A stretch of DNA of 64,000 nucleotides, taken from contig NZ_CP100454.1 in assembly GCF_024228315.1 (NCBI RefSeq), forward strand, positions 1,674,001 to 1,738,000, in the 5' to 3' direction. A program made the position numbers and the translations under genes. A model generated the notes under the pieces. It was not told the DNA's origin, ran no database searches, and saw nothing but the letters and a program-made list of their open reading frames with translations. Below are positions 1-64,000 of the stretch, in pieces. The first letter of the stretch is position 1, and each line of letters opens with the position of its first letter. This stretch comes from Halomarina pelagica (GTDB taxonomy: Archaea; Halobacteriota; Halobacteria; Halobacteriales; Haloarculaceae).

Positions 1-642
1 GAACGCGACACGATCCGGGGGTTCGGCGCGCCGCTCGGCGTCGGCAAGGAGAGCGACGTGTACGAGGTGCAGTCGTACAAGCCGCTGGCGCTGAAGTTCC
101 ACCGCGAGGGGTACACGAACTTCCGCGAGGTGCGCCGCGAGCGCGAGTACACCTCCGAGCACCGCCACGTCTCCTGGTTCTACACGGCGAGGAAGGCCGC
201 CGAACGCGAGTACGAGGCGCTCGAAACCGTCTACCCCGAGGTGCGCGTCCCGCGCCCGATCGACCAGAACCGCCACGCCATCGTGATGGAGAAGCTCCCG
301 GGCGTCGAGCTATCGCGGGCGGAACTCGCCCCGGATCAGGTCGTCGGCGTGCTCGATCTCGTCCTCCGGGAGGTGACCGCCGCCTACCGCGCCGGCTACG
401 TCCACGCCGACATGAGCGAGTACAACGTCTTCGTCGATAGCGAGGGCGTCACGATCTTCGACTGGCCACAGGCCGTCCCGACCGACCACGAGAACGCCGA
501 CGAGTTCCTCCGGCGCGACGTGGCGAACCTGCTTCGCTACTTCCGGCGGAAGTACCCTAAGCGAGTGGGCGAGGAGGACGCGGACGCCGTCGCGGACGCG
601 GTTCGCGCCGACGAGTTCGAGTCGGTGCGCGCGTTCCGGTGA
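1..642 (+). CDS. rio2: RIO-type serine/threonine kinase Rio2 (5' truncated by window)
   Basis: C-terminal 213 residues of an atypical RIO-family kinase. The reading frame is open from base 1, so the N-terminal winged-helix domain lies outside the window. Visible features are the glycine loop GVGKESDVY (fragment residues 13-21), the catalytic loop HADMSEYN with Asp137 and Asn142, and the metal-binding Asp154 in IFDWPQ. The DWPQ form and the winged-helix-compatible N-terminus point to Rio2 rather than Rio1. Rio2 proteins act in late maturation of the small ribosomal subunit; that role is family knowledge, not seen here. The gene stands alone, followed by a separately promoted membrane protein. 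Confidence 0.93.
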   Translation, partial: ERDTIRGFGAPLGVGKESDVYEVQSYKPLALKFHREGYTNFREVRREREYTSEHRHVSWFYTARKAAEREYEALETVYPEVRVPRPIDQNRHAIVMEKLPGVELSRAELAPDQVVGVLDLVLREVTAAYRAGYVHADMSEYNVFVDSEGVTIFDWPQAVPTDHENADEFLRRDVANLLRYFRRKYPKRVGEEDADAVADAVRADEFESVRAFR

Positions 643-741
643 ATTAGATGTCGCGATACAGAATCGTCGGCCGGTGGGAGCGGGGGCGAGACGGGCGTCG
701 AGGGGCTCGCGGTCGGGCCGAACGCGGAACGGAAAGCGGGA

Positions 742-750
742 CCCTTATTC
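742..750 (+). promoter_or_regulatory. TATA-like box for the Thr/Pro-rich membrane protein gene
   Basis: CCTTATTC-type AT-rich element in a GC-rich spacer, centred about 29 nt before the ATG at 775. This fits a haloarchaeal promoter giving a nearly leaderless mRNA. Inferred from position and composition only. Confidence 0.45.
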
Positions 751-774
751 GCCGCACTTTCGTCGGTTCACGGG

Positions 775-1671
775 ATGGCGAGGAACCGACCGGGGACGCG
801 CCCGCTCGACAGTCCGCCCGAGAGCGCCGGTGACCACCTGAAGGGAGCGGCGGCGATCGTGGTGCTGTTTCTCGTCCCGCTCAGCGTGATCCTGGCGTTC
901 GTCATCGGCGTCGGACCGGGGTTGTACGACTTCACCGCCACCGCGAACGCGACCGACGGATCGGGTGCGGGGAACGCGACGAACGCCACGAACGCCACGA
1001 ACGCGACCGGCGGACCCGCCGACGCTGCCGGGGCGGGGACGACGGAGCAGGGGGCGACGCCGACGACCACCGAGGCCCCCCGAGACGCTCCGACGGACGA
1101 ACCACCGACGGAGACGCCCGAGGCGACGCCGACGGAGGCGTCCGCGTCGACGCCCGAGGAGACCCCCGGAGCGACGTCCACCGAGACGCCGGCGGGGACG
1201 CCGACGCCCGCGCGGACAGCTACACCAACGCCGACCGCGACGGACACGCCGACACCCACGCCGACGCCTACCCCCACGCCCGCGCCGGAGAGCCACACGC
1301 TGGTGGTCGAACGGGCTGACGAGAACGCGTCGGCGAACTACACCGTGACCGTCAGCGGGGAGATCCGGCGGGACGCCTCCGTGGAGTCGGACGACGCGAT
1401 CGGCGGGGACGGTCGGAACGTGACCGGGACGATCGCCGACGCGCGCGACGCGTACACGTTCACCGGCGAGGTCGAGCGCGCGGAGGTGGTCGGGAACGCG
1501 ACGATCAGCGTCGACGGCGAGGTCGTCGCTCGGAGTTCGGCGAGCGAGTCGAACGGGGCGGACGGGAGCGGCGCGAACGAGACCAGCGCGAACGAGACGA
1601 ACGCGACCGACGCCGACCGGACGAGCGCGAGTAACGCAAACGAGATCGACACGACCAACGAGAGCGGCTGA
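775..1671 (+). CDS. Single-pass membrane protein with glycosylation-prone Thr/Pro stalk
   Basis: 298 residues of unknown function. A short cytoplasmic N-terminus leads to one hydrophobic segment (about residues 24-46), so the rest is probably extracellular. Next come four consecutive NAT sequons, a roughly 90-residue mucin-like stretch of Thr, Pro, Glu and Ala ending in PTPTPTP, and a globular domain of about 75 residues (around 175-250) with the look of a small beta domain (VVERADENASANYTVTVSG). The tail is again rich in N-x-T/S. The many sequons suggest heavy N-glycosylation, as on haloarchaeal surface proteins. The stalk would hold the domain away from the S-layer. No family recognised. 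Confidence 0.75.
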   Translation: MARNRPGTRPLDSPPESAGDHLKGAAAIVVLFLVPLSVILAFVIGVGPGLYDFTATANATDGSGAGNATNATNATNATGGPADAAGAGTTEQGATPTTTEAPRDAPTDEPPTETPEATPTEASASTPEETPGATSTETPAGTPTPARTATPTPTATDTPTPTPTPTPTPAPESHTLVVERADENASANYTVTVSGEIRRDASVESDDAIGGDGRNVTGTIADARDAYTFTGEVERAEVVGNATISVDGEVVARSSASESNGADGSGANETSANETNATDADRTSASNANEIDTTNESG

Positions 1672-1697
1672 CGCGGTCGCCGACGAGGGCGATTCCC

Positions 1698-3995
1698 TCA
1701 GGCGGAGCTGAGGACGGCGACCGGGCAGGGGGCGTTCTTGATGATGTACTCGACGCGGTGGCCGAAGAACGCCCGTTCGGAGACGGGACGGATGCTCGAC
1801 CCCATCAGGACCAGGTCGTGGCCCCCCTCCTCGATCAGCCGGAGCATCTCCTCTTCGGGCTCCTCGCGGGCGACGAAGACGCGCGTGCTCACCTCGACGC
1901 CCGTCCGCCGGCCGCGGTCGGCCGCCTCGTCGACGATCTCCTCGCCGAACTCGATCAGCGAGCGGACGTTCTGGTTCCGGCGGGCGACGAACCGGTCGTT
2001 TCGGCGGGGCGGGTCCACGTAGTGAACGATCTCTACCATCGCGTTCCGGTCGCGGGCGATGGCGAACGCGACCTCGGCGGCGTGACGGTTGTACTGCATC
2101 CCCGCCGTCGGGAGGAGGATGCGCTGGATCGGGTTCTCGTCGACGCCGTACCGACCGGTCGTCCGATCCTCGTGGGCGTCGACGACCATGACGGGGCACG
2201 GCGCGTTCACGACGATGCGGTCGACGGCGGCACCGAACAGCGGGTCGTTCGGCCGAGCGCCGCGCTCGGCTGCACCGAGCACGAGCAGGTCGTACCCCCG
2301 CTCGGCCTCCGCGAGGACGGTCTCGGTGGCCCCGGTCGTCTCCTCCCGGACGACGTTCCGGAGGTCGTTGTCGTCGTCGAGGGCCAGCCGTTCGGCCATC
2401 ACCTCGAAGCAGCGTGCGGGGTCGTCCCGGGGGGACGGATCGCCGTCGGCGGCCGTCGCGACGTCGGCGGATGCGGAGGGGCTACCGCCGTCGGGCAGCA
2501 ACCGCGCGAACCAGCCGCCGGAGGCGGAGCGACGGGAATCGGCGGCGGCCGCCCCCCGACGCGCGAGGTACATGTTGGTGACCTCGATCTCCTCGCCGCG
2601 GGTCATCAGTCCCACGAGGCGGGCGGCGAACTGCGAGTCCTCGCTCCCGCGCGTGGGGACGAGTACGCGCTTGAGGTTGGCGACGAAGTTCCGCTCGCGT
2701 TCGGCCTCGCGCTCCTCGTCGTCCATCTCGATCCTCGGCACCGTCCAGCGCAGCAGCGGCGGTGCCATGATCGAGGTGACGATGGCGACCATGACGACGA
2801 TCGTGTACATCTCGCCGGTGAGGACGCCGAGGCTGAGGCCGATCGTGGCGATGATGATCTCCATCGCCCCGCGGGCGTTCATGCCCGCGCCGAGGCTGAT
2901 CCCCTCCCACCGCGAGAGGCCGGCGGCCGCCGCGCCGAGGTACGTCCCGACGAACTTCCCGGCGATGGCGACGCCGAGCGCGGCCGTCCCGACCGCGAAC
3001 ACGGTCGGATCGAGCATGGCCGCGAGGTTCACCCGCAACCCCGCGGTGGCGAAGAAGATCGGCGCGAAGACGCCGACCGTGACGACCTCGAAGAGGTGTC
3101 GGGCCGAGCGGTCGAATCGCTTCACGTCGCCGACGAGGATGCCGACGACGAACGCGCCGAGCACCGCCTCGATGCCGAGGTAGTGGGTCAGGGAGCCGAC
3201 GCCGAGCGCGAGCACCATCAGCGTCGTGATCTTCGCCGTGTCCCCGCCGACGGCGTTGTCGACGAAGCGGACGATACGCCTCGACAGGCGGCGTCCGAGG
3301 GTGAACGAGACGCCGAGGAAGACCAGCAGGATCAGGATCGTCTCCGCCGCCGACCCGAGGTCGACGACCCCGCTCCGCGCGAGGCCGGCGACGACCGACA
3401 GCATGATCCAGCCGAGGCTGTCGTTGATCATGCCCGACGCGAGCGTGATCTGCCCGATGTCGCGCCTGACGAGGTCCATGTCCATCAGCACCTTCGCGAT
3501 GACCGGGATGGACGAGATGCTCATCGCGGTCGCGACGAACAGGCTGAACACCAGCCGCTGGTCGGGCGACACGAGGAACTCCGCGGGGAGAACGTACGCG
3601 AGTCCGAAGCCGAACGCGAACGGGACGGCGACTCCGCCGACGGCGACGCTCGTCGCGGACTTCGCCCGGGCGACGATGAGGTCGAGATCCGTCTCGAGAC
3701 CCGTCAGCACGAGCAGCATCAGCAGCCCGATCCACGAGACGACTTCGAGCAGGTGGAACTGCTCGGCGGCGAGGGGAAAGATCGCCTCGAAGGCCCCCGG
3801 CGCGACCGTCCCGAGGACGGACGGACCGACGACGATGCCCGCCAACAGTTCGCCGACGACCGACGGGAGGTTCGCCTTCGTCGCCAGCACGCCCAGTCCG
3901 CGCGCGACCAGCAACAGCAGGAATAGCTGGACGAGCAGGACCAGCAGCGCGTGGTGATCGATCGGCTCGACCGCCTGTTGGATGGGGACCGACAT
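1698..3995 (-). CDS. CPA2-type cation/proton antiporter with two C-terminal UspA domains
   Basis: 765 residues. Residues 1-400 form a Kef/NapA-type Na+(K+)/H+ exchanger with about 12 membrane helices (GELLAGIVVGPSVLG near the N-terminus, a GAMNARGAMEIIIATIG-like segment near 370). Two cytoplasmic universal-stress-protein domains follow (about 450-610 and 620-765); the second ends in the typical GSSIRP...H.VEYIIKNAPCPVAVL pattern. UspA domains bind nucleotides in many proteins, so they may gate exchange. The start used is the ATG at 3995; a GTG directly before it (3998) is possible. An acidic, serine-rich insert around residues 470-500 separates the first Usp strands. Monocistronic; convergent with the upstream gene. 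Confidence 0.9.
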   Translation of the reverse strand: MSVPIQQAVEPIDHHALLVLLVQLFLLLLVARGLGVLATKANLPSVVGELLAGIVVGPSVLGTVAPGAFEAIFPLAAEQFHLLEVVSWIGLLMLLVLTGLETDLDLIVARAKSATSVAVGGVAVPFAFGFGLAYVLPAEFLVSPDQRLVFSLFVATAMSISSIPVIAKVLMDMDLVRRDIGQITLASGMINDSLGWIMLSVVAGLARSGVVDLGSAAETILILLVFLGVSFTLGRRLSRRIVRFVDNAVGGDTAKITTLMVLALGVGSLTHYLGIEAVLGAFVVGILVGDVKRFDRSARHLFEVVTVGVFAPIFFATAGLRVNLAAMLDPTVFAVGTAALGVAIAGKFVGTYLGAAAAGLSRWEGISLGAGMNARGAMEIIIATIGLSLGVLTGEMYTIVVMVAIVTSIMAPPLLRWTVPRIEMDDEEREAERERNFVANLKRVLVPTRGSEDSQFAARLVGLMTRGEEIEVTNMYLARRGAAAADSRRSASGGWFARLLPDGGSPSASADVATAADGDPSPRDDPARCFEVMAERLALDDDNDLRNVVREETTGATETVLAEAERGYDLLVLGAAERGARPNDPLFGAAVDRIVVNAPCPVMVVDAHEDRTTGRYGVDENPIQRILLPTAGMQYNRHAAEVAFAIARDRNAMVEIVHYVDPPRRNDRFVARRNQNVRSLIEFGEEIVDEAADRGRRTGVEVSTRVFVAREEPEEEMLRLIEEGGHDLVLMGSSIRPVSERAFFGHRVEYIIKNAPCPVAVLSSA

Positions 3996-4379
3996 CACGT
4001 CTCACCCACCGGTCGACGGAGACCCTGCCGGCCGCGTCGGGGCGGAACGGTCGCGGGACGGTTCTGCCGTGCGCTCCAGTGGACGTATCGGTGGGTGCGG
4101 TGAATCATGGTTCGGTAGGACGGCACGCGAGGGAGGGCCGTTCAGGCCGGTACCCTCGTCTGGGGTGCGTCAGCCGGGAAACCCGTCGAGCGAGCGACGG
4201 CGTCGGGACCCGGAGGTCGTTCCCCCGCCGGATCGTCCGACTCGACCGCCCCGGTGACGATGCTTCGCATGGTCTCGATCGCGAGCGACGAGCGACGCCC
4301 GTTCGAACGCGCTCGAACCGCTTCGCGACCACCTCTATGAAACGAATTGTGATAAAGAACGCGGTTAGATTGTCGATTT

Positions 4380-4402
4380 GGTATATTTATACCGATTTAT
4401 TA
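4380..4402. promoter_or_regulatory. Orphan TATA-rich palindrome
   Basis: GGTATA-TT-TATACC is a perfect 14-bp inverted repeat (4380-4393), followed by GATTTATTAA. It is the best TATA-like element in this part of the window, yet no protein gene follows on the plus strand. It may drive a short untranslated RNA ending near the hairpin at 4469-4488, or be a protein-binding site. Confidence 0.4.
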
Positions 4403-4468
4403 ATCAGATCGTCCCACATCGGAGGGCCGGAGCACCGCCTGGCGTCGTCGTACTCTCCCAGGAGCGTT

Positions 4469-4488
4469 CGCCTCTCGCCAGAGAGGCG
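4469..4488. terminator. 8-bp stem-loop downstream of the ABC exporter gene
   Basis: CGCCTCTC-GCCA-GAGAGGCG, a perfect 8-bp stem with a 4-nt loop, 31 nt beyond the minus-strand stop of the exporter gene. No T-tract follows in either direction, so a terminator role is only possible. It could equally belong to a small RNA started from the TATA palindrome at 4380. Confidence 0.35.
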
Positions 4489-4519
4489 ACCCGGGAACTC
4501 GACGCCTACCCTTGCGAAC

Positions 4520-6400
4520 TCACTCCTCGCTCCCGTCGGCCCGGACGAGGCGGTCGAGGACCGCATCGGAGGCCCGTTCGCCCGCCTGTACGCTCCAGAG
4601 GGTCGCGTAGAGGCCGCCGGCGGCGAGGAGGTCCTCGTGGGTGCCGCGCTCGACCACCCGGCCCTCTTCGAGGACGACGATCCCCTCGGCGTCCCTGATC
4701 GTCGACAGCCGGTGGGCGATGACGAGCGTCGTCCGGTCCTCGGTGAGCCGGTCGAGGGCGCGCTGGATGAGCACCTCCGTCTCGGTGTCCACGGCGCTCG
4801 TGGCCTCGTCGAGCACGAGGATCGGGGGGTTCTGGAGCACCGCCCGGGCGATGGAGATGCGCTGGCGCTGGCCCCCCGAGAGCTTCACGCCGCGCTCTCC
4901 CACCCGCGTGTCGTAGCCGTCCGGGAGGTTCTGGACGAACTCGTGTGCCTCGGCGGCCTTCGCGGCCGCCACGACCGCCTCGTCGTCCGCGTCGAACGCC
5001 CCGTAGGCGATGTTCTCCCGGACGGTGCCGTCGAAGAGGAACACGTCCTGGCTCACGTACCCGACGTTGGAGCGGAGCGCGTCGAGCGCGAGGTCGCGCA
5101 CGTCGATCCCGTCGACGCGGATCGCCCCCTCGTCCACGTCGTACAGCCGGAGGAGGAGCTTCGCGGCGGTCGACTTGCCGGCTCCCGTGGGACCGACGAA
5201 GGCGACCGTCTCGCCCGGTTCGACGGCGAAGGAGAGGTCCTCGACGACGGACCGCCCGGGCAGGTACGCGAAGCCGACGCGGTCGTACTCGACCCGGCCC
5301 TCGACGCGCTCGGGGCGGACGGCGTCGGGGCGGTCGTGGACGGTGACGGGGCGCTCGACGAGGTCGACGATGCGCTCGCCGGAGGCGCGGGCGTTCTCGT
5401 AGGAGTTGACGATGCGCCCCGCCCCGGAGAGCGGTTCGACGAACCGCTGGGTCATGAACAGGAAGGTGACGAACTCGCCGACGAGCAGTTCGCCCGAGAA
5501 CCCCGGCGGCGGGCCGACGACCAGCCAGTACCCGCCGAGGGCGAACGTCGCGGCGAACGAGAGACCGGCCAGGAGGTCCATCGACGGCTGGTAGAGGTAC
5601 TCGAGCTTGGCGACCGACCAGGTCGTCAGGTAGTTCTCCCAGGAGGCGTCGCCCACGCGCTCGTTCTCGTAGCGCTCCGTGTTCGAGGTCTTGATCACCT
5701 CCATCCCGCTGAGGTTGTTCTCGATGCGCGTGTTGAGGTCGCCGATGCTCGCCCGGAGCGCGCGGTAGCGCGGTCGGATGGTGCGCATGAACCAGACCGT
5801 GAAGACCGCGAGGACGGGAACGCCGAGGAGCGTGACGGCGGCGAGCTGCGCGTTCAGGTAGAACAGCAGCGCGGCGATGCCGAGAACGGTCGCGAGCAAC
5901 TGGAGCGCGCCGCTCACGGTCGAACCGAGGAACATCCGCAGGTTGCGCACGTCGTCGTTGAGGATCGCCATCACCTGCCCGGTCTGCTTGTCGTCGAAGA
6001 AGGCCATATCGAGTTCCTGCATCGCGCGGTAGGCGTCCACGCGGACGGCGTGCTGGATGCGGTTCGAGAACAGCGAGAGGCTCACCCCCTGCGTCCAGGT
6101 GAGCGCCCCGCCGACGACGAGCGACCCGAGGATGAGCGCGACCGAGAGCCACAGCTGCGTTCGCGGGTCGCCGGGGATCCACGCGGCCGGGACCAGCGGG
6201 AGGCGGTAGGGGACGTCCCTCGACGGGGTGAACAGCGCGTCGATGGCGACGCCGAGCACCAGCGGCGGGACGAGGCTCACGGCCCGGCCGACGATGCTCG
6301 TGACCACGCCGAGGACGAACAGCGGGAGTTCGGGGAGCGCGTAGCGGGCGAACAGGTCGCGCACGGGCGCGGCCAGCGGCGAGAAGTCGTCCCCGCTCAC
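4520..6400 (-). CDS. ABC exporter, fused permease and ATPase (half-transporter)
   Basis: 626 residues from the GTG at 6400; upstream in-frame codons encode an arginine-rich stretch unlike the protein. The N-terminal half (about 1-330) is a six-helix type-I exporter membrane domain with its DKQTGQVMAILNDDV-like coupling region. The C-terminal half is the nucleotide-binding domain with Walker A GPTGAGKST, signature LSGGQ, Walker B LVLDEAT and switch His in IAHRLS. Such proteins dimerise and export lipids, peptides or drugs; the substrate cannot be read from the sequence. It stands alone behind a near-palindromic promoter element (6451-6464). Confidence 0.93.
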   Translation of the reverse strand: MSGDDFSPLAAPVRDLFARYALPELPLFVLGVVTSIVGRAVSLVPPLVLGVAIDALFTPSRDVPYRLPLVPAAWIPGDPRTQLWLSVALILGSLVVGGALTWTQGVSLSLFSNRIQHAVRVDAYRAMQELDMAFFDDKQTGQVMAILNDDVRNLRMFLGSTVSGALQLLATVLGIAALLFYLNAQLAAVTLLGVPVLAVFTVWFMRTIRPRYRALRASIGDLNTRIENNLSGMEVIKTSNTERYENERVGDASWENYLTTWSVAKLEYLYQPSMDLLAGLSFAATFALGGYWLVVGPPPGFSGELLVGEFVTFLFMTQRFVEPLSGAGRIVNSYENARASGERIVDLVERPVTVHDRPDAVRPERVEGRVEYDRVGFAYLPGRSVVEDLSFAVEPGETVAFVGPTGAGKSTAAKLLLRLYDVDEGAIRVDGIDVRDLALDALRSNVGYVSQDVFLFDGTVRENIAYGAFDADDEAVVAAAKAAEAHEFVQNLPDGYDTRVGERGVKLSGGQRQRISIARAVLQNPPILVLDEATSAVDTETEVLIQRALDRLTEDRTTLVIAHRLSTIRDAEGIVVLEEGRVVERGTHEDLLAAGGLYATLWSVQAGERASDAVLDRLVRADGSEE

Positions 6401-6450
6401 GGCGCGCGATCGCGGTCCCGACGCGACCCGGCGGTAGCGAATCCGTACGA

Positions 6451-6464
6451 TGACATTAACGTCA
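6451..6464. promoter_or_regulatory. Near-palindrome overlapping the probable exporter promoter
   Basis: TGACATTAACGTCA reads TGACgTTAAtGTCA on the other strand: 12 of 14 positions are symmetric, with TTAA at the centre. It lies about 50 nt upstream of the exporter start at 6400. The TTAAT core could serve as TATA box, so a bound protein would block transcription. Confidence 0.4.
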
Positions 6465-6586
6465 GGTAAGCGCCGAGCGGATATGAGGGTCGCGGCGGGC
6501 GGAGCGGGCCGCCCCACGACGAACACCTAAGACCCTCGCGCGACCCGCGTGAGGCATGCGGTACCACGAATCGAGGGGCGATCCCG

Positions 6587-6991
6587 ATGAGTGAATCGAC
6601 GGACGACGCGACGGACGCGCCCCCCTCCCGCCTCGCGCGACTGCTGTTCGGCGGCGTCCTCGCGTTCATGGCGCTCGACAACTTCCGGAACCTGGAGGGG
6701 ATGATCGGGTACGCGGAGGGGAACGGCGTGCCGAAGGCCGATCTCGCCGTTCCGTTCGCGAGCGGCGCGCTGCTGTCCGGGGGTGTCGGGATCGCGCTCT
6801 GGCGGCTACCGCGGCTGGCGGCGGGCGCGGTCGCGACGTTCTTCCTCGGCGTCACGCCGCTGATGCACGACTTCTGGAACCGCGAGGGCGAGGAGAAGCA
6901 GGCCCAGCAGATCCACTTCCTCAAGAACCTCGCGCCCCTCGGGGCGGCGATCGCCTTCCTCGTCCGCGGAGGGCGACGCTGTCGGACGTGA
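6587..6991 (+). CDS. DoxX-like small membrane protein
   Basis: 134 residues with four predicted membrane helices (about 16-35, 57-75, 80-98, 112-128). The features ALDNFRNL, a PLMHDFW motif between helices 3 and 4, and FLKNLAPLGAAIAFL match the DoxX/SURF4-like family seen in many haloarchaea. Family members are linked to quinone or sulfur redox chemistry, but the function of this one is not established. A 12-codon open frame begins at 6556 (ATG) and its stop overlaps this start, so a short leader peptide is possible but unproven. Confidence 0.75.
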   Translation: MSESTDDATDAPPSRLARLLFGGVLAFMALDNFRNLEGMIGYAEGNGVPKADLAVPFASGALLSGGVGIALWRLPRLAAGAVATFFLGVTPLMHDFWNREGEEKQAQQIHFLKNLAPLGAAIAFLVRGGRRCRT

Positions 6992-7024
6992 CGAGTCCGG
7001 AGTCACGAAGCGGCGTTTCGAAGG

Positions 7025-7178
7025 CCCTAAGTACGCCATCGGAGTAGTCACGCCAACTCGCTGGCCGGACGGGCCCCAGCGGGCACCTGCGACCGCATCG
7101 GCGCAGGCCGGAATGTGGCGCGCGCGGTTCGTCGAACCGCCCTCGCGCTGAACCACCCGACGCCCGTCGGAGCACACT
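7025..7178 (+). promoter_or_regulatory. Promoter and structured leader of rpl15e
   Basis: A TATA-like CCTAAGTA (about 7026-7033) lies some 150 nt before the L15e start, so the mRNA should carry a leader of about 120 nt. The leader can fold: CCTGCG...CGCAGG (7086-7107) with a 10-nt loop, and GCGGTTCG-T-CGAACCGC (7124-7140). A leader this long is unusual in a genome where most genes look leaderless; autogenous control by L15e is one explanation. Confidence 0.4.
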
Positions 7179-7769
7179 ATGGCACGAAGCTTCTACTCCC
7201 ACATCCGAGAGGCGTGGCAGAACCCGAAGGAAGGTAAGCTGGCCGAACTCCAGTGGCAGCGCCAGCAGGATTGGCGCGAGCAGGGCGCGATCGAGCGCGT
7301 CGAGCGCCCCACCCGGCTGGACAAGGCCCGCTCGCTCGGCTACAAGGCCAAGCAGGGCGTCGTCGTCGCGCGCGTCAGCGTCCGCAAGGGCGGCGCGCGC
7401 AAGCAGCGCTTCACGGCCGGCCGCCGCTCGAAGCGCCAGGGCGTCCGCAAGATCACCCGCAAGAAGAACCTCCAGCGCATCGCGGAGGAGCGCGCCTCGC
7501 GCAAGTTCCGCAACCTGCGCGTACTCAACTCCTACTGGGTGGGCGAGGACGGCTCCCAGAAGTGGTTCGAGGTGATCCTCCTCGACCCCGAGCACGGCGC
7601 GATCAGGAACGACGACGACCTCAACTGGATCTGTGACGACTCCCAGCGCGGTCGCGCCTTCCGCGGCAAGACCGGGGCGGGCCGCCGCGGCCGCGGGCTG
7701 AACAACCGCGGCACCGGCGCGGAGAAGTCCCGCCCCAGCGTTCGCGCGAACGACGGGCGCGGAAAGTAG
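7179..7769 (+). CDS. rpl15e: 50S ribosomal protein L15e
   Basis: 196 residues, the normal length for archaeal L15e. It begins MARSFYSHIREAWQNP and carries the conserved RPTRLDKARSLGYKAKQG and LNSYWVGEDG..KWFEVIL segments plus a basic C-terminus (GRRGRGLNNRG). It is a component of the large ribosomal subunit. Unlike most proteins here it is strongly basic, as expected for an rRNA-binding protein. Alone on the plus strand, preceded by a long structured leader. Confidence 0.98.
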   Translation: MARSFYSHIREAWQNPKEGKLAELQWQRQQDWREQGAIERVERPTRLDKARSLGYKAKQGVVVARVSVRKGGARKQRFTAGRRSKRQGVRKITRKKNLQRIAEERASRKFRNLRVLNSYWVGEDGSQKWFEVILLDPEHGAIRNDDDLNWICDDSQRGRAFRGKTGAGRRGRGLNNRGTGAEKSRPSVRANDGRGK

Positions 7770-7888
7770 GCACCGCCGCCGTCGTCCGTTCTCGGCGTTC
7801 TTCAGCCGCTCGCCAGCGGCGGCCGCGACCGCGCGCCTCGCGCACGACCGGCGTAGCAGTGATACTCCACCGCGCACGAGGGGCACGC

Positions 7889-8623
7889 ATGAACCTCACC
7901 GAGGCGCTCGTTCCCGAGACGGACGGCGGCGCGCCGCTCGTCCCCGTCGTCGGCGCGGGCGGGAAGAAGACGGCGCTCTACGCCCTCGCGAACCTGCTCG
8001 ACCGCGCGGTGGTGACCGCGACCGTCAGGATCCCGATCTTCGACGAACACGTCGCGCGCGTCGTCGTCACCGACGACCCGGCGGCGGCGGTCGAGTCGGC
8101 GGGACCGGAGGACTGGCCGCTCGGCGTCGTCCCCGAGCGGGAGGGCGACCGCTACCGCGGCTACGAGCCCGACGCCGTGAACGCGCTGGCCGAGCGTGAT
8201 CTCGACGCCGTGCTCGTGAAGGCCGACGGCGCGCGCATGCGCGAGTTCAAGGCCCCCGGCGAGGACGAACCGCGGCTGCCCGACGGCGCGGACGCGGTCC
8301 TCGCCATCGCCAGCGTGCAGGTCGTCGGCCACCCGCTGACGGCGGAGTACGTCCACCGACCCGAGCGGGTCGCGGCGCTCACCGATCGCGACGTCGGCGA
8401 CACCGTCCGTGCGGAGGACGTGGCGGCCGTGCTCGCGGACCCCGCGGGCGGGCGCAAGAACGTCCCCGACGACGCGACCGTGATCCCCGTGCTCAACAAG
8501 GTGGACGACGACGACTGGGAGCGGACCGCACGGACCGTCGCCCGGGGGGTCCACGAGCGGGCGGACGTGCCCTACGTGGCGCTCACGCGGTTGAACCGCG
8601 GCGAACTGGTCGCGACCGTCTAG
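7889..8623 (+). CDS. yqeC: YqeC-like molybdenum cofactor/selenium accessory protein
   Basis: 244 residues from the ATG at 7889. It has a P-loop-like VVGAGGKKTALYAL near residues 20-33, the KADGARMREFKAPGEDEP segment (about 110-127) and the PVLNKVDDDD motif (about 204-213) typical of YqeC, an accessory protein described for selenium-dependent molybdenum hydroxylases in bacteria. Its biochemical role is not settled. It is convergent with mobA, sharing four bases at the ends (8620-8623), which supports a function around molybdenum cofactor. No selenocysteine machinery is visible in the window. Confidence 0.82.
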   Translation: MNLTEALVPETDGGAPLVPVVGAGGKKTALYALANLLDRAVVTATVRIPIFDEHVARVVVTDDPAAAVESAGPEDWPLGVVPEREGDRYRGYEPDAVNALAERDLDAVLVKADGARMREFKAPGEDEPRLPDGADAVLAIASVQVVGHPLTAEYVHRPERVAALTDRDVGDTVRAEDVAAVLADPAGGRKNVPDDATVIPVLNKVDDDDWERTARTVARGVHERADVPYVALTRLNRGELVATV

Positions 8624-9276
8624 GCGAGGCGCTCCGCGGCCGCCGCGAACTCCTCGCGGGTGTTCACGTTCTCGAACGTGTCGAGCGAGCCGCGCGCCCG
8701 GATCGCCGGTTCGTCGACGACGACGTAGTCCAGTTCGAACAGCGGGGCGACGATCCTGCGCTCGCCGCGTTCGAGGGCGGCGTCGCAGGCGTCCGCCATC
8801 GCCGCCGCCCGGTAGACGGCGTGGGTCGTCTGGAACCACTCGTCGTCCAGGCGGGGAACGGCGGCGTCGTACGGCCGCGTCCGCGCCTCGCCGTCCGCGC
8901 CCGCCTCGTCGGCGCGTCCCGCCGCCCGCTCGAACAGGTACCGGACCACGTCCGGTTCGACGAACGGCATGTCGCAGGCGACGGCGAACGCGTACTCGTC
9001 CTCGACGGCGCGGAGTCCGGTCCGGATACCGGCCATCGGCCCCTCGTCGGGCGTCTCGTCCACGGCGAACGCGACGGGGAGGGGGTATCCGTCGAGCGCC
9101 GCCCGGACGGCGGAGACCTGCCCCTCGCGGCAGTTGATCACGAGCGCGTCGACCGCCCCGACGAGGCGGTCCGCGACGCGGCGGATCATCGGCGTTCCGG
9201 CGAGGTCGGCGACGGCCTTGTCCGACTCGCCGAACCGCTCCGAACGGCCCCCGGCGAGGACGACGGCGGTCGGCAT
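8620..9276 (-). CDS. mobA: Molybdenum cofactor guanylyltransferase MobA
   Basis: 218 residues. It transfers GMP from GTP to molybdopterin to form the MGD cofactor of DMSO-reductase-family enzymes such as the formate dehydrogenase next to it and the NarG at 26-28.8 kb. Visible motifs are the N-terminal nucleotide loop LAGGRSERFGESDKA (residues 7-21), DEGPMAGIRTGL (about 76-87), ACDMPFV (about 99-105) and a C-terminal ENVNT segment. A TATA-like box lies 26 nt upstream, so the mRNA is probably leaderless. Confidence 0.93.
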   Translation of the reverse strand: MPTAVVLAGGRSERFGESDKAVADLAGTPMIRRVADRLVGAVDALVINCREGQVSAVRAALDGYPLPVAFAVDETPDEGPMAGIRTGLRAVEDEYAFAVACDMPFVEPDVVRYLFERAAGRADEAGADGEARTRPYDAAVPRLDDEWFQTTHAVYRAAAMADACDAALERGERRIVAPLFELDYVVVDEPAIRARGSLDTFENVNTREEFAAAAERLA

Positions 9277-9299
9277 AGGGGGAGGTAGGCGGGCGCGCC

Positions 9300-9309
9300 G
9301 GTAAATCGC
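9300..9309 (-). promoter_or_regulatory. TATA-like box for mobA
   Basis: Minus-strand GCGATTTACC, centred about 28 nt before the mobA ATG at 9276; fits a leaderless promoter. Confidence 0.45.
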
Positions 9310-9366
9310 ACGGGTAGTCCCCCTACAAGAACGTTTCGATTCTGGAGTGGAAACGAGGGGGTCGCG

Positions 9367-12300
9367 TCAGTCGTCGCCGGGTGCGCGCGCGCCGAGCGAG
9401 TCGGGGTCGGGGTCCGGTCCCGCGGGCGTGACGCGGACGCTCGTCACCTTGTACTCGGGGATCCCGCTGACCCGGTCGAACGTCTCCTTCGTGAGGCGGT
9501 TGACCGCGCCCGCGGCGAAGTGCATCGGGACGAACACGACGCCCACGTCGGGGCGGTCCGTCACCTGCGCCTTCACGACGATCTCCCCCTGTTTCGACTC
9601 GACGTGCACGTACTCGCCGTCGGCCACCCCGAGGCGCTCTGCGGTCTCCGGGTGGATCTCGACGAAGCTCTCGCCGACGTGGTGCATCAGCCCCTCGACG
9701 CGGCGGGTGAGCGTGCCCGTGTGCCAGTGATAGAGTACGCGCCCGGAGGTGAGCGTGAGCGGGTACTCCTCACTCGGGAGGTCGCCCGGCTCGCCCATGT
9801 CCGCGGAGACGAACCGCGCCTTCCCGTCCTCGAAGTTGAACTCGTCCTCGTAGAGGTAGGGGGTGCCGGGGTGGTCCTCGTCCGGGCAGGGCCACTGGAG
9901 GCCGTCGCCCCGCTCCTCGAGTCGGTCGTGGGTGATCCCGCCGTAGATCGGCACGAGGTCGTTGATCTCGTCCATCACCTCGCTCGTCGACTCGTAGCCC
10001 CACTCGACCCCCAGCCGGTTCGCGAGTTCCTGCAGGATGATCCAGTCGGGTTTCGCCTCGCCGGGCGCGTCCATCGCCCGCCGGACGAGCTGGACGCGGC
10101 GCTCCGTGTTGGTGAACGTGCCGTCCTTCTCGGCGAAGGTGGCGGCCGGGAGGACGACGTCTGCGAACTCGGCAGTCTCGGTGAGGAACACGTCCTGCAC
10201 GACGAGGAAGTCGAGCGCGTCGAGCGCGTCCGCCGCGTGCGAGATGTCCGGCTCCGACAGCGCGGGGTTCTCGCCGACGACGTACATCCCGCGGACGTTC
10301 CCCTTCAGGGCCTCGGTGAACGTCTCGGGGACCTTCAGACCGACGTCGGACGGCGGGCGCGTCCCCCAGGCGCGCTCGAACGTGTCGAGCACGTCCTCGT
10401 CGTGGAGGTCCTGGTAGCCGGGGAGGGTGTGCGGGGCCGGCCCCATGTCGCCGCCGCCGCCCTGGACGTTGTTCTGTCCGCGGAACGGTGACAGCCCCGC
10501 CCCCGGCTTGCCGAGGTTGCCGGTGACGAGCGCGAGGTCCGCGAGCGCGAGGACGTTCTGCGTCCCGTGGCTGTGCTGGGTCATCCCCATGGCCCAGCCG
10601 AAGACGCAGGTATCGGCGGTCGCGATCGTCTCGGCCGCGTTCTTCAGCTCCTCGGGTGAGACGCCGGTCAGGCGCTCGACCTCCTCGGGCGTGAACGGCT
10701 CGACCTTCTCGCGCAGGTCGTCGAAGTTCCGGGTGCGCTCCTCCACGAACTCGGCGTCGTGGAGGTCCTCCTCGACGACGTACCGGATCATCCCGTTGAT
10801 CCAGGCCACGTCGTAGCCGGGGCGGGTGCGGGTGTACTGGGTCGCGTGCTCCGCGATGCCGACCCTCCGCGGGTCGAAGACGAACAGGTCCGCCCCGTCG
10901 CGGACGTTCTGCTTGATCCGCGTGGCGAGGACGGGGTGGCTCTCGGTCGTGTTCGAGCCGGTGATGAGGTAACAGTCGGTCTCGCCGACGTCCTCGTTGA
11001 TGCGGTTGGTCATCGCCCCGTAGCCGACCGTCTGCTGGAGCGCGGCGACCGTCGAGGAGTGACAGAGCCGCGCGCAGTTGTCGACGTTCTTCGTCCCGAG
11101 CACCTGCCGGGCGAACTTCTGGACGAGGTAGGCCTCCTCGTTGGTCCCCTTCGAGGAGGCGAAGCAGGCCATCGCGTCCGGTCCCGCATCGTCGACGATG
11201 CGCGCGAACTCCTCGGCGACGCGGGAGAGCGCCTCGTCCCAGGTGGCCTCCCGGAACTCGCCGTCCTCCCTGATCAGCGGCGTCTGGAGGCGCGTCTCGC
11301 GGTCGACGAACTCGTAGCCGAACTTCCCCTTCACGCACGTCGAGAAGTCGTTGACCGGGGCGTGGTCGGGGTCCGCGGGCTGGACGGCGAGGAACTCGCC
11401 GTCCTTCGCGTGTACCTCGAACCGACAGCCGACCGAGCAGTAGCCGCAGGTGGTCTCGGTCCGATCGACGCCTCCGAGCCTGACGTCGCTCACGGCGTCA
11501 GCGACGTCGAACAGCACGCCCTCCGGCATGGTGTTCGCCGCGACGTCCTCGGCGAGGTGCTCGACGCGCTGCCAGGCCGCGCCGCCGGCGTCCGTCGCGG
11601 CGTCGCGGGCGCGCTCGCGGGCCTTCGCCATGAACCGGGCCACCCCCTTGCGCTCCGACGCGTCGTCGGCAGCGGGGCTCGCGGGGGGGTCGTCCGCCGT
11701 CCGCGCGGGTTCGTGCTCGATGACCTTCCCGACGGAGTTCTTCTGGTCGAAGCCGGGGATCGGGAGGGTGGCGACGCCGTCGTAGCCCTTCTCGGTGAGC
11801 GAGCCGGTGGGGCAGACCGTCGCGCAGTGGCCGCAGGAGACGCACGTCGAGTCGGCCATCGTCTCCGCCTCGCTCTGGAAGCCGACGTGCGCGTCGTCGC
11901 CGGAACCCTCGATCCGGAGGACGCCCTCGACCTGGACGTCGTTGCACGCCTCGACGCAGCGGTTGCAGAGGATGCACTTGTTGCGGTCGATCTGGATGAA
12001 CGAGGAGGTGTCGTCGATCGGCTCGTAGGCGTCGCGGTCGTCGAGGACGCCGTAGCGCGGGTGCCAGACGTCGTTCTCGATGGAGACGTCCTGGAGTTCG
12101 CACTGGCCGTTGGCGTTGCACGTCGTACAGCGGAGGTTGTGGTTCGACAGGACGAGGTCGAGGTTCACGTCGCGGGCCTCCTCCGCGTCGGGCGCGTCGG
12201 TGGCGATCGACAGGCCGTCTTCGGCGGGGAAACTGCACGACGGCACGAGGCCGTACTCCTCGGTCTCGACCATACAGGTGCGACACTCGGAGCGCGGGCC

Positions 12301-12591
12301 GATCTCGTCGCCCTGCTCGGTGTCCCGGTCGTAGTAGCACAGCGCGGGGACGTACCCCTCGGTGTCGACCGCGTTCACGGCGTCGATGAGCGTCGACCCC
12401 GGCGGGAGCGCGACGGGCGTCCCGTCGACGGTGACGGTCGCCATCCCCTCGCGCTCGCCGGACGCGCTCGGGGGGACGGCCCTCACCTCGGGGTCGTTCG
12501 CCGTGCCGGTGACGAAGTCCTCGGTCAGCGGCGTCTCGTGCTGCGGGTTCTCGACGGACGGTACGCGCGGTAGTGGTGGGTTGGTACTCAC
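9367..12591 (-). CDS. fdhA: Molybdenum formate dehydrogenase, catalytic subunit with fused ferredoxin domain
   Basis: 1,074 residues from the GTG at 12591, which overlaps the stop of the upstream gene (GTGA). The N-terminal 230 residues resemble NuoG: a [2Fe-2S] region, a His-ligated [4Fe-4S] pattern (HNLRCTTC...C) and two ferredoxin clusters (CILCNRCVEAC, CVSCGHCATVC). A helical linker of about 90 residues follows, then the MGD domain with its own cluster (CGYCSVGC). Cys510 in ARLCHSS aligns with the selenocysteine of bacterial formate dehydrogenases (ARVUHGP), so this is the cysteine form. It oxidises formate to CO2. No Tat signal, so cytoplasmic. Formate rather than another substrate is judged from the motif around Cys510. 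Confidence 0.88.
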   Translation of the reverse strand: MSTNPPLPRVPSVENPQHETPLTEDFVTGTANDPEVRAVPPSASGEREGMATVTVDGTPVALPPGSTLIDAVNAVDTEGYVPALCYYDRDTEQGDEIGPRSECRTCMVETEEYGLVPSCSFPAEDGLSIATDAPDAEEARDVNLDLVLSNHNLRCTTCNANGQCELQDVSIENDVWHPRYGVLDDRDAYEPIDDTSSFIQIDRNKCILCNRCVEACNDVQVEGVLRIEGSGDDAHVGFQSEAETMADSTCVSCGHCATVCPTGSLTEKGYDGVATLPIPGFDQKNSVGKVIEHEPARTADDPPASPAADDASERKGVARFMAKARERARDAATDAGGAAWQRVEHLAEDVAANTMPEGVLFDVADAVSDVRLGGVDRTETTCGYCSVGCRFEVHAKDGEFLAVQPADPDHAPVNDFSTCVKGKFGYEFVDRETRLQTPLIREDGEFREATWDEALSRVAEEFARIVDDAGPDAMACFASSKGTNEEAYLVQKFARQVLGTKNVDNCARLCHSSTVAALQQTVGYGAMTNRINEDVGETDCYLITGSNTTESHPVLATRIKQNVRDGADLFVFDPRRVGIAEHATQYTRTRPGYDVAWINGMIRYVVEEDLHDAEFVEERTRNFDDLREKVEPFTPEEVERLTGVSPEELKNAAETIATADTCVFGWAMGMTQHSHGTQNVLALADLALVTGNLGKPGAGLSPFRGQNNVQGGGGDMGPAPHTLPGYQDLHDEDVLDTFERAWGTRPPSDVGLKVPETFTEALKGNVRGMYVVGENPALSEPDISHAADALDALDFLVVQDVFLTETAEFADVVLPAATFAEKDGTFTNTERRVQLVRRAMDAPGEAKPDWIILQELANRLGVEWGYESTSEVMDEINDLVPIYGGITHDRLEERGDGLQWPCPDEDHPGTPYLYEDEFNFEDGKARFVSADMGEPGDLPSEEYPLTLTSGRVLYHWHTGTLTRRVEGLMHHVGESFVEIHPETAERLGVADGEYVHVESKQGEIVVKAQVTDRPDVGVVFVPMHFAAGAVNRLTKETFDRVSGIPEYKVTSVRVTPAGPDPDPDSLGARAPGDD

Positions 12592-14108
12592 GAATCTCCC
12601 TCCTGGCAGGTTCCGCTGGGACAGCGACCGTTCGCGTGCGCGACGAACTCGGCCTCGAACGCCTCCATGGCCGTCGCGACGGGGCGGGCGGCGGTCTGCC
12701 CGAACGCGCAGGTGCTCGTCGTCCGCATCACCCGCGCGAGTTCGCGCAGCCCGTCGTCGGGGTAGTCGCCGTCGTAGACGTCGCGGAGGAGGTTCGTCAG
12801 CTGCTTCGACCCCTCGCGGCAGGGGACGCAGCGTCCGCAGTTCTCCTCCTGGGCGAAGCGAGCGCGCCGCCCGGCCGTGGCGACGACGCAGTTCGACTCG
12901 TCGAGCAACTCGACGACCCCCTCGGCACCGAGGTCGGCGGCGGCCAGCGCGGGGGCGCTGGGCGCGCAGTCGAGCGACCGGACGAGGCCGCCGAACTGCC
13001 CGCCGACGCACGCCATCTTGAACCGCCCGGGCATCGTCACGGCGTCGCGGACGGCGGCGAGCGACCCGCCGGTCGGGAGTTCGACGGTGGCCCGCGCCTC
13101 GACGTCGCCGGTCACGGTGAACAGGCGCGTGCCGGGGTCGGCGTCGTCGGGGTCGTACTCCCCGCCCGCCACGAGCGCGCGTCGCACGTGTGCGAACGTC
13201 CGCGGGGTGTGGACGACCGTCGGGCGACCGTGGAGACCGTGGACCTCCGGGCCGGGCGGGCGGAGTCGCGCCTCGAGCCTGTCCGCGCCCTCCATCGCCT
13301 CGAGCGCCATCGTCATCTCCCCCGCGATGAACCGGTCGGGACCGGCGACGACCTGCACCGCCTCGCCCGTCTCCTCGCGGAGCGCGCCCGCGGCCGCCTC
13401 GACGCGCTCGTGGAGGCGCTCGTCCGCCTCGTTGCAGTAGACGATCACGTCCGTCGCGTCGACGGCGCGGGCGACGGCGAGCGCGCCGTCGAGGACCGCG
13501 AGGGGCGCGCCCTCCAGCAGCACGCGGTCGGTCTCGTTGCGCCGGTCGGCCTCGTTCGCGTTCACGACGACGACCGGATCGCCGTCGGCGTCGCGGGCGG
13601 TGCGCCACGCGGGCGCGACGGGTTCGTCCGCGCGGCCGTCGCCGCGACCGCGTCCCAGCAGGCCGATCGCCCCGATCGCGTCGAGCGCCTCCCCGGGGTC
13701 GCGCTCGTCGAACGTCGGCGGGAGGTCCTCGACGCTCGCGGGGGCGACCCATCCGCAGGGACCGAGCACGCGCCGACGGCCGACCGAGAGCGGTCCGTCG
13801 TCGGGGACGGGCAGCGTCTCGCGGTCGGGTGCGTGCTCGACGACCGCGACGGCGTCGTCCGTGAGGAGGTCGCCCCCGTCGAGCGCCGCGGCGACCTCGC
13901 GGGCGCGGTCGGGCGTGCAGTTGGCGTGAAACGCGGTCCGGCCGTCGGCGGTCGCCGAGACCAGCGGGTCGAGTCCCCGGACGCCCGCGGATCCGACGGT
14001 GACGGCCGATCCTCCGATCGCCTCCCGCGCGGCGGCCGCGACGGCACCGTCCGCGTCGGCCACGCGGAGGACCGGAGCGCGACCGACGGCGGCAGTCGTC
14101 TCGTCCAT
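12588..14108 (-). CDS. NuoF-like electron-transfer subunit of formate dehydrogenase
   Basis: 506 residues, resembling the 51-kDa subunit of complex I and the diaphorase subunit of NAD-linked formate dehydrogenases. The C-terminal [4Fe-4S] binding pattern is intact (ENCGRCVPCREG, then TSTCAFG about 45 residues later). The glycine-rich NADH/FMN motif of NuoF (GRGGxGFPxGxKW) is not recognisable: the matching region reads GRGRGDGRADEPVAPAW, and NADE...KDR has become NANEADRRNETDR. The true electron acceptor is therefore uncertain. It is translationally coupled to the catalytic subunit downstream (4-nt overlap) and has its own promoter. Confidence 0.82.
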   Translation of the reverse strand: MDETTAAVGRAPVLRVADADGAVAAAAREAIGGSAVTVGSAGVRGLDPLVSATADGRTAFHANCTPDRAREVAAALDGGDLLTDDAVAVVEHAPDRETLPVPDDGPLSVGRRRVLGPCGWVAPASVEDLPPTFDERDPGEALDAIGAIGLLGRGRGDGRADEPVAPAWRTARDADGDPVVVVNANEADRRNETDRVLLEGAPLAVLDGALAVARAVDATDVIVYCNEADERLHERVEAAAGALREETGEAVQVVAGPDRFIAGEMTMALEAMEGADRLEARLRPPGPEVHGLHGRPTVVHTPRTFAHVRRALVAGGEYDPDDADPGTRLFTVTGDVEARATVELPTGGSLAAVRDAVTMPGRFKMACVGGQFGGLVRSLDCAPSAPALAAADLGAEGVVELLDESNCVVATAGRRARFAQEENCGRCVPCREGSKQLTNLLRDVYDGDYPDDGLRELARVMRTTSTCAFGQTAARPVATAMEAFEAEFVAHANGRCPSGTCQEGDS

Positions 14109-14128
14109 ACCTCGCGTCCGCGTGGCTC

Positions 14129-14140
14129 GGCTAAAAAAGG
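14129..14140 (-). promoter_or_regulatory. TATA-like box for the formate dehydrogenase operon
   Basis: Minus-strand CCTTTTTTAGCC, centred about 27 nt before the ATG at 14108, fits a leaderless operon promoter. Confidence 0.5.
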
Positions 14141-14187
14141 CACGCGTATAGGGGGTAGACAGGTCCCGGACGGTGAACGTCCCGCAC

Positions 14188-14298
14188 CTAGAACGGCGGC
14201 GTCAGCGCGGGGGGGCGCCGTCGACGGGCGACGAGCAGGAGTCCCCCGGCGACGAGCGCCAGGACGAGCAGGCCGACGAACGAACGGAGCGCGGACAT
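14188..14298 (-). CDS. 36-residue single-helix membrane protein
   Basis: Tiny frame from ATG 14298 to TAG 14188. After MSALRS comes one strongly hydrophobic helix (FVGLLVLALVAGGLLLVA, residues 7-24), then a basic stop-transfer stretch RRRRPP and a short tail. This is the layout of a real one-pass protein with a cytoplasmic C-terminus. It sits between the formate dehydrogenase operon and the CobW-type gene, transcribed toward the former but separated from it by about 80 nt and the operon promoter. Function unknown; existence inferred from composition and codon use only. Confidence 0.5.
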   Translation of the reverse strand: MSALRSFVGLLVLALVAGGLLLVARRRRPPALTPPF

Positions 14299-14443
14299 GC
14301 CCCGGGGTTCGTCCGCCGGGCAGTTATACTGTCGGCCCGGTTCGCGCGGACGCGGCGACGGGCGTGACTCGCCGCGGACCGAGGCGCGCGTTCGCCAAGG
14401 CGCGACCGGCCACGACGGCGGCGGAGGAGGGGGAGCGCCGTCG

Positions 14444-14453
14444 GATATTTACC
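14444..14453 (+). promoter_or_regulatory. TATA-like box for the CobW-family gene
   Basis: GATATTTACC, centred about 32 nt before the ATG at 14481, in otherwise GC-rich sequence. Confidence 0.45.
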
Positions 14454-14480
14454 CGGAGAAGTGGTACGAGGTGGCACGCC

Positions 14481-15656
14481 ATGACCGTCGAAGGGGGGGA
14501 CGCCGAAGAGGGAACGGTACCGGTGACGGTCGTCACCGGCGCGCTCGGGGCGGGCAAGACGACGCTCGTCAACCGCCTGCTGACCGCGCCCGGCGACCGG
14601 CGGATCGCGCTGATCGTCAACGACGTGGGGGAGGTCAACGTCGACGCCGAACTCGTCGAGGCCGAGGAGGACGGCATCGTCGACCTCTCGAACGGCTGTA
14701 TCTGCTGTCGCCTGCGCGACGACCTCGTCACGGAGGCGGCGCGGCTGGCCCGCGAGCGGACGTTCGACTACCTCGTGATCGAGGCCTCCGGGATCAGCGA
14801 ACCCGTTCCCATCGCGCGGACGCTCACCGTCGGATCCGAGGACGGGCCGGACCCCGCCGACGACTACCGCCTCGACACCGTGGTGACGGTCGTCGACGCC
14901 TACGGCTTCTGGAAGGAGTTCGACGCGGGCGCGGACCTCCCGCCCGGCCACGACCCCGACCGCCCGCTCGCGGACGTACTCGTCGACGGGATCGAGTTCT
15001 GCGACGTGCTCCTGCTCAACAAGTGCGACATGGTACCTGACGACGTGCTCGAGGAGATCGAGGCCGTGATCCGGCGGCTCCAGCCCCGCGCGGCGCTGCA
15101 CCGGACGACTCACTCGGACGTCCCGCCCGACGCCGTACTCGGAACCGGGCGGTTCGACTTCGAGGCGGCGAGCCGCGAGCAGGGCTGGAAGCGCGAACTC
15201 GCTGGGGGCGGGCGCGATGACGGGGGCGGTGACGATCACGGGTACGACGGCGGGCACGGGCACGGGGACGGTCACGACCACGACCGTGATCGCTCCGCAG
15301 CCGAGGCCCACGGCGTCGAGTCGTTCGTCTACGAGCGCGACCGCCCGTTCCACTCCCGGCGCTTCGCCGACTGGCTCGACGACTGGGACGGTGCGATCGT
15401 CCGCGCGAAGGGCTTCTGCTGGCTCGCGAGTCGTCCGGAGGAGGTGATCGGGCTGAACCAGGCCGGGCCGTCGCTGCGCGTCGGTCCCATCGGCGAGTGG
15501 GGCGAGGACGACCCCGTCACGCGGCTGGTGTTCATCGGCAGTGACCTCGATCCGGAGCGACGGCGGACGGAACTCGACGCGTGTCTGCTCGGGGCGGACG
15601 AGCGCGACGTCGCGGCCGACGCGGATCCCTTCCCGCGCGAGACGCTGTTGAAGTGA
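14481..15656 (+). CDS. CobW/COG0523-family GTP-dependent metallochaperone
   Basis: 391 residues. The N-terminal GTPase domain has the P-loop GALGAGKTT (about 18-26), the family metal site GCICCRL (about 73-79) and the base-recognition motif NKCD. A flexible loop of about 25 residues rich in His, Asp and Gly (HGHGDGHDHDRD) follows, then the CobW C-terminal domain ending ERDVAADADPFP. Members deliver zinc or other metals to client proteins. The His-rich loop suggests zinc, nickel or cobalt storage or capture. Closest neighbours are the formate dehydrogenase genes and, convergently, a 52-residue CxxC protein, but the client cannot be told. Confidence 0.9.
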   Translation: MTVEGGDAEEGTVPVTVVTGALGAGKTTLVNRLLTAPGDRRIALIVNDVGEVNVDAELVEAEEDGIVDLSNGCICCRLRDDLVTEAARLARERTFDYLVIEASGISEPVPIARTLTVGSEDGPDPADDYRLDTVVTVVDAYGFWKEFDAGADLPPGHDPDRPLADVLVDGIEFCDVLLLNKCDMVPDDVLEEIEAVIRRLQPRAALHRTTHSDVPPDAVLGTGRFDFEAASREQGWKRELAGGGRDDGGGDDHGYDGGHGHGDGHDHDRDRSAAEAHGVESFVYERDRPFHSRRFADWLDDWDGAIVRAKGFCWLASRPEEVIGLNQAGPSLRVGPIGEWGEDDPVTRLVFIGSDLDPERRRTELDACLLGADERDVAADADPFPRETLLK

Positions 15657-15661
15657 CCCCC

Positions 15662-15820
15662 TCAGCGCGACGCGCCCGGTCCGACCTGCTCGCGCAGTTC
15701 CTCGTAGGACTCGTGGAAACCGTAGGTCGCCTCGCTCCTCCCGCCGACCGCGTTCTGGTAGACCTCGTCGTACTGGAGGAGCGCGGACCAGCCCTCCCCG
15801 ACGTTACAGTAGAGGCACAC
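15662..15820 (-). CDS. 52-residue small protein with CxxC
   Basis: Frame from GTG 15820 to TGA 15662. It begins VCLYCNVGEGWSALLQYDEV and ends with an acidic helix (ESYEELREQVG). Codon positions and the acidic, Tyr/Glu-rich composition look like a real haloarchaeal gene, and the opposite-strand frame does not. The single CLYC could bind a metal or be redox-active; four ligands could come from a dimer. It is convergent with the CobW-type chaperone, with stops about 5 nt apart. Family not recognised. Confidence 0.55.
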   Translation of the reverse strand: MCLYCNVGEGWSALLQYDEVYQNAVGGRSEATYGFHESYEELREQVGPGASR

Positions 15821-15961
15821 GATCGGAGATACCGTCGAGCGGGGGGATAACGGTTGTGGTGGCCGCAGCCTGTTGTTGACGGCCGGACGCGAATCTGTCG
15901 TTGAGATCGGTCGGGACTCTCGTTGCGGTAGGATAAACTAATCGTAAAGAGAGATGCATCA

Positions 15962-16005
15962 CTATAGATAAGGCGTTCCCTCCAACAGAAGAGTTGCTTT
16001 ATCGG
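15962..16005 (+). promoter_or_regulatory. Promoter region of the beta-propeller lipoprotein gene
   Basis: AT-rich stretch with two TATA-like candidates: CTATAGAT (15962-15969) and GCTTTATCGG (15996-16005). The first would give a leader of about 25-30 nt; the second would start transcription right at the ATGs at 16017/16023. I cannot choose between them. Confidence 0.35.
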
Positions 16006-16016
16006 GATAATTCAAA

Positions 16017-17210
16017 ATGTGTATGAAAGTGCGACTGAACCGACGCCAAGTGCTTAGAGCGGTAGCGCTGTCGACGCTCGGCAGTACCAGCGGTTGTCAA
16101 GAATTACTGGGCAATAACGACACACCGAATCGGGCAGACGCACAGAGTGATGCTGTCCTGGTTCGAGACGCCAACGTCGCGGACTGGTCGCCTCCGACCG
16201 ACGCAGACTGGCCGATGACGGGGTACGATCCCGGCCGTACGTTCTCAACACCAGCGGACGGTCCGAAGGGACCCCCTTCGGTAGAGTGGCGAACCCATCT
16301 CGATCGAACTCGTGACTCCGAGCAACCGATCGTACGAGGCGAACGGCTCTACGTCGCGCGGGCGGATCGGCTCGTTTCTCTCGATGCCGTCAGTGGTGAA
16401 CAGTACTGGTCCGTCCCAATCCTTCCTGAGGGGAACCAACCGCCACAACACGCGGCCGCATCCCAGAACACGTTGTTTACCGAACAGTTCCGCGTGTCCG
16501 CGACCGAGGGAGCGAAACGGTGGACGAAGACGGAACCGTCGTACGTCGATCTGATGGTTGTCGATGACCTGCTCATCGCGGCGCGCGTCCCGGACGTTGC
16601 CGTACAACTCAATCCCGAGAACGGAAAGATACTCTACGAGTACGGTCTCGCAAAAGCTGTCGCCGACGGTGGCGTCCTCTACGGTGAAGACGCGAGCGGT
16701 TCAGGACGTCTCGTCGGAGTCACTGTCACATCCGCCGAACCGGCGTTCGAGGCGTCCGTCGATCTCGATCCCTACCAGCTGATGGCTACTGACGGGGTTC
16801 TATGCGGGGTTTTCAAGAGCCTCCCGGCAAACGACGTGTACCTCCAGGCGTTCGACGTCAAGAGCGGCGAACGCCTCTACCGGCGCGATCTCGATGTTCA
16901 CATCAGCGACGCCGAACGGATCGCGCTCACCGACGACGCGCTGTACGTACTCGGTGAACGACTCTACTCGTTCAGTCCGACGTCAGGGGAGGAACAGTGG
17001 ACGTACGCGCCCTCGTCCAGCGGGGTAACGCGAATCGTCGCGGATCGCTCCGCAGTGTACCTCTGCACGGCGGATGCTATCGTCGCGGTCGCTCACGACG
17101 GAACGGAGCGCTGGGAGCGGAAGCTTCGATCTCGCCCGCTCGCCGCCCCGATCGTGGCTGGTGGGAGACTCCTCGTATCGACGGAGACAGACATTCTCGC
17201 GTTTTCGTGA
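16017..17210 (+). CDS. Tat-exported lipoprotein with PQQ-type beta-propeller repeats
   Basis: 397 residues; start at ATG 16017 or the in-frame ATG at 16023. The N-terminus has a twin arginine (NRRQVLRA) and a lipobox ending TSGC (Cys27), so it is probably exported folded and lipid-anchored outside. The body holds repeated strands of the PQQ/BamB type, for example YVARADRLVSLDAVSGEQYW, YVLGERLYSFSPTSGEEQW and YLCTADAIVAVAHDGTERW. Such propellers often scaffold protein contacts; no cofactor site is evident. Lower GC and a more mixed codon choice than its neighbours suggest acquisition. No operon partner. Confidence 0.8.
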   Translation: MCMKVRLNRRQVLRAVALSTLGSTSGCQELLGNNDTPNRADAQSDAVLVRDANVADWSPPTDADWPMTGYDPGRTFSTPADGPKGPPSVEWRTHLDRTRDSEQPIVRGERLYVARADRLVSLDAVSGEQYWSVPILPEGNQPPQHAAASQNTLFTEQFRVSATEGAKRWTKTEPSYVDLMVVDDLLIAARVPDVAVQLNPENGKILYEYGLAKAVADGGVLYGEDASGSGRLVGVTVTSAEPAFEASVDLDPYQLMATDGVLCGVFKSLPANDVYLQAFDVKSGERLYRRDLDVHISDAERIALTDDALYVLGERLYSFSPTSGEEQWTYAPSSSGVTRIVADRSAVYLCTADAIVAVAHDGTERWERKLRSRPLAAPIVAGGRLLVSTETDILAFS

Positions 17211-17264
17211 CTGTCTAGAACTGTTTCTGTCCGAGAGTCAAGTAAATATCGTAACAAAACATAT

Positions 17265-17605
17265 ATGGTATGCTTTCAATCGAAGATTCCACCTGCGATT
17301 CGATCGTACGATGCTGGCAAAAATAACTATGACGCAATAAACGGCGATTATACTTGGGATTGGAAAGGCGATCTGAAGAGTGCCATCGACAAAGACGAAC
17401 CGTTCATACTGAACATGAACGGTGGGGGGAGAAACAGGATAAAAGCGGCGAAGGATACGGCGACCACAGCGTTGCAACCATCGGATACGACGAGCGTTCC
17501 GACGGATTGTACTGGGCAGTCCATGACGGCTGGGTTGACTATCGGCGATGGCTTCAGAACGATAACTGGGAAGATGTACTCCCAACGTTTATTTGGCAAG
17601 CGTAG
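17265..17605 (+). pseudogene. C39-peptidase-like C-terminal fragment, frameshifted
   Basis: Two overlapping frames make one protein if one G is added to the run of six Gs at 17424-17429. The first part reads MVCFQSKIPPAIRSYDAGKNNYDAINGDY... to NMNGGG, and the second continues EKQDKSGEGYGDHSVATIGYDERSDG...VHDGWVDYRRW, ending at the stop at 17603-17605. DHSVATIGYD...VHDGW matches the His/Asp half of C39-like cysteine peptidases. The upstream half with the catalytic Cys is missing, so this is a truncated and frameshifted remnant. A sequencing error in the G run could explain the shift but not the truncation. AT-rich, like the lipoprotein gene before it. Confidence 0.5.
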
Positions 17606-17690
17606 CCAAGACCGAGGTATATTACCGACACAGCTGTTCCGTTTACACGGGAACCACGGTTCACTTCTAAATAAAGTACAGAGACCACCG

Positions 17691-18857
17691 CTACGGTTCG
17701 AGCAACACCTTCGTGACGCCCTCCTCGCGCTCGTCGAACCGCTCGTACATCTCGGGCGCGCGGTCGAGGCCGACGCGGTGTGAGACGACGAAGCTCGGGT
17801 CGGCGCGTCCCTCGATGATGAGGTCGCGCAGTTGCCGGTTGTACTGCTTGACGTTGCACTGGCCCGTTCCGAGGCGCAGGCCCTTCTCGAACAGCTTCCC
17901 GAAGTCGATGCCGAGCCGGCCCTGGGCGGCCATCTCGTCGGGCGCGCCGGGGTCCTGCGGGACGTACAGGCCCGGGATCCCCAGCTGACCCGTCGGGCGG
18001 ACGGTCTGGATGAGCTGGTTGAGTACGACCGCCGGGTTCTCCCGGGCGGGGTCGTAGGCCTCGTCGCCGGGGTCGGTGTCCGGGTCGATGGCCTGGTAGC
18101 CGACGGCGTCCACGCCGCGGTCGACGCCGTCGCCGTGGGCCTCCTTGATCTGCTCGACCGGGTCGGCCTCCTCGAAGTTGATCGGCGTGGCGTCGCAGTG
18201 ATCGACCGCCAGGTCGAGTCGGCTCTCGACGCGGTCGACGACGTAGATCTCGGCGGCCCCCTTGATCTTCGCGCTGTAGGCGGCCATCAGCCCCACCGGC
18301 CCCGCGCCGAAGATGGCGATGGACTCGCCGGGCTGGAGGCCCGCGAGTTCGGTCCCGTGCCAGCCGGTCGGGAAGATGTCCGCCAGCAGGGCGAAGGAGT
18401 CCTCGTGCTCGTTCCCCTCCGGGAGCTTCAGCGCGTTGAAGTCGGCGTAGGGCACGCGGAGCTTCTCGGCCTGCCCGCCCTTGTACGGACCCATCGCGAC
18501 GTAGCCGTACGCGCCCCCGGCGAAGCCGGGGTTGACGTTCGTACAGAAGCCGGTGAAGCCGTTCTCGCAGTTGCGACAGTGGCCGCAGGCGACGTTGAAG
18601 GGGAGGACGATCCGATCGCCCTCTTCCAGCGTCTCGACGCCCTCGCCGACCTCCGTGACGGTCCCCATGTTCTCGTGACCGAAGACGATCCCCGGTTCGG
18701 CGGACGTCCGCCCCTCGTACATGTGCAGGTCGGACCCGCAGATGGCCGTCGTCGTGATGTCGATTATCGCGTCGTTCGGGCTCTCGAGTTCCGGTTCGTC
18801 CACTTCCTCCACCGCGACGTCGTGCGGTCCCTGGTATACGACCGCGTCCATTGTCAT
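17691..18857 (-). CDS. Zinc-dependent alcohol dehydrogenase, glutathione-independent formaldehyde dehydrogenase type
   Basis: 388 residues from ATG 18857 (ATG 18851 also possible). Catalytic zinc ligands appear in ICGSDLHMY and FGHENMG. The structural zinc loop is CGHCRNCENGFTGFC. The Rossmann motif is GAGPVGLMAAY, followed by VDRVESRLDLA. The long insert around DPDTDPGDEAYDPARENPAV and the LGTGQCNVKQYN segment are typical of formaldehyde dismutase/glutathione-independent formaldehyde dehydrogenase proteins. It likely oxidises formaldehyde or another small aldehyde or alcohol with NAD+. Formate dehydrogenase lies about 5 kb away, so formaldehyde could be taken to CO2; that link is inference. 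Confidence 0.88.
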   Translation of the reverse strand: MTMDAVVYQGPHDVAVEEVDEPELESPNDAIIDITTTAICGSDLHMYEGRTSAEPGIVFGHENMGTVTEVGEGVETLEEGDRIVLPFNVACGHCRNCENGFTGFCTNVNPGFAGGAYGYVAMGPYKGGQAEKLRVPYADFNALKLPEGNEHEDSFALLADIFPTGWHGTELAGLQPGESIAIFGAGPVGLMAAYSAKIKGAAEIYVVDRVESRLDLAVDHCDATPINFEEADPVEQIKEAHGDGVDRGVDAVGYQAIDPDTDPGDEAYDPARENPAVVLNQLIQTVRPTGQLGIPGLYVPQDPGAPDEMAAQGRLGIDFGKLFEKGLRLGTGQCNVKQYNRQLRDLIIEGRADPSFVVSHRVGLDRAPEMYERFDEREEGVTKVLLEP

Positions 18858-18956
18858 CGAATTACACCCCGCCTCACACCACACCGCACGGCTCCTTACT
18901 CGTTTTTCAGTGATAGGTTGACTGTAACTCTGTGAAGGCAATCAGCGACGCCGCTC

Positions 18957-19844
18957 TCACTCGCCGATCGTGGTGCCGGTCGTCGCTTCGAGGTGTTTGA
19001 CGAGCGCCGCCACGTCCTCCCCGCCGAACCCGAGCGCCCGGGTCGCGCCGACGGCCTCCCGCGTCGCGGCGGTCGCCGGCAGGGGGACCTCGGCGTCGCC
19101 CGCCGCGTCGAGCGCCAGCGAGAGGTCCTTGAACAGGAGGTCGACCGGGAACTGCGGATCGAACGATCGCTCCCGGACGGCGTCGCCCTTGACCGCGAAC
19201 AGGGGCGCGCCGAGGACGCCGTCGTCGATCACGTCGAGCACCGTGTCGAGCGGGAGGTCGTGGGCGGTCCCGAAGGCGAGGGCCTCGGCGAACGCCTCCA
19301 TCAAGTTCCCGAGCAACAGGTTCGTCGTGAGTTTCATGGTAGTCCCCTGACCGACCGCGCCGCAGTCGAACACCGACGACCCGATCGCGTCGAGCGGGTC
19401 GCGGACGGCGGCGATCGCGTCGTCGTCGCCCGAGGCCAGCACGACGAGGTCGCCCTCCTCGGCCGGGCCGACCGTCCCGAGGACGGGCGCGTCCACGTAC
19501 CGGCCGCCGGCGTCCGCCACCGCCGTCGCCGCGGCCGTCGTCGCGTCGTGCGAGACGGTGCTCGTGTTCACGACGACGGTGCCCTCCGCGAGTCCCTCGA
19601 CGATACTCTCCTCGCCCGTGACCACCGCGCGGAGCGCCTCGGGACCGGTCACCATCACGAAGACGGCGTCCGCCTCGGCCGCGACGGCGGCCGGGGACTC
19701 CCGAACCGCGTGTCCCGCCTCGGCGAAGGGTTCCGTTCGCGCTTCGGTGCGGTTGTAGACGACGAGTGGGTGGCCCGCGTCCGCGAGGGTCCGGGCCATC
19801 GGCGCGCCCATCGCGCCGAGGCCGACGAAGCCGACTGTCTGCAT
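18957..19844 (-). CDS. NAD(P)-dependent beta-hydroxyacid dehydrogenase (3-hydroxyisobutyrate dehydrogenase family)
   Basis: 295 residues from ATG 19844. The N-terminal Rossmann motif GFVGLGAMGAPMARTLADAGH is intact. It is followed by a VVNTSTVSHD segment, the substrate loop YVDAPVLGTVGPAEEG, and the catalytic-Lys region GQGTTMKLTTNLLLGNLMEAFAE. Family members oxidise 3-hydroxyisobutyrate, tartronate semialdehyde or related acids, or reduce succinic semialdehyde. The substrate here is undetermined. Same strand as the ADH downstream, with a gap of about 100 nt that includes that gene's own upstream region. Confidence 0.88.
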   Translation of the reverse strand: MQTVGFVGLGAMGAPMARTLADAGHPLVVYNRTEARTEPFAEAGHAVRESPAAVAAEADAVFVMVTGPEALRAVVTGEESIVEGLAEGTVVVNTSTVSHDATTAAATAVADAGGRYVDAPVLGTVGPAEEGDLVVLASGDDDAIAAVRDPLDAIGSSVFDCGAVGQGTTMKLTTNLLLGNLMEAFAEALAFGTAHDLPLDTVLDVIDDGVLGAPLFAVKGDAVRERSFDPQFPVDLLFKDLSLALDAAGDAEVPLPATAATREAVGATRALGFGGEDVAALVKHLEATTGTTIGE

Positions 19845-19901
19845 GTAAACGCGGTACGCGCTCGCGGGGCTTGTACGCTCGGTCGACGGTGGCGGGCGCA
19901 A

Positions 19902-19910
19902 GCTATATTC
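19902..19910 (+). promoter_or_regulatory. TATA-like box for GNAT gene
   Basis: GCTATATTC, centred about 31 nt before the ATG at 19937, in the divergent spacer. Confidence 0.45.
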
Positions 19911-19936
19911 TCTGTGACTCGAATACATAGTTATCG

Positions 19937-20521
19937 ATGGCCGCCCGCCTCCCCCTCTGGCGCGTGACGCGCACCGCCCGCGCCCGACGGCTGTACGAGT
20001 GGCTGGCGGCGCGGGGCGTCACCGGGGCCCGCATGTACCAGTACGTCCGCGACCTGGACGACGACGTTCCCGCGCCGTCGCCCCCCGAGAGGGTGACGCT
20101 CGCGTTCGAGGGCGGTGCGCCCCCCGAACTCGAACGGCTCGACGGTGATCTCGCGCGGGACGACCTCGTCCTCGTCGCCCGAAGCGGCGACGAACTCGCC
20201 GGGCAGGTGGTCGTCAGCGTGGGACGGCCGGTCCGCGTCCCGCCGCTCGACGCGACGGTACGCACGGACGGGGCGTACCTCTGGCGGCTCTACGTCCCGC
20301 CCGCCCACCGCGACTGCGGTATCGCCACGGCGCTCGTCTCGGCGGGCGTCCGGGCGGCCCGCGAGCGCGGAGCGGACCGCGCTTCGGCGCTCGTCGCCAC
20401 GGACAACCGGCCGTCGCAGTGGGTGTTCGAGGCCAACGGCTTCGAGGCGCGGACGCTCCACACGTACTACCGCCTCGGCGGACTGAGCCACCGAGGGCGG
20501 ACGGACGCGACGGGAAGGTAA
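19937..20521 (+). CDS. GNAT-family N-acetyltransferase
   Basis: 194 residues. The acetyl-CoA site is seen in LWRLYVPPAHRDCGIATALVSAGVRAARERG (about 114-144) with the H-R-D-C-G-I-A pyrophosphate loop, followed by VATDNRPSQWVFEANGFEARTLHTYYRLG, the usual end of the fold. Residues 1-60 are a less typical N-terminal extension. Substrate unknown. It begins in the spacer divergent from the hydroxyacid dehydrogenase and is followed by a very AT-rich promoter region. Confidence 0.85.
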   Translation: MAARLPLWRVTRTARARRLYEWLAARGVTGARMYQYVRDLDDDVPAPSPPERVTLAFEGGAPPELERLDGDLARDDLVLVARSGDELAGQVVVSVGRPVRVPPLDATVRTDGAYLWRLYVPPAHRDCGIATALVSAGVRAARERGADRASALVATDNRPSQWVFEANGFEARTLHTYYRLGGLSHRGRTDATGR

Positions 20522-20557
20522 TAAATATAATAGACAATAAGTAAATACCTTACACGG

Positions 20558-20570
20558 AATATTTATATCC
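20558..20570 (+). promoter_or_regulatory. TATA box for the CDP-alcohol phosphatidyltransferase/PHP operon
   Basis: AATATTTATATCC within a 50-nt AT-rich block, about 34 nt before the ATG at 20599. One of the strongest TATA boxes in the window. Confidence 0.55.
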
Positions 20571-20598
20571 CAGTTCGTCGCAGGCGTGACTGTACGCG

Positions 20599-21282
20599 AT
20601 GTCCGACGAAATCGGGTCGGCGGTCCGGCGGGTCGTGACGCGGGTCGACCGGCGAGGGCCGCGCTTCGAGCGGGAGAACGTCCTCCGGCGGCTGACCGTC
20701 GCGGACTACATCAGTCTCGTGGCGCTCTTCTGGGGGTGGGCGAGCGCCGTCCTGTTCCTCACGGGCGAGCCGAACTGGGCCGTGCTGGCGATGCTCGGCG
20801 GGTACGGGTTCGACAAGCTCGACGGCTACTGGGCGCGCCGCTCGGGCGTCAGTTCGGCGTTCGGCCGGCAGATCGACTCCTTCATCGACGTCTTCGTCTA
20901 CCTCGTGAGCGCGGCGCTCCTCTATCACTACGCGCTCGCGCCGAACGTCTACGCCAGCCTCGTCGTGGGCTTTCTCGTGGTCGCGTTCGGTGGCCTCCGG
21001 CTCGTGCGCCACAACGACGAGGGGTTCATCGCGGAGGGCGGGACGAGCTACTACCGGGGGACGACCGTCGTGCACACGAACCTCGCGGCGGTCGGCTGCT
21101 ACCTCGCGGCGGCGTTCACCGGGATCCCGAACGGCTGGCTCGCCGGCGCGCTCCTCGTCCTCGTCAGCCCGCTGATGGTGTCCGACTACCGCGCGCCGAA
21201 GACCGACCGCAGCCACGTCCTGGCCGCGCTCGCGGCGCTGACCGTCGCCGCCGGCTGCCTCTACCTGGAGGTCGGCGCGTAG
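20599..21282 (+). CDS. CDP-alcohol phosphatidyltransferase family membrane enzyme
   Basis: 227 residues with about six membrane helices. The catalytic CDP-alcohol signature is perfect: D75-G76-x2-A79-R80-x8-G89-x3-D93-x3-D97. These enzymes transfer a phosphoalcohol from a CDP-lipid (or a CDP-alcohol) to make phospholipid head groups. The overall look is close to archaeal PssA-like proteins, but the head group cannot be read. The stop directly abuts the start of the PHP gene (21282/21283), so the two are co-transcribed. Confidence 0.85.
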   Translation: MSDEIGSAVRRVVTRVDRRGPRFERENVLRRLTVADYISLVALFWGWASAVLFLTGEPNWAVLAMLGGYGFDKLDGYWARRSGVSSAFGRQIDSFIDVFVYLVSAALLYHYALAPNVYASLVVGFLVVAFGGLRLVRHNDEGFIAEGGTSYYRGTTVVHTNLAAVGCYLAAAFTGIPNGWLAGALLVLVSPLMVSDYRAPKTDRSHVLAALAALTVAAGCLYLEVGA

Positions 21283-22002
21283 ATGACGCGGCGACTCGCC
21301 GTCGACCCGCACGTGCACTCGGCGGGGTCCTACGACGCGACGGGGACGGTCGAGGAGATCCTCACGGGGGCGAGCGCGGCCGGTCTCGACGCGCTCGCCG
21401 TGACGGACCACGACGCCATCGAGCGGTCCCTGCGGGCGGTCGAACTCGCCCCCTCCTACGGGCTGCTCGCGCTCCCGGGGGTCGAGGTGTCGACCGCCGA
21501 CGGACACCTGCTCGCGCTCGGCGTCGACCGGCGGCCGCCGGCCGGCGAACCGCTCGCGCGCACCGTCGAGCGCGTCCGCGAGCGGGGGGGCGTCGCGGTC
21601 GTCCCCCACCCGTTCGAGCGGCTCCGCCACGGCGCACCGGCGGCCGCCATCGACGACTGCGACGGCGTCGAGACGTACAACGCCTGTTCGCTCCTGTCCG
21701 TCCGGCGACGGGCCGCCCGTCGCTTCGCCGCGGAGCGGGGCCACGCGCGCATCGGTGGGAGCGACGCCCACACGCCCGCGATGGTCGGGCGGGCGTACAC
21801 CGAGGTGCTCGTCGAGACGGCGGCCGCGACACCCGACGAGGTGTCCGCCGACGCGGTGCTCGATGCGATACGACGCGGCGCGACCCGCGTTCGCGGACGG
21901 CGGACGCCCGTCCGGCGGTTCGTCCGGAAGTACGCGACGAACGCCCGCCTGAAGACGGGCGCGCTGTTCGCGCGCCGGGGCGTGACGCTCACGCGCCGGT
22001 GA
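21283..22002 (+). CDS. PHP-domain metal-dependent phosphoesterase
   Basis: 239 residues. It has the four PHP metal motifs: DPHVHSAGSYD (about 8-18), TDHDAIERS (about 46-54), PHPFERLRHG and GGSDAHTP. The family includes phosphatases and nucleotide or cyclic-phosphate hydrolases similar to TrpH. Its start abuts the stop of the phosphatidyltransferase gene, so it may act on a lipid head-group or nucleotide product of that pathway; this is inference. The C-terminal 40 residues are basic (RRFVRKYATNARLK). Confidence 0.87.
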   Translation: MTRRLAVDPHVHSAGSYDATGTVEEILTGASAAGLDALAVTDHDAIERSLRAVELAPSYGLLALPGVEVSTADGHLLALGVDRRPPAGEPLARTVERVRERGGVAVVPHPFERLRHGAPAAAIDDCDGVETYNACSLLSVRRRAARRFAAERGHARIGGSDAHTPAMVGRAYTEVLVETAAATPDEVSADAVLDAIRRGATRVRGRRTPVRRFVRKYATNARLKTGALFARRGVTLTRR

Positions 22003-22026
22003 CCGCGCGGACGGCGAACGGCCGGG

Positions 22027-22173
22027 TCACTCGACGGTCCGGGAGAAGGCGTCGACGGTCACGTCCACGCCGCAGACGACGCAGCCGCCGTCGAGGATCA
22101 GCTCTCGGACGTCGACGTCGACGACGGTACGCACGTCACACCGGTGACAGCTGAATTCGAATTTCGGTGGCAC
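22027..22173 (-). CDS. 48-residue zinc-ribbon protein
   Basis: GTG start at 22173. The sequence holds two Cys pairs, FSCHRCDVRT and GGCVVCGVDVT, separated by the VRELILDGGC helix. This is the short single zinc ribbon common in haloarchaeal genomes (DUF7560-like). Probably a DNA- or protein-binding module. It lies convergent with the PHP gene and downstream of the NarO-like regulator on the same strand, with a gap of about 110 nt. No function can be assigned. Confidence 0.75.
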   Translation of the reverse strand: MPPKFEFSCHRCDVRTVVDVDVRELILDGGCVVCGVDVTVDAFSRTVE

Positions 22174-22285
22174 GGTTTCGCGCCAGTAGTCGATGGGGTG
22201 GGAGGGGAAGACACCGAGCCCACTATTTGCGGGGCGTTGATGCCGCGGGCGAGGGGACGCCGCCGGGACGACCGCCGCGGAGGCG

Positions 22286-22915
22286 CTACTCGACCAGCAG
22301 CGCGTCGAGCAGTTTCGTCTGTGCCGCCGCGAGGTGCTCTGCGAGCGTCGCACGGTTCACCCCCAGGGCGTCGGCGACTTCGCCCGCGTTCGCCCCCTTC
22401 GGGTGCGAGAAGTACCCCATCTCGTGGGCGGTCTCCAGCACGTCAGCCTGTCGGTCGGTGAGCGCGTCGCGGTCGACGAGCACGAGTTCGCCCGAGTCGG
22501 AGGGACACTCAGAGCGCGTGAGACGACGGACGGCGACGCCGTCGAACGCGGCGCGCAGGTCGCCGATGATCTCCCGGAGCGATTCGAGATCCGGCGCGTA
22601 GAAACTCACGAGGAGGGCACCGTCTCGCGCGCGCACGTCGCGGACCGGACAGTCGTGGGACTCGATCCGTTCGCAGACGCACCCCTGACCGCGTTCGCGG
22701 GCGAGGCGGTAGACGCTCTCGGCGTCGTACCTGAACACCTCGTCCGCGTCGACGGTGGCGTCCTCCGAGGCGGTGAACTCCTCGGTGACCGAGGTTCCGG
22801 ACGCGGAGACGCTCCTGGAGACGGCCCCGACGGGCGACACCTCCCGCGAGACGGCCGCGACCTGACACGTCGGGGGACGCTCGATCCGCATCTCCGCGTA
22901 GATACCGGACCGCAT
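22286..22915 (-). CDS. narO: NarO-like regulator with Bat-type HTH
   Basis: 209 residues from ATG 22915. The C-terminal 60 residues are a bacterio-opsin-activator HTH (LTDRQADVLETAHEMGYFSHP...GVNRATLAEHLAAAQTKLLDALL). The N-terminal half has Cys17 and then Cys79-x-Cys81-x7-Cys89. This C-Xn-CXCX7C arrangement was reported for NarO of Haloferax volcanii, a regulator needed for denitrification, thought to sense oxygen or redox through a metal centre (from memory). It is divergent from the nitrate reductase operon, the expected target. Symbol given by motif and context; direct activity unproven. Confidence 0.82.
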   Translation of the reverse strand: MRSGIYAEMRIERPPTCQVAAVSREVSPVGAVSRSVSASGTSVTEEFTASEDATVDADEVFRYDAESVYRLARERGQGCVCERIESHDCPVRDVRARDGALLVSFYAPDLESLREIIGDLRAAFDGVAVRRLTRSECPSDSGELVLVDRDALTDRQADVLETAHEMGYFSHPKGANAGEVADALGVNRATLAEHLAAAQTKLLDALLVE

Positions 22916-22952
22916 CACGTCGACGCTCTCCCAGCGAGTACAAGCGTGTTGT

Positions 22953-22968
22953 CCCGAAGGTGTTCGGG
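22953..22968. promoter_or_regulatory. Inverted repeat between narO and the nar operon
   Basis: CCCGAA-GGTG-TTCGGG, perfect 6-bp arms, 38 nt from the narO start on one side. It is reminiscent of the CGAAC/GTTCG-type inverted repeats reported upstream of NarO-controlled genes in Haloferax, though the spacing here is shorter. A candidate operator for the divergent promoters. Confidence 0.45.
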
Positions 22969-23023
22969 TACGGGGGGTACTTGAACACCCCGCATCCTGT
23001 GGTCGGCGAGTTACCGCCCTCGA

Positions 23024-23035
23024 GTCGGTACCGAC
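23024..23035. promoter_or_regulatory. 12-bp perfect palindrome upstream of the nar operon
   Basis: GTCGGTACCGAC, perfectly symmetric, about 140 nt upstream of the first nar gene in the 260-nt divergent spacer. Function unknown; a second regulator site is possible. In this GC-rich genome a 12-bp palindrome can also arise by chance. Confidence 0.3.
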
Positions 23036-23175
23036 GGACGAGGAGTGTCCATGAAGCCAGACGGCCACCGCGGCACGGGCGGAGTTGCGTGGCGAACGGA
23101 CGGGCAGGGGTCCGATCGGAACGCCGGAGGGAGAGGACGAGGGAGCCGACGCGGGAGACCGGAGAGAGGCGACCG

Positions 23176-23760
23176 ATGAGGCGCGAGACCCTCGTCGTCG
23201 TGGCCCTCCTCCTCGCGGTGCTCGTCCCGATGTGGTACGTCGCGCTCCACGGCGAGCCGCCGAGCGAGGAGATCGAGATCGACCAGAGCGTCACCGAGAT
23301 GCGACCGCTCCAGGGGTTCGTCGACACGCCGAACAAGCTCTCGCCGAGCCAGGTCGGCGTCGTCGTCTGGGTCGCGCTGTTCGCCCTGGTGGGCGTCCTG
23401 ACGGCGGTCCACCGGTTCATGAACTCGGCCGTCAGGTCGGCTGAGCCGGCCCGGGCAGCGGCCGACGGGGGCCGTCCGGGCCGGCCGGGATCGCCGTGGT
23501 TCCAGACGGACGACAGGTGGGTCGCGACGTATCGCGCCGCGTCGGACGCGACCGAGGGCGTCCTGGCGATGGGCGGGCTGGCGATCCTCGCGATCGTGTT
23601 CGCCGCGCTGTTCACCGGCGAGTACCTCACGCTCGCCCGGACGCAGTACTTCGGCGTCTACGCCGCCGGCATGTTCCTGTCGCTGGCGATGCTCACCGTC
23701 GCCTACTACGCCTGGTTCCTCCCGCACGTCGAGGTCGCGGAACGGAGGGCGCACCGATGA
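23176..23760 (+). CDS. Nitrate-reductase-operon membrane protein, first gene
   Basis: 194 residues with about four membrane helices (5-24, 58-80, 128-150, 158-180) and an outward acidic loop SEEIEIDQSVTEMRPLQGF after helix 1. Not recognised as a known enzyme. Its place before the Rieske and cytochrome b genes, with an ATGA overlap to the Rieske gene, suggests a structural part of the quinol-oxidising membrane module. No heme motif or Cys pair is obvious. The start follows a weak ribosome-binding sequence (GAGAGGCGACC). Confidence 0.75.
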   Translation: MRRETLVVVALLLAVLVPMWYVALHGEPPSEEIEIDQSVTEMRPLQGFVDTPNKLSPSQVGVVVWVALFALVGVLTAVHRFMNSAVRSAEPARAAADGGRPGRPGSPWFQTDDRWVATYRAASDATEGVLAMGGLAILAIVFAALFTGEYLTLARTQYFGVYAAGMFLSLAMLTVAYYAWFLPHVEVAERRAHR

Positions 23761-24413
23761 CGGGGGGACGCGAGGAGTGCGAGTGCGAACGTGAGTGTGA
23801 GTTCGAGGAGCGTCGGGGGCACGGTCTCGAGACGCGCCCCAGCATCTACGCTGACCGTCGCGGGGCGATGGAGCGGCGGGACTTCGCCAAGGTGCTGGCG
23901 ACGGTCGGCGGGTTGACGGCGGTCGGCAGCCTGGCCGCCCCCCTCGCCGGCCTGTCCCGCGTCTTCGAACGGTCGTACACGGGACCGATCTACTCGGACG
24001 GCGTCTACCTCGTCGACGCCGAGGAGAAACGGGTCCCGGAGACCGCGCTCCGCCCCGGCGAGAAGACGACGGTGTTCCCGGAACCCCGACCGGGGATCGA
24101 GCAGGCCCCGACGCTGCTCGTTCGCTACCCGGAGAGCCGCTACGGCGGCGCGACGAAACTCGAGTTCACCGTGTCGGGCTACGCCGCCTACTCGAAGGTC
24201 TGTACGCACGCCGGCTGTATGGTCTCCAACGAGCAGGGCGAGATCCTGGTCTGCCCGTGTCACTTCGGGAAGTTCGACCCGACGGCGGGGGCGACGGTCG
24301 TCGGCGGACCGCCGCCGCGCGCCCTCCCGCAGCTTCCGATCACCCTGTCGAGCGACGGGTACCTCATGGCGACCGGGGACTTCGAGGGCCCGGTCGGGCC
24401 GGGGGGCGAGTGA
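23757..24413 (+). CDS. narB: Rieske [2Fe-2S] protein of the nitrate reductase complex
   Basis: 218 residues from ATG 23757 (overlapping the previous stop); ATG 23868 would give a shorter form starting [12 protein letters not shown] twin-arginine-like RRDFAKVLA precedes a hydrophobic anchor (about residues 45-62). The Rieske ligands are CTHAGC and CPCHFG. The N-terminal 35 residues are unusually Glu/Cys-rich ([12 protein letters not shown]), which is odd and may mean the later start is real. Carries electrons from quinol via cytochrome b toward NarGH. Symbol follows Haloferax usage and is tentative. Confidence 0.9.
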
Positions 24414-25813
24414 TGTCCCGGCTCGACGGGCTGGCAGACCGCGTCGGGTCGGCGTCCGAGCGCCTCTACCGGTGGACCGACGACCGGTTCGACCTCGACG
24501 CCGGCCGCGGGGCGCTCGGCAAGGCGTTCCCCGCCGAGGACTCGTTCCTGCTCGGGGAGATCGCCCTGTTCAGCTTCCTCGTGCTCGTGCTCACCGGGAC
24601 CTTCCTCGGTATGTTCTTCGAGCCGAGCACGAGCGACGTGACGTACGAGGGGAGCGTCGCCAAGTTCCAGGGCGAGACCCTCCCGGAGGCGTTCGTCAGC
24701 GTCCTCCACATCACCTACGACGTCCCCTACGGGATGTTCATCCGTCGGATGCACCACTGGGCGGCGCACCTCTTCGTCGCCGCCATCGGACTCCACATGC
24801 TCCGGGTGTTCTTCACCGGCGCGTACCGCAACCCCCGCGAGCCGAACTGGGTCGTCGGCTCCGGGCTGGCCGTGCTGGCGATGGGGGCGGCGTACACGGG
24901 CTACGCGCTCCCCTTCGACGAGTTCGCGAGCACCGCGACGGGCATCGGCTACAACGTGGCGAAGTCGATCCCGATCGTCGGCGACGTGGGCGCGAAGATC
25001 GTCTTCGGCGGCGAGTTCCCGTCCAGCGCGACGATCCCGCGGCTGTACTTCCTCCACGTGCTCGTCATCCCGGCGACGATCGGCGTGCTGCTCGCGGTCC
25101 ACATGGCGATCCTGTTGCGCCAGAAGCACACTGAGACACCGCGGGACGGCCCCGTGGGGACCCGGCGGACGACCGTCGAGGCGGACGACGACAGCGTAGT
25201 GGTCGGACTCCCGGCGTTCCCCAACCAGGCGGCCGTCAGCGCCGTGGTCTTCTTCCTGACGCTGGCGACGCTGTCGCTGCTCGCCGGCTTCCTCCCCGTC
25301 CACAACGTCGCCGAGTACGGCCCGAACGACCTGGCGAGCACCCCCGAACTCATCATGCCCGACTGGTTCTTCATGTGGCTGTACGGCTTCCTGAAGCTCC
25401 TGCCGACGTGGATGAGCGTCACGATCCCGGTGGTCGGGATCCACCTGAACACGGAGTTCATCGGCGGGGTCCTGCTGCCGGGGCTCGTGTTCCTGGCGCT
25501 GTTCGCCTGGCCGTTCATCGACTACTCGGAGGAGCCGACACACTTCACGGCCGACCCGCTGGCGCGACCCTGGCAGACCGCCGTCGGCGTCGCGGCGATC
25601 GTGTTCGTCGTGATCGCCTCCATCGCGGGGATGAACAACATCCTCGCGGACGTGCTTGGCACGTCGACGAGCGTCGTCAACCCGGCCCTCGTCGTCGCGC
25701 TCCTGCTCGGTCCCGCCCTGGCGGGGGGGATCACCTACCGGGTCCTGAGCGGGGACGACGGCGAGCGCGACGCGGGCGGGCGCGACCCGACGGAGGCGAC
25801 GGGCGATGGCTGA
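24413..25813 (+). CDS. Cytochrome b, fused b6/subunit-IV type
   Basis: 466 residues from ATG 24413, overlapping the Rieske stop by one base (TGATG). The N-terminal part has the heme-binding helices ([21 protein letters not shown] and [21 protein letters not shown]). The C-terminal part is like subunit IV of b6f/bc complexes with the [15 protein letters not shown] region. With the Rieske protein it forms a bc-type quinol-oxidising module, a haloarchaeal substitute for NarI. The C-terminal tail is acidic and soluble; its last 8 nt overlap the next gene. Confidence 0.92.
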
Positions 25814-25988
25814 GGTCGAACTCGCCGCGGAGACGTACCGGCGCATCGACCGCGCGAGCAAGGTCGTCGCCGTCGTCGCCGTCGCCGCCGGTCTCGAACT
25901 CGGCGGCGACACCCCGGCGGGACTCCTGCTCGGCGCGATCGGGGTGGCGCTGGCACTGAGTACGGTATTCATTCGGAACCAACCATGA
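25806..25988 (+). CDS. 60-residue membrane protein of the nar operon
   Basis: It starts inside the end of the cytochrome b gene and its stop overlaps the narG start. An N-terminal amphipathic part ([12 protein letters not shown]) leads to two short hydrophobic stretches (about 20-32 and 37-55). Overlap on both sides shows translation coupled with its neighbours. Possibly a small structural subunit of the cytochrome b/NarGH complex; no motif is known to me. Confidence 0.75.
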
Positions 25989-28846
25989 GCGAGAACGAAC
26001 GGCACGGCGAGCGGTCGGAGCGAGCGGAAACCGAGACGGGCGCGTCGCGTCGGGGCTTCCTGAAGGGCCTCGGCGTCGCCGCCGCGGTCGGTGCGGGGGC
26101 GGCGAGCGGCGACCTGTTGTCGATGGACGGCCTCGAGATCGTCGAGGACCCCATCGGTAACTACCCCTACCGGGACTGGGAGGACCTCTACCGCGAGCGG
26201 TGGGACTGGGACTCGGTCGCCCGGAGCACCCACAGCGTCAACTGCACCGGCAGTTGCTCGTGGAACGTCTACGTGAAGAACGGGCAGGTCTGGCGCGAGG
26301 AGCAGGCCGGCGACTACCCCCGCTTCGACGAGTCGCTGCCGGACCCGAACCCGCGGGGATGCCAGAAGGGGGCCTGCTACACGGACTACGTGAACGCCGA
26401 CCAGCGCGTCAAGCACCCGCTCAAGCGGGTCGGCGAGCGCGGCGAGGGGAAGTGGAAACGGATCTCCTGGGACGAGGCGCTGACCGAGATCGCGACCCAC
26501 GTCGTCGAGGAGGTGCGGGCGGGGCGGTACGACGCGATCAGCGGGTTCACGCCCATCCCGGCGATGAGTCCCGTCTCCTTCGCGGGCGGGTCGCGGCTGA
26601 TCAACCTCCTGGGCGGCGTGAGCCACTCCTTCTACGACTGGTACTCTGACCTCCCGCCGGGCCAGCCGCTGACGTGGGGCGTCCAGACCGACAACGCCGA
26701 GAGCGCCGACTGGTACAACGCGGACTACCTCATCGCGTGGGGGTCGAACGTCAACGTGACGCGCATCCCCGACGCGAAGTACTTCCTCGACGCCGGCTAC
26801 GACGGGACCAAGCGCGTCGGCGTGTTCACCGACTACTCGCAGACGGCGATCCACACCGACGAGTGGCTCAGCCCCGAACCGGGGACGGACACGGCGCTCG
26901 CCCTCGGGATGGCACGGACCATCGTCGAGGAGGGGCTGTACGACGAGGCGCACCTGAAGGAACAGACCGACATGCCGCTGCTGGTCCGCGAGGACACCGG
27001 CAAGTTCCTCCGCGCCGCCGACCTCCGCGCCGACGGGGACGACCGGGTGTTCGTGATGCGCGACGCCGAGGGAACCCTCCGGGACGCGCCGGGGTCGCTC
27101 GGGAACCGCGCCGGGAAGTACGACCCCGACGCGAGCATCGAACTCGGCTTCGACCCGCGACTGGACGTGGACGGGACCGTCGACGCCCTCGACGGCGAGG
27201 TTCGCGTCCGGTCGGTCTGGGCGAAGCTGAAGGCGGAACTCGCCAGGTACGACCCCGCGTTCGTCCGCGAGGAGACCGGCGTCGGACGGGAGACCCACCA
27301 GCGGATCGCCCGCGAGTTCGCCGACGCCGACCGGGCGAAGATCATCCACGGGAAGGGCGTCAACGACTGGTACCACAACGACCTCGGCAACCGGGCGATC
27401 CAGCTGCTGGTCACGCTGACCGGGAACCTCGGCCGGCAGGGGACGGGCCTCGACCACTACGTCGGCCAGGAGAAGATCTGGACGGTCCACGGCTGGAAGA
27501 CGCTCTCCTTCCCGACCGGCGACGTTCGCGGGGTCCCGACGACGCTGTGGACCTACTACCACGCCGGCATCCTCGAGAACACCGACGAGGAGACCGCGGC
27601 CCGCATCCGGGAGGCCATCGACAGGGAGTGGATGCCGCTGTACCCCGAGGAGCGCGAGGACGGGACGCGGCCCGATCCGACCACGCTGTTCGTCTGGCGC
27701 GGGAACTACTTCAACCAGTCCAAGGGGAACGTCGCCGTCGAGGAGACCCTCTGGCCCAAACTCGACCTCGTCGTCGACGTCAACTTCCGCATGGACTCGA
27801 CGGCGATGTACTCGGACATCGTCCTGCCGGCCGCGAGCCACTACGAGAAGCACGACCTCTCGATGACGGACATGCACACCTACGTACACCCGTTCACGCC
27901 GGCCGTGGAGCCGCTCGGGGAGTCGAAGACGGACTGGCAGATCTTCCGCGAACTCGCGGCGAAGATCCAGGCGGTCGCGCGGGAGCGCGACCTCGACCCG
28001 GTGCGCGACCGCCGGTTCGACCGGGAGATCGACCTCACGACCGTCCACGACGACTTCGTCCGCGACTGGGTGTCCGGAGCGGAGGGGGCGCTCGCCGACG
28101 ACAGGGCCGCCTGCGAGTTCGTCCTCGAGCACTCCGAGGAGACGAACCCCTCGGACAGCGACGCGCGAATCACGTTCGACGACATCGACGAGCGGCCCCG
28201 GCGGTTCGAGGCGGCGAGCGACCACTGGACCTCGCCGATCGAGGAGGGGGAGGCCTACGCCCCGTGGAAGCGCTTCGTCCGGGACAAGGAGCCGTGGCCG
28301 ACGTTCACCGGCCGACAGCAGTACTACATCGACCACGACTGGTTCCTCGAGATGGGCGAGGAACTGCCGACGCACAAGCGCCCCGTCGTCGAGCAGGACC
28401 GCGAGGCGTACCCGCTGCGGTACAACACGCCCCACGGTCGGTGGTCGATCCACTCGACCTGGCGGGACAACGAGACGCTGCTCCGACTCCAGCGCGGCGA
28501 GCCGGTCGTGTACCTCCACCCGGAGGACGCCGAGGCGCGGGGCATCGCGGACGGCGACGACGTCGTCGTCTACAACGACCTGGCCGAGGTCGAGGTGCAG
28601 GCGAAGCTCTACCCGAGCAGTCGGACGGGAACCGCCCGGATGTACTTCGCCTGGGAGACGTTCCAGTTCCCCGGGCGGAACAACTTCAACTCGCTCGTCC
28701 CGATGTACATGAAGCCGACGCAGCTGGTCAGGTACCCCGAGGACACCGGCGAGCACCTCCGGTTCGTCCCGAACTACTGGGGACCGACGGGCGTGAACAG
28801 CGACGTCCGCGTCGACGTCCGGAAGAAGGGGGGTGACGGGTCGTGA
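25985..28846 (+). CDS. narG: Respiratory nitrate reductase catalytic subunit NarG (Tat-exported)
   Basis: 953 residues. It reduces nitrate to nitrite with a bis-MGD molybdenum centre. The Tat signal has SRRGFLKG (residues 21-28), so the enzyme faces outward (pNar-type). The His-ligated [4Fe-4S] cluster is in STHSVNCTGSC...CQKGAC. The molybdenum ligand is Asp222 in FYDWYSDLPP, the residue that marks nitrate reductases rather than Cys- or Ser-ligated relatives. It is shorter than bacterial cytoplasmic NarG (about 1,240) as expected for the archaeal type. Start overlaps the small membrane gene; the end overlaps narH (GTGA). Confidence 0.97.
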   Translation: MSENERHGERSERAETETGASRRGFLKGLGVAAAVGAGAASGDLLSMDGLEIVEDPIGNYPYRDWEDLYRERWDWDSVARSTHSVNCTGSCSWNVYVKNGQVWREEQAGDYPRFDESLPDPNPRGCQKGACYTDYVNADQRVKHPLKRVGERGEGKWKRISWDEALTEIATHVVEEVRAGRYDAISGFTPIPAMSPVSFAGGSRLINLLGGVSHSFYDWYSDLPPGQPLTWGVQTDNAESADWYNADYLIAWGSNVNVTRIPDAKYFLDAGYDGTKRVGVFTDYSQTAIHTDEWLSPEPGTDTALALGMARTIVEEGLYDEAHLKEQTDMPLLVREDTGKFLRAADLRADGDDRVFVMRDAEGTLRDAPGSLGNRAGKYDPDASIELGFDPRLDVDGTVDALDGEVRVRSVWAKLKAELARYDPAFVREETGVGRETHQRIAREFADADRAKIIHGKGVNDWYHNDLGNRAIQLLVTLTGNLGRQGTGLDHYVGQEKIWTVHGWKTLSFPTGDVRGVPTTLWTYYHAGILENTDEETAARIREAIDREWMPLYPEEREDGTRPDPTTLFVWRGNYFNQSKGNVAVEETLWPKLDLVVDVNFRMDSTAMYSDIVLPAASHYEKHDLSMTDMHTYVHPFTPAVEPLGESKTDWQIFRELAAKIQAVARERDLDPVRDRRFDREIDLTTVHDDFVRDWVSGAEGALADDRAACEFVLEHSEETNPSDSDARITFDDIDERPRRFEAASDHWTSPIEEGEAYAPWKRFVRDKEPWPTFTGRQQYYIDHDWFLEMGEELPTHKRPVVEQDREAYPLRYNTPHGRWSIHSTWRDNETLLRLQRGEPVVYLHPEDAEARGIADGDDVVVYNDLAEVEVQAKLYPSSRTGTARMYFAWETFQFPGRNNFNSLVPMYMKPTQLVRYPEDTGEHLRFVPNYWGPTGVNSDVRVDVRKKGGDGS

Positions 28847-29895
28847 GCGGCGGGACGTCGGAGGTCGACCTCGCGGAGGGGGTCTCCCACCAGGTCGCCA
28901 TGGTGATGGACCTGAACAAGTGCGTCGGCTGTCAGACGTGTACGGTCGCGTGCAAGACCCTCTGGACCGAGGGCGGCGGCCGCGAGTACATGTACTGGAA
29001 CAACGTGGAGACGAAGCCGGGCGAGGGGTACCCTCGAAACTGGGGGGAGAGCGGCGGCGGCTGGAAGTCCGCCGAGCACGGGGAGCGGTCGCCCGGGGAG
29101 ATCCCCGCGCAAGGAGACTACGGCCGCGCCTGGGAGTTCGACCACGAGGCGATCATGTACGACGGGAGCGACGAACCGCTCCGTCCGCAGGGGGACCCGA
29201 CGTGGGGACCGAACTGGGACGAGGACCGGGGGGCCGGCGAGCACCCCAACTCCTATTACTTCTACCTCCCTCGCATCTGTAACCACTGTACGCACCCCTC
29301 GTGCGTGGAGGCGTGTCCGCGGAAGGCCATCTATAAGCGCGAGGAGGACGGGATCGTGCTCATCGACCAGGAGCGGTGTCGGGGGTACCGCTACTGCGTC
29401 GAGGGCTGCCCCTACAAGAAGGTGTACTACAACGCGAGGACGAAGACCTCGGAGAAGTGCGTCTTCTGTTACCCGCGGATCGAGGGGTCGGGACCGGACG
29501 GCGAGACGTTCGCCCCGGCCTGCGCCGAGGAGTGCCCCCCTCAGCTCCGGCTCGTCGGCTTTCTCGACGACGAGCGGGGACCGATCTACAAACTCGTCGA
29601 GGAGTACGAGGTCGCCCTCCCGCTCCACCCGGAGTACCGGACGGAGCCGAACGTCTACTACATTCCGCCGTTCGCACCGCCCCAGCACTCCGACGCCGGC
29701 GAGACGGTCGACGTGGACCGCATCCCGCGTGAGTACCTGGAGGAACTCTTCGGCGAGCGCGTCCACCGCGCGCTGGACACGATCCAGCGGGAGCGCGAGC
29801 GCGTGAACCTCGGCGAGTCGAGCGAACTCATGGACCTGCTGACGGACACGAATCCCGCCCGGAAGTACCGCCTGGAGGTGTTCGACGATGCGTGA
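28843..29895 (+). CDS. narH: Nitrate reductase beta subunit NarH
   Basis: 350 residues from GTG 28843. It carries four Fe-S clusters: CVGCQTCTVAC (about 26-36), CNHCTHPSCVEAC, CRGYRYCVEGC and CVFCYPR...CAEEC. In bacterial NarH the third group has Trp (CRGWRMC), making a [3Fe-4S] cluster; here it is Tyr. It has no Tat signal and is presumably carried out with NarG. It passes electrons from the heme-b or Rieske/cytochrome b partners to the NarG cluster. Overlaps both neighbours. Confidence 0.96.
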   Translation: MSGGTSEVDLAEGVSHQVAMVMDLNKCVGCQTCTVACKTLWTEGGGREYMYWNNVETKPGEGYPRNWGESGGGWKSAEHGERSPGEIPAQGDYGRAWEFDHEAIMYDGSDEPLRPQGDPTWGPNWDEDRGAGEHPNSYYFYLPRICNHCTHPSCVEACPRKAIYKREEDGIVLIDQERCRGYRYCVEGCPYKKVYYNARTKTSEKCVFCYPRIEGSGPDGETFAPACAEECPPQLRLVGFLDDERGPIYKLVEEYEVALPLHPEYRTEPNVYYIPPFAPPQHSDAGETVDVDRIPREYLEELFGERVHRALDTIQRERERVNLGESSELMDLLTDTNPARKYRLEVFDDA

Positions 29896-30700
29896 GGAGC
29901 GGTCGGCCGCGCTCGCCGCGGCGGTGTTGAGCTGTCTGGTGGTCGTCACGGCGGCCGTCGCGCCCGCGCTGACGTCGGCCCGGCCGGCGAACCAGATCCC
30001 CGTCGAGGAGGTGTCGGGCGACGCGAACCCCCAGCGGCCGACCGCCGAGGTCTGGACCGCGGTGCCGTCGGTCGACGTTCCGCTCACGAGCGCGCCGAGC
30101 GGGCTCCCGAACGCGAACGACACGTCGGTCGAGACGCTGGACGTGCAGGCCGCACGGGATCAGCGACGCCTGTACGTCCGCGTCTCGTGGAAGGACGGGA
30201 CGGCGGATCGGAACGTGACCGGGCCGCGGGAGTTCGCCGACGCGGTCGCGGTGCAGCTACCGGTGAACACCAGCGCCCGGCCGCCGATCGCGATGGGGAG
30301 CACGCGCACCCCCGTCAACGTCTGGTACTGGAGCGCTGACGGCGGCACCGAGGAACTGCTCGCCGGCGGACCCGGATCGACGACCGCGTTCGGGAACGCG
30401 ACGGTGCGGACGACGACGACGTACGACGACGGCCGGTGGACGGTCGTCCTCTCCCGGGAGCGACGCGTCCCCGGACCGAACCGGACCTCGATCGGGGGGG
30501 AGGACGTCGACGTCGCGTTCGCGGCGTGGAACGGCTCCAACATGGAGCGGTCCGGCCGGAAGTCGGTGAGCGAGTGGTACCACTTCCCCCTCGGGCCGGG
30601 ACCGCAGGGGCCGCCCTACGAGACCATCCTGTGGACGGTCGCGGGGCTCGCGATCGTCGGCGTCGCGCTCGTGACGATCACCGCGGTCAGGAGGACGTGA
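29888..30700 (+). CDS. narC: EBDH-gamma-like heme-b subunit of nitrate reductase
   Basis: 270 residues. It has an N-terminal signal/anchor (LAAAVLSCLVVVTAAVAPAL), an immunoglobulin-like beta domain of the ethylbenzene dehydrogenase gamma type (DVQAARDQRRLYVRVSWKDGTADRN...FADAVAVQLP) and a C-terminal membrane helix (TILWTVAGLAIVGVALVTI). Family members bind one heme b with Met and Lys: a Met is present in PIAMGST and a Lys in SGRKSVSEWY. This would link the external NarGH to the membrane. Symbol tentative. Overlaps narH by 8 nt. Confidence 0.82.
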   Translation: MREERSAALAAAVLSCLVVVTAAVAPALTSARPANQIPVEEVSGDANPQRPTAEVWTAVPSVDVPLTSAPSGLPNANDTSVETLDVQAARDQRRLYVRVSWKDGTADRNVTGPREFADAVAVQLPVNTSARPPIAMGSTRTPVNVWYWSADGGTEELLAGGPGSTTAFGNATVRTTTTYDDGRWTVVLSRERRVPGPNRTSIGGEDVDVAFAAWNGSNMERSGRKSVSEWYHFPLGPGPQGPPYETILWTVAGLAIVGVALVTITAVRRT

Positions 30701-30701
30701 C

Positions 30702-31430
30702 ATGGACGACACGAACGGAAACGCGCTGGAGGACGGCACGGCCCCGGTCGACGACGAACCGCTCGACGTCGCCTCGCTCGACGCGGCGGCCGCGGCGCGC
30801 GGGGGCGTCTACGCGCTGTTCGCGACGCTGTTCGAGGAACCGGACGAGACGGTGTACGCCCGGCTCGACGCGGGCGAGGTGCACGCGCAGTGCGCCGACC
30901 TCCTCGCGGCCACGGGGCTCGACGTCGACCCGCCGGACCTCACGACCGGCGACGATCACGAGACGCTCTGTGCGCGGTACAACGACCTGTTCACGGTCGG
31001 CTACGCGGAGTACGAGGATCGGAGCGACGGGTCGCTCGCCTCGCGGGGGCCGCCCGTCTCGCTCTACGAGAGCCGGTATCGCTCGGACGTGTCGTGGAGC
31101 GACGTGAACCTCGACCTCGCGCGAGCGTACGACTACTTCGGCCTCGGGGTCGATCGGACGGCGCGGGACAACCACGACTACCTGCCGTACCTCCTCGAGT
31201 TCGCCGGCTACCTGGCCCGACGCGCCGCGCTGCTCGACGAGGGGGCCGCCCGGGCGCGACTCGACTTCCTCGACAGGCACCTCCGCGTCGTCGCCCCGCG
31301 CGTCGCCGAGCGAGTGGCCGGGGAACCGGGCACGGACCTCTACGGCGAACTCGCCGACGCGCTCGACCGGTTCACCGCCGCCGACCAGGTCGACTTGGCC
31401 GCGCGGTACGAGGAGGTGGGGCGCTCGTGA
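30702..31430 (+). CDS. narJ: TorD/NarJ-family chaperone
   Basis: 242 residues, all-helical. Residues 35-220 match the DMSO-reductase chaperone family (RGGVYALFATLFEEPDETVYARL..., YNDLFTVGY, VSLYESRY, DYFGLGVD, DNHDYLPYLLEFAGYLA). It should bind the Tat signal of apo-NarG and guard cofactor insertion before export. It follows the heme-b subunit by 1 nt and overlaps the next gene (GTGA). Cytoplasmic. Confidence 0.9.
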   Translation: MDDTNGNALEDGTAPVDDEPLDVASLDAAAAARGGVYALFATLFEEPDETVYARLDAGEVHAQCADLLAATGLDVDPPDLTTGDDHETLCARYNDLFTVGYAEYEDRSDGSLASRGPPVSLYESRYRSDVSWSDVNLDLARAYDYFGLGVDRTARDNHDYLPYLLEFAGYLARRAALLDEGAARARLDFLDRHLRVVAPRVAERVAGEPGTDLYGELADALDRFTAADQVDLAARYEEVGRS

Positions 31431-32299
31431 GCCGACACTCGGCGTCGACCGGTGACGAACACCGCCCGACGGGGGCGGGGAGTCTCGCCGGAGCGCTGTC
31501 CGTCTCGCCGCGGGGCGCGGTCGGAGCGCTCGCCCTGCTCGCGCCCGCCGCGACGACGCTCCTTCGCGTCGCGCGAAACGCGCCGACGACCCTGCCGCCG
31601 GTCGTCGCCGACGCCTACCCGTCCGTCGCGCTGGCCGCCGCGCTGGGTCCCGCGGCGGCGGCGGTGCTGCTCGGCGCGCTGACCGACGACGTGCGCGAGC
31701 GCGTCGGACTCGCGTTCGTCGGCGTCTTCGGTCCCGCGGGAGCGTTCGTCCCGGCGGCGTGGCTCCCCGCCGCGGGGGCGGTCGTCGGCGGGACGGCCCT
31801 CGCCGTCTACGCGCGTCGGCGACGACTCGGGGCGCGTCGGTTCGCGGTCGCCGCGCTCGTCGTCGTCGCCATGGCGGCGTCGCTCGCCGGTGCGGCGGGC
31901 GTCGCGTCGGTGACGCTCAGGCCCCTGGGGTCGACGCTCGCGCTCCTCGGCGTCGGACTCGCCCCCGCGTTCGTCCGGTCGGCGTGGCCCGACTGGACGG
32001 TCGGGGCGCTCGCGGCCCTGCTCGCGCTCAAAGCGGGCCTGAGCGCGCCCTTCGCGACCGGGGCGGTCGTGCTCGTCGGCGGCGCGGTCGTCGGGACGCC
32101 GCTCCCCGTCGTCGCGCTGGCGGTCGGCGGGGCCGTCGCCACGGCGGCCGCCGCGCTCCGTCGCCGCGCGCCCGAGGCGGCGGTCGGCGTCGCGCTGCTG
32201 GCGGTCGCGGGCGTCCCCGCGACGCTCCCGCGAGCGCTCGCGGTCTGCGTCGGCGTCGACCTGCTCGTCGCGTCGTCCACGGGCGGTGATCGCCCGTGA
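31427..32299 (+). CDS. Polytopic membrane protein of the nar operon
   Basis: 290 residues from GTG 31427. Very Ala/Val/Gly-rich with about eight or nine predicted helices and Arg-rich loops (ARRRRLGARR, RRRAPE). No family recognised, no binding motif. Its overlapping position between the NarJ-type and HEAT-repeat genes ties it to nitrate respiration, but whether as nitrite/nitrate transporter or assembly factor cannot be told. Confidence 0.72.
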   Translation: MSRHSASTGDEHRPTGAGSLAGALSVSPRGAVGALALLAPAATTLLRVARNAPTTLPPVVADAYPSVALAAALGPAAAAVLLGALTDDVRERVGLAFVGVFGPAGAFVPAAWLPAAGAVVGGTALAVYARRRRLGARRFAVAALVVVAMAASLAGAAGVASVTLRPLGSTLALLGVGLAPAFVRSAWPDWTVGALAALLALKAGLSAPFATGAVVLVGGAVVGTPLPVVALAVGGAVATAAAALRRRAPEAAVGVALLAVAGVPATLPRALAVCVGVDLLVASSTGGDRP

Positions 32300-33129
32300 G
32301 AGACGAGGAGGAGGCCACCGACGGACCGCCGGACCCGCGTCTCCACCCGGAGCGGAGCCCGGGGTTCGGGGAGCACCCCGGGGGGCTCGCGGCCATCGAG
32401 GTTGATCGCGACGTCACCATCGGCGAGGCGTCGCCGGAGGAACTCTCGGTGAGCGACACGACGCCCGTCGCCGACCGGGACGCGGAGGCGCTGTGCCGGA
32501 CGCTCGAGGGTGGGTCGGTCGTCGAGCGTCGGCGCGCCGCGCTCGCCCTCGCGGACGCCGGCGCGGACGACGGTCGCGTCGGGCGGGCGCTGGCGGGCGC
32601 GGCGAGCGACGACGACCCCGAGGTTCGGCAGTTCGCCGTCGAGTCGCTCGGGAAACGCGGGGGGGAGGTCGCCGCGGACGCGGCCCGCCGGCTGGTCGAC
32701 GACCCCGACCCGTGGGTGCGCGCGGAGGCGGTCGTGACGCTCGATCGCCTGGATCGGGCGGCCCACCGCGACCGCATCGAGGACGCCCTCGACGACGACC
32801 ACCACGCCGCCCGGCGGAACGCGACGATCTCGCTGTTCAAACTGCGCGGCGAGGGGGCGCTCGACGTCCTCCTCGAACGGGCGGACGACCCGAGCGAGCG
32901 CGTCCGGGAGTGGGCCGTCCACCTCCTGGGCGGCGTCGACGACGACCGCGCCAGGGTGACCCTCGACGCGGCGGCCGAATCGGACGAGAGCGACCTCGTG
33001 CGCGCGACCGCGGCGCGCGCACTCGAGGTCGACCCCGGGAGCTTCCGGCGGCAGTTCAGCGGTGCGCTGGACGAGGAGGATACGGTCCTCCCCGGCGAGG
33101 ACGCGCTCAACCGACGACCCGATCTCTGA
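32296..33129 (+). CDS. HEAT-repeat protein of the nar operon
   Basis: 277 residues from GTG 32296. The N-terminal 60 residues are acidic and Pro-rich (DPRLHPERSPGFGEHPGG). Residues 65-255 form about five HEAT-like helical repeats (AALALADAGADDG, DPEVRQFAVESLGKRGGE, DPWVRAEAVVTLDRLDR, SERVREWAVHLLGGVDD, DLVRATAARALEVDP). HEAT scaffolds bind other proteins; PBS-lyase-like HEAT proteins are often seen near redox complexes. A likely assembly or regulatory partner. Overlaps the membrane gene by 4 nt. Confidence 0.85.
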   Translation: MRDEEEATDGPPDPRLHPERSPGFGEHPGGLAAIEVDRDVTIGEASPEELSVSDTTPVADRDAEALCRTLEGGSVVERRRAALALADAGADDGRVGRALAGAASDDDPEVRQFAVESLGKRGGEVAADAARRLVDDPDPWVRAEAVVTLDRLDRAAHRDRIEDALDDDHHAARRNATISLFKLRGEGALDVLLERADDPSERVREWAVHLLGGVDDDRARVTLDAAAESDESDLVRATAARALEVDPGSFRRQFSGALDEEDTVLPGEDALNRRPDL

Positions 33130-33131
33130 TC

Positions 33132-34391
33132 ATGGACGAACACACCACGGATGCGATCCTGCGCGAACGAGTCGAAGCGGCGCTGCGAGACGTGAGCGAT
33201 CCCGAACTCGACCGGGCGGCGTTCGACGCCGGCCTCGTCGAGCGGATCCGCGTCGACGACGGCGAGGTCGTCGTCGAGGCCGACCCGTCCGGGTTCGACC
33301 CGTCGGTCGAGCGGGCGACGCGGGCGATGCTCCGCGCCGTCCGCGACGTCCCCGGCGTGCGGAGCGCCCACGTCGAACCGACGGCGGCGGAGGCTGGTGG
33401 TCGGACTCCGGGGGTCGACGCGTTCGACACGGTCGTCGCCGTCGCCAGCGCGAAGGGGGGCGTGGGCAAGTCGACCGTCGCCACGGCGCTCGCCTGCGCG
33501 CTCGCGGGCGAGGCGGACGTCGGCCTGTTCGACGCGGACGTCCACGGCCCGAACGTCCCCTCGCTACTCGACGTCGAGGGACCGATCCGGGCGGACGAGG
33601 AGGGTCATCCCCTCCCGGTCGAGGCGTCCGGCCCCGACGCGACGCTCGAAGCCATGAGCGTCGGCTTCATGGCGTCCGGCGCGCCGCTGGCGTGGCGCGG
33701 CGCGATGGTCCACGACGCGGTGACCGAACTCTTCGCCGAGACCGCCTGGCTGAATCGGGACACGCTCGTCGTCGACCTGCCGCCCGGGACGGGAGACGTC
33801 GTACTGACGACGCTACAGGAGATCGAGGTCGACGGCGTGGTCGTCGTGACGACCCCGTTTCCGACGAGCGTCGAGGACACGAACCGGAGCGTCGACCTCT
33901 TCCGGGAGAACGGCGTGCCCGTCCTCGGTGCCGTGGTCAACATGGGTGGGTTCACCTGTCCGTCCTGCGGCGACACGCACTCTCTGTTCCCGGGGGGTTC
34001 GCCCGAGGCGGCGCTGGACGCGCCGGTCGTCGCCGAACTCCCGTTCTCGCCGGCGCTGCAGCGGACGCCGACGCCGGGGGACGCCGCGGACGCCGTCGAT
34101 CGACTCGCCGCCGAGGTCTCGCGTCGGGTGACCGAGGCGTGGGAACTGGACGCGCCCGACGACGCCGTCGACCTCCGCGGAGCGACCGCCGACGAGCGCC
34201 GAGCGCGGGTCCGCGAACGGTTCACGGCGCTCGATTCCGGGGACCCGTTCCACCTCGTGAGCGACCGCGACCCGAGTCCAGTCAGGGGGTTCCTCGCGGA
34301 ACTGGCCGGCGTCGAACCCGAGGCGATCGAGCCGTTCCGGGTCGAGCGCCGGACCCCGGAGGGCTGGGTCCTCCGCGCGAGGCACCCGTGA
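33132..34391 (+). CDS. Mrp/ApbC P-loop ATPase with N-terminal MIP18 and C-terminal DUF2249-like domains
   Basis: 419 residues from ATG 33132. Residues 8-85 are a MIP18/DUF59 domain (VEAALRDVSDPELDRAAFDAGLV). Residues 95-340 are the Mrp ATPase: deviant Walker A ASAKGGVGKST, DADVHGPNVPSLL, VDLPPGTGD, and the CPSCGDTHSLF motif with the CxxC used for Fe-S binding in this family. After residue 345 comes a segment (VDLRGATADERRARVRERFTALDSGDPFHLVSDRDPSPVRGFL...) resembling DUF2249. Mrp proteins load Fe-S clusters; NarG/NarH alone need five. Fusion with DUF2249 inside a nitrate operon is unusual. Confidence 0.85.
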   Translation: MDEHTTDAILRERVEAALRDVSDPELDRAAFDAGLVERIRVDDGEVVVEADPSGFDPSVERATRAMLRAVRDVPGVRSAHVEPTAAEAGGRTPGVDAFDTVVAVASAKGGVGKSTVATALACALAGEADVGLFDADVHGPNVPSLLDVEGPIRADEEGHPLPVEASGPDATLEAMSVGFMASGAPLAWRGAMVHDAVTELFAETAWLNRDTLVVDLPPGTGDVVLTTLQEIEVDGVVVVTTPFPTSVEDTNRSVDLFRENGVPVLGAVVNMGGFTCPSCGDTHSLFPGGSPEAALDAPVVAELPFSPALQRTPTPGDAADAVDRLAAEVSRRVTEAWELDAPDDAVDLRGATADERRARVRERFTALDSGDPFHLVSDRDPSPVRGFLAELAGVEPEAIEPFRVERRTPEGWVLRARHP

Positions 34392-34897
34392 GCGGCGACG
34401 CGTGCGAGGAGCGCGGGGAGCGCGGGGAGCCGATCGAGTCCCCGCGGCTCGACGTGATCGGCAGGGAGCGACTGTGCCTCTCGGTCGCGGCGCTGCGATC
34501 GCTACCGAGCGTCGAGCGGCGGTGCACCGTCGCCTGCGCGTCCGGACGGCGGACGACGGCGCGCTGGCGGGGCGTCCCCGTCCCGGAACTGCTCGACCGC
34601 GCGTCGATGCCGGAGGCGACGACCCACCTCGTGATCGGGAGCGACGACGGGTACCGCGCCTGCGTCGCCGTTCGCGACGCGCTCGACGGGATCGTGGCGT
34701 ACGCCCGCGACGGGACGCAGATCTGGGACGAGCGCCCCTACGCGACGCGGTTCGTCGCGCCGGGGATCGAGGGTGCGCGCACGGTCAGGGGCCCGACGCG
34801 AATCGAGGGGGTCGCGCTCGCGCCGGGGGCCGACCCCGACGCGTACGAGGCGCGACCGGCACCGCCCGGGGATCACTCGTCACCACGGGTCGACTGA
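34388..34897 (+). CDS. Molybdopterin-oxidoreductase-like domain protein
   Basis: 169 residues from GTG 34388, overlapping the Mrp stop. It resembles the central fold of the sulfite-oxidase/YedY family (PRLDVIGRERLCLSVAALRSLP, CTVACASGRRTTARWRGVPVPELLDRA, THLVIGSDDGYRACVAVRDALDGIVAYARDG). CACASG-like region may hold the Mo-ligand Cys, but the protein is about half the usual length and has no Tat signal, so it may bind rather than use cofactor. Last gene of the nar operon. Confidence 0.72.
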   Translation: MSGDACEERGERGEPIESPRLDVIGRERLCLSVAALRSLPSVERRCTVACASGRRTTARWRGVPVPELLDRASMPEATTHLVIGSDDGYRACVAVRDALDGIVAYARDGTQIWDERPYATRFVAPGIEGARTVRGPTRIEGVALAPGADPDAYEARPAPPGDHSSPRVD

Positions 34898-35282
34898 CGA
34901 CTGACACGGGCGATCGAAGAGAGAGAACGCGGCCGACGGGTCGCGGTGGGGGGAGAACCACGACGCGTCGGCGGGTGATGCGTCGGCGGCGATCCCAGCG
35001 GGTACCGCCGACGGGCGGAGGTTCGGAGGGGACGTAATGGGCTTTCTGTTCGAGGTATCGGTGGCGTCGTCCGACGCTCCGCCGTCGCTCCGGAGGGGGG
35101 CCGAACGGGATCGTCCGCGATCGTACACTATCTTCCGGGATCGAGAGGCTCAGACACATCTAATTCCGACTATGAAAATATTTACTACGGTCCGAGTTCT
35201 ATCGTGGAACGCGAACGTCCGCACGTCCTTCTCCTGTCGGCACGCCGGGCGCGTGACAGCGAACTACGGAGGTACTACCATC
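34898..35282. other. 385-nt spacer after the nar operon with a TATA box for the next gene
   Basis: No convincing gene in either strand; open frames here have basic, Ser-rich composition. It ends in an AT-rich box (AAAATATTTAC, 35175-35185) followed by a roughly 75-nt leader with a clear ribosome-binding site (GGAGGT, 35268-35273) before the ATG at 35283. Confidence 0.5.
35175..35185 (+). promoter_or_regulatory. TATA box for small membrane protein gene
   Basis: AAAATATTTAC. Transcription would begin near 35210, leaving a leader of about 70 nt with GGAGGT 9 nt before ATG 35283, unlike the leaderless majority here. Confidence 0.45.
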
Positions 35283-35567
35283 ATGTGGCAAGACTACGTC
35301 ATCCTCGTCGGAAGCATCGTCGCGATAACCAGCCTCGTCCCGATCCTCCTCGACGAGGAGGCGGTCGTTCCCTACACGACGAGCGTCCCGACCGTGTTCG
35401 TCCTCCTCGGGCAGTCGGTCGCGTTCTACACGATCGGCCTCGTCGGATCGGCTCTGGGGGCCGTCGCGGGGTTCGTCCTCTGGACGTTCATCGCGGTCTA
35501 CAAGTCGCCGTCCAAGGAGCCCCGAGAGCGGGCCGAGAGTACCACCACGGTACGGCCGGCCGACTGA
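35283..35567 (+). CDS. 94-residue membrane protein
   Basis: ATG 35283 chosen because a good Shine-Dalgarno sequence (GGAGGT) precedes it; upstream codons in frame are Ser/Arg-rich and do not look coding. Begins MWQDYVILVGSIVAITSLVPILLD; three hydrophobic segments (about 5-22, 36-52, 54-74), then a charged tail KSPSKEPRERAEST. Common in haloarchaea by appearance but without known role. Confidence 0.75.
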   Translation: MWQDYVILVGSIVAITSLVPILLDEEAVVPYTTSVPTVFVLLGQSVAFYTIGLVGSALGAVAGFVLWTFIAVYKSPSKEPRERAESTTTVRPAD

Positions 35568-35631
35568 GTCGTTCTTCGTCCGTTTCTTCTGCCCTCACCC
35601 GCGATGTCGGGCGCGGGAAAAGTCTGCCGGG

Positions 35632-36261
35632 CTAGACGCCCTCGACGAGCCGCTTCAACTGCTCCGGCGGGACCGCGCCGCGGGCGGCGTAGCCGTCGTA
35701 GGCGAACGTCGGCACGCCCGTCACGCCGCGTCGCTGTGCCTCGGCGAACCGCTCGCGGATGCGCTCCCGCAGGTCGTCGTCCGCGAGCGCGTCTCTGATC
35801 TCCGCTCCGTCCAGCCCGACGTCCGCGGCGAGGTCGGCGAGCACGTCCGGGTCGCCGATGTCCCGGCCCTCCGTCCATAGCGCCTCGAAGATCGCCTCGT
35901 CGAACTCGCGCCACCGCTCGGGGTGTTCCTCCTGTACGTGAAACGACGCGACCTGCGCGTTCAGCGAGTCGACGTCGGTGGCGATCTCCTGGTGCATCTC
36001 GACGTCGTACTTCTCCCGGAGCCGTCGGACGTTCTGTCTGGCCTGCTCGTAGTACCCCTCGTCCTTGCCGTCGTCCACCGAGTGGTCGATCTCGCCGTCC
36101 GGACCGCGCTTCCCCGACCGGAGGTCGAAGGGGTGCCAGTCGATCGCGAGCGGGTCGTCGCGCGTCTCCTCGTACCGGTCGAGGGACCGGCGTCCCAGAT
36201 AGCAGAACGGGCAGACGTAGTCGGAGTAGATCGTGATCGTCTCGGATCGCTCGTCGCTCAT
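35632..36261 (-). CDS. DsbA/FrnE-family thiol oxidoreductase
   Basis: 209 residues from ATG 36261. Thioredoxin fold with an active-site CPFC (17-20) in YSDYVCPFCYLG and the cis-Pro loop GVTGVPTFAYDGY near residue 180, enclosing a helical insert. FrnE-type DsbA proteins are cytoplasmic and linked to oxidative stress or polyketide isomerisation in bacteria. No signal peptide here. A TATA-like CTTTTGG (36283-36293, minus strand) lies about 27 nt upstream. Confidence 0.92.
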   Translation of the reverse strand: MSDERSETITIYSDYVCPFCYLGRRSLDRYEETRDDPLAIDWHPFDLRSGKRGPDGEIDHSVDDGKDEGYYEQARQNVRRLREKYDVEMHQEIATDVDSLNAQVASFHVQEEHPERWREFDEAIFEALWTEGRDIGDPDVLADLAADVGLDGAEIRDALADDDLRERIRERFAEAQRRGVTGVPTFAYDGYAARGAVPPEQLKRLVEGV

Positions 36262-36282
36262 ACGTTCTCGTTGTGGAGGACG

Positions 36283-36293
36283 CGCCAAAAGAC
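36283..36293 (-). promoter_or_regulatory. TATA-like box for the DsbA-family gene
   Basis: Minus-strand GTCTTTTGGCG, centred about 27 nt before ATG 36261; leaderless spacing. Confidence 0.35.
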
Positions 36294-36391
36294 GCTCGTC
36301 CGGACGTGCGGGCCGGCCGTCCAACCGCCGACTGGAAGCCGCACGCCGGCGCGCGACGAGGATTTCCCCCGCGCCGACCCACAGAGACGGC

Positions 36392-37036
36392 ATGGCACGC
36401 ACCGGCTCGCCGGAGGAGTGGGGGACCGACATCGAACGGACGGTGAACTTCAGCGACGCGGTCTTCGCCATCGCTATCACGCTCGCCGCCCTCTACATCC
36501 CGGTCCCCGAAGCGCCCCCGGAGACGCTCCTGTCCGGTATCTCGCCCGTCTGGCACGAACTGACCAGCTACGCGATCAGCTTCCTCGTCGTCGGCTCCTA
36601 CTGGCTCGCGCACCACCGCATCTTCCACTACATCGAGCGCTACGATCAGGGGTTGCTCGTGCGAAACCTCGTGTTCCTGCTCGCGGTCGGCCTGCTCTCG
36701 TTCACGACGGGGATGATGGGGGCCCACGAGAACTCTCGCACCGCCGTCGTCGTCTACGCGGGACACATGGCGGCGACCGGGCTGCTGCTCTCCTGGGTGT
36801 GGTGGTACGCCGCGCGGGGCGGGGCGGTCGTGGCCGACGTCGACCGTCGCGTGCTGCGGTACCACCACTTCCGGGCGGTCGCCGTGCCGGGGATCTTCCT
36901 GCTCTCGATCCCGCTCGCGTTCGTCGATCTCACCCTCGCGAAGCTGTCGTGGCTGGCGCTGCTCGGGATCGGCCCCGCCTACGCCCGCCTCGTAGAACCG
37001 GCGCGAGGGTTTTTATCCGATGCCGGGCGACAGTGA
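36392..37036 (+). CDS. TMEM175-family potassium channel
   Basis: 214 residues from ATG 36392. It has six predicted helices. The first carries the family motif RTVNFSDAVFAIAITL (about 15-30) with the FSD sequence used for the pore in TMEM175. It is the single-repeat prokaryotic form that assembles as a tetramer and conducts K+. SYWLAHHRIFHYIERYDQGLLVRNL follows helix 3, as in other members. The pyruvate kinase promoter lies in its last codons. Confidence 0.87.
   Translation: MARTGSPEEWGTDIERTVNFSDAVFAIAITLAALYIPVPEAPPETLLSGISPVWHELTSYAISFLVVGSYWLAHHRIFHYIERYDQGLLVRNLVFLLAVGLLSFTTGMMGAHENSRTAVVVYAGHMAATGLLLSWVWWYAARGGAVVADVDRRVLRYHHFRAVAVPGIFLLSIPLAFVDLTLAKLSWLALLGIGPAYARLVEPARGFLSDAGRQ
37008..37018 (+). 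promoter_or_regulatory. TATA box for pyk inside the TMEM175 gene end
   Basis: GGTTTTTATCC, about 27 nt before the pyk ATG at 37040, so pyk probably has its own leaderless transcript although only 3 nt separate the genes. Confidence 0.5.
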
Positions 37037-37039
37037 CCG

Positions 37040-38788
37040 ATGGGCGACGCGAAGATCGTCTGTACGCTCGGGCCGGCCTCGTCGTCGCGGGAGGCGATCC
37101 GCGACCTCGCCGACGCGGGGATGGCCGTCGCGCGGATCAACGCCAGCCACGGCACCCGCGAGGAGCGCGCGGTGCTCCTCGATCGCGTCCGCGAGGTCGA
37201 TCGCGAATCCGACGCGCCGCTGGCGTCGATGGTCGACCTGCAGGGCCCGGAGATCCGCACCGCGCCGCTCGAGGAGTCCGTCCGCCTCGACGAGGGGAGC
37301 GAGGTGCGCTTCGTCGAGGGCGAGGAGGCGAGCGCCGAGCGGGTCGGGCTCTCCGCGTCGATCGCGGCCGCGGACCCTGGCGACCGGGTGCTGGTCGACG
37401 ACGGGCGGATCGAGGCGACCGTCGAGCGCGTCGAGGGCGACGCCGTCGTCGCCCGCGTCGAGAGCGGCGGCGCTCTCGGGGGCCGCAAGGGCGTGAACGT
37501 CCCCGGACTCGACCTCGATCTCCCGCCCGTCACCGAGCGCGACCGGGCGGACGTGGCGCTGGCCGTCGAGCGGGAGGTCGACGTCGTGGCGGCGAGCTTC
37601 GTCCGCACCGCCGAGGACGTGCTGGCCGTCGCGGGCGTCGTCGAGGACTTCGGCGGCGACGTCCCGGTAGTGGCAAAGCTGGAGCGCAGCGGCGCGGTCG
37701 AACACCTGGAGGGGATCGTCGAGGCGGCCTACGGCGTGATGGTGGCGCGCGGCGACCTCGGCGTCGAGTACCCGATGGAGGAGGTGCCGCTCATCCAGAA
37801 GCGGATCGTCCGTCGCTGCCGGGAGACGGGCACGCCGGTGATCGTCGCCACGGAGATGCTCGACTCGATGGTCCACGCTCGCCGGCCCACCCGCGCCGAG
37901 GCGTCGGACGTGGCGAACGCGGTGCTCGACGGGACCGACGCGGTGATGCTCTCGGCGGAGACCGCCGTCGGCGACCACCCCGTCCGCGTCGTCGAGACGA
38001 TGCGGACCATCGTCGAGGAGGTCGAGGCGAGCGAGGAGTACGCCGACCTGCGCGAGGGTCGCGTCCCGCGGGCGGGCGCGACCAGCGCCGACTCGCTCGC
38101 CCGGGCCGCGCGCTTTCTCGCCCGCGACGTCGGCGCGAGCGCGGTCGTCGTCGCCAGCGAGTCCGGCTACACGGCGCTCAAGACGGCGAAGTACCGCCCG
38201 CAGGTGCCCGTCGTCGCGGCGACGCCGGAGGAGCGCGTCCGCCGTCGCCTGGCGCTGTCGTGGGGCGTTCGCCCGGTCCACGTCGACCGCGTCGCCGACG
38301 CCGAGGCGATCGTCCGCCAGGCGGTCGACGCCGCGCTCGGCACGGGGGCCGCGGAGAGCGGCGACACCGTCGTCGTCCTCTCGGGGATGATGACGGACGT
38401 CGAGGGGACCGACACGGCGAACATGCTCAAGGTGCACGTCGCAAGCGAGACGCTGGCGACCGGCCGGGGCGCGGTCAGCGGTCGGACCGTCGGCCCCGTC
38501 GCGTACACCGACGGCGACCTGCGCGACGTCCCCGAGGGGGCGGTCGTCGCCCTCCCGGAGGACTTCGGGGACGAGTTCGTCGGCGACCTCTCGCGTATCG
38601 GCGGCATCGTCGCCGCCCGGCGGGGCATGACCGGCTACCCCGCCATCGTCGCGCGCGAACTGGGCGTGCCGATGATCTCGGGGGCGACGCTCGACCGTCG
38701 CGCCGTTCCGCCCGGGACGACCGTCACCCTGGACGCGGAGCGCGGCGTCGTCTACGAGGGCGACGTCACCGACGGCCGAGGCGCGTGA
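37040..38788 (+). CDS. pyk: Pyruvate kinase with C-terminal PEP-utiliser-like domain
   Basis: 582 residues. Catalyses PEP + ADP to pyruvate + ATP, last step of glycolysis. Seen are INASHGT near the N-terminus, VDLQGPEIRT, VVAKLERSGAVEHLEGIVEAAYGVMVARGDLGVE with the catalytic Lys and metal site, and ATEMLDSM. An extra 100 residues (about 480-582) resemble the mobile PEP-utiliser domain, but the usual catalytic-His motif (SHAAI) reads TGYPAIVARELGVP, so this tail cannot carry phosphate and is probably regulatory or structural. Confidence 0.96.
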   Translation: MGDAKIVCTLGPASSSREAIRDLADAGMAVARINASHGTREERAVLLDRVREVDRESDAPLASMVDLQGPEIRTAPLEESVRLDEGSEVRFVEGEEASAERVGLSASIAAADPGDRVLVDDGRIEATVERVEGDAVVARVESGGALGGRKGVNVPGLDLDLPPVTERDRADVALAVEREVDVVAASFVRTAEDVLAVAGVVEDFGGDVPVVAKLERSGAVEHLEGIVEAAYGVMVARGDLGVEYPMEEVPLIQKRIVRRCRETGTPVIVATEMLDSMVHARRPTRAEASDVANAVLDGTDAVMLSAETAVGDHPVRVVETMRTIVEEVEASEEYADLREGRVPRAGATSADSLARAARFLARDVGASAVVVASESGYTALKTAKYRPQVPVVAATPEERVRRRLALSWGVRPVHVDRVADAEAIVRQAVDAALGTGAAESGDTVVVLSGMMTDVEGTDTANMLKVHVASETLATGRGAVSGRTVGPVAYTDGDLRDVPEGAVVALPEDFGDEFVGDLSRIGGIVAARRGMTGYPAIVARELGVPMISGATLDRRAVPPGTTVTLDAERGVVYEGDVTDGRGA

Positions 38789-38852
38789 TACCACCGGCCA
38801 CTGACCGTCGGGGCAGAAAGACGCAAGGGGGTGGGCCGTGGGATAGTCGTAT

Positions 38853-39926
38853 ATGCGAGAACTCGTGGTCGTCGTCGGGACCCGCCCCGAGATCATCAAG
38901 ATGGCCCCGGTGATCCGGGCCGCGGAGGGGACGTTCGACCGCTACCTGGTCCACACGGGACAGCACTACGACGCGGAGATGAGCGGCGCGTTCTTCGAGG
39001 CGCTCGACCTCCCGACGCCGGACTCGAACCTCGAGATCGGCAGCGGCACGCAGGGCGAGCAGACCGCGGACGCGCTCGTCGGCGTCGAGCGCCTGCTGCT
39101 GGAGCGCGATCCCGCCGCCGTGGTGGCGCTGGGCGACACGAACGCCGTCCTCTCGACGGCGCTCGCGGCCTCGAAGCTCCCGACCACGTTCGGCCACGTC
39201 GAGGCCGGACTGCGGAGCTTCGACCGGAGCATGCCCGAGGAGGTCAACCGCGTCGTCGCGGACCACGTCGCCGACCTCTCGTTCGCGCCGACCGAGCAGG
39301 CCGTCGCCAACCTCGCCGAGGAGGGCGTCACCGACGGCGTTCACGAGACCGGCAACACCATCGTCGACGCCTGCCGCGAGCACGCCCCGCTCGCCGCCGA
39401 GCGCTCCTCCGTGCTCGAGCGCTTCGACCTGGAGGGGCGCTACGTCGCGGCGACGATCCACCGGGCGAGCAACACCGACGACCCCGAGCGCCTGCGCGCC
39501 GTCATGGACGCCCTCGACGGCGCGCGCGCGCCGGTCGTCCTCCCGGCGCACCCGCGCACGCAGGCCGTCCTCGACGAGATCGGCTACGAACCGGAGGGCT
39601 CGCTCCGCCTGGTCGACCCGCTCGACTACCTCGACTTCCTCAAACTGCTCGACGGGGCTCGCGTCGTCGTCACCGACTCGGGCGGCATCCAGGAGGAGGC
39701 CTCGATCCTGGAGGTCCCCTGCCTCACCGTCCGGCCCAACACCGAGCGCCCGGAGACGGTCGAGGCGGGCGTGAACGAACTCGTCGAACCGGGGGACCTC
39801 GGCGCGCGCCTCGACGCGCTCCTCACCGACGACGAGGCGCACGCCGCCATGACCGGCCACCCGAACCTCTACGGCGACGGGCGCGCGGGCGAGCGCATCG
39901 TCGACGCGCTCGCCGAACGGCTGTGA
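38853..39926 (+). CDS. wecB: UDP-N-acetylglucosamine 2-epimerase (non-hydrolysing)
   Basis: 357 residues. Converts UDP-GlcNAc to UDP-ManNAc for surface glycans. Typical motifs are TRPEIIKMAPV, HTGQHYDAEMS, ALGDTNAVLSTALAA, HVEAGLRSFDRSMPEEVNRVVADH (with catalytic acids) and TDSGGIQEEA, plus the late RPNTERPE loop. First gene of the glycan cluster on the plus strand; the glycosyltransferase follows after 22 nt. Confidence 0.95.
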   Translation: MRELVVVVGTRPEIIKMAPVIRAAEGTFDRYLVHTGQHYDAEMSGAFFEALDLPTPDSNLEIGSGTQGEQTADALVGVERLLLERDPAAVVALGDTNAVLSTALAASKLPTTFGHVEAGLRSFDRSMPEEVNRVVADHVADLSFAPTEQAVANLAEEGVTDGVHETGNTIVDACREHAPLAAERSSVLERFDLEGRYVAATIHRASNTDDPERLRAVMDALDGARAPVVLPAHPRTQAVLDEIGYEPEGSLRLVDPLDYLDFLKLLDGARVVVTDSGGIQEEASILEVPCLTVRPNTERPETVEAGVNELVEPGDLGARLDALLTDDEAHAAMTGHPNLYGDGRAGERIVDALAERL

Positions 39927-39948
39927 TCGCCCTCGCCACGCGGAGACG

Positions 39949-41064
39949 ATGACCACTGACACGATGCGCGTACTCTACCTCACCGAGGAGGCGATCGGCT
40001 TCTCCGACGCGCTGGTGCGGGGCGGCGCGATCCACGTGAGAAACGTCGTCACCGGCCTGCGCGAGCGGGGACACGAGGTCTTCCTCGTCGACTGGAACGA
40101 CGCGCCGGAGCGACCCTACCAGCGGTCGGTCTCGCCGCGGATCAGGCCCGTCGCCGGCGCGCTCGCGACGCTCTCGCGCGCCGTCTCCGTCGGTCGGACC
40201 GAGTCGGTGGACGTGATCGTCTCGAAGACGCGCAAGACGTACCTCCCCGGGGCGGCCGCCGCGGCCGTCCTCGGCGTCCCGCACGCGGTCCACGTCGGCT
40301 CGACGCTCGGCGTCGACGGCGGCGGCCTCCGGGCGCGCGTCGAGGCGGCCGCCGTCGGCGCGCGCCTCCGCGTCCCCCACGCCGGCTACCTCGTCGTCTG
40401 TGCGTACATCGGGCGACAGCTCCGCGAGCGGGGCGTCCCGGCCGACCGGGTGTACGACGTCCGGAACGCGGTGGACGTCGAGCGCTTCGCGCCGGCCGGC
40501 CCGCCGCTCCCCGATCGGTACGCGGCGGCGCTCCCCGAGGACGGGTTCACCGTCGGGTTCGTCGGCGGCCTCCACCGCTACAAGGGCGTGTACGACCTCC
40601 TGACCGCCGTCAACCGCTGTCGGTCGGACGTGACGGCGGTCGTCGCCGGCGACGGCCCGGAGCGCGATCGACTCGAGACGGTCGCCGGCGAGCGCGCGGT
40701 CTTCCTCGGGGCCGTCCCCTACGAGCACGTCCCGGCGATCTACCGCGCCGTCGACGCGTTCGTCCTCCCGTCGTACACGGAGGGACTGCCGCGCGTGGTG
40801 CTCGAGGCGCAGGCGACCGAGACGCCCGTCGTCGCCACCCGCGTCGGGGGCGTCCCCGAGGTGATCGACGACGGCGAGACGGGACTGCTCTGTCCGCCCG
40901 GACGGCCCGACGCCCTGGCGCGCGCCGTCGACCGACTGGCGGCGGCTCCCGACGAGCGGGCGCGACTCGGGAGGAACGGCCGGGCGGCGGTGATCGAGTC
41001 CTACTCGTGGGAGGAACTCTACGACAGATACGAGCGGGCGCTCGCCCGCATCTGTGACCGATGA
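39949..41064 (+). CDS. GT4-family glycosyltransferase
   Basis: 371 residues; a start at the in-frame ATG 39964 is also possible. GT-B fold: N-terminal half with GGAIHVRNVVTGLRERGHEV; C-terminal half with VGFVGGLHRYKGVYDLL, GDGPERDRLE and the nucleotide-sugar site PSYTEGLPRVVLEAQATETPVVATRVGGVPEVIDDGETG containing the E-x7-E motif. Acceptor and donor unknown; UDP-ManNAc or derivatives are plausible from the adjacent epimerase. Overlaps the flippase start (ATGA). Confidence 0.92.
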   Translation: MTTDTMRVLYLTEEAIGFSDALVRGGAIHVRNVVTGLRERGHEVFLVDWNDAPERPYQRSVSPRIRPVAGALATLSRAVSVGRTESVDVIVSKTRKTYLPGAAAAAVLGVPHAVHVGSTLGVDGGGLRARVEAAAVGARLRVPHAGYLVVCAYIGRQLRERGVPADRVYDVRNAVDVERFAPAGPPLPDRYAAALPEDGFTVGFVGGLHRYKGVYDLLTAVNRCRSDVTAVVAGDGPERDRLETVAGERAVFLGAVPYEHVPAIYRAVDAFVLPSYTEGLPRVVLEAQATETPVVATRVGGVPEVIDDGETGLLCPPGRPDALARAVDRLAAAPDERARLGRNGRAAVIESYSWEELYDRYERALARICDR

Positions 41065-42695
41065 GCGAGGAGACACTCGGCGACGACGCGAACGCCGACG
41101 AGCGCGACGCGAGTGCCGACGGAAGCGGCCCCGAAGGCGACGGTCGAGGGGGGACGAACGCCGGCGGGAGCGGCGGGAGCACCGACCAGGCGATCCGCGA
41201 CCTCGCGAAGGGCGCGGGGGTCGTCTACGTCGGCCTGGTCGTCGAGGTCGTCATCGCCTTCCTCGCGCAGGTGCTCGCGGCCCGCTACCTCTCGACCGGC
41301 GGGTTCGGGGGGATCACGACCGGGACGGCGCTGCTCAACATCGGCGCGATCGTCTCCAGCGTCGGCTTCGGCGAGGGGATGGCACGCTACCTCCCGCGAC
41401 TGCCCGACGAGCGCAAGCGCGCGGTCGCCCGGGCGGCGTTCCTGCTCGGTCTCCCCGTGGCGATCGTCGTCGGCGGGGTGTTCGTGCTCTTCGCGGAACC
41501 CATCGCCACCCGGGTGTTCGGCGACCCGACGGTCGCGGTGAGCCTCCGGATCTTCGGCGCGGCGATCCCCTTCTCGACGGCGACGGTCATCTCGATCGGG
41601 GGGATCCGCGGGCAGAAGCAGTCGCGCTACCGCGTCTACGTCGAGAACATCCTCCAGCCGACCGTCCGGTTCGGCCTGGTCGTCGTCGCCGTCACCTACG
41701 GGCTCGACCAGGCGGGCGTCGCCGGCGCGTACGCCGTCCCGTACGTCGTGGGGTCGGCGCTCGCCGTCTACTACTGCTGGCGGGTACTCCCCGCCGGGGA
41801 GTCCGGCCTCGATCGGTCGCTGCTCGGCGAGTTCGTCGGCTACTCCGCGCCGTTCGTCGTCACGGGGGCGGCGAACTTCATCTACCGGAGCATCGACGTC
41901 TTCCTCGTCCTGTACTTCCTCGACAGCGAGGCCGTCGGGGTCTACGGCGTCGCCTACGCCGCCGCCCAGCTCATCATCATGTTCTCCGCGGCGTTCAACT
42001 TCATCGGGACGCCCGTCGCGAGCGAGGTCGAGGCCAGCGGGGGGCGCGACGAGATGCTCCGCGTGCAGAACGCGGTGCTTCGCTGGCTGGTCATCGCCAG
42101 CATCCCGGCGCTCGCCCCATTGGTGTTCTACCCCGCCGACTTCATCAGCGTCGTCTACCGTCCGGCGTACGCGGAGGGGGCGGCGACGCTCGCCCTCCTC
42201 GCGCTCGGCTTCGCGGTCCACAACGTGCTCAACGCGCAGGCCAACCTCCTCCAGGCGCTCGGCAACTCCCGGGAACTCGCGATCAACAACACCGTCGCCG
42301 CGGCCGTCAACGTCGGCCTCAACGTGGTGCTCATCCCGAAGTACGGCATCTTCGGCGCGGCGGTCGCGACCGTCATCGCGTACATGACCATCGACGCGTT
42401 GACCGTCCTCGAACTGCGCTACTACCTCGGGCGGTTCACCATCTCCCGGCGCGTCGTCGCGCCGGTGCTCGTCGCGCTCCCGCTGTTCGGCGCGACGGCG
42501 CTGCTCGCCCCCGACACCCTCACCACGCTGGCGGGGTTGATCGCCTTCGGCGCGGCGTTCGCCGTGGCGTACCTCCTGCTCGTGCTGTTCGCGCTCGGGT
42601 TGAACGCCGAGGAGGTCATGCTCGTCCGGTCCGCCGAGGAGCGGTTCGGCGTCACCCACCCCCTGCTCGACGCCTTCCTCGATCGCTTCTCGTGA
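41061..42695 (+). CDS. Oligosaccharide flippase (Wzx/MATE-like)
   Basis: 544 residues. A disordered acidic N-terminal 45 residues precedes about 14 membrane helices (MATE/polysaccharide-transport fold). Early features are ARYLSTGGFGGITTGTALLNIGAIVSSVGFGEGMARYLPRL; later FIYRSIDVFLVLYFL and NNTVAAAVNVGLNVVLIPKYGIFGAA. It moves lipid-linked glycan across the membrane. Translation is coupled to the GT4 gene upstream. Confidence 0.92.
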   Translation: MSEETLGDDANADERDASADGSGPEGDGRGGTNAGGSGGSTDQAIRDLAKGAGVVYVGLVVEVVIAFLAQVLAARYLSTGGFGGITTGTALLNIGAIVSSVGFGEGMARYLPRLPDERKRAVARAAFLLGLPVAIVVGGVFVLFAEPIATRVFGDPTVAVSLRIFGAAIPFSTATVISIGGIRGQKQSRYRVYVENILQPTVRFGLVVVAVTYGLDQAGVAGAYAVPYVVGSALAVYYCWRVLPAGESGLDRSLLGEFVGYSAPFVVTGAANFIYRSIDVFLVLYFLDSEAVGVYGVAYAAAQLIIMFSAAFNFIGTPVASEVEASGGRDEMLRVQNAVLRWLVIASIPALAPLVFYPADFISVVYRPAYAEGAATLALLALGFAVHNVLNAQANLLQALGNSRELAINNTVAAAVNVGLNVVLIPKYGIFGAAVATVIAYMTIDALTVLELRYYLGRFTISRRVVAPVLVALPLFGATALLAPDTLTTLAGLIAFGAAFAVAYLLLVLFALGLNAEEVMLVRSAEERFGVTHPLLDAFLDRFS

Positions 42696-42761
42696 GGACC
42701 GTCCTGGATCGCTCCCCCAGAGCGCGTCGTCGGCTATCAGTGCCCACGGCGACGGCGAGTG

Positions 42762-42770
42762 GATTTATTG
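42762..42770 (+). promoter_or_regulatory. TATA box for the sulfatase-like gene
   Basis: GATTTATTG, centred about 29 nt before the ATG at 42795, giving a leaderless mRNA separate from the glycan operon. Confidence 0.5.
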
Positions 42771-42794
42771 GGCGAGGGACCTTCCGGGACGGCA

Positions 42795-43988
42795 ATGCCA
42801 GGGCTGTCGAAGTTCAGCGGCCGCGATACCGTCGAGAACGTCGTCGTCTTCATCAGCGATAGTCTCCGCTACGACGCGCTCCCGACCGACGTCGCGGAGC
42901 GGGGCGTCGCGGGGCGGACGATCGCCGCGAGCACCTACACCGCGACGAGCGTTCCGTCGATGATGACCGGCCTGTACCCGGCCCGCCACTGCGTCTGGAA
43001 CTTCAACGACGTGCTGGCCGAGACGCCGCCCCTGCTCGCCGGGGAGCGCGCGGGGACCGACCTCCGGACCATCTGGGACAACGTCTCCGATCCCGCGCAG
43101 AAGCCGCCGAACCGCGTCCTCCGGATCCGGGGCGAGCGAACCGTCGAGGGGTCGGAGCCGCCGTTCACGGTCGTCGTCCACGACCACGGCGGCCACGCGC
43201 CGTACGACCTCCCCGACGACGACTGGAGCACGTCCCCGGCGTTCTTCGAGCGCTACGGCGACGACCCCGACCGGCTCGTCGAGCTGTACCACGCGGGCGT
43301 GGAGACGAGCGCCGAGCGGTTCCGACGGCTCGTCGAGGACCTGGAGGACCGCGCGCTGCTCGAGGAGACGCTCGTCGTGTTCACCAGCGACCACGGCGAA
43401 CTGCTCGGCGAACCCGAGCGCGGCGGGGTGTGGGGCCACGGCGCGCCCGTCTGTCCCGAACTCGTCGAGGTGCCGACGGTCTTCGTGGGGGCGGGCCTCC
43501 CGGCGGGCGAGCGCATCGACACCCTCCTCTCGGGGACGGACCTCGCGCCGACGGCCCTCGGCGCGCTCGGCGAGGACGTGCCGGCCGACCGCGACGGGCT
43601 CGACCTCTGGAACGCGACGCCGCCGGAGTACCGCGTCGTCAGGTCAGACTTCTGGGCGAACGCCGGGCGCATCCGCTACGGCGCGTGCTCGGCGTGGGAC
43701 GCGGACGGCGGGCTCGTTCGGAACGTCGAGGGGCCACAGGAACGCCTCGCGTTCGCGGCCCACCGAAAGTGGTTGAAGGGCGCGCAGGCCCCGGCGAACC
43801 GGCGCGGCCCGCTCCGGCAGTACCTGAACCTGCTCCGGATCTTCGGCGAGCGCGAACATGTCTACGGCGAGCCCCACCTCCTCCGCGTGCGCGAGGAACT
43901 GGTCGAGGGGTTCGAGACGAAACAGCGCGAGGCGGACGTAGAGCGCATCAGCACCGACCAGCTCCGGGCGCTCGGCTACGTCGAGTGA
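42795..43988 (+). CDS. Sulfatase-like hydrolase/transferase
   Basis: 397 residues from ATG 42795. Alkaline-phosphatase superfamily: first metal motif VVVFISDSLRYDALPT (with Asp), nucleophile region TATSVPSMMTGLYPARH, and the second metal motif FTSDHGELLGEPERGGVWGHGAP. Real sulfatases have C/S-x-P-S-R for formylglycine; here it is SVPSM, so formylglycine formation is doubtful and a Ser/Thr nucleophile acting on phosphate or phospho-head groups is more likely. No signal peptide. It ends in an 18-bp tandem repeat block. Confidence 0.86.
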   Translation: MPGLSKFSGRDTVENVVVFISDSLRYDALPTDVAERGVAGRTIAASTYTATSVPSMMTGLYPARHCVWNFNDVLAETPPLLAGERAGTDLRTIWDNVSDPAQKPPNRVLRIRGERTVEGSEPPFTVVVHDHGGHAPYDLPDDDWSTSPAFFERYGDDPDRLVELYHAGVETSAERFRRLVEDLEDRALLEETLVVFTSDHGELLGEPERGGVWGHGAPVCPELVEVPTVFVGAGLPAGERIDTLLSGTDLAPTALGALGEDVPADRDGLDLWNATPPEYRVVRSDFWANAGRIRYGACSAWDADGGLVRNVEGPQERLAFAAHRKWLKGAQAPANRRGPLRQYLNLLRIFGEREHVYGEPHLLRVREELVEGFETKQREADVERISTDQLRALGYVE

Positions 43989-44056
43989 CGCGAGTGGCGT
44001 TAGTGACGCCAGTGGCGTGAGTGATGCGAGTAGCGGGAGGGACGCGAGTGGCGGCG
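43985..44056. repeat. Four degenerate 18-bp tandem repeats
   Basis: Consecutive units at 43985, 44003, 44021 and 44039 share the form GTGACGCGAGTGGCGTGA with 1-5 changes each. The block starts within the last codons of the sulfatase gene and fills the convergent gap to the deacetylase gene. The 18-nt length is a multiple of three; it may be a slipped duplication of a gene end or a binding/termination element. Confidence 0.7.
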
Positions 44057-44099
44057 CGTCGCTCCGTCCTCGCCCCGTCGGATCGTCGCGGCGGTCCGA

Positions 44100-44873
44100 C
44101 TACACCTCCCGGACGGTGACGGCCTCGTACGCAGAGAGGCCGTCGCAGAGGCGGTCGAACGCCGCCATCTCGTCGGCGAGGCGCATGCACGCCGGGTGGG
44201 CGAGCACCGTCGCGGTGCGGCCGGCCTCGCGGTGCTCGGCGACGGCGTCGAGCACCCACTCGACCCACTCGTCGGGGTGGACCGACTCGGTCCCGAAGGG
44301 CCCCTCGAACCCGTCCTCCTCGACGAACGCGGGGGTCCGGAAGGCGTGGTAGACGTGCTCGTGGTCGGGCGGCGTGTTCACCGGGACGACCGTCGGCCGC
44401 CCGCGCTCGACCGCTCCGGCCGGATCGACGACGTCCGAGAAGTGCGTGATCCCGTGGCTCGCGAGCAGGTCGGCCGTCTCGTCGTCGTGCCGGTAGGCGT
44501 GGTCGCGCCAGGAGCGGACCGTCGCGCCGCAGCCCTCCAGTGCGTCGATCGTCCGGCGGATCTCCCAGGCCTGGAACCGGCGGGGGCCGTTCCACGAGCC
44601 GGTGAGTCCGCGCCAGAGCTTGTGGACGGGGGTGCTGAAGGCGTAGTAGTTGTGACCGCCGATCTCCACGCCGTCGGCGGCGGCGAGCCGCTCGACCCGC
44701 GCCGGTTCCTCGCGGGCCGCCAGCCCCGTCAGGAACAGGGTGACCGGGAGGTCGTAGCTCGCCGCGATCTCGACGTACCCGAGGGTGGCGTCCACCTCCG
44801 ACGCCTCCAGGTACACCTGGTCGCGGGTGTCGAGCGACATGTGGTGGACGTCGCCCGTGAGACAGACCGTCAT
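44100..44873 (-). CDS. Polysaccharide deacetylase family protein
   Basis: 257 residues from ATG 44873, overlapping the stop of the upstream gene (ATGA). NodB-like fold: TGDVHHMSLD (metal-binding Asp and His), LPVTLFLTGLAA, VEIGGHNYYAF and the late VLAHPACMRLADEM. An odd feature is the insert SWNGPRRFQAWEIRRTIDALEGCGATVRSWRDHAYRHDDETADLL. It likely removes an acetyl group from a glycan made by this cluster. Co-transcribed with the phosphatase-superfamily gene. Confidence 0.85.
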   Translation of the reverse strand: MTVCLTGDVHHMSLDTRDQVYLEASEVDATLGYVEIAASYDLPVTLFLTGLAAREEPARVERLAAADGVEIGGHNYYAFSTPVHKLWRGLTGSWNGPRRFQAWEIRRTIDALEGCGATVRSWRDHAYRHDDETADLLASHGITHFSDVVDPAGAVERGRPTVVPVNTPPDHEHVYHAFRTPAFVEEDGFEGPFGTESVHPDEWVEWVLDAVAEHREAGRTATVLAHPACMRLADEMAAFDRLCDGLSAYEAVTVREV

Positions 44874-46378
44874 TCGAGGTAACCGAGGTCGGCGAGGCGG
44901 TCCTGTACGGACTCGTCCGACGCGGAGTCGTCGCCGCGCACGTCGATGGGGTCGCGGAGGGCGACCTCGTCGCCGAAGAGGTCGAGGCCCTCGCTGTCCA
45001 TGTCGGTCGGCACGGCGCTCCCGACGCTCCGGAGGACGGTCGGCGCGACGTCCGTGATCGAGACGGTGTCGTCGACGTCGCCCGAGACGGCGGGCCCGGC
45101 CGCGAGGAACAGCCCCGTCCGGACGTTCTCGGCCTCCCAGCGACCCGCCTCCGAGAAGACGGGGTTGTCGCCGATCGCGCCGCTCGTGTGGACGCCCTCG
45201 CGCTGGTCGAAGACGACGTTCGGTGCCTCGGGGACGTACGGCCCCGAGTAGGCCTCCTCGCGACGCAGCACCTCGCTCGCGACGGGGCGACCCGCCTCGT
45301 CCCGCAGGGCCTCGAGGTCGGCGATCAGGCGCTCGGTGGTCGCCTCGTCGTCGTCGAGGACGTAGATCAGGCCCTGACCGCTCGCGATGGCCGTCGAGCG
45401 CTCCCAGTCCACGCGGGCGAGTTTCTGCTCGCGCTTGAACCCGGACTCGTCGTCCGGGACGGCGTCCTTCAGGCGATCGGGCGCGAGTCGAACCACGAGG
45501 TCGTGGACGCCGAGGCGGTGGGCGAGCTGGGAGACGCGCTTCTTGTTCACCCCGAAGCGGCCGACGCGGTCCGTCGCGCTCCGCGTCGTCGCGAGGTAGC
45601 CCTCGCGCTCCAGCCAGCTGTTGGCGTGGAAGACGGTGTCGATGTCCGTACAGCCGTGGTCGGACATGAGCAGGAGCGTCGCCTCGGGGTACTCCTCGCG
45701 GATCGCGCCGACGTGCCGGTCGATGACCTGCCAGGCGCGGCGCGTTGGCGCGCCGCGCCAGAAGAAGTGCTGGAGGACGTTGACGTAGAAGACGGTGCAG
45801 TGGGCCACGTCCACGGGGCGCTCCTCCAGGAGGTCGCGGAACGTCGAGAGGCGGCGGTCGATGAGGTCGACGACGCGGTGGGCGGCGTCCACGTCGTCGC
45901 GGGCGGTGACGGGCGTCTCGGGGTGGAGGCGGTAGCCCTCGGCGTCGAGTTCGTCGCCGAGTTCCGGCGGGTGGGCGTAGCCCGACTGCTCGCTGCCGGG
46001 GCCCCCCGCGACCAGAAAGCCGTCGACCTCGAAGGGGGGGTAGGTCATCGGGACGTTCACGATCCCGGTCGTGTGACCGTCCTCGTTGAGGTAGTCCCAG
46101 TAGTTCGCGCCGTCGAACGATCGGGACGTGGGCGTCGTCAGCGTGCGAGAGCGGGTGTCGATCTTCTCCCACCAGAAGACGCCGAGCTTGCCGGGGTTCT
46201 TCCCCGTCGTGTAGCAGCGCCAGTTCGGGCAGGTGACGGGCGGCAGACAGCTCTGCATGTCGGCGTGTACGCCCTCCTCCCGTAACGCGGCGACGTTCGG
46301 GAGCGTCCCGTCCTCGAGCCACGGACGGAGGAGCGACCAGTTCGCGCCGTCCAGGCCCAAGACGATTGTCTCTGTCAT
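44870..46378 (-). CDS. Alkaline-phosphatase-superfamily (phosphodiesterase/nucleotide pyrophosphatase-like) protein
   Basis: 502 residues. Metal site Asp at the N-terminus (VLGLDGANWSLLRPW), nucleophile region LPPVTCPNWRCYTTGKNPGKLGVFWWE with a Thr candidate, and the second metal motif LLLMSDHGCTDIDTVFHANSWLEREG. This matches AP-superfamily proteins annotated as phosphodiesterases that often sit in glycan loci, some of which transfer or remove phospho-substituents. Strong TATA box at 46402-46413. Translation is coupled to the deacetylase. Confidence 0.86.
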   Translation of the reverse strand: MTETIVLGLDGANWSLLRPWLEDGTLPNVAALREEGVHADMQSCLPPVTCPNWRCYTTGKNPGKLGVFWWEKIDTRSRTLTTPTSRSFDGANYWDYLNEDGHTTGIVNVPMTYPPFEVDGFLVAGGPGSEQSGYAHPPELGDELDAEGYRLHPETPVTARDDVDAAHRVVDLIDRRLSTFRDLLEERPVDVAHCTVFYVNVLQHFFWRGAPTRRAWQVIDRHVGAIREEYPEATLLLMSDHGCTDIDTVFHANSWLEREGYLATTRSATDRVGRFGVNKKRVSQLAHRLGVHDLVVRLAPDRLKDAVPDDESGFKREQKLARVDWERSTAIASGQGLIYVLDDDEATTERLIADLEALRDEAGRPVASEVLRREEAYSGPYVPEAPNVVFDQREGVHTSGAIGDNPVFSEAGRWEAENVRTGLFLAAGPAVSGDVDDTVSITDVAPTVLRSVGSAVPTDMDSEGLDLFGDEVALRDPIDVRGDDSASDESVQDRLADLGYLE

Positions 46379-46401
46379 CCTACCCGCGTGGTAGGTCGGT
46401 T

Positions 46402-46413
46402 CGCTATAAACCG
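46402..46413 (-). promoter_or_regulatory. TATA box for the phosphodiesterase/deacetylase operon
   Basis: Minus-strand CGGTTTATAGCG, centred about 29 nt before the ATG at 46378, at the spacing expected for a leaderless transcript. Confidence 0.55.
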
Positions 46414-46423
46414 TTATTGGGCG

Positions 46424-47560
46424 TCAGGCGCGGAATCGCTCGTCGAAGGCGGCGTAGCGGGCTGTTACCGTGTCTCGAAGCTGCCGCTCGAACGCCGGGC
46501 GCGAGAAGGGGTCGGCGAGGTCGCGGTCCGCGTCGAACGGCTCCGCCTCGAAGCGCTCGACCGCCTCCCGGATCCCCGCCGGCGTCCCGTCGTGGAGCAG
46601 GCCGGTCCGGTCGTCGACGAACAGGCCGGGGAACCCCTCGTTCCGGGCGAGACACGCCGCGCCGCTGGCGACGGCCTCGATGGGGACGATGCCGAAGTCC
46701 TCCTGGACGCCGTTGAACGCGACCGCCCGGCAGGTCGCCAGGCGATCGTACTTCTCCTCGACGTCGACGAACCCGAGGTAGGTCATGTTCGGCGCGGCCT
46801 CGATGCGGTCGAGGACGGCGTCCGGGACGTCGCCCCGCGGCCCGACGAAGGCGAGGTCGCGGTCGAGGTCCTCGAACGCCGCGACGAGTTCGGGGACGCC
46901 CTTCTCGACGTCGAGGCGGCCGAGGTGGAGGTACTCGTCGCCGCGGTCGCGTTCGCGCTCCCGGGCCGCCGCGACGTCGATCGGCGGGTAGAGCACCTCC
47001 GCCTCGCGGTCGTAGTACTTCCAGATGCGCCGCGCGATGACCGGGCTGTTCGCGAGGTAGCCGTCGACGCGGGGGTCGAGCGCGCCGTCCCGGACGCGGA
47101 GGTAGCGCAACAGCGGCCGGGTGAGCGCGCCGGGCAGGGAGGCGGTTCGGTCGTGGTAGCGGTCGTAGAGCGTCCGCGGCGGCGAGTGACAGTAGTTGAG
47201 GTGCAGCGTCTCGTCGGGGGTGAGGACCGCCCGGGTGGTCGCGCCGCTGGTGACGAGCACGTCCGGCGGGCCGTAGGACCGCCAGTCGACGTCCTCCCAG
47301 AGGGCGTACTCGAAGAGGCGGTCGACGCGCGCCTGCGCCGACCGCAGGGGGGAGAGCGGGAGGTCGCGACAGACGTCGTGGAACTCGACGTGGTCGTACT
47401 CGCGGCGCGTGCGCTCGTCGGGCGGGCCGACGGTGTAGATGCGCTCGCAGCCGAGCGTCTCGGCGATCGCGACGGCGACCGCCTCCGCGCCCCCCGGGGA
47501 GTCGATCCCCCAGTGGGCGACGGCGACCGACAGGTCCTCGACATCGACGGGCGACGACAT
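46424..47560 (-). CDS. GT4-family glycosyltransferase
   Basis: 378 residues from ATG 47560. GT-B fold: VAVAHWGIDSPGGAEAVAVAIAETLG at the N-terminus, NYCHSPPRTLYDRYH in the middle, C-terminal HLGRLDVEKGVPELVAAFEDL and NGVQEDFGIVPIEAVASGAACLARNEGFPGLFVDDRTGLL with the E-x7-E-type donor site. Belongs to the WbaZ/mannosyltransferase-like group by appearance. Sits on the minus strand behind the phosphodiesterase promoter, transcribed from its own. Confidence 0.92.
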   Translation of the reverse strand: MSSPVDVEDLSVAVAHWGIDSPGGAEAVAVAIAETLGCERIYTVGPPDERTRREYDHVEFHDVCRDLPLSPLRSAQARVDRLFEYALWEDVDWRSYGPPDVLVTSGATTRAVLTPDETLHLNYCHSPPRTLYDRYHDRTASLPGALTRPLLRYLRVRDGALDPRVDGYLANSPVIARRIWKYYDREAEVLYPPIDVAAARERERDRGDEYLHLGRLDVEKGVPELVAAFEDLDRDLAFVGPRGDVPDAVLDRIEAAPNMTYLGFVDVEEKYDRLATCRAVAFNGVQEDFGIVPIEAVASGAACLARNEGFPGLFVDDRTGLLHDGTPAGIREAVERFEAEPFDADRDLADPFSRPAFERQLRDTVTARYAAFDERFRA

Positions 47561-47692
47561 GCACGACCGTGCGCGGAGGCGGAGCAAAAGGTCACCGGCA
47601 GGCGAGCGGCGCGCGACGAGGGTGCGACTTCCCGACGGTCGGCGGCGCGACCGACCACCACGGCTAAGGACCATCTGGTTGTACCACGCGGT

Positions 47693-48715
47693 ATGACAGA
47701 CCTGGGTAAGGTAGACCGGGAGTTCTTCGACGAGTACATCTACCCGCACCTCGGCGCGGACCGCGAGGACGTGCTGCTCGCCCCGCAGCACGGGGTGGAC
47801 TTCGGGGCCATCGACGTGGGCGGGAAGGCGGTCGCGATGGCGACCGATCCGGTGTTCGTCATGCCCTCGCTCGGCTTCGAGCGGGCGGCGTGGTTCGCGT
47901 TCCACATCCTCGTGAGCGACGTGGCGGTCTCCGGCCTCGCGCCGACGCACCTCAGCATCGACTTCAACCTCCCGCCGGAGATCACCGACGAGCAGTTCGC
48001 CACCGTCTGGGAGACGATGGACGCCGAGGCGCGCGACCTGGGCGTGAGCGTCGTCACCGGTCACACCGCCCGCTACGAGGGGTGCAACTACCCGATGGTC
48101 GGCGGCGCGACCGCCATCGCCGTGGGCGAGCACGACGACCTCGTCCGGCCGGACGGGGCGCGCGTCGGCGACCGCGTCGTCGTGACGAAGGGACCCGCAG
48201 TCGAGGCGACGGGCCTGCTCTCGATCCAGTTCGAGGACCTCATGCGCGGGGAGGTGCCCGACGACGAGATCGAGGCCGCCCAGGAGCGCTTCTACGACAT
48301 GTCCCCGGTGCGCGACGCGCTCGTCGCCGCGGCGGCCGCCCCCGTCAGCGCGATGCACGACGCCACCGAGTGCGGCGTCTACGGCGGGTGCTACGAGATC
48401 GCACGCGCCGCGGGCGTCGGCATCGAACTCGAGCGCGACCCGATCCCCGTCCTCCCCGGCGTGGAGGCGACCTGCGAGTTCTTCGACGTCGACCCGTGGG
48501 CGTCGATCAGCGAGGGGACGCTCCTGCTCACGGTGCCCGAGGAGGGTGTGGACGACGTGCTCGACGCGCTCGACGCCGAGGGCGTCCCCGCCGCCGACGC
48601 GGGCCGGGTGGTCGAGGGCTCCGGGCTGGTCGTGGACGGCGAGCCGACCGACCACCCCGGCGCGGATCCCTACTGGGCCGCGGTCGCGGAGAACCTGCCG
48701 AAGCTGGAGGAGTAG
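47693..48715 (+). CDS. AIR synthase/HypE/ThiL-superfamily protein
   Basis: 340 residues from ATG 47693. PurM-like two-domain fold: N-terminal AVAMATDPVFVMPSLGFERAAWFAFHILVSDVAVSGLAPTH with the ATP/metal Asp, VTGHTARYEGCNYPMVGGATAIAVG, and a C-terminal glycine-rich part (HDATECGVYGGCYEIARAAGVGIEL). It resembles HypE-type proteins, but no hydrogenase or other hyp genes are present, so its substrate is unknown. These archaeal family members are often annotated only as AIR-synthase-related. Single gene. Confidence 0.85.
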   Translation: MTDLGKVDREFFDEYIYPHLGADREDVLLAPQHGVDFGAIDVGGKAVAMATDPVFVMPSLGFERAAWFAFHILVSDVAVSGLAPTHLSIDFNLPPEITDEQFATVWETMDAEARDLGVSVVTGHTARYEGCNYPMVGGATAIAVGEHDDLVRPDGARVGDRVVVTKGPAVEATGLLSIQFEDLMRGEVPDDEIEAAQERFYDMSPVRDALVAAAAAPVSAMHDATECGVYGGCYEIARAAGVGIELERDPIPVLPGVEATCEFFDVDPWASISEGTLLLTVPEEGVDDVLDALDAEGVPAADAGRVVEGSGLVVDGEPTDHPGADPYWAAVAENLPKLEE

Positions 48716-48782
48716 CGTCGTTCGCGTGGACCGGGATGTGCACAGCGGACGAGAGCGTTCGATCCTCCCCACCCCACGAGCG

Positions 48783-48794
48783 CGTTCCGGAACG
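48783..48794. promoter_or_regulatory. 12-bp palindrome upstream of toxin-antitoxin pair
   Basis: CGTTCCGGAACG, perfectly symmetric, about 75 nt before the antitoxin start; candidate autoregulatory operator. Confidence 0.35.
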
Positions 48795-48796
48795 AG

Positions 48797-48837
48797 ATGG
48801 GACATGGAGTATCTCATGCGTGCATTTCATGTCTCAT
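48797..48837. promoter_or_regulatory. Imperfect inverted repeat upstream of toxin-antitoxin pair
   Basis: Arms ATGGGACATG (48797-48806) and CATGTCTCAT (48828-48837) match at 9 of 10 positions, and the interior contains GAGTATCTC and ATGCGTGCAT, themselves symmetric. A nested structure this close to an RHH antitoxin gene suggests the antitoxin's own operator. Confidence 0.45.
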
Positions 48838-48869
48838 GAACCAGTATCGGACGGTAGAGGGGAGTGACC

Positions 48870-49196
48870 GTGAGCAGCGACGATTCCAAACACGTCCAGA
48901 CCGAACTGAGCGGCGAGGAGTACGAGCGATTCCGGACGTTCGCCAGAGAGCGGGGGCTGACCGTCAAGGAAGCCAGCCGGGAGGCCCTCGTCGGGTGGGT
49001 CGAACGCCAGCGGCAAGCCGACCCGAACGACCGGGCGTTCACCGTCCTCGACGAACTCGACGACGCGTCGCTCCCGGCGATGGCGGAGACGGACGCGCGA
49101 CGAGAGGACGACCTCGTCGACGAGTGGCGCGGTACCGACGTCGAGTTCACGCTCGCCGACGACCCGGCTGGACGACACGGTCAGTCCGATGGGTGA
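48870..49196 (+). CDS. Ribbon-helix-helix antitoxin-like protein
   Basis: 108 residues from GTG 48870, chosen because GAGGGGAG ends 5 nt before it; GTG 48864 is also in frame. Residues about 8-50 (HVQTELSGEEYERFRTFARERGLTVKEASREALVGWV) look like an RHH DNA-binding domain; the C-terminal half is acidic and probably covers the toxin. It overlaps the PIN gene by 8 nt. Acts as antitoxin and repressor by analogy with VapB; not proven. Confidence 0.75.
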   Translation: MSSDDSKHVQTELSGEEYERFRTFARERGLTVKEASREALVGWVERQRQADPNDRAFTVLDELDDASLPAMAETDARREDDLVDEWRGTDVEFTLADDPAGRHGQSDG

Positions 49197-49689
49197 ACCG
49201 GTCGAGACGCCGATAGGGACCATCACGGCCGAGCACTTTCGACCGGGGCACGTCCGCCACCAGGTGATGGTCGGGCCGAAGTTCCTCTACACCCTGTTCA
49301 ACCCGCGTGATCGAATGCACGGCCTCTCACGGGCATTCATGGCGTTCGTCCGCGACGGTGACCTTCCCTACCGTCGCCTCGTCGTGAACGAACACATCGT
49401 GGACGAAGCCGCCACCCGGTTGAAGAAGCAGGCGTCGACGCGGAACTCGATCAGATTCGTGACGACGCTCGACGAGAGCACGGTCTATCGGCTCGAACAC
49501 GTCTCGGAAGTAGCGTTCGAGAACGCGAAGACTACCTTCACCGAGTGGACCGATCTGAACGCCTCGTTCACGGATTTCGTCGTCGCGGCCCACATGGACG
49601 AGTTGGAGGTCGATCACATCGTTACGTACGACCGCCACTACGACGCGTTCGACGTGACGACGCTCCCGTATCACGACCGACGTCCGTAG
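49189..49689 (+). CDS. PIN-domain toxin-like protein with atypical active site
   Basis: 166 residues. The C-terminal part looks like a PIN ribonuclease: VVNEHIVDEAATRL (acidic site 2), NASFTDFVVAAHMDELEVDHIVTYDRHYDAF (Asp sites 3 and 4). The N-terminal strand that normally has D-x-N reads VMVGPKFLYTL, with Gly and Lys in place of the catalytic Asp and Asn. So the protein is either inactive, uses another residue, or differs from my alignment. Paired with the RHH gene upstream. Confidence 0.75.
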   Translation: MGEPVETPIGTITAEHFRPGHVRHQVMVGPKFLYTLFNPRDRMHGLSRAFMAFVRDGDLPYRRLVVNEHIVDEAATRLKKQASTRNSIRFVTTLDESTVYRLEHVSEVAFENAKTTFTEWTDLNASFTDFVVAAHMDELEVDHIVTYDRHYDAFDVTTLPYHDRRP

Positions 49690-49766
49690 CTGCATCGACC
49701 GAACCTGTATCGATCGCTCTCTGGACGGGACGTCGTTCGAAGAGGTTACCGAACGCGACCACCGCA

Positions 49767-49775
49767 CACTATACC
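49767..49775 (+). promoter_or_regulatory. TATA box for thiD-thiN
   Basis: CACTATACC, centred about 29 nt before the ATG at 49800; leaderless spacing. No TPP riboswitch fold is evident. Confidence 0.5.
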
Positions 49776-49799
49776 TACGTGGTAACCCCATCTCGACGC

Positions 49800-51140
49800 A
49801 TGCGACAGTCAGCACCCGTCACCCGCCCCGTGACGCTCACCATCGCGGGCAGCGACTCCGGCGGCGGCGCGGGCATCCAGGCGGACCTGAAGACGGCAGA
49901 GGCGTTCGGCGCGTTCGGGACGAGCGTCATCGCGGCCACGACGGCACAGAACACCCGGGGGGTCACGGGCGTGCACGTCCTCCCCCTCGAGCACGTCGAG
50001 GCGCAGCTCGACGCCGTGCTCTCGGACTTCGAGATCGGCGCGGCCAAGACGGGGATGCTCGCCACCGCGGAGGTGGTCGAGACGGTCGCCGACTACGCCG
50101 CCGACTTCGACTTCCCGCTGGTGGTCGACCCGGTGATGGTCGCCACCTCGGGCGACCGCCTGCTGGCCGAGGCGGCCGAGGCGGCATACGAGGCGCTGAT
50201 CGCCGAGGCCGCGGTGGTGACGCCGAACGCAGACGAGGTCGAAGTGCTCGTCGGCGAGCGCCCGGAGACGGCGGCCGACGCGCGCGAGGCGGGCGAGGCG
50301 CTGCTCGACCTCGGCGCGGACGCGGCGCTCGTGAAGGGCGGGCACCTCGACACCGGCGACGAGGTGGTGGACGTGCTCGTCGCCCCGGATCGCGTCGAGA
50401 CGTACCGCCACCCGCGCGTGGACACCGACGCGACTCACGGCTCGGGGTGCACGCTGGCGAGCGCGGTCGCGGCCCGCCTCGCGCACGGCGACGATCCCTT
50501 CGCCGCCGTCGAGCGCGCGACCGACTTCATGGAGCGGGCCGTCCGGTACCACCACGCCGTCGGCGAGGGCCCGGGAGCGGTCCACCACCTCGCGGCGCTG
50601 CGCGAGCGCGCCGACCGGCAGCGCACCGCGACGGCGGTCGAGGGGATCGCGCGCGACCTCCTCCGGGAGGGCGAGCGCGTCCGCGCGCTCGTCCCGGAGG
50701 TGGGGACGAACGTCGCCGGGGCGACCCCCTACGCCGAGGGAGTCGATGAGATCGCCGCGGTCGACGGGCGGATCCGGCGGACGGTAGACGGGATCGGTCC
50801 GGCGGGAGGCGCGCGTTTCGGGGCGTCCGAGCACGTCGCGCGCGTGCTGCTGGCCGCCCGGGAGTTCGACCCGGCGCTCCGATTCGCGCTGAACGTCCGG
50901 TACGGCGACGACGTGCGGGCGGCGATCGACGCGCTCGGGTGGTCGGTCGCCGTCGCGAGCGGGGAGACGGGCTACGAGGAGGGCGTAGCGGGGGCGTTCG
51001 ACGGGGGGGAGACGCCAGACGCGATCGCCTTCGAGGCGGGCGTCGGCCGCGAGGCGACGGCGGTCCTGTTCGCCGAGGGCGCGGCGGCGCTGACCGAACG
51101 CGCGCTGTCGCTCGCGAACGCGGTCGCGAAGAACGGGTGA
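49800..51140 (+). CDS. thiDN: Bifunctional HMP/HMP-P kinase ThiD fused to ThiN (thiamine phosphate synthase)
   Basis: 446 residues from ATG 49800. Residues 10-260 are Thi[20 protein letters not shown] at the N-terminus, [47 protein letters not shown] and [23 protein letters not shown]. Residues about 275-446 are ThiN ([44 protein letters not shown]), the archaeal replacement for ThiE. Together they phosphorylate HMP and join it to the thiazole phosphate to give thiamine monophosphate. Single gene. Confidence 0.94.
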
Positions 51141-51318
51141 GAGCCGAACGTCGTCGACCTCGTGACCCCCGGGCGCGAGCCAGGCGGAGGCGCTGTCGTA
51201 CTCGGGGGACGAGGGAGCCGTGATCCCGTACCTCTCGCTCTGATCCGAACGCTTATCCCATTCCTGGCGACAGTGGGGCGTAGAGCTGACCGATGACCCG
51301 CTCCTCTCGCTTCTGAGC

Positions 51319-51347
51319 CGCTCGACGCGTTACTGGCGCGTCGAGCG
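51319..51347. repeat. 11-bp perfect stem-loop upstream of GNAT gene
   Basis: CGCTCGACGCG and CGCGTCGAGCG flank a 7-nt loop (TTACTGG). With one bulge the stem extends by GAG/CTC. It is 54 nt before the GNAT start and about 180 nt after thiDN. A terminator, an RNA leader element or a remnant of a mobile element are possible. Confidence 0.6.
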
Positions 51348-51401
51348 CTCAGCGCGCGCTATCGCCGCACCGCCAGCCGACCGACCATCGAGAGGACAGT
51401 A

Positions 51402-51971
51402 ATGCCAGGACCGACGTTCATCGAATGCGACCGTATAGAGTTGAAGACGATCGAGGAGGAGGACCTCCCGTTCCTCCGGGAGGGGGTGAACCACCCCGAC
51501 GTGCGCCGGTACATCGACGTCTTCCGGACGCCGCACACCGAGGAGCGCTACCGCGAGGAGCTGTGGCCCATAGAGACGGGCGACGACGGCGTCTCGCTGC
51601 TCGCGGTCCCGCGCGAGGGCGAGCGCGCGGGCGACCCGGTCGGGTCGGTGCAGCTGTACCCGATCGACCACGCCCGCGGGTGGGCGAACATCGGCGTCTG
51701 GTTCCACCCGAAGGTGTGGGGGAAGGGGTACGCCCTCGACGCCTGCGCGCACCTCCTCGACTACGGGTTCCGCCGCCTGCGTCTGCACCGGATCTCCGCG
51801 AGCGCGATGGCCCCCAACGAGGCGTCCGTCGCGCTCTGCGAGCGCCTCGGGTTCGTGCACGAGGGGACCGTCCGCGAGACCAGTTTCGTCGACGGGGAGC
51901 GCGTCGACGACGAGAGCTACGGGCTCCTTGTCCACGAGTGGGAGGGGCCGGAGGCGGTCCTCGGGGGATGA
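51402..51971 (+). CDS. GNAT acetyltransferase, RimJ/RimL type
   Basis: 189 residues. The fold begins FIECDRIELKTIEEEDLPFLREGVN; the CoA loop is VWFHPKVWGKGYALDACAHLLDYGFRRL (about 106-133) with G-K-G-Y-A; it is followed by HRISASAMAPNEASVALCERLGFVHEG. RimL-like enzymes acetylate N-termini of ribosomal proteins or other amines. The closest neighbour is the hairpin upstream. Substrate unknown. Confidence 0.9.
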   Translation: MPGPTFIECDRIELKTIEEEDLPFLREGVNHPDVRRYIDVFRTPHTEERYREELWPIETGDDGVSLLAVPREGERAGDPVGSVQLYPIDHARGWANIGVWFHPKVWGKGYALDACAHLLDYGFRRLRLHRISASAMAPNEASVALCERLGFVHEGTVRETSFVDGERVDDESYGLLVHEWEGPEAVLGG

Positions 51972-52100
51972 CCTCGACGGCGTAGCGAGGCGGGAACCCC
52001 CACCGAGGGCACGCTTCCGCGCCGCCTTCCCTGATTCGCGCGGACGTTGACGCTCCCACCCGCGACCGCCACGGGGACGCATCGAAGTCGACGCGAACGT

Positions 52101-52120
52101 TTTGTGTCCGGGCGCACAAA
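52101..52120. promoter_or_regulatory. Inverted-repeat operator at vapBC
   Basis: TTTGTG-TCCGGGCG-CACAAA, 6-bp perfect arms, ends 8 nt before the antitoxin ATG at 52129. The AT-rich arms also sit where the promoter should be, so bound VapBC would block transcription. Confidence 0.5.
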
Positions 52121-52128
52121 GACGCACC

Positions 52129-52395
52129 ATGGGAACGAAGACGATCGGCCTCGACGACGAGGCCTACGAGCGCCTGAGGGCGGAGAAGCTGGAGGACGAG
52201 AGCTTCAGCGACACGGTCAAGCGGCTCACGGAGGCGGTGGCGGCCGACTGGCGACACGGGTTCGGGAGGTACGGCGACGAGGACGGCGAGCGACTCGAAG
52301 CCGCCGTCGCCGCCTCGCGGCGACGAACCGGGGAGGGGCTGTCGGAACGTCAGCGGCGGGTGCTGGAGACGTTCGTCGAGCGTGACGAGGAGTGA
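52129..52395 (+). CDS. vapB: VapB-family antitoxin
   Basis: 88 residues from ATG 52129. It begins MGTKTIGLDDEAYERLRAEKLEDESFSDTVKRLTEAV, the archaeal VapB/DUF217 N-terminal domain (beta strand and two helices, AbrB/RHH-like binding). The C-terminal half is acidic and helical (ERQRRVLETFVERDEE) and should wrap the toxin. Overlaps the toxin gene by 4 nt (GTGA). Operator lies directly upstream. Confidence 0.85.
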   Translation: MGTKTIGLDDEAYERLRAEKLEDESFSDTVKRLTEAVAADWRHGFGRYGDEDGERLEAAVAASRRRTGEGLSERQRRVLETFVERDEE

Positions 52396-52793
52396 AGCTG
52401 CTCGACAGTACGTTCCTCGTCCACTACCTCCGCGGCGAGGACGCCGTCGCCGACTATCTCGCGGCTCACGAGGACGAGGAACTGGTGACGACGAGCGTCG
52501 ACCTGAAGGAGATCGCGGTCGGCGAGCACCTGATCGGCGATCCGACGAGGGAAGAGCTCCTGGCGGACTTCCGGTGGCTCCGGATCGTCCCGTTCGACGC
52601 GAACCACGCGTACGTCGCCGGTAAGTTGGAGGCAACGCTTCGCGACGATCCGGGGATCAACCGCGACGGCATCAACGCGCTCGCGGGCGATCTCCTCATC
52701 GCCGCCGTGGCGCGAGATCTCGGGGCGACCGTCGTGACGCGCAATCCGGCGGACTTCGAGCGGTTCGAGGGCGTCGCCGTCGAGACGTACTGA
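52392..52793 (+). CDS. vapC: VapC PIN-domain toxin
   Basis: 133 residues from GTG 52392. All four PIN acidic positions are present: Asp5 in LLDSTFLVHYL, Glu in SVDLKEIAVGEHL, Asp in ALAGDLLIAAVARD, and Asp in TRNPADFERF. VapC toxins cleave tRNA or rRNA when free of VapB. It is separated from mutS by about 80 nt including a TATA-like CGTTTTGC. Confidence 0.9.
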   Translation: MKLLDSTFLVHYLRGEDAVADYLAAHEDEELVTTSVDLKEIAVGEHLIGDPTREELLADFRWLRIVPFDANHAYVAGKLEATLRDDPGINRDGINALAGDLLIAAVARDLGATVVTRNPADFERFEGVAVETY

Positions 52794-52875
52794 TCACTGA
52801 TCGACGCCCGCCGAACGCCCACCCCGCACGGACGAACCCACAGCGTTTTGCTCCGCCCGCCACCACTCAACAGTC

Positions 52876-55617
52876 ATGACTGCGGAGGGAATCGTCGGGC
52901 AGTACCTCGCCCTGAAGCGCGAGTCGGACGCCGACCTGCTCGCCATGCAGATGGGCGACTTCTACGAGTTCTTCCACGAGGACGCCGAGGCGGTCGGGCG
53001 CGAACTCGACCTGAAGGTGTCCGAGCGTTCGAGCGGCGGGGAGTCCTACAAGATGGCGGGCGTGCCCCTCTCCGAACTCACGCCGTACCTGACGGCGCTG
53101 GTCGAGCGGGGGTACCGCGTCGCCGTCGCCGACCAGCGCGAGCGCGAGGACGGCGAGATCGTCCGCGAGATCGTCCGCGTGGCGACGCCGGGCACGCTAC
53201 TGGAGACGACGAGCGAGGAGGCGCGCTACCTGGCGACCGTCGTTCGGGAGGGCGAGGGCGCGAGCGGAGAGAGGTACGGCCTCGCGTTCGTCGACGTGAC
53301 GACCGGGCGCTTTCACGTCACGACCGTGGCGGGCGCGGGGGCCGCCTGCACCGAGCTGTACCGCTTCGCGCCGACGGAGGTGCTTCCCGGTCCCGAGGTC
53401 CGGGGGGACGACGACCTGCTCGCGCGGATCGAGGAGCGCGTCGAGACGACGCTCACCCTCCACGCGACGGAGGACTTCGCGCCGGGACGGGCGCGTCACG
53501 CCGTCCGCGAGCACTTCGGCGACGTGCTGGAATCGCTCGGCGGGTCGGACGGCGGTCGAGGCGGATCGCGCTCCGGTTCCGCCGAGGGGAACGCCGACCC
53601 GATCGGGGAGGCGGCCGTCCGCGCGGCGGGCGCGGCGCTCTCCTACCTCTCGGAGACGGGCGTCGGCGCGCTGGCGTCGGTGACGCGGCTCCAGCCCTAC
53701 CGCCCGGACGACCACGTCGAACTCGACGCGACGACCCAGCGCAACCTCGAACTCACCGAGACGATGACCGGCGCGGGGCGCTCGCTGTACGAGACGATCG
53801 ACCGCACCGTCACGAGCGCGGGCGGGCGACTGCTGAAGGAGTGGCTCGGGCGGCCCCGCCGGTCGCGCGGCGAACTCGAGCGGCGGCAGTCGACGGTGGC
53901 CGCCTTCGCGCACGCCGCGCTCGCGAGAGAGGAGTTCCGCGAGGTGCTCGGGGAGGCGTACGACCTCGAACGGCTCGCCAGCCGGAGCGTCTCGGGGAGC
54001 GCCAGCCCGGGCGACCTCCTGCGCGTGCGCGAGACGCTCGCGCTCCTCCCGCGACTGGTCGAGGTCGTCTCCGACTCCGAGCGCCTGCGCGAGTCGCCGG
54101 CGAGCGAGGTGCTCTCGCGACCGGATCACGAGGCCGCCGCGGACCTCCGCGAGGCGCTCTCGGCGGCGCTCGCGGACGATCCGCCGAACGCGGTCGCGGG
54201 GGGCGGGGTGATCCGCCACGGGTTCGACGACGAACTGGACGACCTGATCGACCGGCTGGAGGCGAACCGGGAGTGGTTCGAGACGCTCGACGAGCGCGAG
54301 CGGCGGCGGACGGGTATCTCCCGGCTCTCGGTCGGCCGCAACAAGACCGACGGCTACTACCTCCAGGTGCCGAAGGCCGAGGCCGACGCGGTCCCCGACG
54401 ACTACGAGGGCATCAAGACGCTGAAGAACGCCCAGCGGTACGTCACCGACGAACTCCGGGAGCGCGAGCGCGAGATCCTCCGCCTGGAGGAGCGCCGCGC
54501 CGACCTGGAGTCCGAGCTGTTCGGCGAACTCCGTGACGAGGTGGCGGCGCGCGCCGCGCTCTTGCAGGACGTGGGCCGGGCGTTCGCGGAACTCGACGCG
54601 CTCGCGAGCCTCGCGGTGCACGCCGTCGAACGCGACTGGACGCGACCGGAGCTGGCCGAGCCGGGCGTGCTCGACGTGGAGGCGGGTCGTCACCCCGTCG
54701 TGGAGACGGACACCGAGTTCGTCCCGAACGACCTCCGCCTCGATCCCGACCGCCGCTTCCTCATCGTGACGGGACCGAACATGAGCGGGAAGTCCACCTA
54801 CATGCGCCAGGCGGCGCTCATCACGCTGCTCGCGCAGGTGGGGAGCTTCGTCCCCGCCCGGCGGGCGCGCGTGGGCGTCGTCGACGGCATCTACACGCGC
54901 GTCGGCGCGCTCGACGAACTCGCCCAGGGACGCTCGACGTTCATGGTGGAGATGCAGGAACTCTCGAACATCCTCCACTCGGCCACCGAGGAGTCGCTGG
55001 TGATCTTAGACGAGGTGGGCCGCGGGACGGCCACCTACGACGGCATCAGCATCGCGTGGGCGGCGACGGAGTACCTGCACAACGCCGTGGGCGCGATGAC
55101 GCTCTTCGCCACCCACTACCACGAGCTGACGACGCTCGCGGACCACCTGCCGCGCGTGTCGAACGTCCACGTCGCGGTGGACGAACGGGACGGCGAGGTG
55201 ACCTTCCTCCGCACCGTCGAGGAGGGCGCGACCGACCGCTCCTACGGGGTGTACGTCGCGGACCTGGCGGGCGTCCCGACGCCCGTCGTCGAGCGCGCCG
55301 ACGAGGTGCTCGACGCACTCCGGGAGGAGAAGGCCGTCGAGGCGAAGGGCGGGAGCGGGGACGGCGGTACCGTCCAGGCCGTCTTCGACCTCGGCTCCGG
55401 GTCGTTCCGGGGCGCGGCGGAGGCGAAGGCGGAGGCGGACGGGGGGTCGGCGGTCGATCCCCCGACGGGGGCCGGCCCCGAACCCGAACCCGAACCCGAA
55501 CTCGACCCGGAGACCGAGCGCGTGCTCGCCGACCTCCGGGACGCCGATCCGAACGAGATGACGCCGCTTGCCGCCCTCCAGTTGATTGAGGACCTCCGGG
55601 GGCGGTTGCCGGAATGA
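52876..55617 (+). CDS. mutS: DNA mismatch repair protein MutS
   Basis: 913 residues. The mismatch-reading Phe-x-Glu is FYE (29-31) in QMGDFYEFFHEDA, which places it with MutS1. The ATPase domain has Walker A GPNMSGKST (about 634-642), VDGIYTRVGALDELAQGRSTFMVEM, Walker B VILDEVGRGTATYDG and THYHELT. The C-terminus carries a low-complexity acidic stretch (EPEPEPELDPE) before the final EMTPLAALQLIEDLRGRLPE dimerisation helix. Overlaps the NUDIX gene by 4 nt (ATGA). Confidence 0.97.
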   Translation: MTAEGIVGQYLALKRESDADLLAMQMGDFYEFFHEDAEAVGRELDLKVSERSSGGESYKMAGVPLSELTPYLTALVERGYRVAVADQREREDGEIVREIVRVATPGTLLETTSEEARYLATVVREGEGASGERYGLAFVDVTTGRFHVTTVAGAGAACTELYRFAPTEVLPGPEVRGDDDLLARIEERVETTLTLHATEDFAPGRARHAVREHFGDVLESLGGSDGGRGGSRSGSAEGNADPIGEAAVRAAGAALSYLSETGVGALASVTRLQPYRPDDHVELDATTQRNLELTETMTGAGRSLYETIDRTVTSAGGRLLKEWLGRPRRSRGELERRQSTVAAFAHAALAREEFREVLGEAYDLERLASRSVSGSASPGDLLRVRETLALLPRLVEVVSDSERLRESPASEVLSRPDHEAAADLREALSAALADDPPNAVAGGGVIRHGFDDELDDLIDRLEANREWFETLDERERRRTGISRLSVGRNKTDGYYLQVPKAEADAVPDDYEGIKTLKNAQRYVTDELREREREILRLEERRADLESELFGELRDEVAARAALLQDVGRAFAELDALASLAVHAVERDWTRPELAEPGVLDVEAGRHPVVETDTEFVPNDLRLDPDRRFLIVTGPNMSGKSTYMRQAALITLLAQVGSFVPARRARVGVVDGIYTRVGALDELAQGRSTFMVEMQELSNILHSATEESLVILDEVGRGTATYDGISIAWAATEYLHNAVGAMTLFATHYHELTTLADHLPRVSNVHVAVDERDGEVTFLRTVEEGATDRSYGVYVADLAGVPTPVVERADEVLDALREEKAVEAKGGSGDGGTVQAVFDLGSGSFRGAAEAKAEADGGSAVDPPTGAGPEPEPEPELDPETERVLADLRDADPNEMTPLAALQLIEDLRGRLPE

Positions 55618-56012
55618 CCGAGCGCCCCCTCCGGGCGACCGTCCACCAGAAGACGGTGCTGTTCGGCCCGGAGCGCGACGTGCTGCTCCTCCGCGACCCG
55701 GACGACGGGTGGGAACTCCCGGGCGGCAGGCTCGGCGTCGAGGAGCGCCCGCACGACGGCCTCCGGCGCGAGATCCGCGAGGAGACGGGCCTGGAGGTCG
55801 AGGTCGGACGGCCGGTCCACACGGCGGCGTGGCGGAGCAGCGGGACGGACCGGTTCGCGGTGATCTACCGCTGTACGACGACCCGAAACGAGGTGCGCCT
55901 GAGCCACGAGCACGTCGACTACCGGTGGGTCGATCCCGCCGACGCACCCCGGTTGCTGAACGACCGGCAGACGGCGGCGCTCGAACGTGCACTGAGGGGT
56001 CGCGATGAGTGA
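55614..56012 (+). CDS. NUDIX hydrolase between mutS and mutL
   Basis: 132 residues. The NUDIX box G-x5-E-x7-REIREETGL is seen in GGRLGVEERPHDGLRREIREETGL. The N-terminus (VHQKTVLFGPERDVLLLRDPDDGWELPGGRLG) is of a small NDP-X hydrolase. Overlaps mutS (4 nt) and mutL (8 nt), so all three are translated together. Pool cleansing of damaged nucleotides, like MutT, would fit next to mismatch repair, but the substrate is not shown. Confidence 0.88.
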   Translation: MTERPLRATVHQKTVLFGPERDVLLLRDPDDGWELPGGRLGVEERPHDGLRREIREETGLEVEVGRPVHTAAWRSSGTDRFAVIYRCTTTRNEVRLSHEHVDYRWVDPADAPRLLNDRQTAALERALRGRDE

Positions 56013-58089
56013 CGAGATCCGCCGGCTCGACCCGAAGACGGTCGAGCGCATCGCCGCCGGCGAGGTGGTCGAGCGGCCCGCCTCGGTCGTGAAGGAACTC
56101 GTCGAGAACAGCCTCGACGCCGGGGCCTCGCGGATCGCGGTGAGCGTCGAGAACGGCGGGATCGACGGCGTGCGCGTCGCCGACGACGGGGGCGGAATGC
56201 ACGAGGAGGCGGTTCGACGAGCCGTCGAGGAGCACACGACGAGCAAGATAGCCGACGTCGAGGACCTGGAGCGGGGCGTCAGAACGCTCGGCTTCCGCGG
56301 CGAGGCGCTGCACGCCATCGGGGCCGTCTCGCGGCTCTCGATCACGACCAAGCCCCGGGGGGAGGCGCGGGGGACGGAACTCGTCGTCGAGGGGGGCGAC
56401 GTCGAGCGCGCGAAGCCCGCCGGCTGCCCCGAGGGGACGACCGTGGAGGTCACGGACCTGTTCTACAACGTCCCCGCCCGGCGGAAGTACCTGAAGCGGC
56501 CCGCGACGGAGGCCGACCACGTCCAGCGCGTGACGACGAGTTACGCGCTGGCGAACCCCGACGTCGCCGTCTCCTTCGAGGCCGACGGGCGCGAGCGCTT
56601 CGCCACGCCGGGCCGCGGCGACCGCAGGAGCGCCGTGATGGCCGTCTACGGTCGCGAGGTGGCAAGCGCGATGGTGCCGATCGAGGGAGACGCCTCGACC
56701 CTCCCGGACGGCCCCCTCGAGAACGTGTCGGGGCTGGTGAGCCACCCGGAGACGACCCGCGCGAGCCGCGAGTACTGCTCGGCGTTCGTCAACGGGCGGT
56801 ACGTCACCGCGAGCACGGTCCGCGAGGCGATCGTGGACGCCTACGGGACACAGCTCGCGCCGGATCGCTACCCCTTCGCGGTCGTCTTCCTCGACGTGGA
56901 CCCGGCGACCGTGGACGTGAACGTCCACCCGCGCAAGCTCGAGGTCAGGTTCGCGGACGAGGCGGGCGCGCGCGAGCAGGTCCGGGCGGCCGTGGAGCGC
57001 GCGCTGCTCGACGAGGGGCTGATCCGCTCGGGCGCGCCCCGCGGTCGATCCGCCCCCGAGCAGGCCGAGATCGCGCCGGAGCGCGTCGAGGCCGGCGAGG
57101 GGGGCGAGCGGACGAGGGACGGGGGCGGCGAGGGCGACGAGGGCGACGAGGGGGACGCGGGGCGCGACGGACGGGACCAGAAGGCGGCGTCGCGGGACGG
57201 GGACGCCCCGCCGCGCAGTGCGCGCCCCCGTTCCCCGGTCGACGGCGCGGACCCCTCCGTGTCGGCCGCGCCGACCGAGGACCCGATGTACGCCGGCGAG
57301 CGCGACGGGCAGGGCGCGTCGGCCACGAGCGCGCGCGGCGAGAGCGACGACTCCAGTGTGGCCGACGCCGACGAACGCGGGCCGACGCCCGAAGCGCATC
57401 CCCACGACCGCGGACGGTCGCGAAAGTTCTGCGCCGCGACCGAGCAGACCCGCCTGAGCGACGACGACCCGGAACCGGAGTACGAGCGCCTCCCGTCGCT
57501 GTCCGTACTCGGGCAGTACGACGACACCTACGTCGTCGCGGAGACCGACGACGGCCTCGTGCTGATCGACCAGCACGCGGCCGACGAGCGGGTGAACTAC
57601 GAGCGTCTCCGCGAGGCGTTCGCGGGGGACGTGACGACGCAGGCGCTCGCGGAGCCGGTCCGCCTCGAACTCACCGCGCGCGAGGCGGCGCTGTTCGAGG
57701 ACTTCGAGGACGCCCTCGCGTCGCTCGGCTTCCACGCGGGGCTCGTGGCGGATCGCGTCGCCGAGGTGCGCACCGTCCCCGCGCTGCTGACGGGGCGTGA
57801 GGACCTGGTCCGCGACCTCCTGACGGCGTTCGTGGCGGGCGACGGGGCGAGCACGGTCGAGGCCGCTGCGGACGACCTGCTCGCCGACCTCGCCTGCTAC
57901 CCCTCGGTGACGGGCAACACCTCGCTGACGGAGGGCTCGGTCGTGGACCTGCTCTCCGCGCTCGACGGCTGTGAGAACCCCTACGCCTGCCCGCACGGCC
58001 GCCCCACGATCGTCGCCTTCGACCGCGAGGAGATCGAGGACCGGTTCGAGCGCGACTACCCGGGACACGCCGGTCGTCGGAGCGAGTGA
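56005..58089 (+). CDS. mutL: DNA mismatch repair protein MutL with endonuclease motif
   Basis: 694 residues. N-terminal GHKL ATPase: LDPKTVERIAAGEVVERPASVVKELVENSLDAGA, DDGGGM, TLGFRGEALHAIGAVS. A roughly 140-residue disordered acidic linker (about 350-490) follows. The C-terminal domain has the endonuclease motif DQHAADERVNYE and the CPHGRP motif near the end (ACPHGRPT), so this MutL should nick DNA itself, as expected in an organism without MutH. Co-translated with NUDIX. Confidence 0.96.
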   Translation: MSDEIRRLDPKTVERIAAGEVVERPASVVKELVENSLDAGASRIAVSVENGGIDGVRVADDGGGMHEEAVRRAVEEHTTSKIADVEDLERGVRTLGFRGEALHAIGAVSRLSITTKPRGEARGTELVVEGGDVERAKPAGCPEGTTVEVTDLFYNVPARRKYLKRPATEADHVQRVTTSYALANPDVAVSFEADGRERFATPGRGDRRSAVMAVYGREVASAMVPIEGDASTLPDGPLENVSGLVSHPETTRASREYCSAFVNGRYVTASTVREAIVDAYGTQLAPDRYPFAVVFLDVDPATVDVNVHPRKLEVRFADEAGAREQVRAAVERALLDEGLIRSGAPRGRSAPEQAEIAPERVEAGEGGERTRDGGGEGDEGDEGDAGRDGRDQKAASRDGDAPPRSARPRSPVDGADPSVSAAPTEDPMYAGERDGQGASATSARGESDDSSVADADERGPTPEAHPHDRGRSRKFCAATEQTRLSDDDPEPEYERLPSLSVLGQYDDTYVVAETDDGLVLIDQHAADERVNYERLREAFAGDVTTQALAEPVRLELTAREAALFEDFEDALASLGFHAGLVADRVAEVRTVPALLTGREDLVRDLLTAFVAGDGASTVEAAADDLLADLACYPSVTGNTSLTEGSVVDLLSALDGCENPYACPHGRPTIVAFDREEIEDRFERDYPGHAGRRSE

Positions 58090-58143
58090 CGCGCGTCAGA
58101 CGCCGGCGACAGTGATTAGTCACACTCATTCCTTCCGAACAGT

Positions 58144-59382
58144 ATGCGATTCGAACAGTTGGCGCTCGTCGCCGTCTGCGCGCTCCTCGTCACCGCGACG
58201 CTTCCGACGGCCCTCGCCGCGAACCAGGAGGTGACGCTCACCGTCACCGTCGTCGATCGGGAGGGCGCGCCCGTCAGCGACGCGGAGGTGATCGCCGAGT
58301 GGGCGGGCGGCAGCGCGGCCGACACGACGCGGAGCAACGGCCAGGTCCTCATCGACGTGCCGAAGGGCAGCACGGTCAGCATCTCCGTCGACGACGACCG
58401 GTACATACGAAACGATCCGTACGTGATCGAGAGCGCGGCCGGCGGCGAGGTGACCGTCGGCGTCGTCGAGCGCGGGAGCGCCAGCATCTACGTCGGGGAC
58501 GACGACGGCCCCGTCGTCGGCGCGTCGGTCACCGTCACGCAGGACGGGGACGTCGTGGCGAAGGGGAAGACGAACGAGAACGGTGCGTTCACCACCGGCG
58601 ACGTCGAGCGGGGGACGTACGGTCTCCGAATCGAGAAGTCGGGGTACTACGTGCTCGACCGCTCGCTCGACGTGAAGGGAGACCAGTTCTGGATGCTCGA
58701 ACTCGACTCGGGCACGGTCCCAGTCGAGGTCCGGGTGGTAGACGACCACTTCGAGGATCCTCGGCCGGTCGCCGACGCGCAGGTACACGTCGGCGACCAC
58801 GCGAGCGGTAACACGTCCGAAGACGGACGCTTCACCGCTTCCGTGCCGGTGAACGCAGAGCACGAACTGCGAGTGAGCAAGCCCGGCTACGAGTCGGTGA
58901 GCCGCACCCTGTCGGTCGACGAGGACGAGACGACGGCCACCGTCGACATCCGGCGCACCCCGTCGCTCTCGCTCATGGTCGCGAACTCGAAGACGGTCGT
59001 GGGGCAGACGGTCATCGTCACGGTGACCGACGAGTACGGCGAGCGCGTTTCGGGTGCGGCCGTCCGCATCGACGGGGAGCGCGTCGGCGAGACGAACGAC
59101 GAGGGCGTCGCCCGGATCCCCATCGAGGAGGCGGGACCGCGGCGCATCGTCGTCGCCGCGGACGGGGTCACCTCCAACGCGGTAGTGGTAGAGGGCGTGC
59201 GCGATAGCGGCTCGTCGCCGAACGGCGACGACGGAGCGGCGTCGGCCGACGTCCCGAACGAAACGGCGACCGACGGGCCGAAGGCCACGGAGGGGGCCGG
59301 TCCCGGGTTCACGGGGGGCGCGACGCTGCTCGCCGCCGCCCTCGCGCTGGGTGCCGCCGTCGGTCGGCGGGCGAGGCTATAG
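58144..59382 (+). CDS. Secreted surface protein with Ig-like repeats and PGF-CTERM anchor
   Basis: 412 residues. Signal peptide (about 1-27, ending LPTALAA). Four tandem carboxypeptidase-regulatory-like beta domains follow (starting near 28, 115, 195 and 275), each with the G.PV..A.V... pattern (GAPVSDAEV, GPVVGASV, PVADAQVHV, RVSGAAVRI). The end is a Thr/Asp-rich spacer, then PGF (GPGFTGG), a hydrophobic helix and a basic tail RRARL, the archaeosortase ArtA processing signal. Likely a lipid-anchored surface or adhesion protein. No partner genes. Confidence 0.88.
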   Translation: MRFEQLALVAVCALLVTATLPTALAANQEVTLTVTVVDREGAPVSDAEVIAEWAGGSAADTTRSNGQVLIDVPKGSTVSISVDDDRYIRNDPYVIESAAGGEVTVGVVERGSASIYVGDDDGPVVGASVTVTQDGDVVAKGKTNENGAFTTGDVERGTYGLRIEKSGYYVLDRSLDVKGDQFWMLELDSGTVPVEVRVVDDHFEDPRPVADAQVHVGDHASGNTSEDGRFTASVPVNAEHELRVSKPGYESVSRTLSVDEDETTATVDIRRTPSLSLMVANSKTVVGQTVIVTVTDEYGERVSGAAVRIDGERVGETNDEGVARIPIEEAGPRRIVVAADGVTSNAVVVEGVRDSGSSPNGDDGAASADVPNETATDGPKATEGAGPGFTGGATLLAAALALGAAVGRRARL

Positions 59383-59395
59383 AGACCTATCGAGC

Positions 59396-59403
59396 CATTA
59401 TAG
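59396..59403 (+). promoter_or_regulatory. TATA-like box for MFS gene
   Basis: CATTATAG, centred about 40 nt before the GTG at 59439; fits a promoter with a leader of about 10-15 nt. Confidence 0.4.
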
Positions 59404-59438
59404 CGGGATTCATGTGATCGTCGTCCGGAACGGACACT

Positions 59439-60719
59439 GTGGCGAGCGATAGCGCGAGCGTCCGGGGAATCGTCCGTCAGCTGTTCTCGTTCGAGCGTGA
59501 CGTGCTCGTCCTCTCGTTGTCGATGTTCGCGTTCAGCCTCGGCTTCCAGATGACCGGCCGCTACATGGGGCGGTACCTGGATCTCCTCGGCGCGAGTGCG
59601 GTCGTCATCGGCCTGTACGGCACCGTCGGGAACGTCATCAGTTTCGCCTACCCCTACCCCGGCGGCGCGCTCTCCGACCGCATCGGATCGCGGACGGCGC
59701 TCACGCTGTTCGGCCTGCTCTCGACGCTCGGGTTCGTCCTGTGGGCCGCCGCGGGCGCGCTCGGCCTCGGCGTCGGGGCGGTGTTCGTCGGCCTCCTCCT
59801 GGTGCAGTGCTGGCAGTCGTTCGGTCTCGGCGCGACGTTCGCCGTCGTGAAGCAGAGCGTGCGCGACGACCGGCTGGCGACGGGGTTCGCGAGCACCGAG
59901 ACGGTCCGCCGGACGGCGTTCCTCGTCGGACCGCTGCTCGCCGCGGCGCTCGTCGCCCGCTACGGCTTCTCGCTCGGCTTTCGGTACGTGATCGCGGTGG
60001 CCGCGGTCGCGGCGCTCGTCGGCACCGTCGCCCAGCACTTCCTCTACGATCCCGAGGGGGACACGCTCGGGAAGTCCTTCGCCGGCGTTGGGCAGTTGGC
60101 GGCGGACCTGCGGAACCTCCCGCCGGAACTCCCGCCGCTCCTGCTCGGGGACACGCTCGTACGCTTCGCCAACGGGATGGTCTACACGTTCTTCGTCATC
60201 GTCGTCACGCAGTTCCTGCGGGTGTCGGCGACCCTCCCCGTCGTGGGCTACCTCGGGCCGGACGCGTTCTTCGGCGTGCTGCTCGCCGTCGAGATGGCCG
60301 TCGCGCTCCTGACGATGGTCCCCGTCGCGGCCCTGACCCGACGGGTCGGGCTGAAGCCGGTCGTCGCGCTCGGGTTCGCCGTGTACGCGGTCTTCCCGGT
60401 ACTGCTCGTCCACGCGCCCGCCGACCCGGTCGCCGTCGCGCTGCTGTTCGCGTTCTCGGGACTCCGGTTCGCGGGCCTGCCCGCCCACAAGGCGCTCATC
60501 GTCGGTCCCGCGGAGCGAAACGCCGGCGGCCGCGTGGCGGGGTCGTACTACCTCGTGCGCAACTTCGTCGTCATCCCGAGCGCAGCCATCGGCGGGGTGC
60601 TCTACGGGTACTCGCCCGAACTCGCGTTCACCGCCGCGTCCGCGGTGGGCGTCCTCGGGGTCGTGCTCTTTCTCGCCTTCGGACGGGACTTCGAGGGTAC
60701 CGCGAGCACCGTCGCGTGA
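59439..60719 (+). CDS. Major facilitator superfamily transporter
   Basis: 426 residues from GTG 59439; about 12 membrane helices. Motif A-like PYPGGALSDRIGSRTALTLFGLLST lies after helix 2 and a second SxxAxxRR-type loop (TRRVGLKPVVALGFAVYA) in the C-terminal half. The substrate cannot be read; drug or metabolite export is common in the group. Single gene followed by an adenylate-forming enzyme. Confidence 0.88.
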   Translation: MASDSASVRGIVRQLFSFERDVLVLSLSMFAFSLGFQMTGRYMGRYLDLLGASAVVIGLYGTVGNVISFAYPYPGGALSDRIGSRTALTLFGLLSTLGFVLWAAAGALGLGVGAVFVGLLLVQCWQSFGLGATFAVVKQSVRDDRLATGFASTETVRRTAFLVGPLLAAALVARYGFSLGFRYVIAVAAVAALVGTVAQHFLYDPEGDTLGKSFAGVGQLAADLRNLPPELPPLLLGDTLVRFANGMVYTFFVIVVTQFLRVSATLPVVGYLGPDAFFGVLLAVEMAVALLTMVPVAALTRRVGLKPVVALGFAVYAVFPVLLVHAPADPVAVALLFAFSGLRFAGLPAHKALIVGPAERNAGGRVAGSYYLVRNFVVIPSAAIGGVLYGYSPELAFTAASAVGVLGVVLFLAFGRDFEGTASTVA

Positions 60720-60773
60720 CACTCGTGACGCGGTGAACGGACGTTATGACGCCGCGCGCGGTACGGTTCGTCG

Positions 60774-62165
60774 GTGACGACAGTGCGACCGACCGAGTAC
60801 CTCACGATCCCGCTGGAGACGTGGCGTGCGGGCCGCGGCACGACCGCCACCGTCGAACGCTACCGACGCCGCCACCTCCGCGAGCACCTGGCGTTCGTCC
60901 GCCGCCAGTCGCGCTTCTACAGGGACCGTTACGCGGACGTTCCCGAGGGAACGACCGACCTCACGGCGTACCCGCCGGTGACGAAACCCGAGTTGATGGA
61001 CCGCTTCGACGACGTGGTGACGGACACGGCGCTCACCGTGGAGGACCTCGACGACTTCGTGGCCGACCACGATCGGATCGGCGAGCCGTACCTTGGGCGC
61101 TATCCGGTGTGGACTACGTCGGGGACGACGGGAAATCCCGGAATCTTCGTACAGGATCGCCGAGCGCTCGCGGTCCTCTCCGCGGTAGGTGGGCTCCGCG
61201 CGATCGGCCCGTGGCTCGGGCGGGGCGGCGTTGGCGAGTACGTCCGACGAGGCGGTCGACGCGCGCTGATCGCCGCGACCGACGGCCACTACGCGGGCGT
61301 CGCCGGCGTCGAGTTCGCCCGGAACCTCGCGCCGCGGCTCGCGGGCGACCGCATCCGCGTCTTCTCCGTGAGCCAACCGCTCCCCGACCTCGTCGCCGCG
61401 CTGAACGACTATCGCCCCGCGATGCTCGTCGGCTACGCGACCGTCCTCAGGGAACTCGCGCGCGAACGACGCGACGGACGACTTCGCGTCGATCCGGCGC
61501 TCGTCGTGCCGACGGCGGAGACGCTCCCGTCCGCGGGACGCGAGGAACTGGAGACGGCGTTCGGTCGAGTGCGCGAACTGTACGGCGCGACCGAGTTCAC
61601 CGCCTGTGCGTTCGAGTGTGCCGTCGGAAACCTCCACGCTAACGCCGACTGGGTCGTGCTCGAACCGGTCGACGAGGACTACGAACCGGTCGCGCCCGGG
61701 GAACGTTCGCACACCGTCCTCCTCACCAACCTGGCGAACCGCGTCCAGCCACTCGTCCGCTACGACCTCGGCGATCGCCTCACCGCGGTACCGGAGGACT
61801 GTCCCTGCGGCAGTCCCCTTCCAGTCGTCGAGGTCGAGGGGCGGACGGACGACGTGCTCCGCTTGCCCGGCGAGGCGGGCGACCGGGTACCGGTGTTCCC
61901 CCTCGGGGTCGGCGGCGCGATCGAGGGGACGCCGGGCGTCGAACGGTTCCAGCTGCGACAGATCGAGGACGCGACGCTCGACCTCCGCATTGCGACGAGC
62001 GCCGGCGGCGACGCGGACGCCGCCCGGGAGCGCGCGGAGGAGCGCCTGCGGTCGTACCTCCACGAGCAGGGGATCGGCGACGTGATCGTCGTGCACGACG
62101 ACGAACCCCCACAGCGGGACCCCGACAGCGGGAAGTTCCGGCAGGTGTGGTCCGAGGTCGGTTAG
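60774..62165 (+). CDS. Phenylacetate-CoA ligase/F390 synthetase-like adenylate-forming enzyme
   Basis: 463 residues from GTG 60774. ANL fold: WTTSGTTGNPGIF (P-loop, about 118-130), the LYGATEFTACAFEC motif (about 268-281), a YDLGDRLTAVPEDCPCGSPLPVVEVEGRTDDVLRLPG core and a small C-terminal domain. It resembles PaaK and coenzyme F390 synthetase, which activate an aromatic acid or coenzyme F420 with AMP. No phenylacetate genes are nearby. Convergent with the SDR gene, overlapping by 4 nt. Confidence 0.85.
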   Translation: MTTVRPTEYLTIPLETWRAGRGTTATVERYRRRHLREHLAFVRRQSRFYRDRYADVPEGTTDLTAYPPVTKPELMDRFDDVVTDTALTVEDLDDFVADHDRIGEPYLGRYPVWTTSGTTGNPGIFVQDRRALAVLSAVGGLRAIGPWLGRGGVGEYVRRGGRRALIAATDGHYAGVAGVEFARNLAPRLAGDRIRVFSVSQPLPDLVAALNDYRPAMLVGYATVLRELARERRDGRLRVDPALVVPTAETLPSAGREELETAFGRVRELYGATEFTACAFECAVGNLHANADWVVLEPVDEDYEPVAPGERSHTVLLTNLANRVQPLVRYDLGDRLTAVPEDCPCGSPLPVVEVEGRTDDVLRLPGEAGDRVPVFPLGVGGAIEGTPGVERFQLRQIEDATLDLRIATSAGGDADAARERAEERLRSYLHEQGIGDVIVVHDDEPPQRDPDSGKFRQVWSEVG

Positions 62166-62923
62166 CTGATCGAGTACCCGCCGTCGACGATCAGGCCGTG
62201 TCCCGTGACGTAGGACGACTCCTCGGAGAGCAGAAACAGGATCGCGTCGGCGATCTCCCCGGGTTCGCCCAGGCGCTTGAGCGGGTACTGCGCCTCCATC
62301 CGCGCGCGAACCTCCTCGGGGTTCGAGCGCGTCTCGAAGTACTGCCGGCCGAGGTCGGTGTCGGTGAACCCCGGGCAGACGGCGTTGGCGCGGACGCCCT
62401 TCGGTCCCGCCTCGGCGGCGACGGCCCGCGTGAAGTTGAGCACGGCCCCCTTCGTGAGCGAGTAGACCGCCTGCTTCGGCAGGCCGAGGACGGCCGCGAG
62501 CGAGGCGACGTTGACGATCGCGCCGCGACCCTGATCCTTCATGATCGGGAGGGCGGCGTGACAGCCGTGCCAGACGCCGTAGACGTTGATGTCCACCACC
62601 CGCTCGAGCACGTCAGTCCCCGTCTCCTCGGTGTACTCGGGCGGGTGGCCGACGCCCGCGTTGTTGACGACGCCGTCGAGGCCGTACTCCTCCGCGGTCG
62701 CCGCCACGAGGTCGTGGAACCGATCGCCGTCGGTCACGTCGAGCGCGTGCGAGGCGGCCTCGCCGCCCGCCTCGCGGACGGCGTCGGCGGTTCCCGCGGC
62801 GGCCGCCTCGTCCACGTCGGTGGCGATCACGGTCGCTCCCTCCTCGGCGCAGCGCAGCGCGGTCGCCTCGCCGATCCCGGCACCCGCCCCCGTCACGAAC
62901 ACGGTCGCGTCATCGAGTCGCAT
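62162..62923 (-). CDS. SDR-family oxidoreductase
   Basis: 253 residues. Classical short-chain dehydrogenase: cofactor loop TGAGAGIG (residues 11-18), Asp at the end of strand 2 (TDVDEAA), suggesting NAD(H), NNAG near 88, catalytic Ser in NVASLAAVLG, and YSLTK. Ends with the VTGHGLIVDGGYSIS close common to the FabG-like group. Substrate unknown; the pairs with enoate or hydroxyacid metabolism are not shown by context. Confidence 0.93.
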   Translation of the reverse strand: MRLDDATVFVTGAGAGIGEATALRCAEEGATVIATDVDEAAAAGTADAVREAGGEAASHALDVTDGDRFHDLVAATAEEYGLDGVVNNAGVGHPPEYTEETGTDVLERVVDINVYGVWHGCHAALPIMKDQGRGAIVNVASLAAVLGLPKQAVYSLTKGAVLNFTRAVAAEAGPKGVRANAVCPGFTDTDLGRQYFETRSNPEEVRARMEAQYPLKRLGEPGEIADAILFLLSEESSYVTGHGLIVDGGYSIS

Positions 62924-63003
62924 ACCGCCGGATGGTCACGGGGGACGATAACTCCCGGGGGAGACCGCAACCCGTTTGCTCTCGCTTCGCGACTCGACGG
63001 ACG

Positions 63004-63465
63004 ATGCTCTCGGCAGGCGACGACGCACCCGACTTCGAACTGCTCGATCAGGACGGACAGCCGACCCGACTGACCGACTTCGCCGGTCCGGTCGTCGTCT
63101 ACTTCTATCCCCGCGCCGACACACCGGGCTGCACGACCGAGGCCTGCGGCTTCCGCGACGCGTGGGACGAGTACGAGGAGCGCGAGATCACCGTCCTCGG
63201 GATCAGCGACGACTCGACCGCCGACCTCCGGGCGTTCGCGGAGAAGTACGACCTCCCCTTCACCCTCCTCTCGGACCCCGAGGGGGAGGTGGCCGCGCGC
63301 TACGACTCCTACGGCGAGAAGACCATGTTCGGCAACACCTTCGACGGCACGTTCCGCAACACGTACGTCGTCGACGGGGGCGAGGTCGTCGCCGCCTACG
63401 AGGGCGTCTCGCCGGAGGGCCACGCCGAGGCGGTCCTGTCAGATCTCGAGGCGCGCGAGGCGTAG
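63004..63465 (+). CDS. bcp: Peroxiredoxin, BCP/PrxQ type
   Basis: 153 residues from ATG 63004. Contains VVYFYPRADTPGCTTEACGFRD, with the peroxidatic Cys in PGCTTE and the second Cys five residues later (PGCTTEACG), as in the 1-Cys/atypical 2-Cys PrxQ class. The VLGISDDSTADLRAFAEKYDLPFTLLSDP core is intact. It removes hydroperoxides using a thioredoxin-like donor. Divergent from the SDR gene. Confidence 0.95.
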   Translation: MLSAGDDAPDFELLDQDGQPTRLTDFAGPVVVYFYPRADTPGCTTEACGFRDAWDEYEEREITVLGISDDSTADLRAFAEKYDLPFTLLSDPEGEVAARYDSYGEKTMFGNTFDGTFRNTYVVDGGEVVAAYEGVSPEGHAEAVLSDLEAREA

Positions 63466-63519
63466 GGGAGCCTCGCCGGAAGGGAAAGAGCGAGGCCTCT
63501 CGGCGCGGTAGCATCGCGC

Positions 63520-64000
63520 ATGACGCCACCACTCGACGGGCGGACGGCCATCGTCACCGGCGCGAGTTCGGGCATCGGCGCGGCCTCCGCGCACGCGCTG
63601 GCGCGGGACGGCGCGAACGTGGTGCTCGCCGCCCGCCGCGAGGAGCGACTGCGAGAACTCGCCGACGCGGTCGAGGACGAACACGGCGGCGAGGCGGCGG
63701 TCGTCCCGACGGACGTGCGCGACGAGGGGAGTGTCGAGGCGCTCGTCGAAGCGACGGTCGAGCGCTTCGGCGGACTCGACGTTCTGCTCAACAACGCCGG
63801 CCTCGCACGCGGGGCGGGCGTCGCCGACCTCACCACCGAAGAGTACCGGACGATGATGGAGACGAACGTCGACGGGATGTTCTTCGCCACGCGCGCCGCG
63901 CTCCCGCACCTCCGCGAGTCCGCGGGGACGCTCCTGTTCGTCGGGAGCTTCGCGGGCCAGTACCCCCGCCCGTTCAACCCGGTCTACGCGGCGAGCAAGT
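63520..64000 (+). CDS. SDR-family oxidoreductase (3' end outside the window)
   Basis: First 160 codons. The cofactor loop TGASSGIG, NNAG, catalytic Ser in FVGSFAGQYPRP and YAASK (the YxxxK, cut at the window end) are present; the residue after strand 2 is Arg (AARREERL), suggesting NADP(H). A different subgroup from the SDR at 62162. Spaced 54 nt after the peroxiredoxin gene. Confidence 0.93.
   Translation, partial: MTPPLDGRTAIVTGASSGIGAASAHALARDGANVVLAARREERLRELADAVEDEHGGEAAVVPTDVRDEGSVEALVEATVERFGGLDVLLNNAGLARGAGVADLTTEEYRTMMETNVDGMFFATRAALPHLRESAGTLLFVGSFAGQYPRPFNPVYAASK

Follow-up and report, generated by a model that had tools for sequence, protein, structure and literature searches.

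The respiratory nitrate reductase operon of Halomarina pelagica: a NarI-free operon of known kind with an under-described conserved accessory module

Introduction

An outward-facing nitrate reductase has its iron-sulfur clusters and bis-MGD loaded in the cytoplasm and is exported in the folded state. No description of an archaeal route of cofactor loading and folded export was found in the literature surveyed. The window analysed here is a stretch of 64,000 nucleotides of contig NZ_CP100454.1 of Halomarina pelagica. It contains a twelve-gene cluster, a haloarchaeal respiratory nitrate reductase (pNar) operon, a kind already known, which contains an under-described conserved accessory module.

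Results

Gene order and recurrence of the operon

The operon shows twelve plus-strand ORFs between 23176 and 34897, all open at the coordinates below, which were annotated with Pfam and NCBIfam profiles:

23176..23760, plus strand: narA (ORF1, gene 1), small membrane subunit, distantly DUF7318-like (PF24002, E 5.5e-4, below the cut-off)
23757..24413, plus strand: narB (gene 2), Rieske [2Fe-2S] protein (PF00355, 2.8e-8)
24413..25813, plus strand: narC (gene 3), fused cytochrome b, possible start GTG 24410 (NF050120, 373 bits; Cytochrom_B_N_2, Cytochrom_B_C)
25806..25988, plus strand: ORF4 (gene 4), small membrane protein of 60 aa, from its position and conservation in relatives
25985..28846, plus strand: narG (gene 5), Tat-exported type II molybdoenzyme, pNarG (TIGR03479, 1313.7 bits, cut-off 984.75)
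28843..29895, plus strand: narH (gene 6), Fe-S subunit (TIGR03478, 566.7 bits vs 480.7)
29888..30700, plus strand: ORF7 (gene 7), EBDH-gamma/NxrC-like haem b subunit (EB_dh; TIGR03477, 245.5 bits vs 169.85)
30702..31430, plus strand: narJ (gene 8), type II enzyme chaperone (PF02613, 1.5e-11; TIGR03482, 150.9 bits)
31427..32299, plus strand: gene 9, all-helical polytopic membrane protein, obligate partner of narG
32296..33129, plus strand: gene 10, HEAT-repeat protein with a conserved N-terminal extension (PF13646, HEAT_2, 3e-31), obligate partner of narG
33132..34391, plus strand: gene 11, fusion of DUF59, Mrp/ApbC P-loop NTPase and DUF2249, candidate [Fe-S] carrier (PF01883, PF10609, PF10006)
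34388..34897, plus strand: gene 12, stand-alone sulfite-oxidase-type Mo-cofactor domain, optional (PF00174, Oxidored_molyb, 5.3e-15)

The preliminary description of almost all genes overlapping by 1-8 nt is borne out by nine overlaps and two gaps of 1-2 nt: from gene 1 to gene 12 the junctions are 4, 4, 8, 4, 4, 8, a gap of 1, 4, 4, a gap of 2 and 4 nt. With ATG 24413 taken as the cytochrome b start, the narB/narC overlap becomes 1 nt instead of 4. Identical gene order is present in 49 haloarchaeal loci, in which genes 1-3 and 5-6 are approximately 59-87% identical, and since this order recurs and overlaps are kept in relatives, the arrangement is not due to chance. The overlap of narJ with gene 9 is kept in 37 of 40 relatives and that of gene 9 with the HEAT gene in 38 of 40. 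The relatives often show gaps between narH and gene 7 (median 35 nt; maximum in intact loci 404 nt) and between the HEAT and Mrp genes (median 2 nt; maximum in intact loci 201 nt), and gaplessness is more marked in the Halomarina pelagica operon than across the family. In six relatives, mobA is located immediately downstream.

Electron-transfer genes and absence of NarI

The membrane side of the operon contains, as first described, a Rieske protein, a fused cytochrome b and an EBDH-gamma-like haem b protein. NarB ligands C149/H151/C154 and C166/C168/H169 are invariant in 49 sequences and NarC haem ligands H114/H128 and H215/H230 in 48, so that the Rieske ligands and the four cytochrome b haem histidines of a bc complex are all conserved. 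ORF4 shows no family match in Pfam/NCBIfam. The genome also has a housekeeping bc-type cluster, in which a true DUF7318 gene comes before the gene in the Rieske position. None of the twelve operon genes encodes a cytochrome c1/f partner according to Pfam/NCBIfam, and we infer that the haem b protein of gene 7 occupies the electron-acceptor position in its place. ORF7 shows an N-terminal signal and a C-terminal transmembrane helix, matches structures 7b04_C and 2ivf_C, and has M136 and K225 conserved in 48 of 49 sequences.

NarG shows a twin-arginine motif (SRRGFLK, residues 21-27), present in 47 of 49 sequences, and its H-x3-C-x3-C FS0 motif (H83/C87/C91/C126) and Mo-ligand D222 assign it to the type II DMSO reductase alpha subunits; the cluster cysteines of NarH are invariant in 50 sequences. 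The absence of NarI from the twelve genes agrees with the earlier reading, and genome-wide the only match to PF02665 (23.6 bits) is a 719-aa HdrD/GlpC-like protein located 1.36 Mb from the operon. Bacterial NarGHJI shares the NarG/H homologues and the NarJ chaperone with this operon, which differs in lacking NarI, in its outward-facing NarG with a Tat signal, and in a score of 583.7 for the narG equivalog TIGR01580, under the 1084-bit cut-off.

Genes 1-8 correspond one for one, and in the same order, to the nar operon of Haloferax mediterranei and Haloarcula marismortui (PMC2483277), which also contains a Tat-exported NarG, a Rieske protein and fused cytochrome b, an EBDH-gamma-like haem b subunit and NarJ, and no NarI. 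The published account ends at eight ORFs, whereas here genes 9-11 belong to the conserved set and the Halomarina pelagica operon has the optional gene 12 added. The proposal that a bc-type module feeds an outward-facing NarGH is supported, though it is not new: the NarI-free, bc-coupled, outward-facing NarGH model has been in print since 2007, and the outside-facing active site and quinol-linked nitrate reductase activity are published for H. mediterranei only (PMC2483277; PMC7754194). In that species NarC co-enriches with NarGH, which favours the single complex suggested earlier, but NarB and Orf7 do not, being lost in purification (PMC7754194), and to that extent the suggestion is weakened. 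Menaquinol electrons would enter the Rieske/cytochrome b module (genes 1-4) and then reach NarH and NarG at the outer membrane face by way of the haem b subunit (gene 7), making NarI unnecessary.

Genes 9 and 10 and a second molybdoenzyme operon

The last four proteins do not form the uniform set described initially and are divided into three classes, with genes 9 and 10 obligate, gene 11 usual and gene 12 optional. Among 292 Halobacteria genomes, gene 9 (counted by a single-sequence search) is present in 61/61 narG-positive and 0/231 narG-less genomes and the HEAT gene in 61/61 and 1/231, respectively; the genomes counted are related, and Fisher values on this co-occurrence therefore overstate independence. 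Of 77 genera, 24 have both narG and gene 9. Genes 9 and 10 are core operon parts missing from the published eight-gene description, and no description of either gene, or of the second operon below, was found in the open-access literature.

Identity to the window copy ranges from 27 to 48% for gene 9 and from 43 to 70% for the HEAT protein among aligned relatives, and dN/dS values of 0.12-0.32 and 0.04-0.12, respectively, indicate purifying selection. Gene 9 shows no family match in Pfam/NCBIfam and its only invariant residues are M1, N51, F101, L153 and P208, while the HEAT protein has 45 invariant columns in 42 sequences. The AF2 model of gene 9 (pLDDT 91.3, pTM 0.87) has no confident PDB fold match, which is not proof of a new fold; a fold assignment was dropped (best Foldseek E 0.66; VIA Z 7.5 over 62 residues, under the meaningful level). 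For the HEAT model, most matches were to generic repeat proteins and to designed alphaRep proteins. We rejected the idea that HEAT partners nar throughout the archaea, as outside Halobacteria the HEAT matches found were all weak and generic; the Methanoperedens nar cluster as published has no HEAT gene among its genes, and the bacterial loci examined for type II enzymes or NarG (L054, L056-L072) had neither HEAT nor Mrp nearby.

A second type II molybdoenzyme operon, paralogous to the first and present at 12 loci, contains alpha, beta and gamma subunit genes together with HEAT and Mrp-DUF2249 genes, and has no narABC (neither Rieske nor cytochrome b) and no gene 9. Since HEAT and Mrp are found there without bc genes, they travel with the molybdoenzyme and not with the bc module, and a maturation role is therefore favoured. 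That genes 9 and 10 encode instead structural or electron-coupling subunits, gene 9 beside NarC and HEAT as a cytoplasmic cap, is unlikely, although it would fit their perfect co-occurrence with narG, the tight overlap of narJ, gene 9 and the HEAT gene, and the compact, helical fold predicted with high confidence for gene 9. In the aligned relatives no His or Cys of gene 9 that could bind a redox cofactor is invariant, HEAT recurs in the second operon without narA/B/C and gene 9, and the location of both genes behind the chaperone gene fits maturation genes.

Genes 11 and 12

Gene 11, with profile labels FeS_assembly_P, NUBPL/Mrp and DUF2249, shares DUF59, the P-loop NTPase and CxxC with the Mrp/ApbC Fe-S carriers, its Walker lysines K108/K113 and cysteines C276/C279 being invariant in 42 sequences; it differs from these carriers and from the DUF2249 protein DrpA by the DUF2249 fused at its C-terminus and by its location in molybdoenzyme operons. 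It is present in 55 of the 61 narG-positive genomes and cannot be essential everywhere, because the other six lack it. A canonical ApbC/Mrp homologue is encoded elsewhere in the Halomarina pelagica genome. In H. mediterranei, denitrification induces the corresponding Mrp-DUF2249 gene (log2FC 3.60; PMC11218638).

DUF2249 proteins are encoded in clusters with denitrification genes, and Thermus DrpA is a proposed nitrate sensor (PMC11218638), from which genes 10-11 could be read as sensory or regulatory, with DUF2249 responding to nitrate or NO. This reading is improbable: among the four H. mediterranei DUF2249 proteins, the DrpA histidines are kept only in E6P09_00795 and not in the nar-operon fusion (PMC11218638), gene 11 joins its DUF2249 to a complete Fe-S carrier with invariant Walker lysines and CxxC, and a separate DmsR/NarO-type regulator adjoins the operon.

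Gene 12 encodes a protein of 169 aa in which PF00174 is the sole domain found, the sulfite oxidase dimerisation domain and full catalytic domain being absent. Its Cys50 is invariant in six sequences and aligns with the Mo-ligand Cys of sulfite oxidase. The gene is adjacent to nar in 7 of 61 genomes and is mostly located away from nar. Sequence inspection of genes 8 and 10-12 showed no evident Tat or Sec signal.

Substrate and linkage of the accessory genes

The nearest solved structure to NarG is the perchlorate reductase PcrA (772 bits, vs approximately 497 for E. coli NarG), and the operon shares with PcrAB, EbdABC and NxrABC the alpha/beta architecture and, with EbdC and NxrC, a Met/Lys haem b gamma subunit; it differs from them in having a bc-type donor module inside the operon. 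A (per)chlorate or other oxyanion as the true substrate is nevertheless very improbable: where PcrA has its gate residue Trp461, Glu is present here (E496) and in 48 of 49 aligned sequences, as in NarG of the nitrate-respiring H. mediterranei (PMC6650914), and the genome also contains nosZ (82% identity). That genes 9-12 are chance neighbours is barely credible: the operon is patchy even in the window's genus, where three congeners lack it, and may move as a block, but gene 12 illustrates how quickly a passenger is lost, whereas all 61 genomes, from 24 genera, retain genes 9 and 10, with dN/dS well under 1.

Proposed maturation module

The functions given here to genes 9-12 are inferred from gene content, order, motifs and co-occurrence, and from the recurrence of HEAT and Mrp in the second type II operon. 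On this basis the membrane and HEAT proteins, usually together with the iron-sulfur carrier, probably help to build the enzyme before export. NarJ, the HEAT protein and the Mrp-DUF59-DUF2249 protein would work in the cytoplasm prior to Tat export, with Mrp supplying [4Fe-4S] clusters and NarJ holding apo-NarG(H); the HEAT protein may be the scaffold uniting Mrp, NarJ and apo-NarG(H), a generic guess, as HEAT proteins have many kinds of binding partner. Gene 9 would be a nitrate-enzyme-specific membrane factor, most likely acting at the handover of NarGH to the bc module or membrane, and gene 12 an optional helper in storage or transfer of the Mo-cofactor.

We consider it likely that the pNar operon combines a NarI-free, bc-coupled path with maturation by NarJ, HEAT and Mrp, gene 9 as membrane factor and gene 12 as helper. 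The dedicated assembly line suggested previously is plausible to this extent, but its members are not uniform, gene 11 being common to the second molybdoenzyme operon and gene 12 optional. A wider proposal is about as likely as not: haloarchaea would build their exported type II molybdoenzymes with a biogenesis module of a HEAT scaffold, an Mrp-DUF59-DUF2249 carrier and, optionally, a Mo-cofactor domain protein and MobA, common to nitrate reductase and the second, NXR-like enzyme, to which the nitrate operon would add the obligate gene 9. Across the class narG never occurs apart from genes 9 and 10, and the carrier is common to the second molybdoenzyme, which offers single-gene targets in the genetically tractable Haloferax and suggests that the functional unit extends beyond the eight genes published.

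Upstream regulator and palindrome

Upstream of narA, the window contains a divergent regulator gene and a palindrome:

22286..22915, minus strand: DmsR/NarO-type regulator (DmsR_N and HTH_10), start taken at ATG 22915
22955..22966, no strand: palindrome CGAAGGTGTTCG, candidate regulator site, 221 nt upstream of narA

The regulator ORF (22286-23068) matches PF24277 at residues 52-186 (1.1e-47) and PF04967 at residues 203-254 (1.4e-16), and a homologue adjoins narA in many relatives. Of 48 loci, 19 have the pattern CGAA-N4-TTCG upstream of narA, compared with 3.9% of random 400-bp pieces.

Organization of the operon

The preliminary description of a twelve-gene, nearly gapless operon (23176-34897, plus strand) was borne out by re-reading every junction: nine are overlaps, of 4, 4 or 1, 8, 4, 4, 8, 4, 4 and 4 nt, and two are gaps, of 1 and 2 nt. 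The operon contains narA, narB (Rieske protein), narC (fused cytochrome b), ORF4, narG, narH, ORF7 (gamma subunit, haem b) and narJ, followed by genes encoding a polytopic membrane protein (gene 9), a HEAT protein (gene 10), an Mrp-DUF59-DUF2249 fusion (gene 11) and an Oxidored_molyb domain protein (gene 12). Genes 1-8 correspond one to one to the published Haloferax mediterranei operon (PMC2483277). Domain searches upheld the earlier labels of ten genes and assigned no family to genes 4 and 9. The absence of NarI also stands: the only PF02665 match in the 4.6-Mb haloarchaeal host genome is weak and lies in a distant 719-aa HdrD/GlpC-like protein. The interest of the operon is, more than the missing NarI, its conserved accessory module and the putative roles of its members.

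Genes 9 and 10 accompany narG

Among 292 Halobacteria genomes, narG was found in 61. Gene 9 is present in the identical 61 genomes and in none besides (61/0/0/231), and the HEAT gene in all 61 and in one more, G244, where the match is partial (61/0/1/230); Fisher values on these tables are only descriptive, because the genomes are related and not independent. Counted per genus, narG and gene 9 each occur in 24 of 77. Almost all copies of genes 9 and 10 lie within 12 kb of narG, and the exceptions in narG-containing genomes are near contig ends or on a separate contig. Forty-nine haloarchaeal loci were fetched, of which 43 reach beyond narJ: all 43 show the HEAT gene, 40 show gene 9 by BLAST, and in the other three its position is filled by an ORF of similar size and hydrophobicity. 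Overlaps are kept between narJ and gene 9 (37/40 loci) and between gene 9 and the HEAT gene (38/40). In seven close pairs, dN/dS was 0.12-0.32 for gene 9, 0.04-0.12 for HEAT and 0.04-0.14 for narG.

Three congeners of the window organism (G156, G159 and G238) lack narG, gene 9, HEAT and the Mrp fusion alike; therefore, the whole operon has come or gone in one piece among members of this genus. In L055 (6158-9013), G138 (C1:314729-317668) and G265 (C3:131206-134211), narG is seemingly split over several frames or pieces, which reflects either frameshifts or assembly errors.

Gene 11 and a second type II molybdoenzyme operon

The Mrp-DUF59-DUF2249 gene is present in 55 of the 61 narG-containing genomes and in 13 genomes without narG. 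Its Haloferax mediterranei counterpart, inside the nar operon, is upregulated in denitrification (log2FC 3.60; PMC11218638). Sixteen loci with narG-less occurrences or second copies were read, and 12 of them show a paralogous type II molybdoenzyme operon, whose products share with those of nar about 27% identity in alpha (to NarG), 39% in beta, 30% in gamma, 33-45% in HEAT and 44-51% in Mrp-DUF2249. In a thirteenth locus, G058, the alpha, beta, gamma and HEAT genes adjoin mrp in a different order; in L098 alpha and beta adjoin it, and in L100 no enzyme gene was found nearby.

Loci of the second haloarchaeal type II molybdoenzyme operon:
L096, L097, L099, L101, L102, L104-L108, L110, L111, L118

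None of the twelve loci contains narA, narB, narC or gene 9. HEAT and Mrp are thus companions of the alpha-beta-gamma set rather than of nitrate or the bc module, and gene 9 is specific to the nitrate enzyme. A TorD-like chaperone gene was read in L105 and L082. The best solved-structure match of the alpha subunit tested, that of L105, is the anammox nitrite oxidoreductase NxrA (7b04_B, 427 bits). An acidic ORF of about 200 aa, conserved between HEAT and Mrp (L105, 11299-11910, and equivalents), has no Pfam or NCBIfam match. No description of this operon was found in the literature searched. In L109 (about 11500-13100), also among the sixteen loci and from a genome without narG, narA/Rieske genes adjoin the C-terminal part of an Mrp-DUF2249 gene, an apparent nar operon remnant.

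Gene 12 and mobA

Gene 12 encodes a stand-alone Oxidored_molyb domain which keeps the Mo-ligand cysteine of sulfite oxidase but lacks the remainder of that protein. It is not a core part of the operon: homologues occur in 87 of the 292 genomes and are nar-adjacent in only seven of the 61. MobA is the guanylyltransferase making the dinucleotide cofactor used by NarG. In six relatives (L008, L011, L023, L025, L032 and L036) its gene follows gene 11 or 12 at a distance of no more than 150 bp, and at other sites (L086, L090 and L092) it adjoins gene 12 homologues, which hints at a cofactor role for gene 12. The window also shows a formate-dehydrogenase-like cluster on the minus strand (7859-14108), together with a plus-strand YqeC gene:

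8620-9276: MobA-like gene, the only genome match to the MobA probe used
9367 to about 12588, minus strand: molybdopterin subunit
12588-14108, minus strand: NuoF-like

Redox subunits and electron transfer

Redox ligands are invariant in the Rieske protein, cytochrome b and NarH (48-50 haloarchaeal sequences) and conserved in 47-49 of 49 sequences of NarG and the gamma subunit; 47 of 49 NarG sequences carry a twin-arginine signal. The aligned Met and Lys of EbdC and NxrC, which are the haem ligands, are retained in gene 7. NarA appears to correspond, distantly, to DUF7318, whose gene holds the equivalent position in the housekeeping bc-type cluster of the host genome. With 1313.7 bits against a cut-off of 984.75, NarG is a member of the type II DMSO-reductase alpha family; it does not reach the cut-off of the bacterial narG equivalog (583.7 bits against 1084). 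Its closest solved structure is the perchlorate reductase PcrA, whose gate residue Trp461 is replaced by Glu in the window NarG and in 48 of 49 aligned sequences, as in H. mediterranei (PMC6650914).

Menaquinol is the established electron donor in haloarchaea. The suggested transfer through a bc-type module to NarGH is right as far as testable and already in print: the proposal of a Q-cycle-type module that feeds outward-facing NarGH and needs no NarI dates from 2007 (PMC2483277) and has been repeated since (PMC7754194). PMC4683180 cites inhibition by antimycin A. Membrane fractionation enriched NarC together with NarGH and lost NarB and Orf7 (PMC7754194); a single complex is thus reasonable, with data behind NarC only.

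Putative functions of genes 8 to 12

No export signal is evident in the products of genes 8 and 10-12. In the most economical reading, NarJ, HEAT, Mrp and the gene 12 protein would load and guard NarGH ahead of Tat export: Mrp would supply iron-sulfur clusters, NarJ would act on apo-NarG, HEAT would be the scaffold that unites them, and gene 9 would be a membrane-side factor particular to the NarGH-NarC pairing. The main rival takes the gene 9 and HEAT proteins as structural subunits; a redox role is made less probable by gene 9, which has no His or Cys that is invariant, and by HEAT, which recurs where the bc module is missing. A regulatory DUF2249 is less likely, since the nar-operon fusion does not keep the histidines of DrpA (PMC11218638). 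The idea of a four-gene assembly line is sharpened to two obligate narG partners (genes 9 and 10) and one usual, shared carrier (gene 11), gene 12 being optional.

Regulation and other features

A DmsR/NarO-type regulator gene is divergent from narA. The palindrome CGAA-N4-TTCG precedes narA in 19 of 48 loci, the window included, compared with 3.9% of random pieces; in the window by itself its frequency is not above chance. Positions 7086-7159 show a marginal match to the Rfam eL15-Euryarchaeota ribosomal protein leader (34.1 bits, gathering score 33.7).
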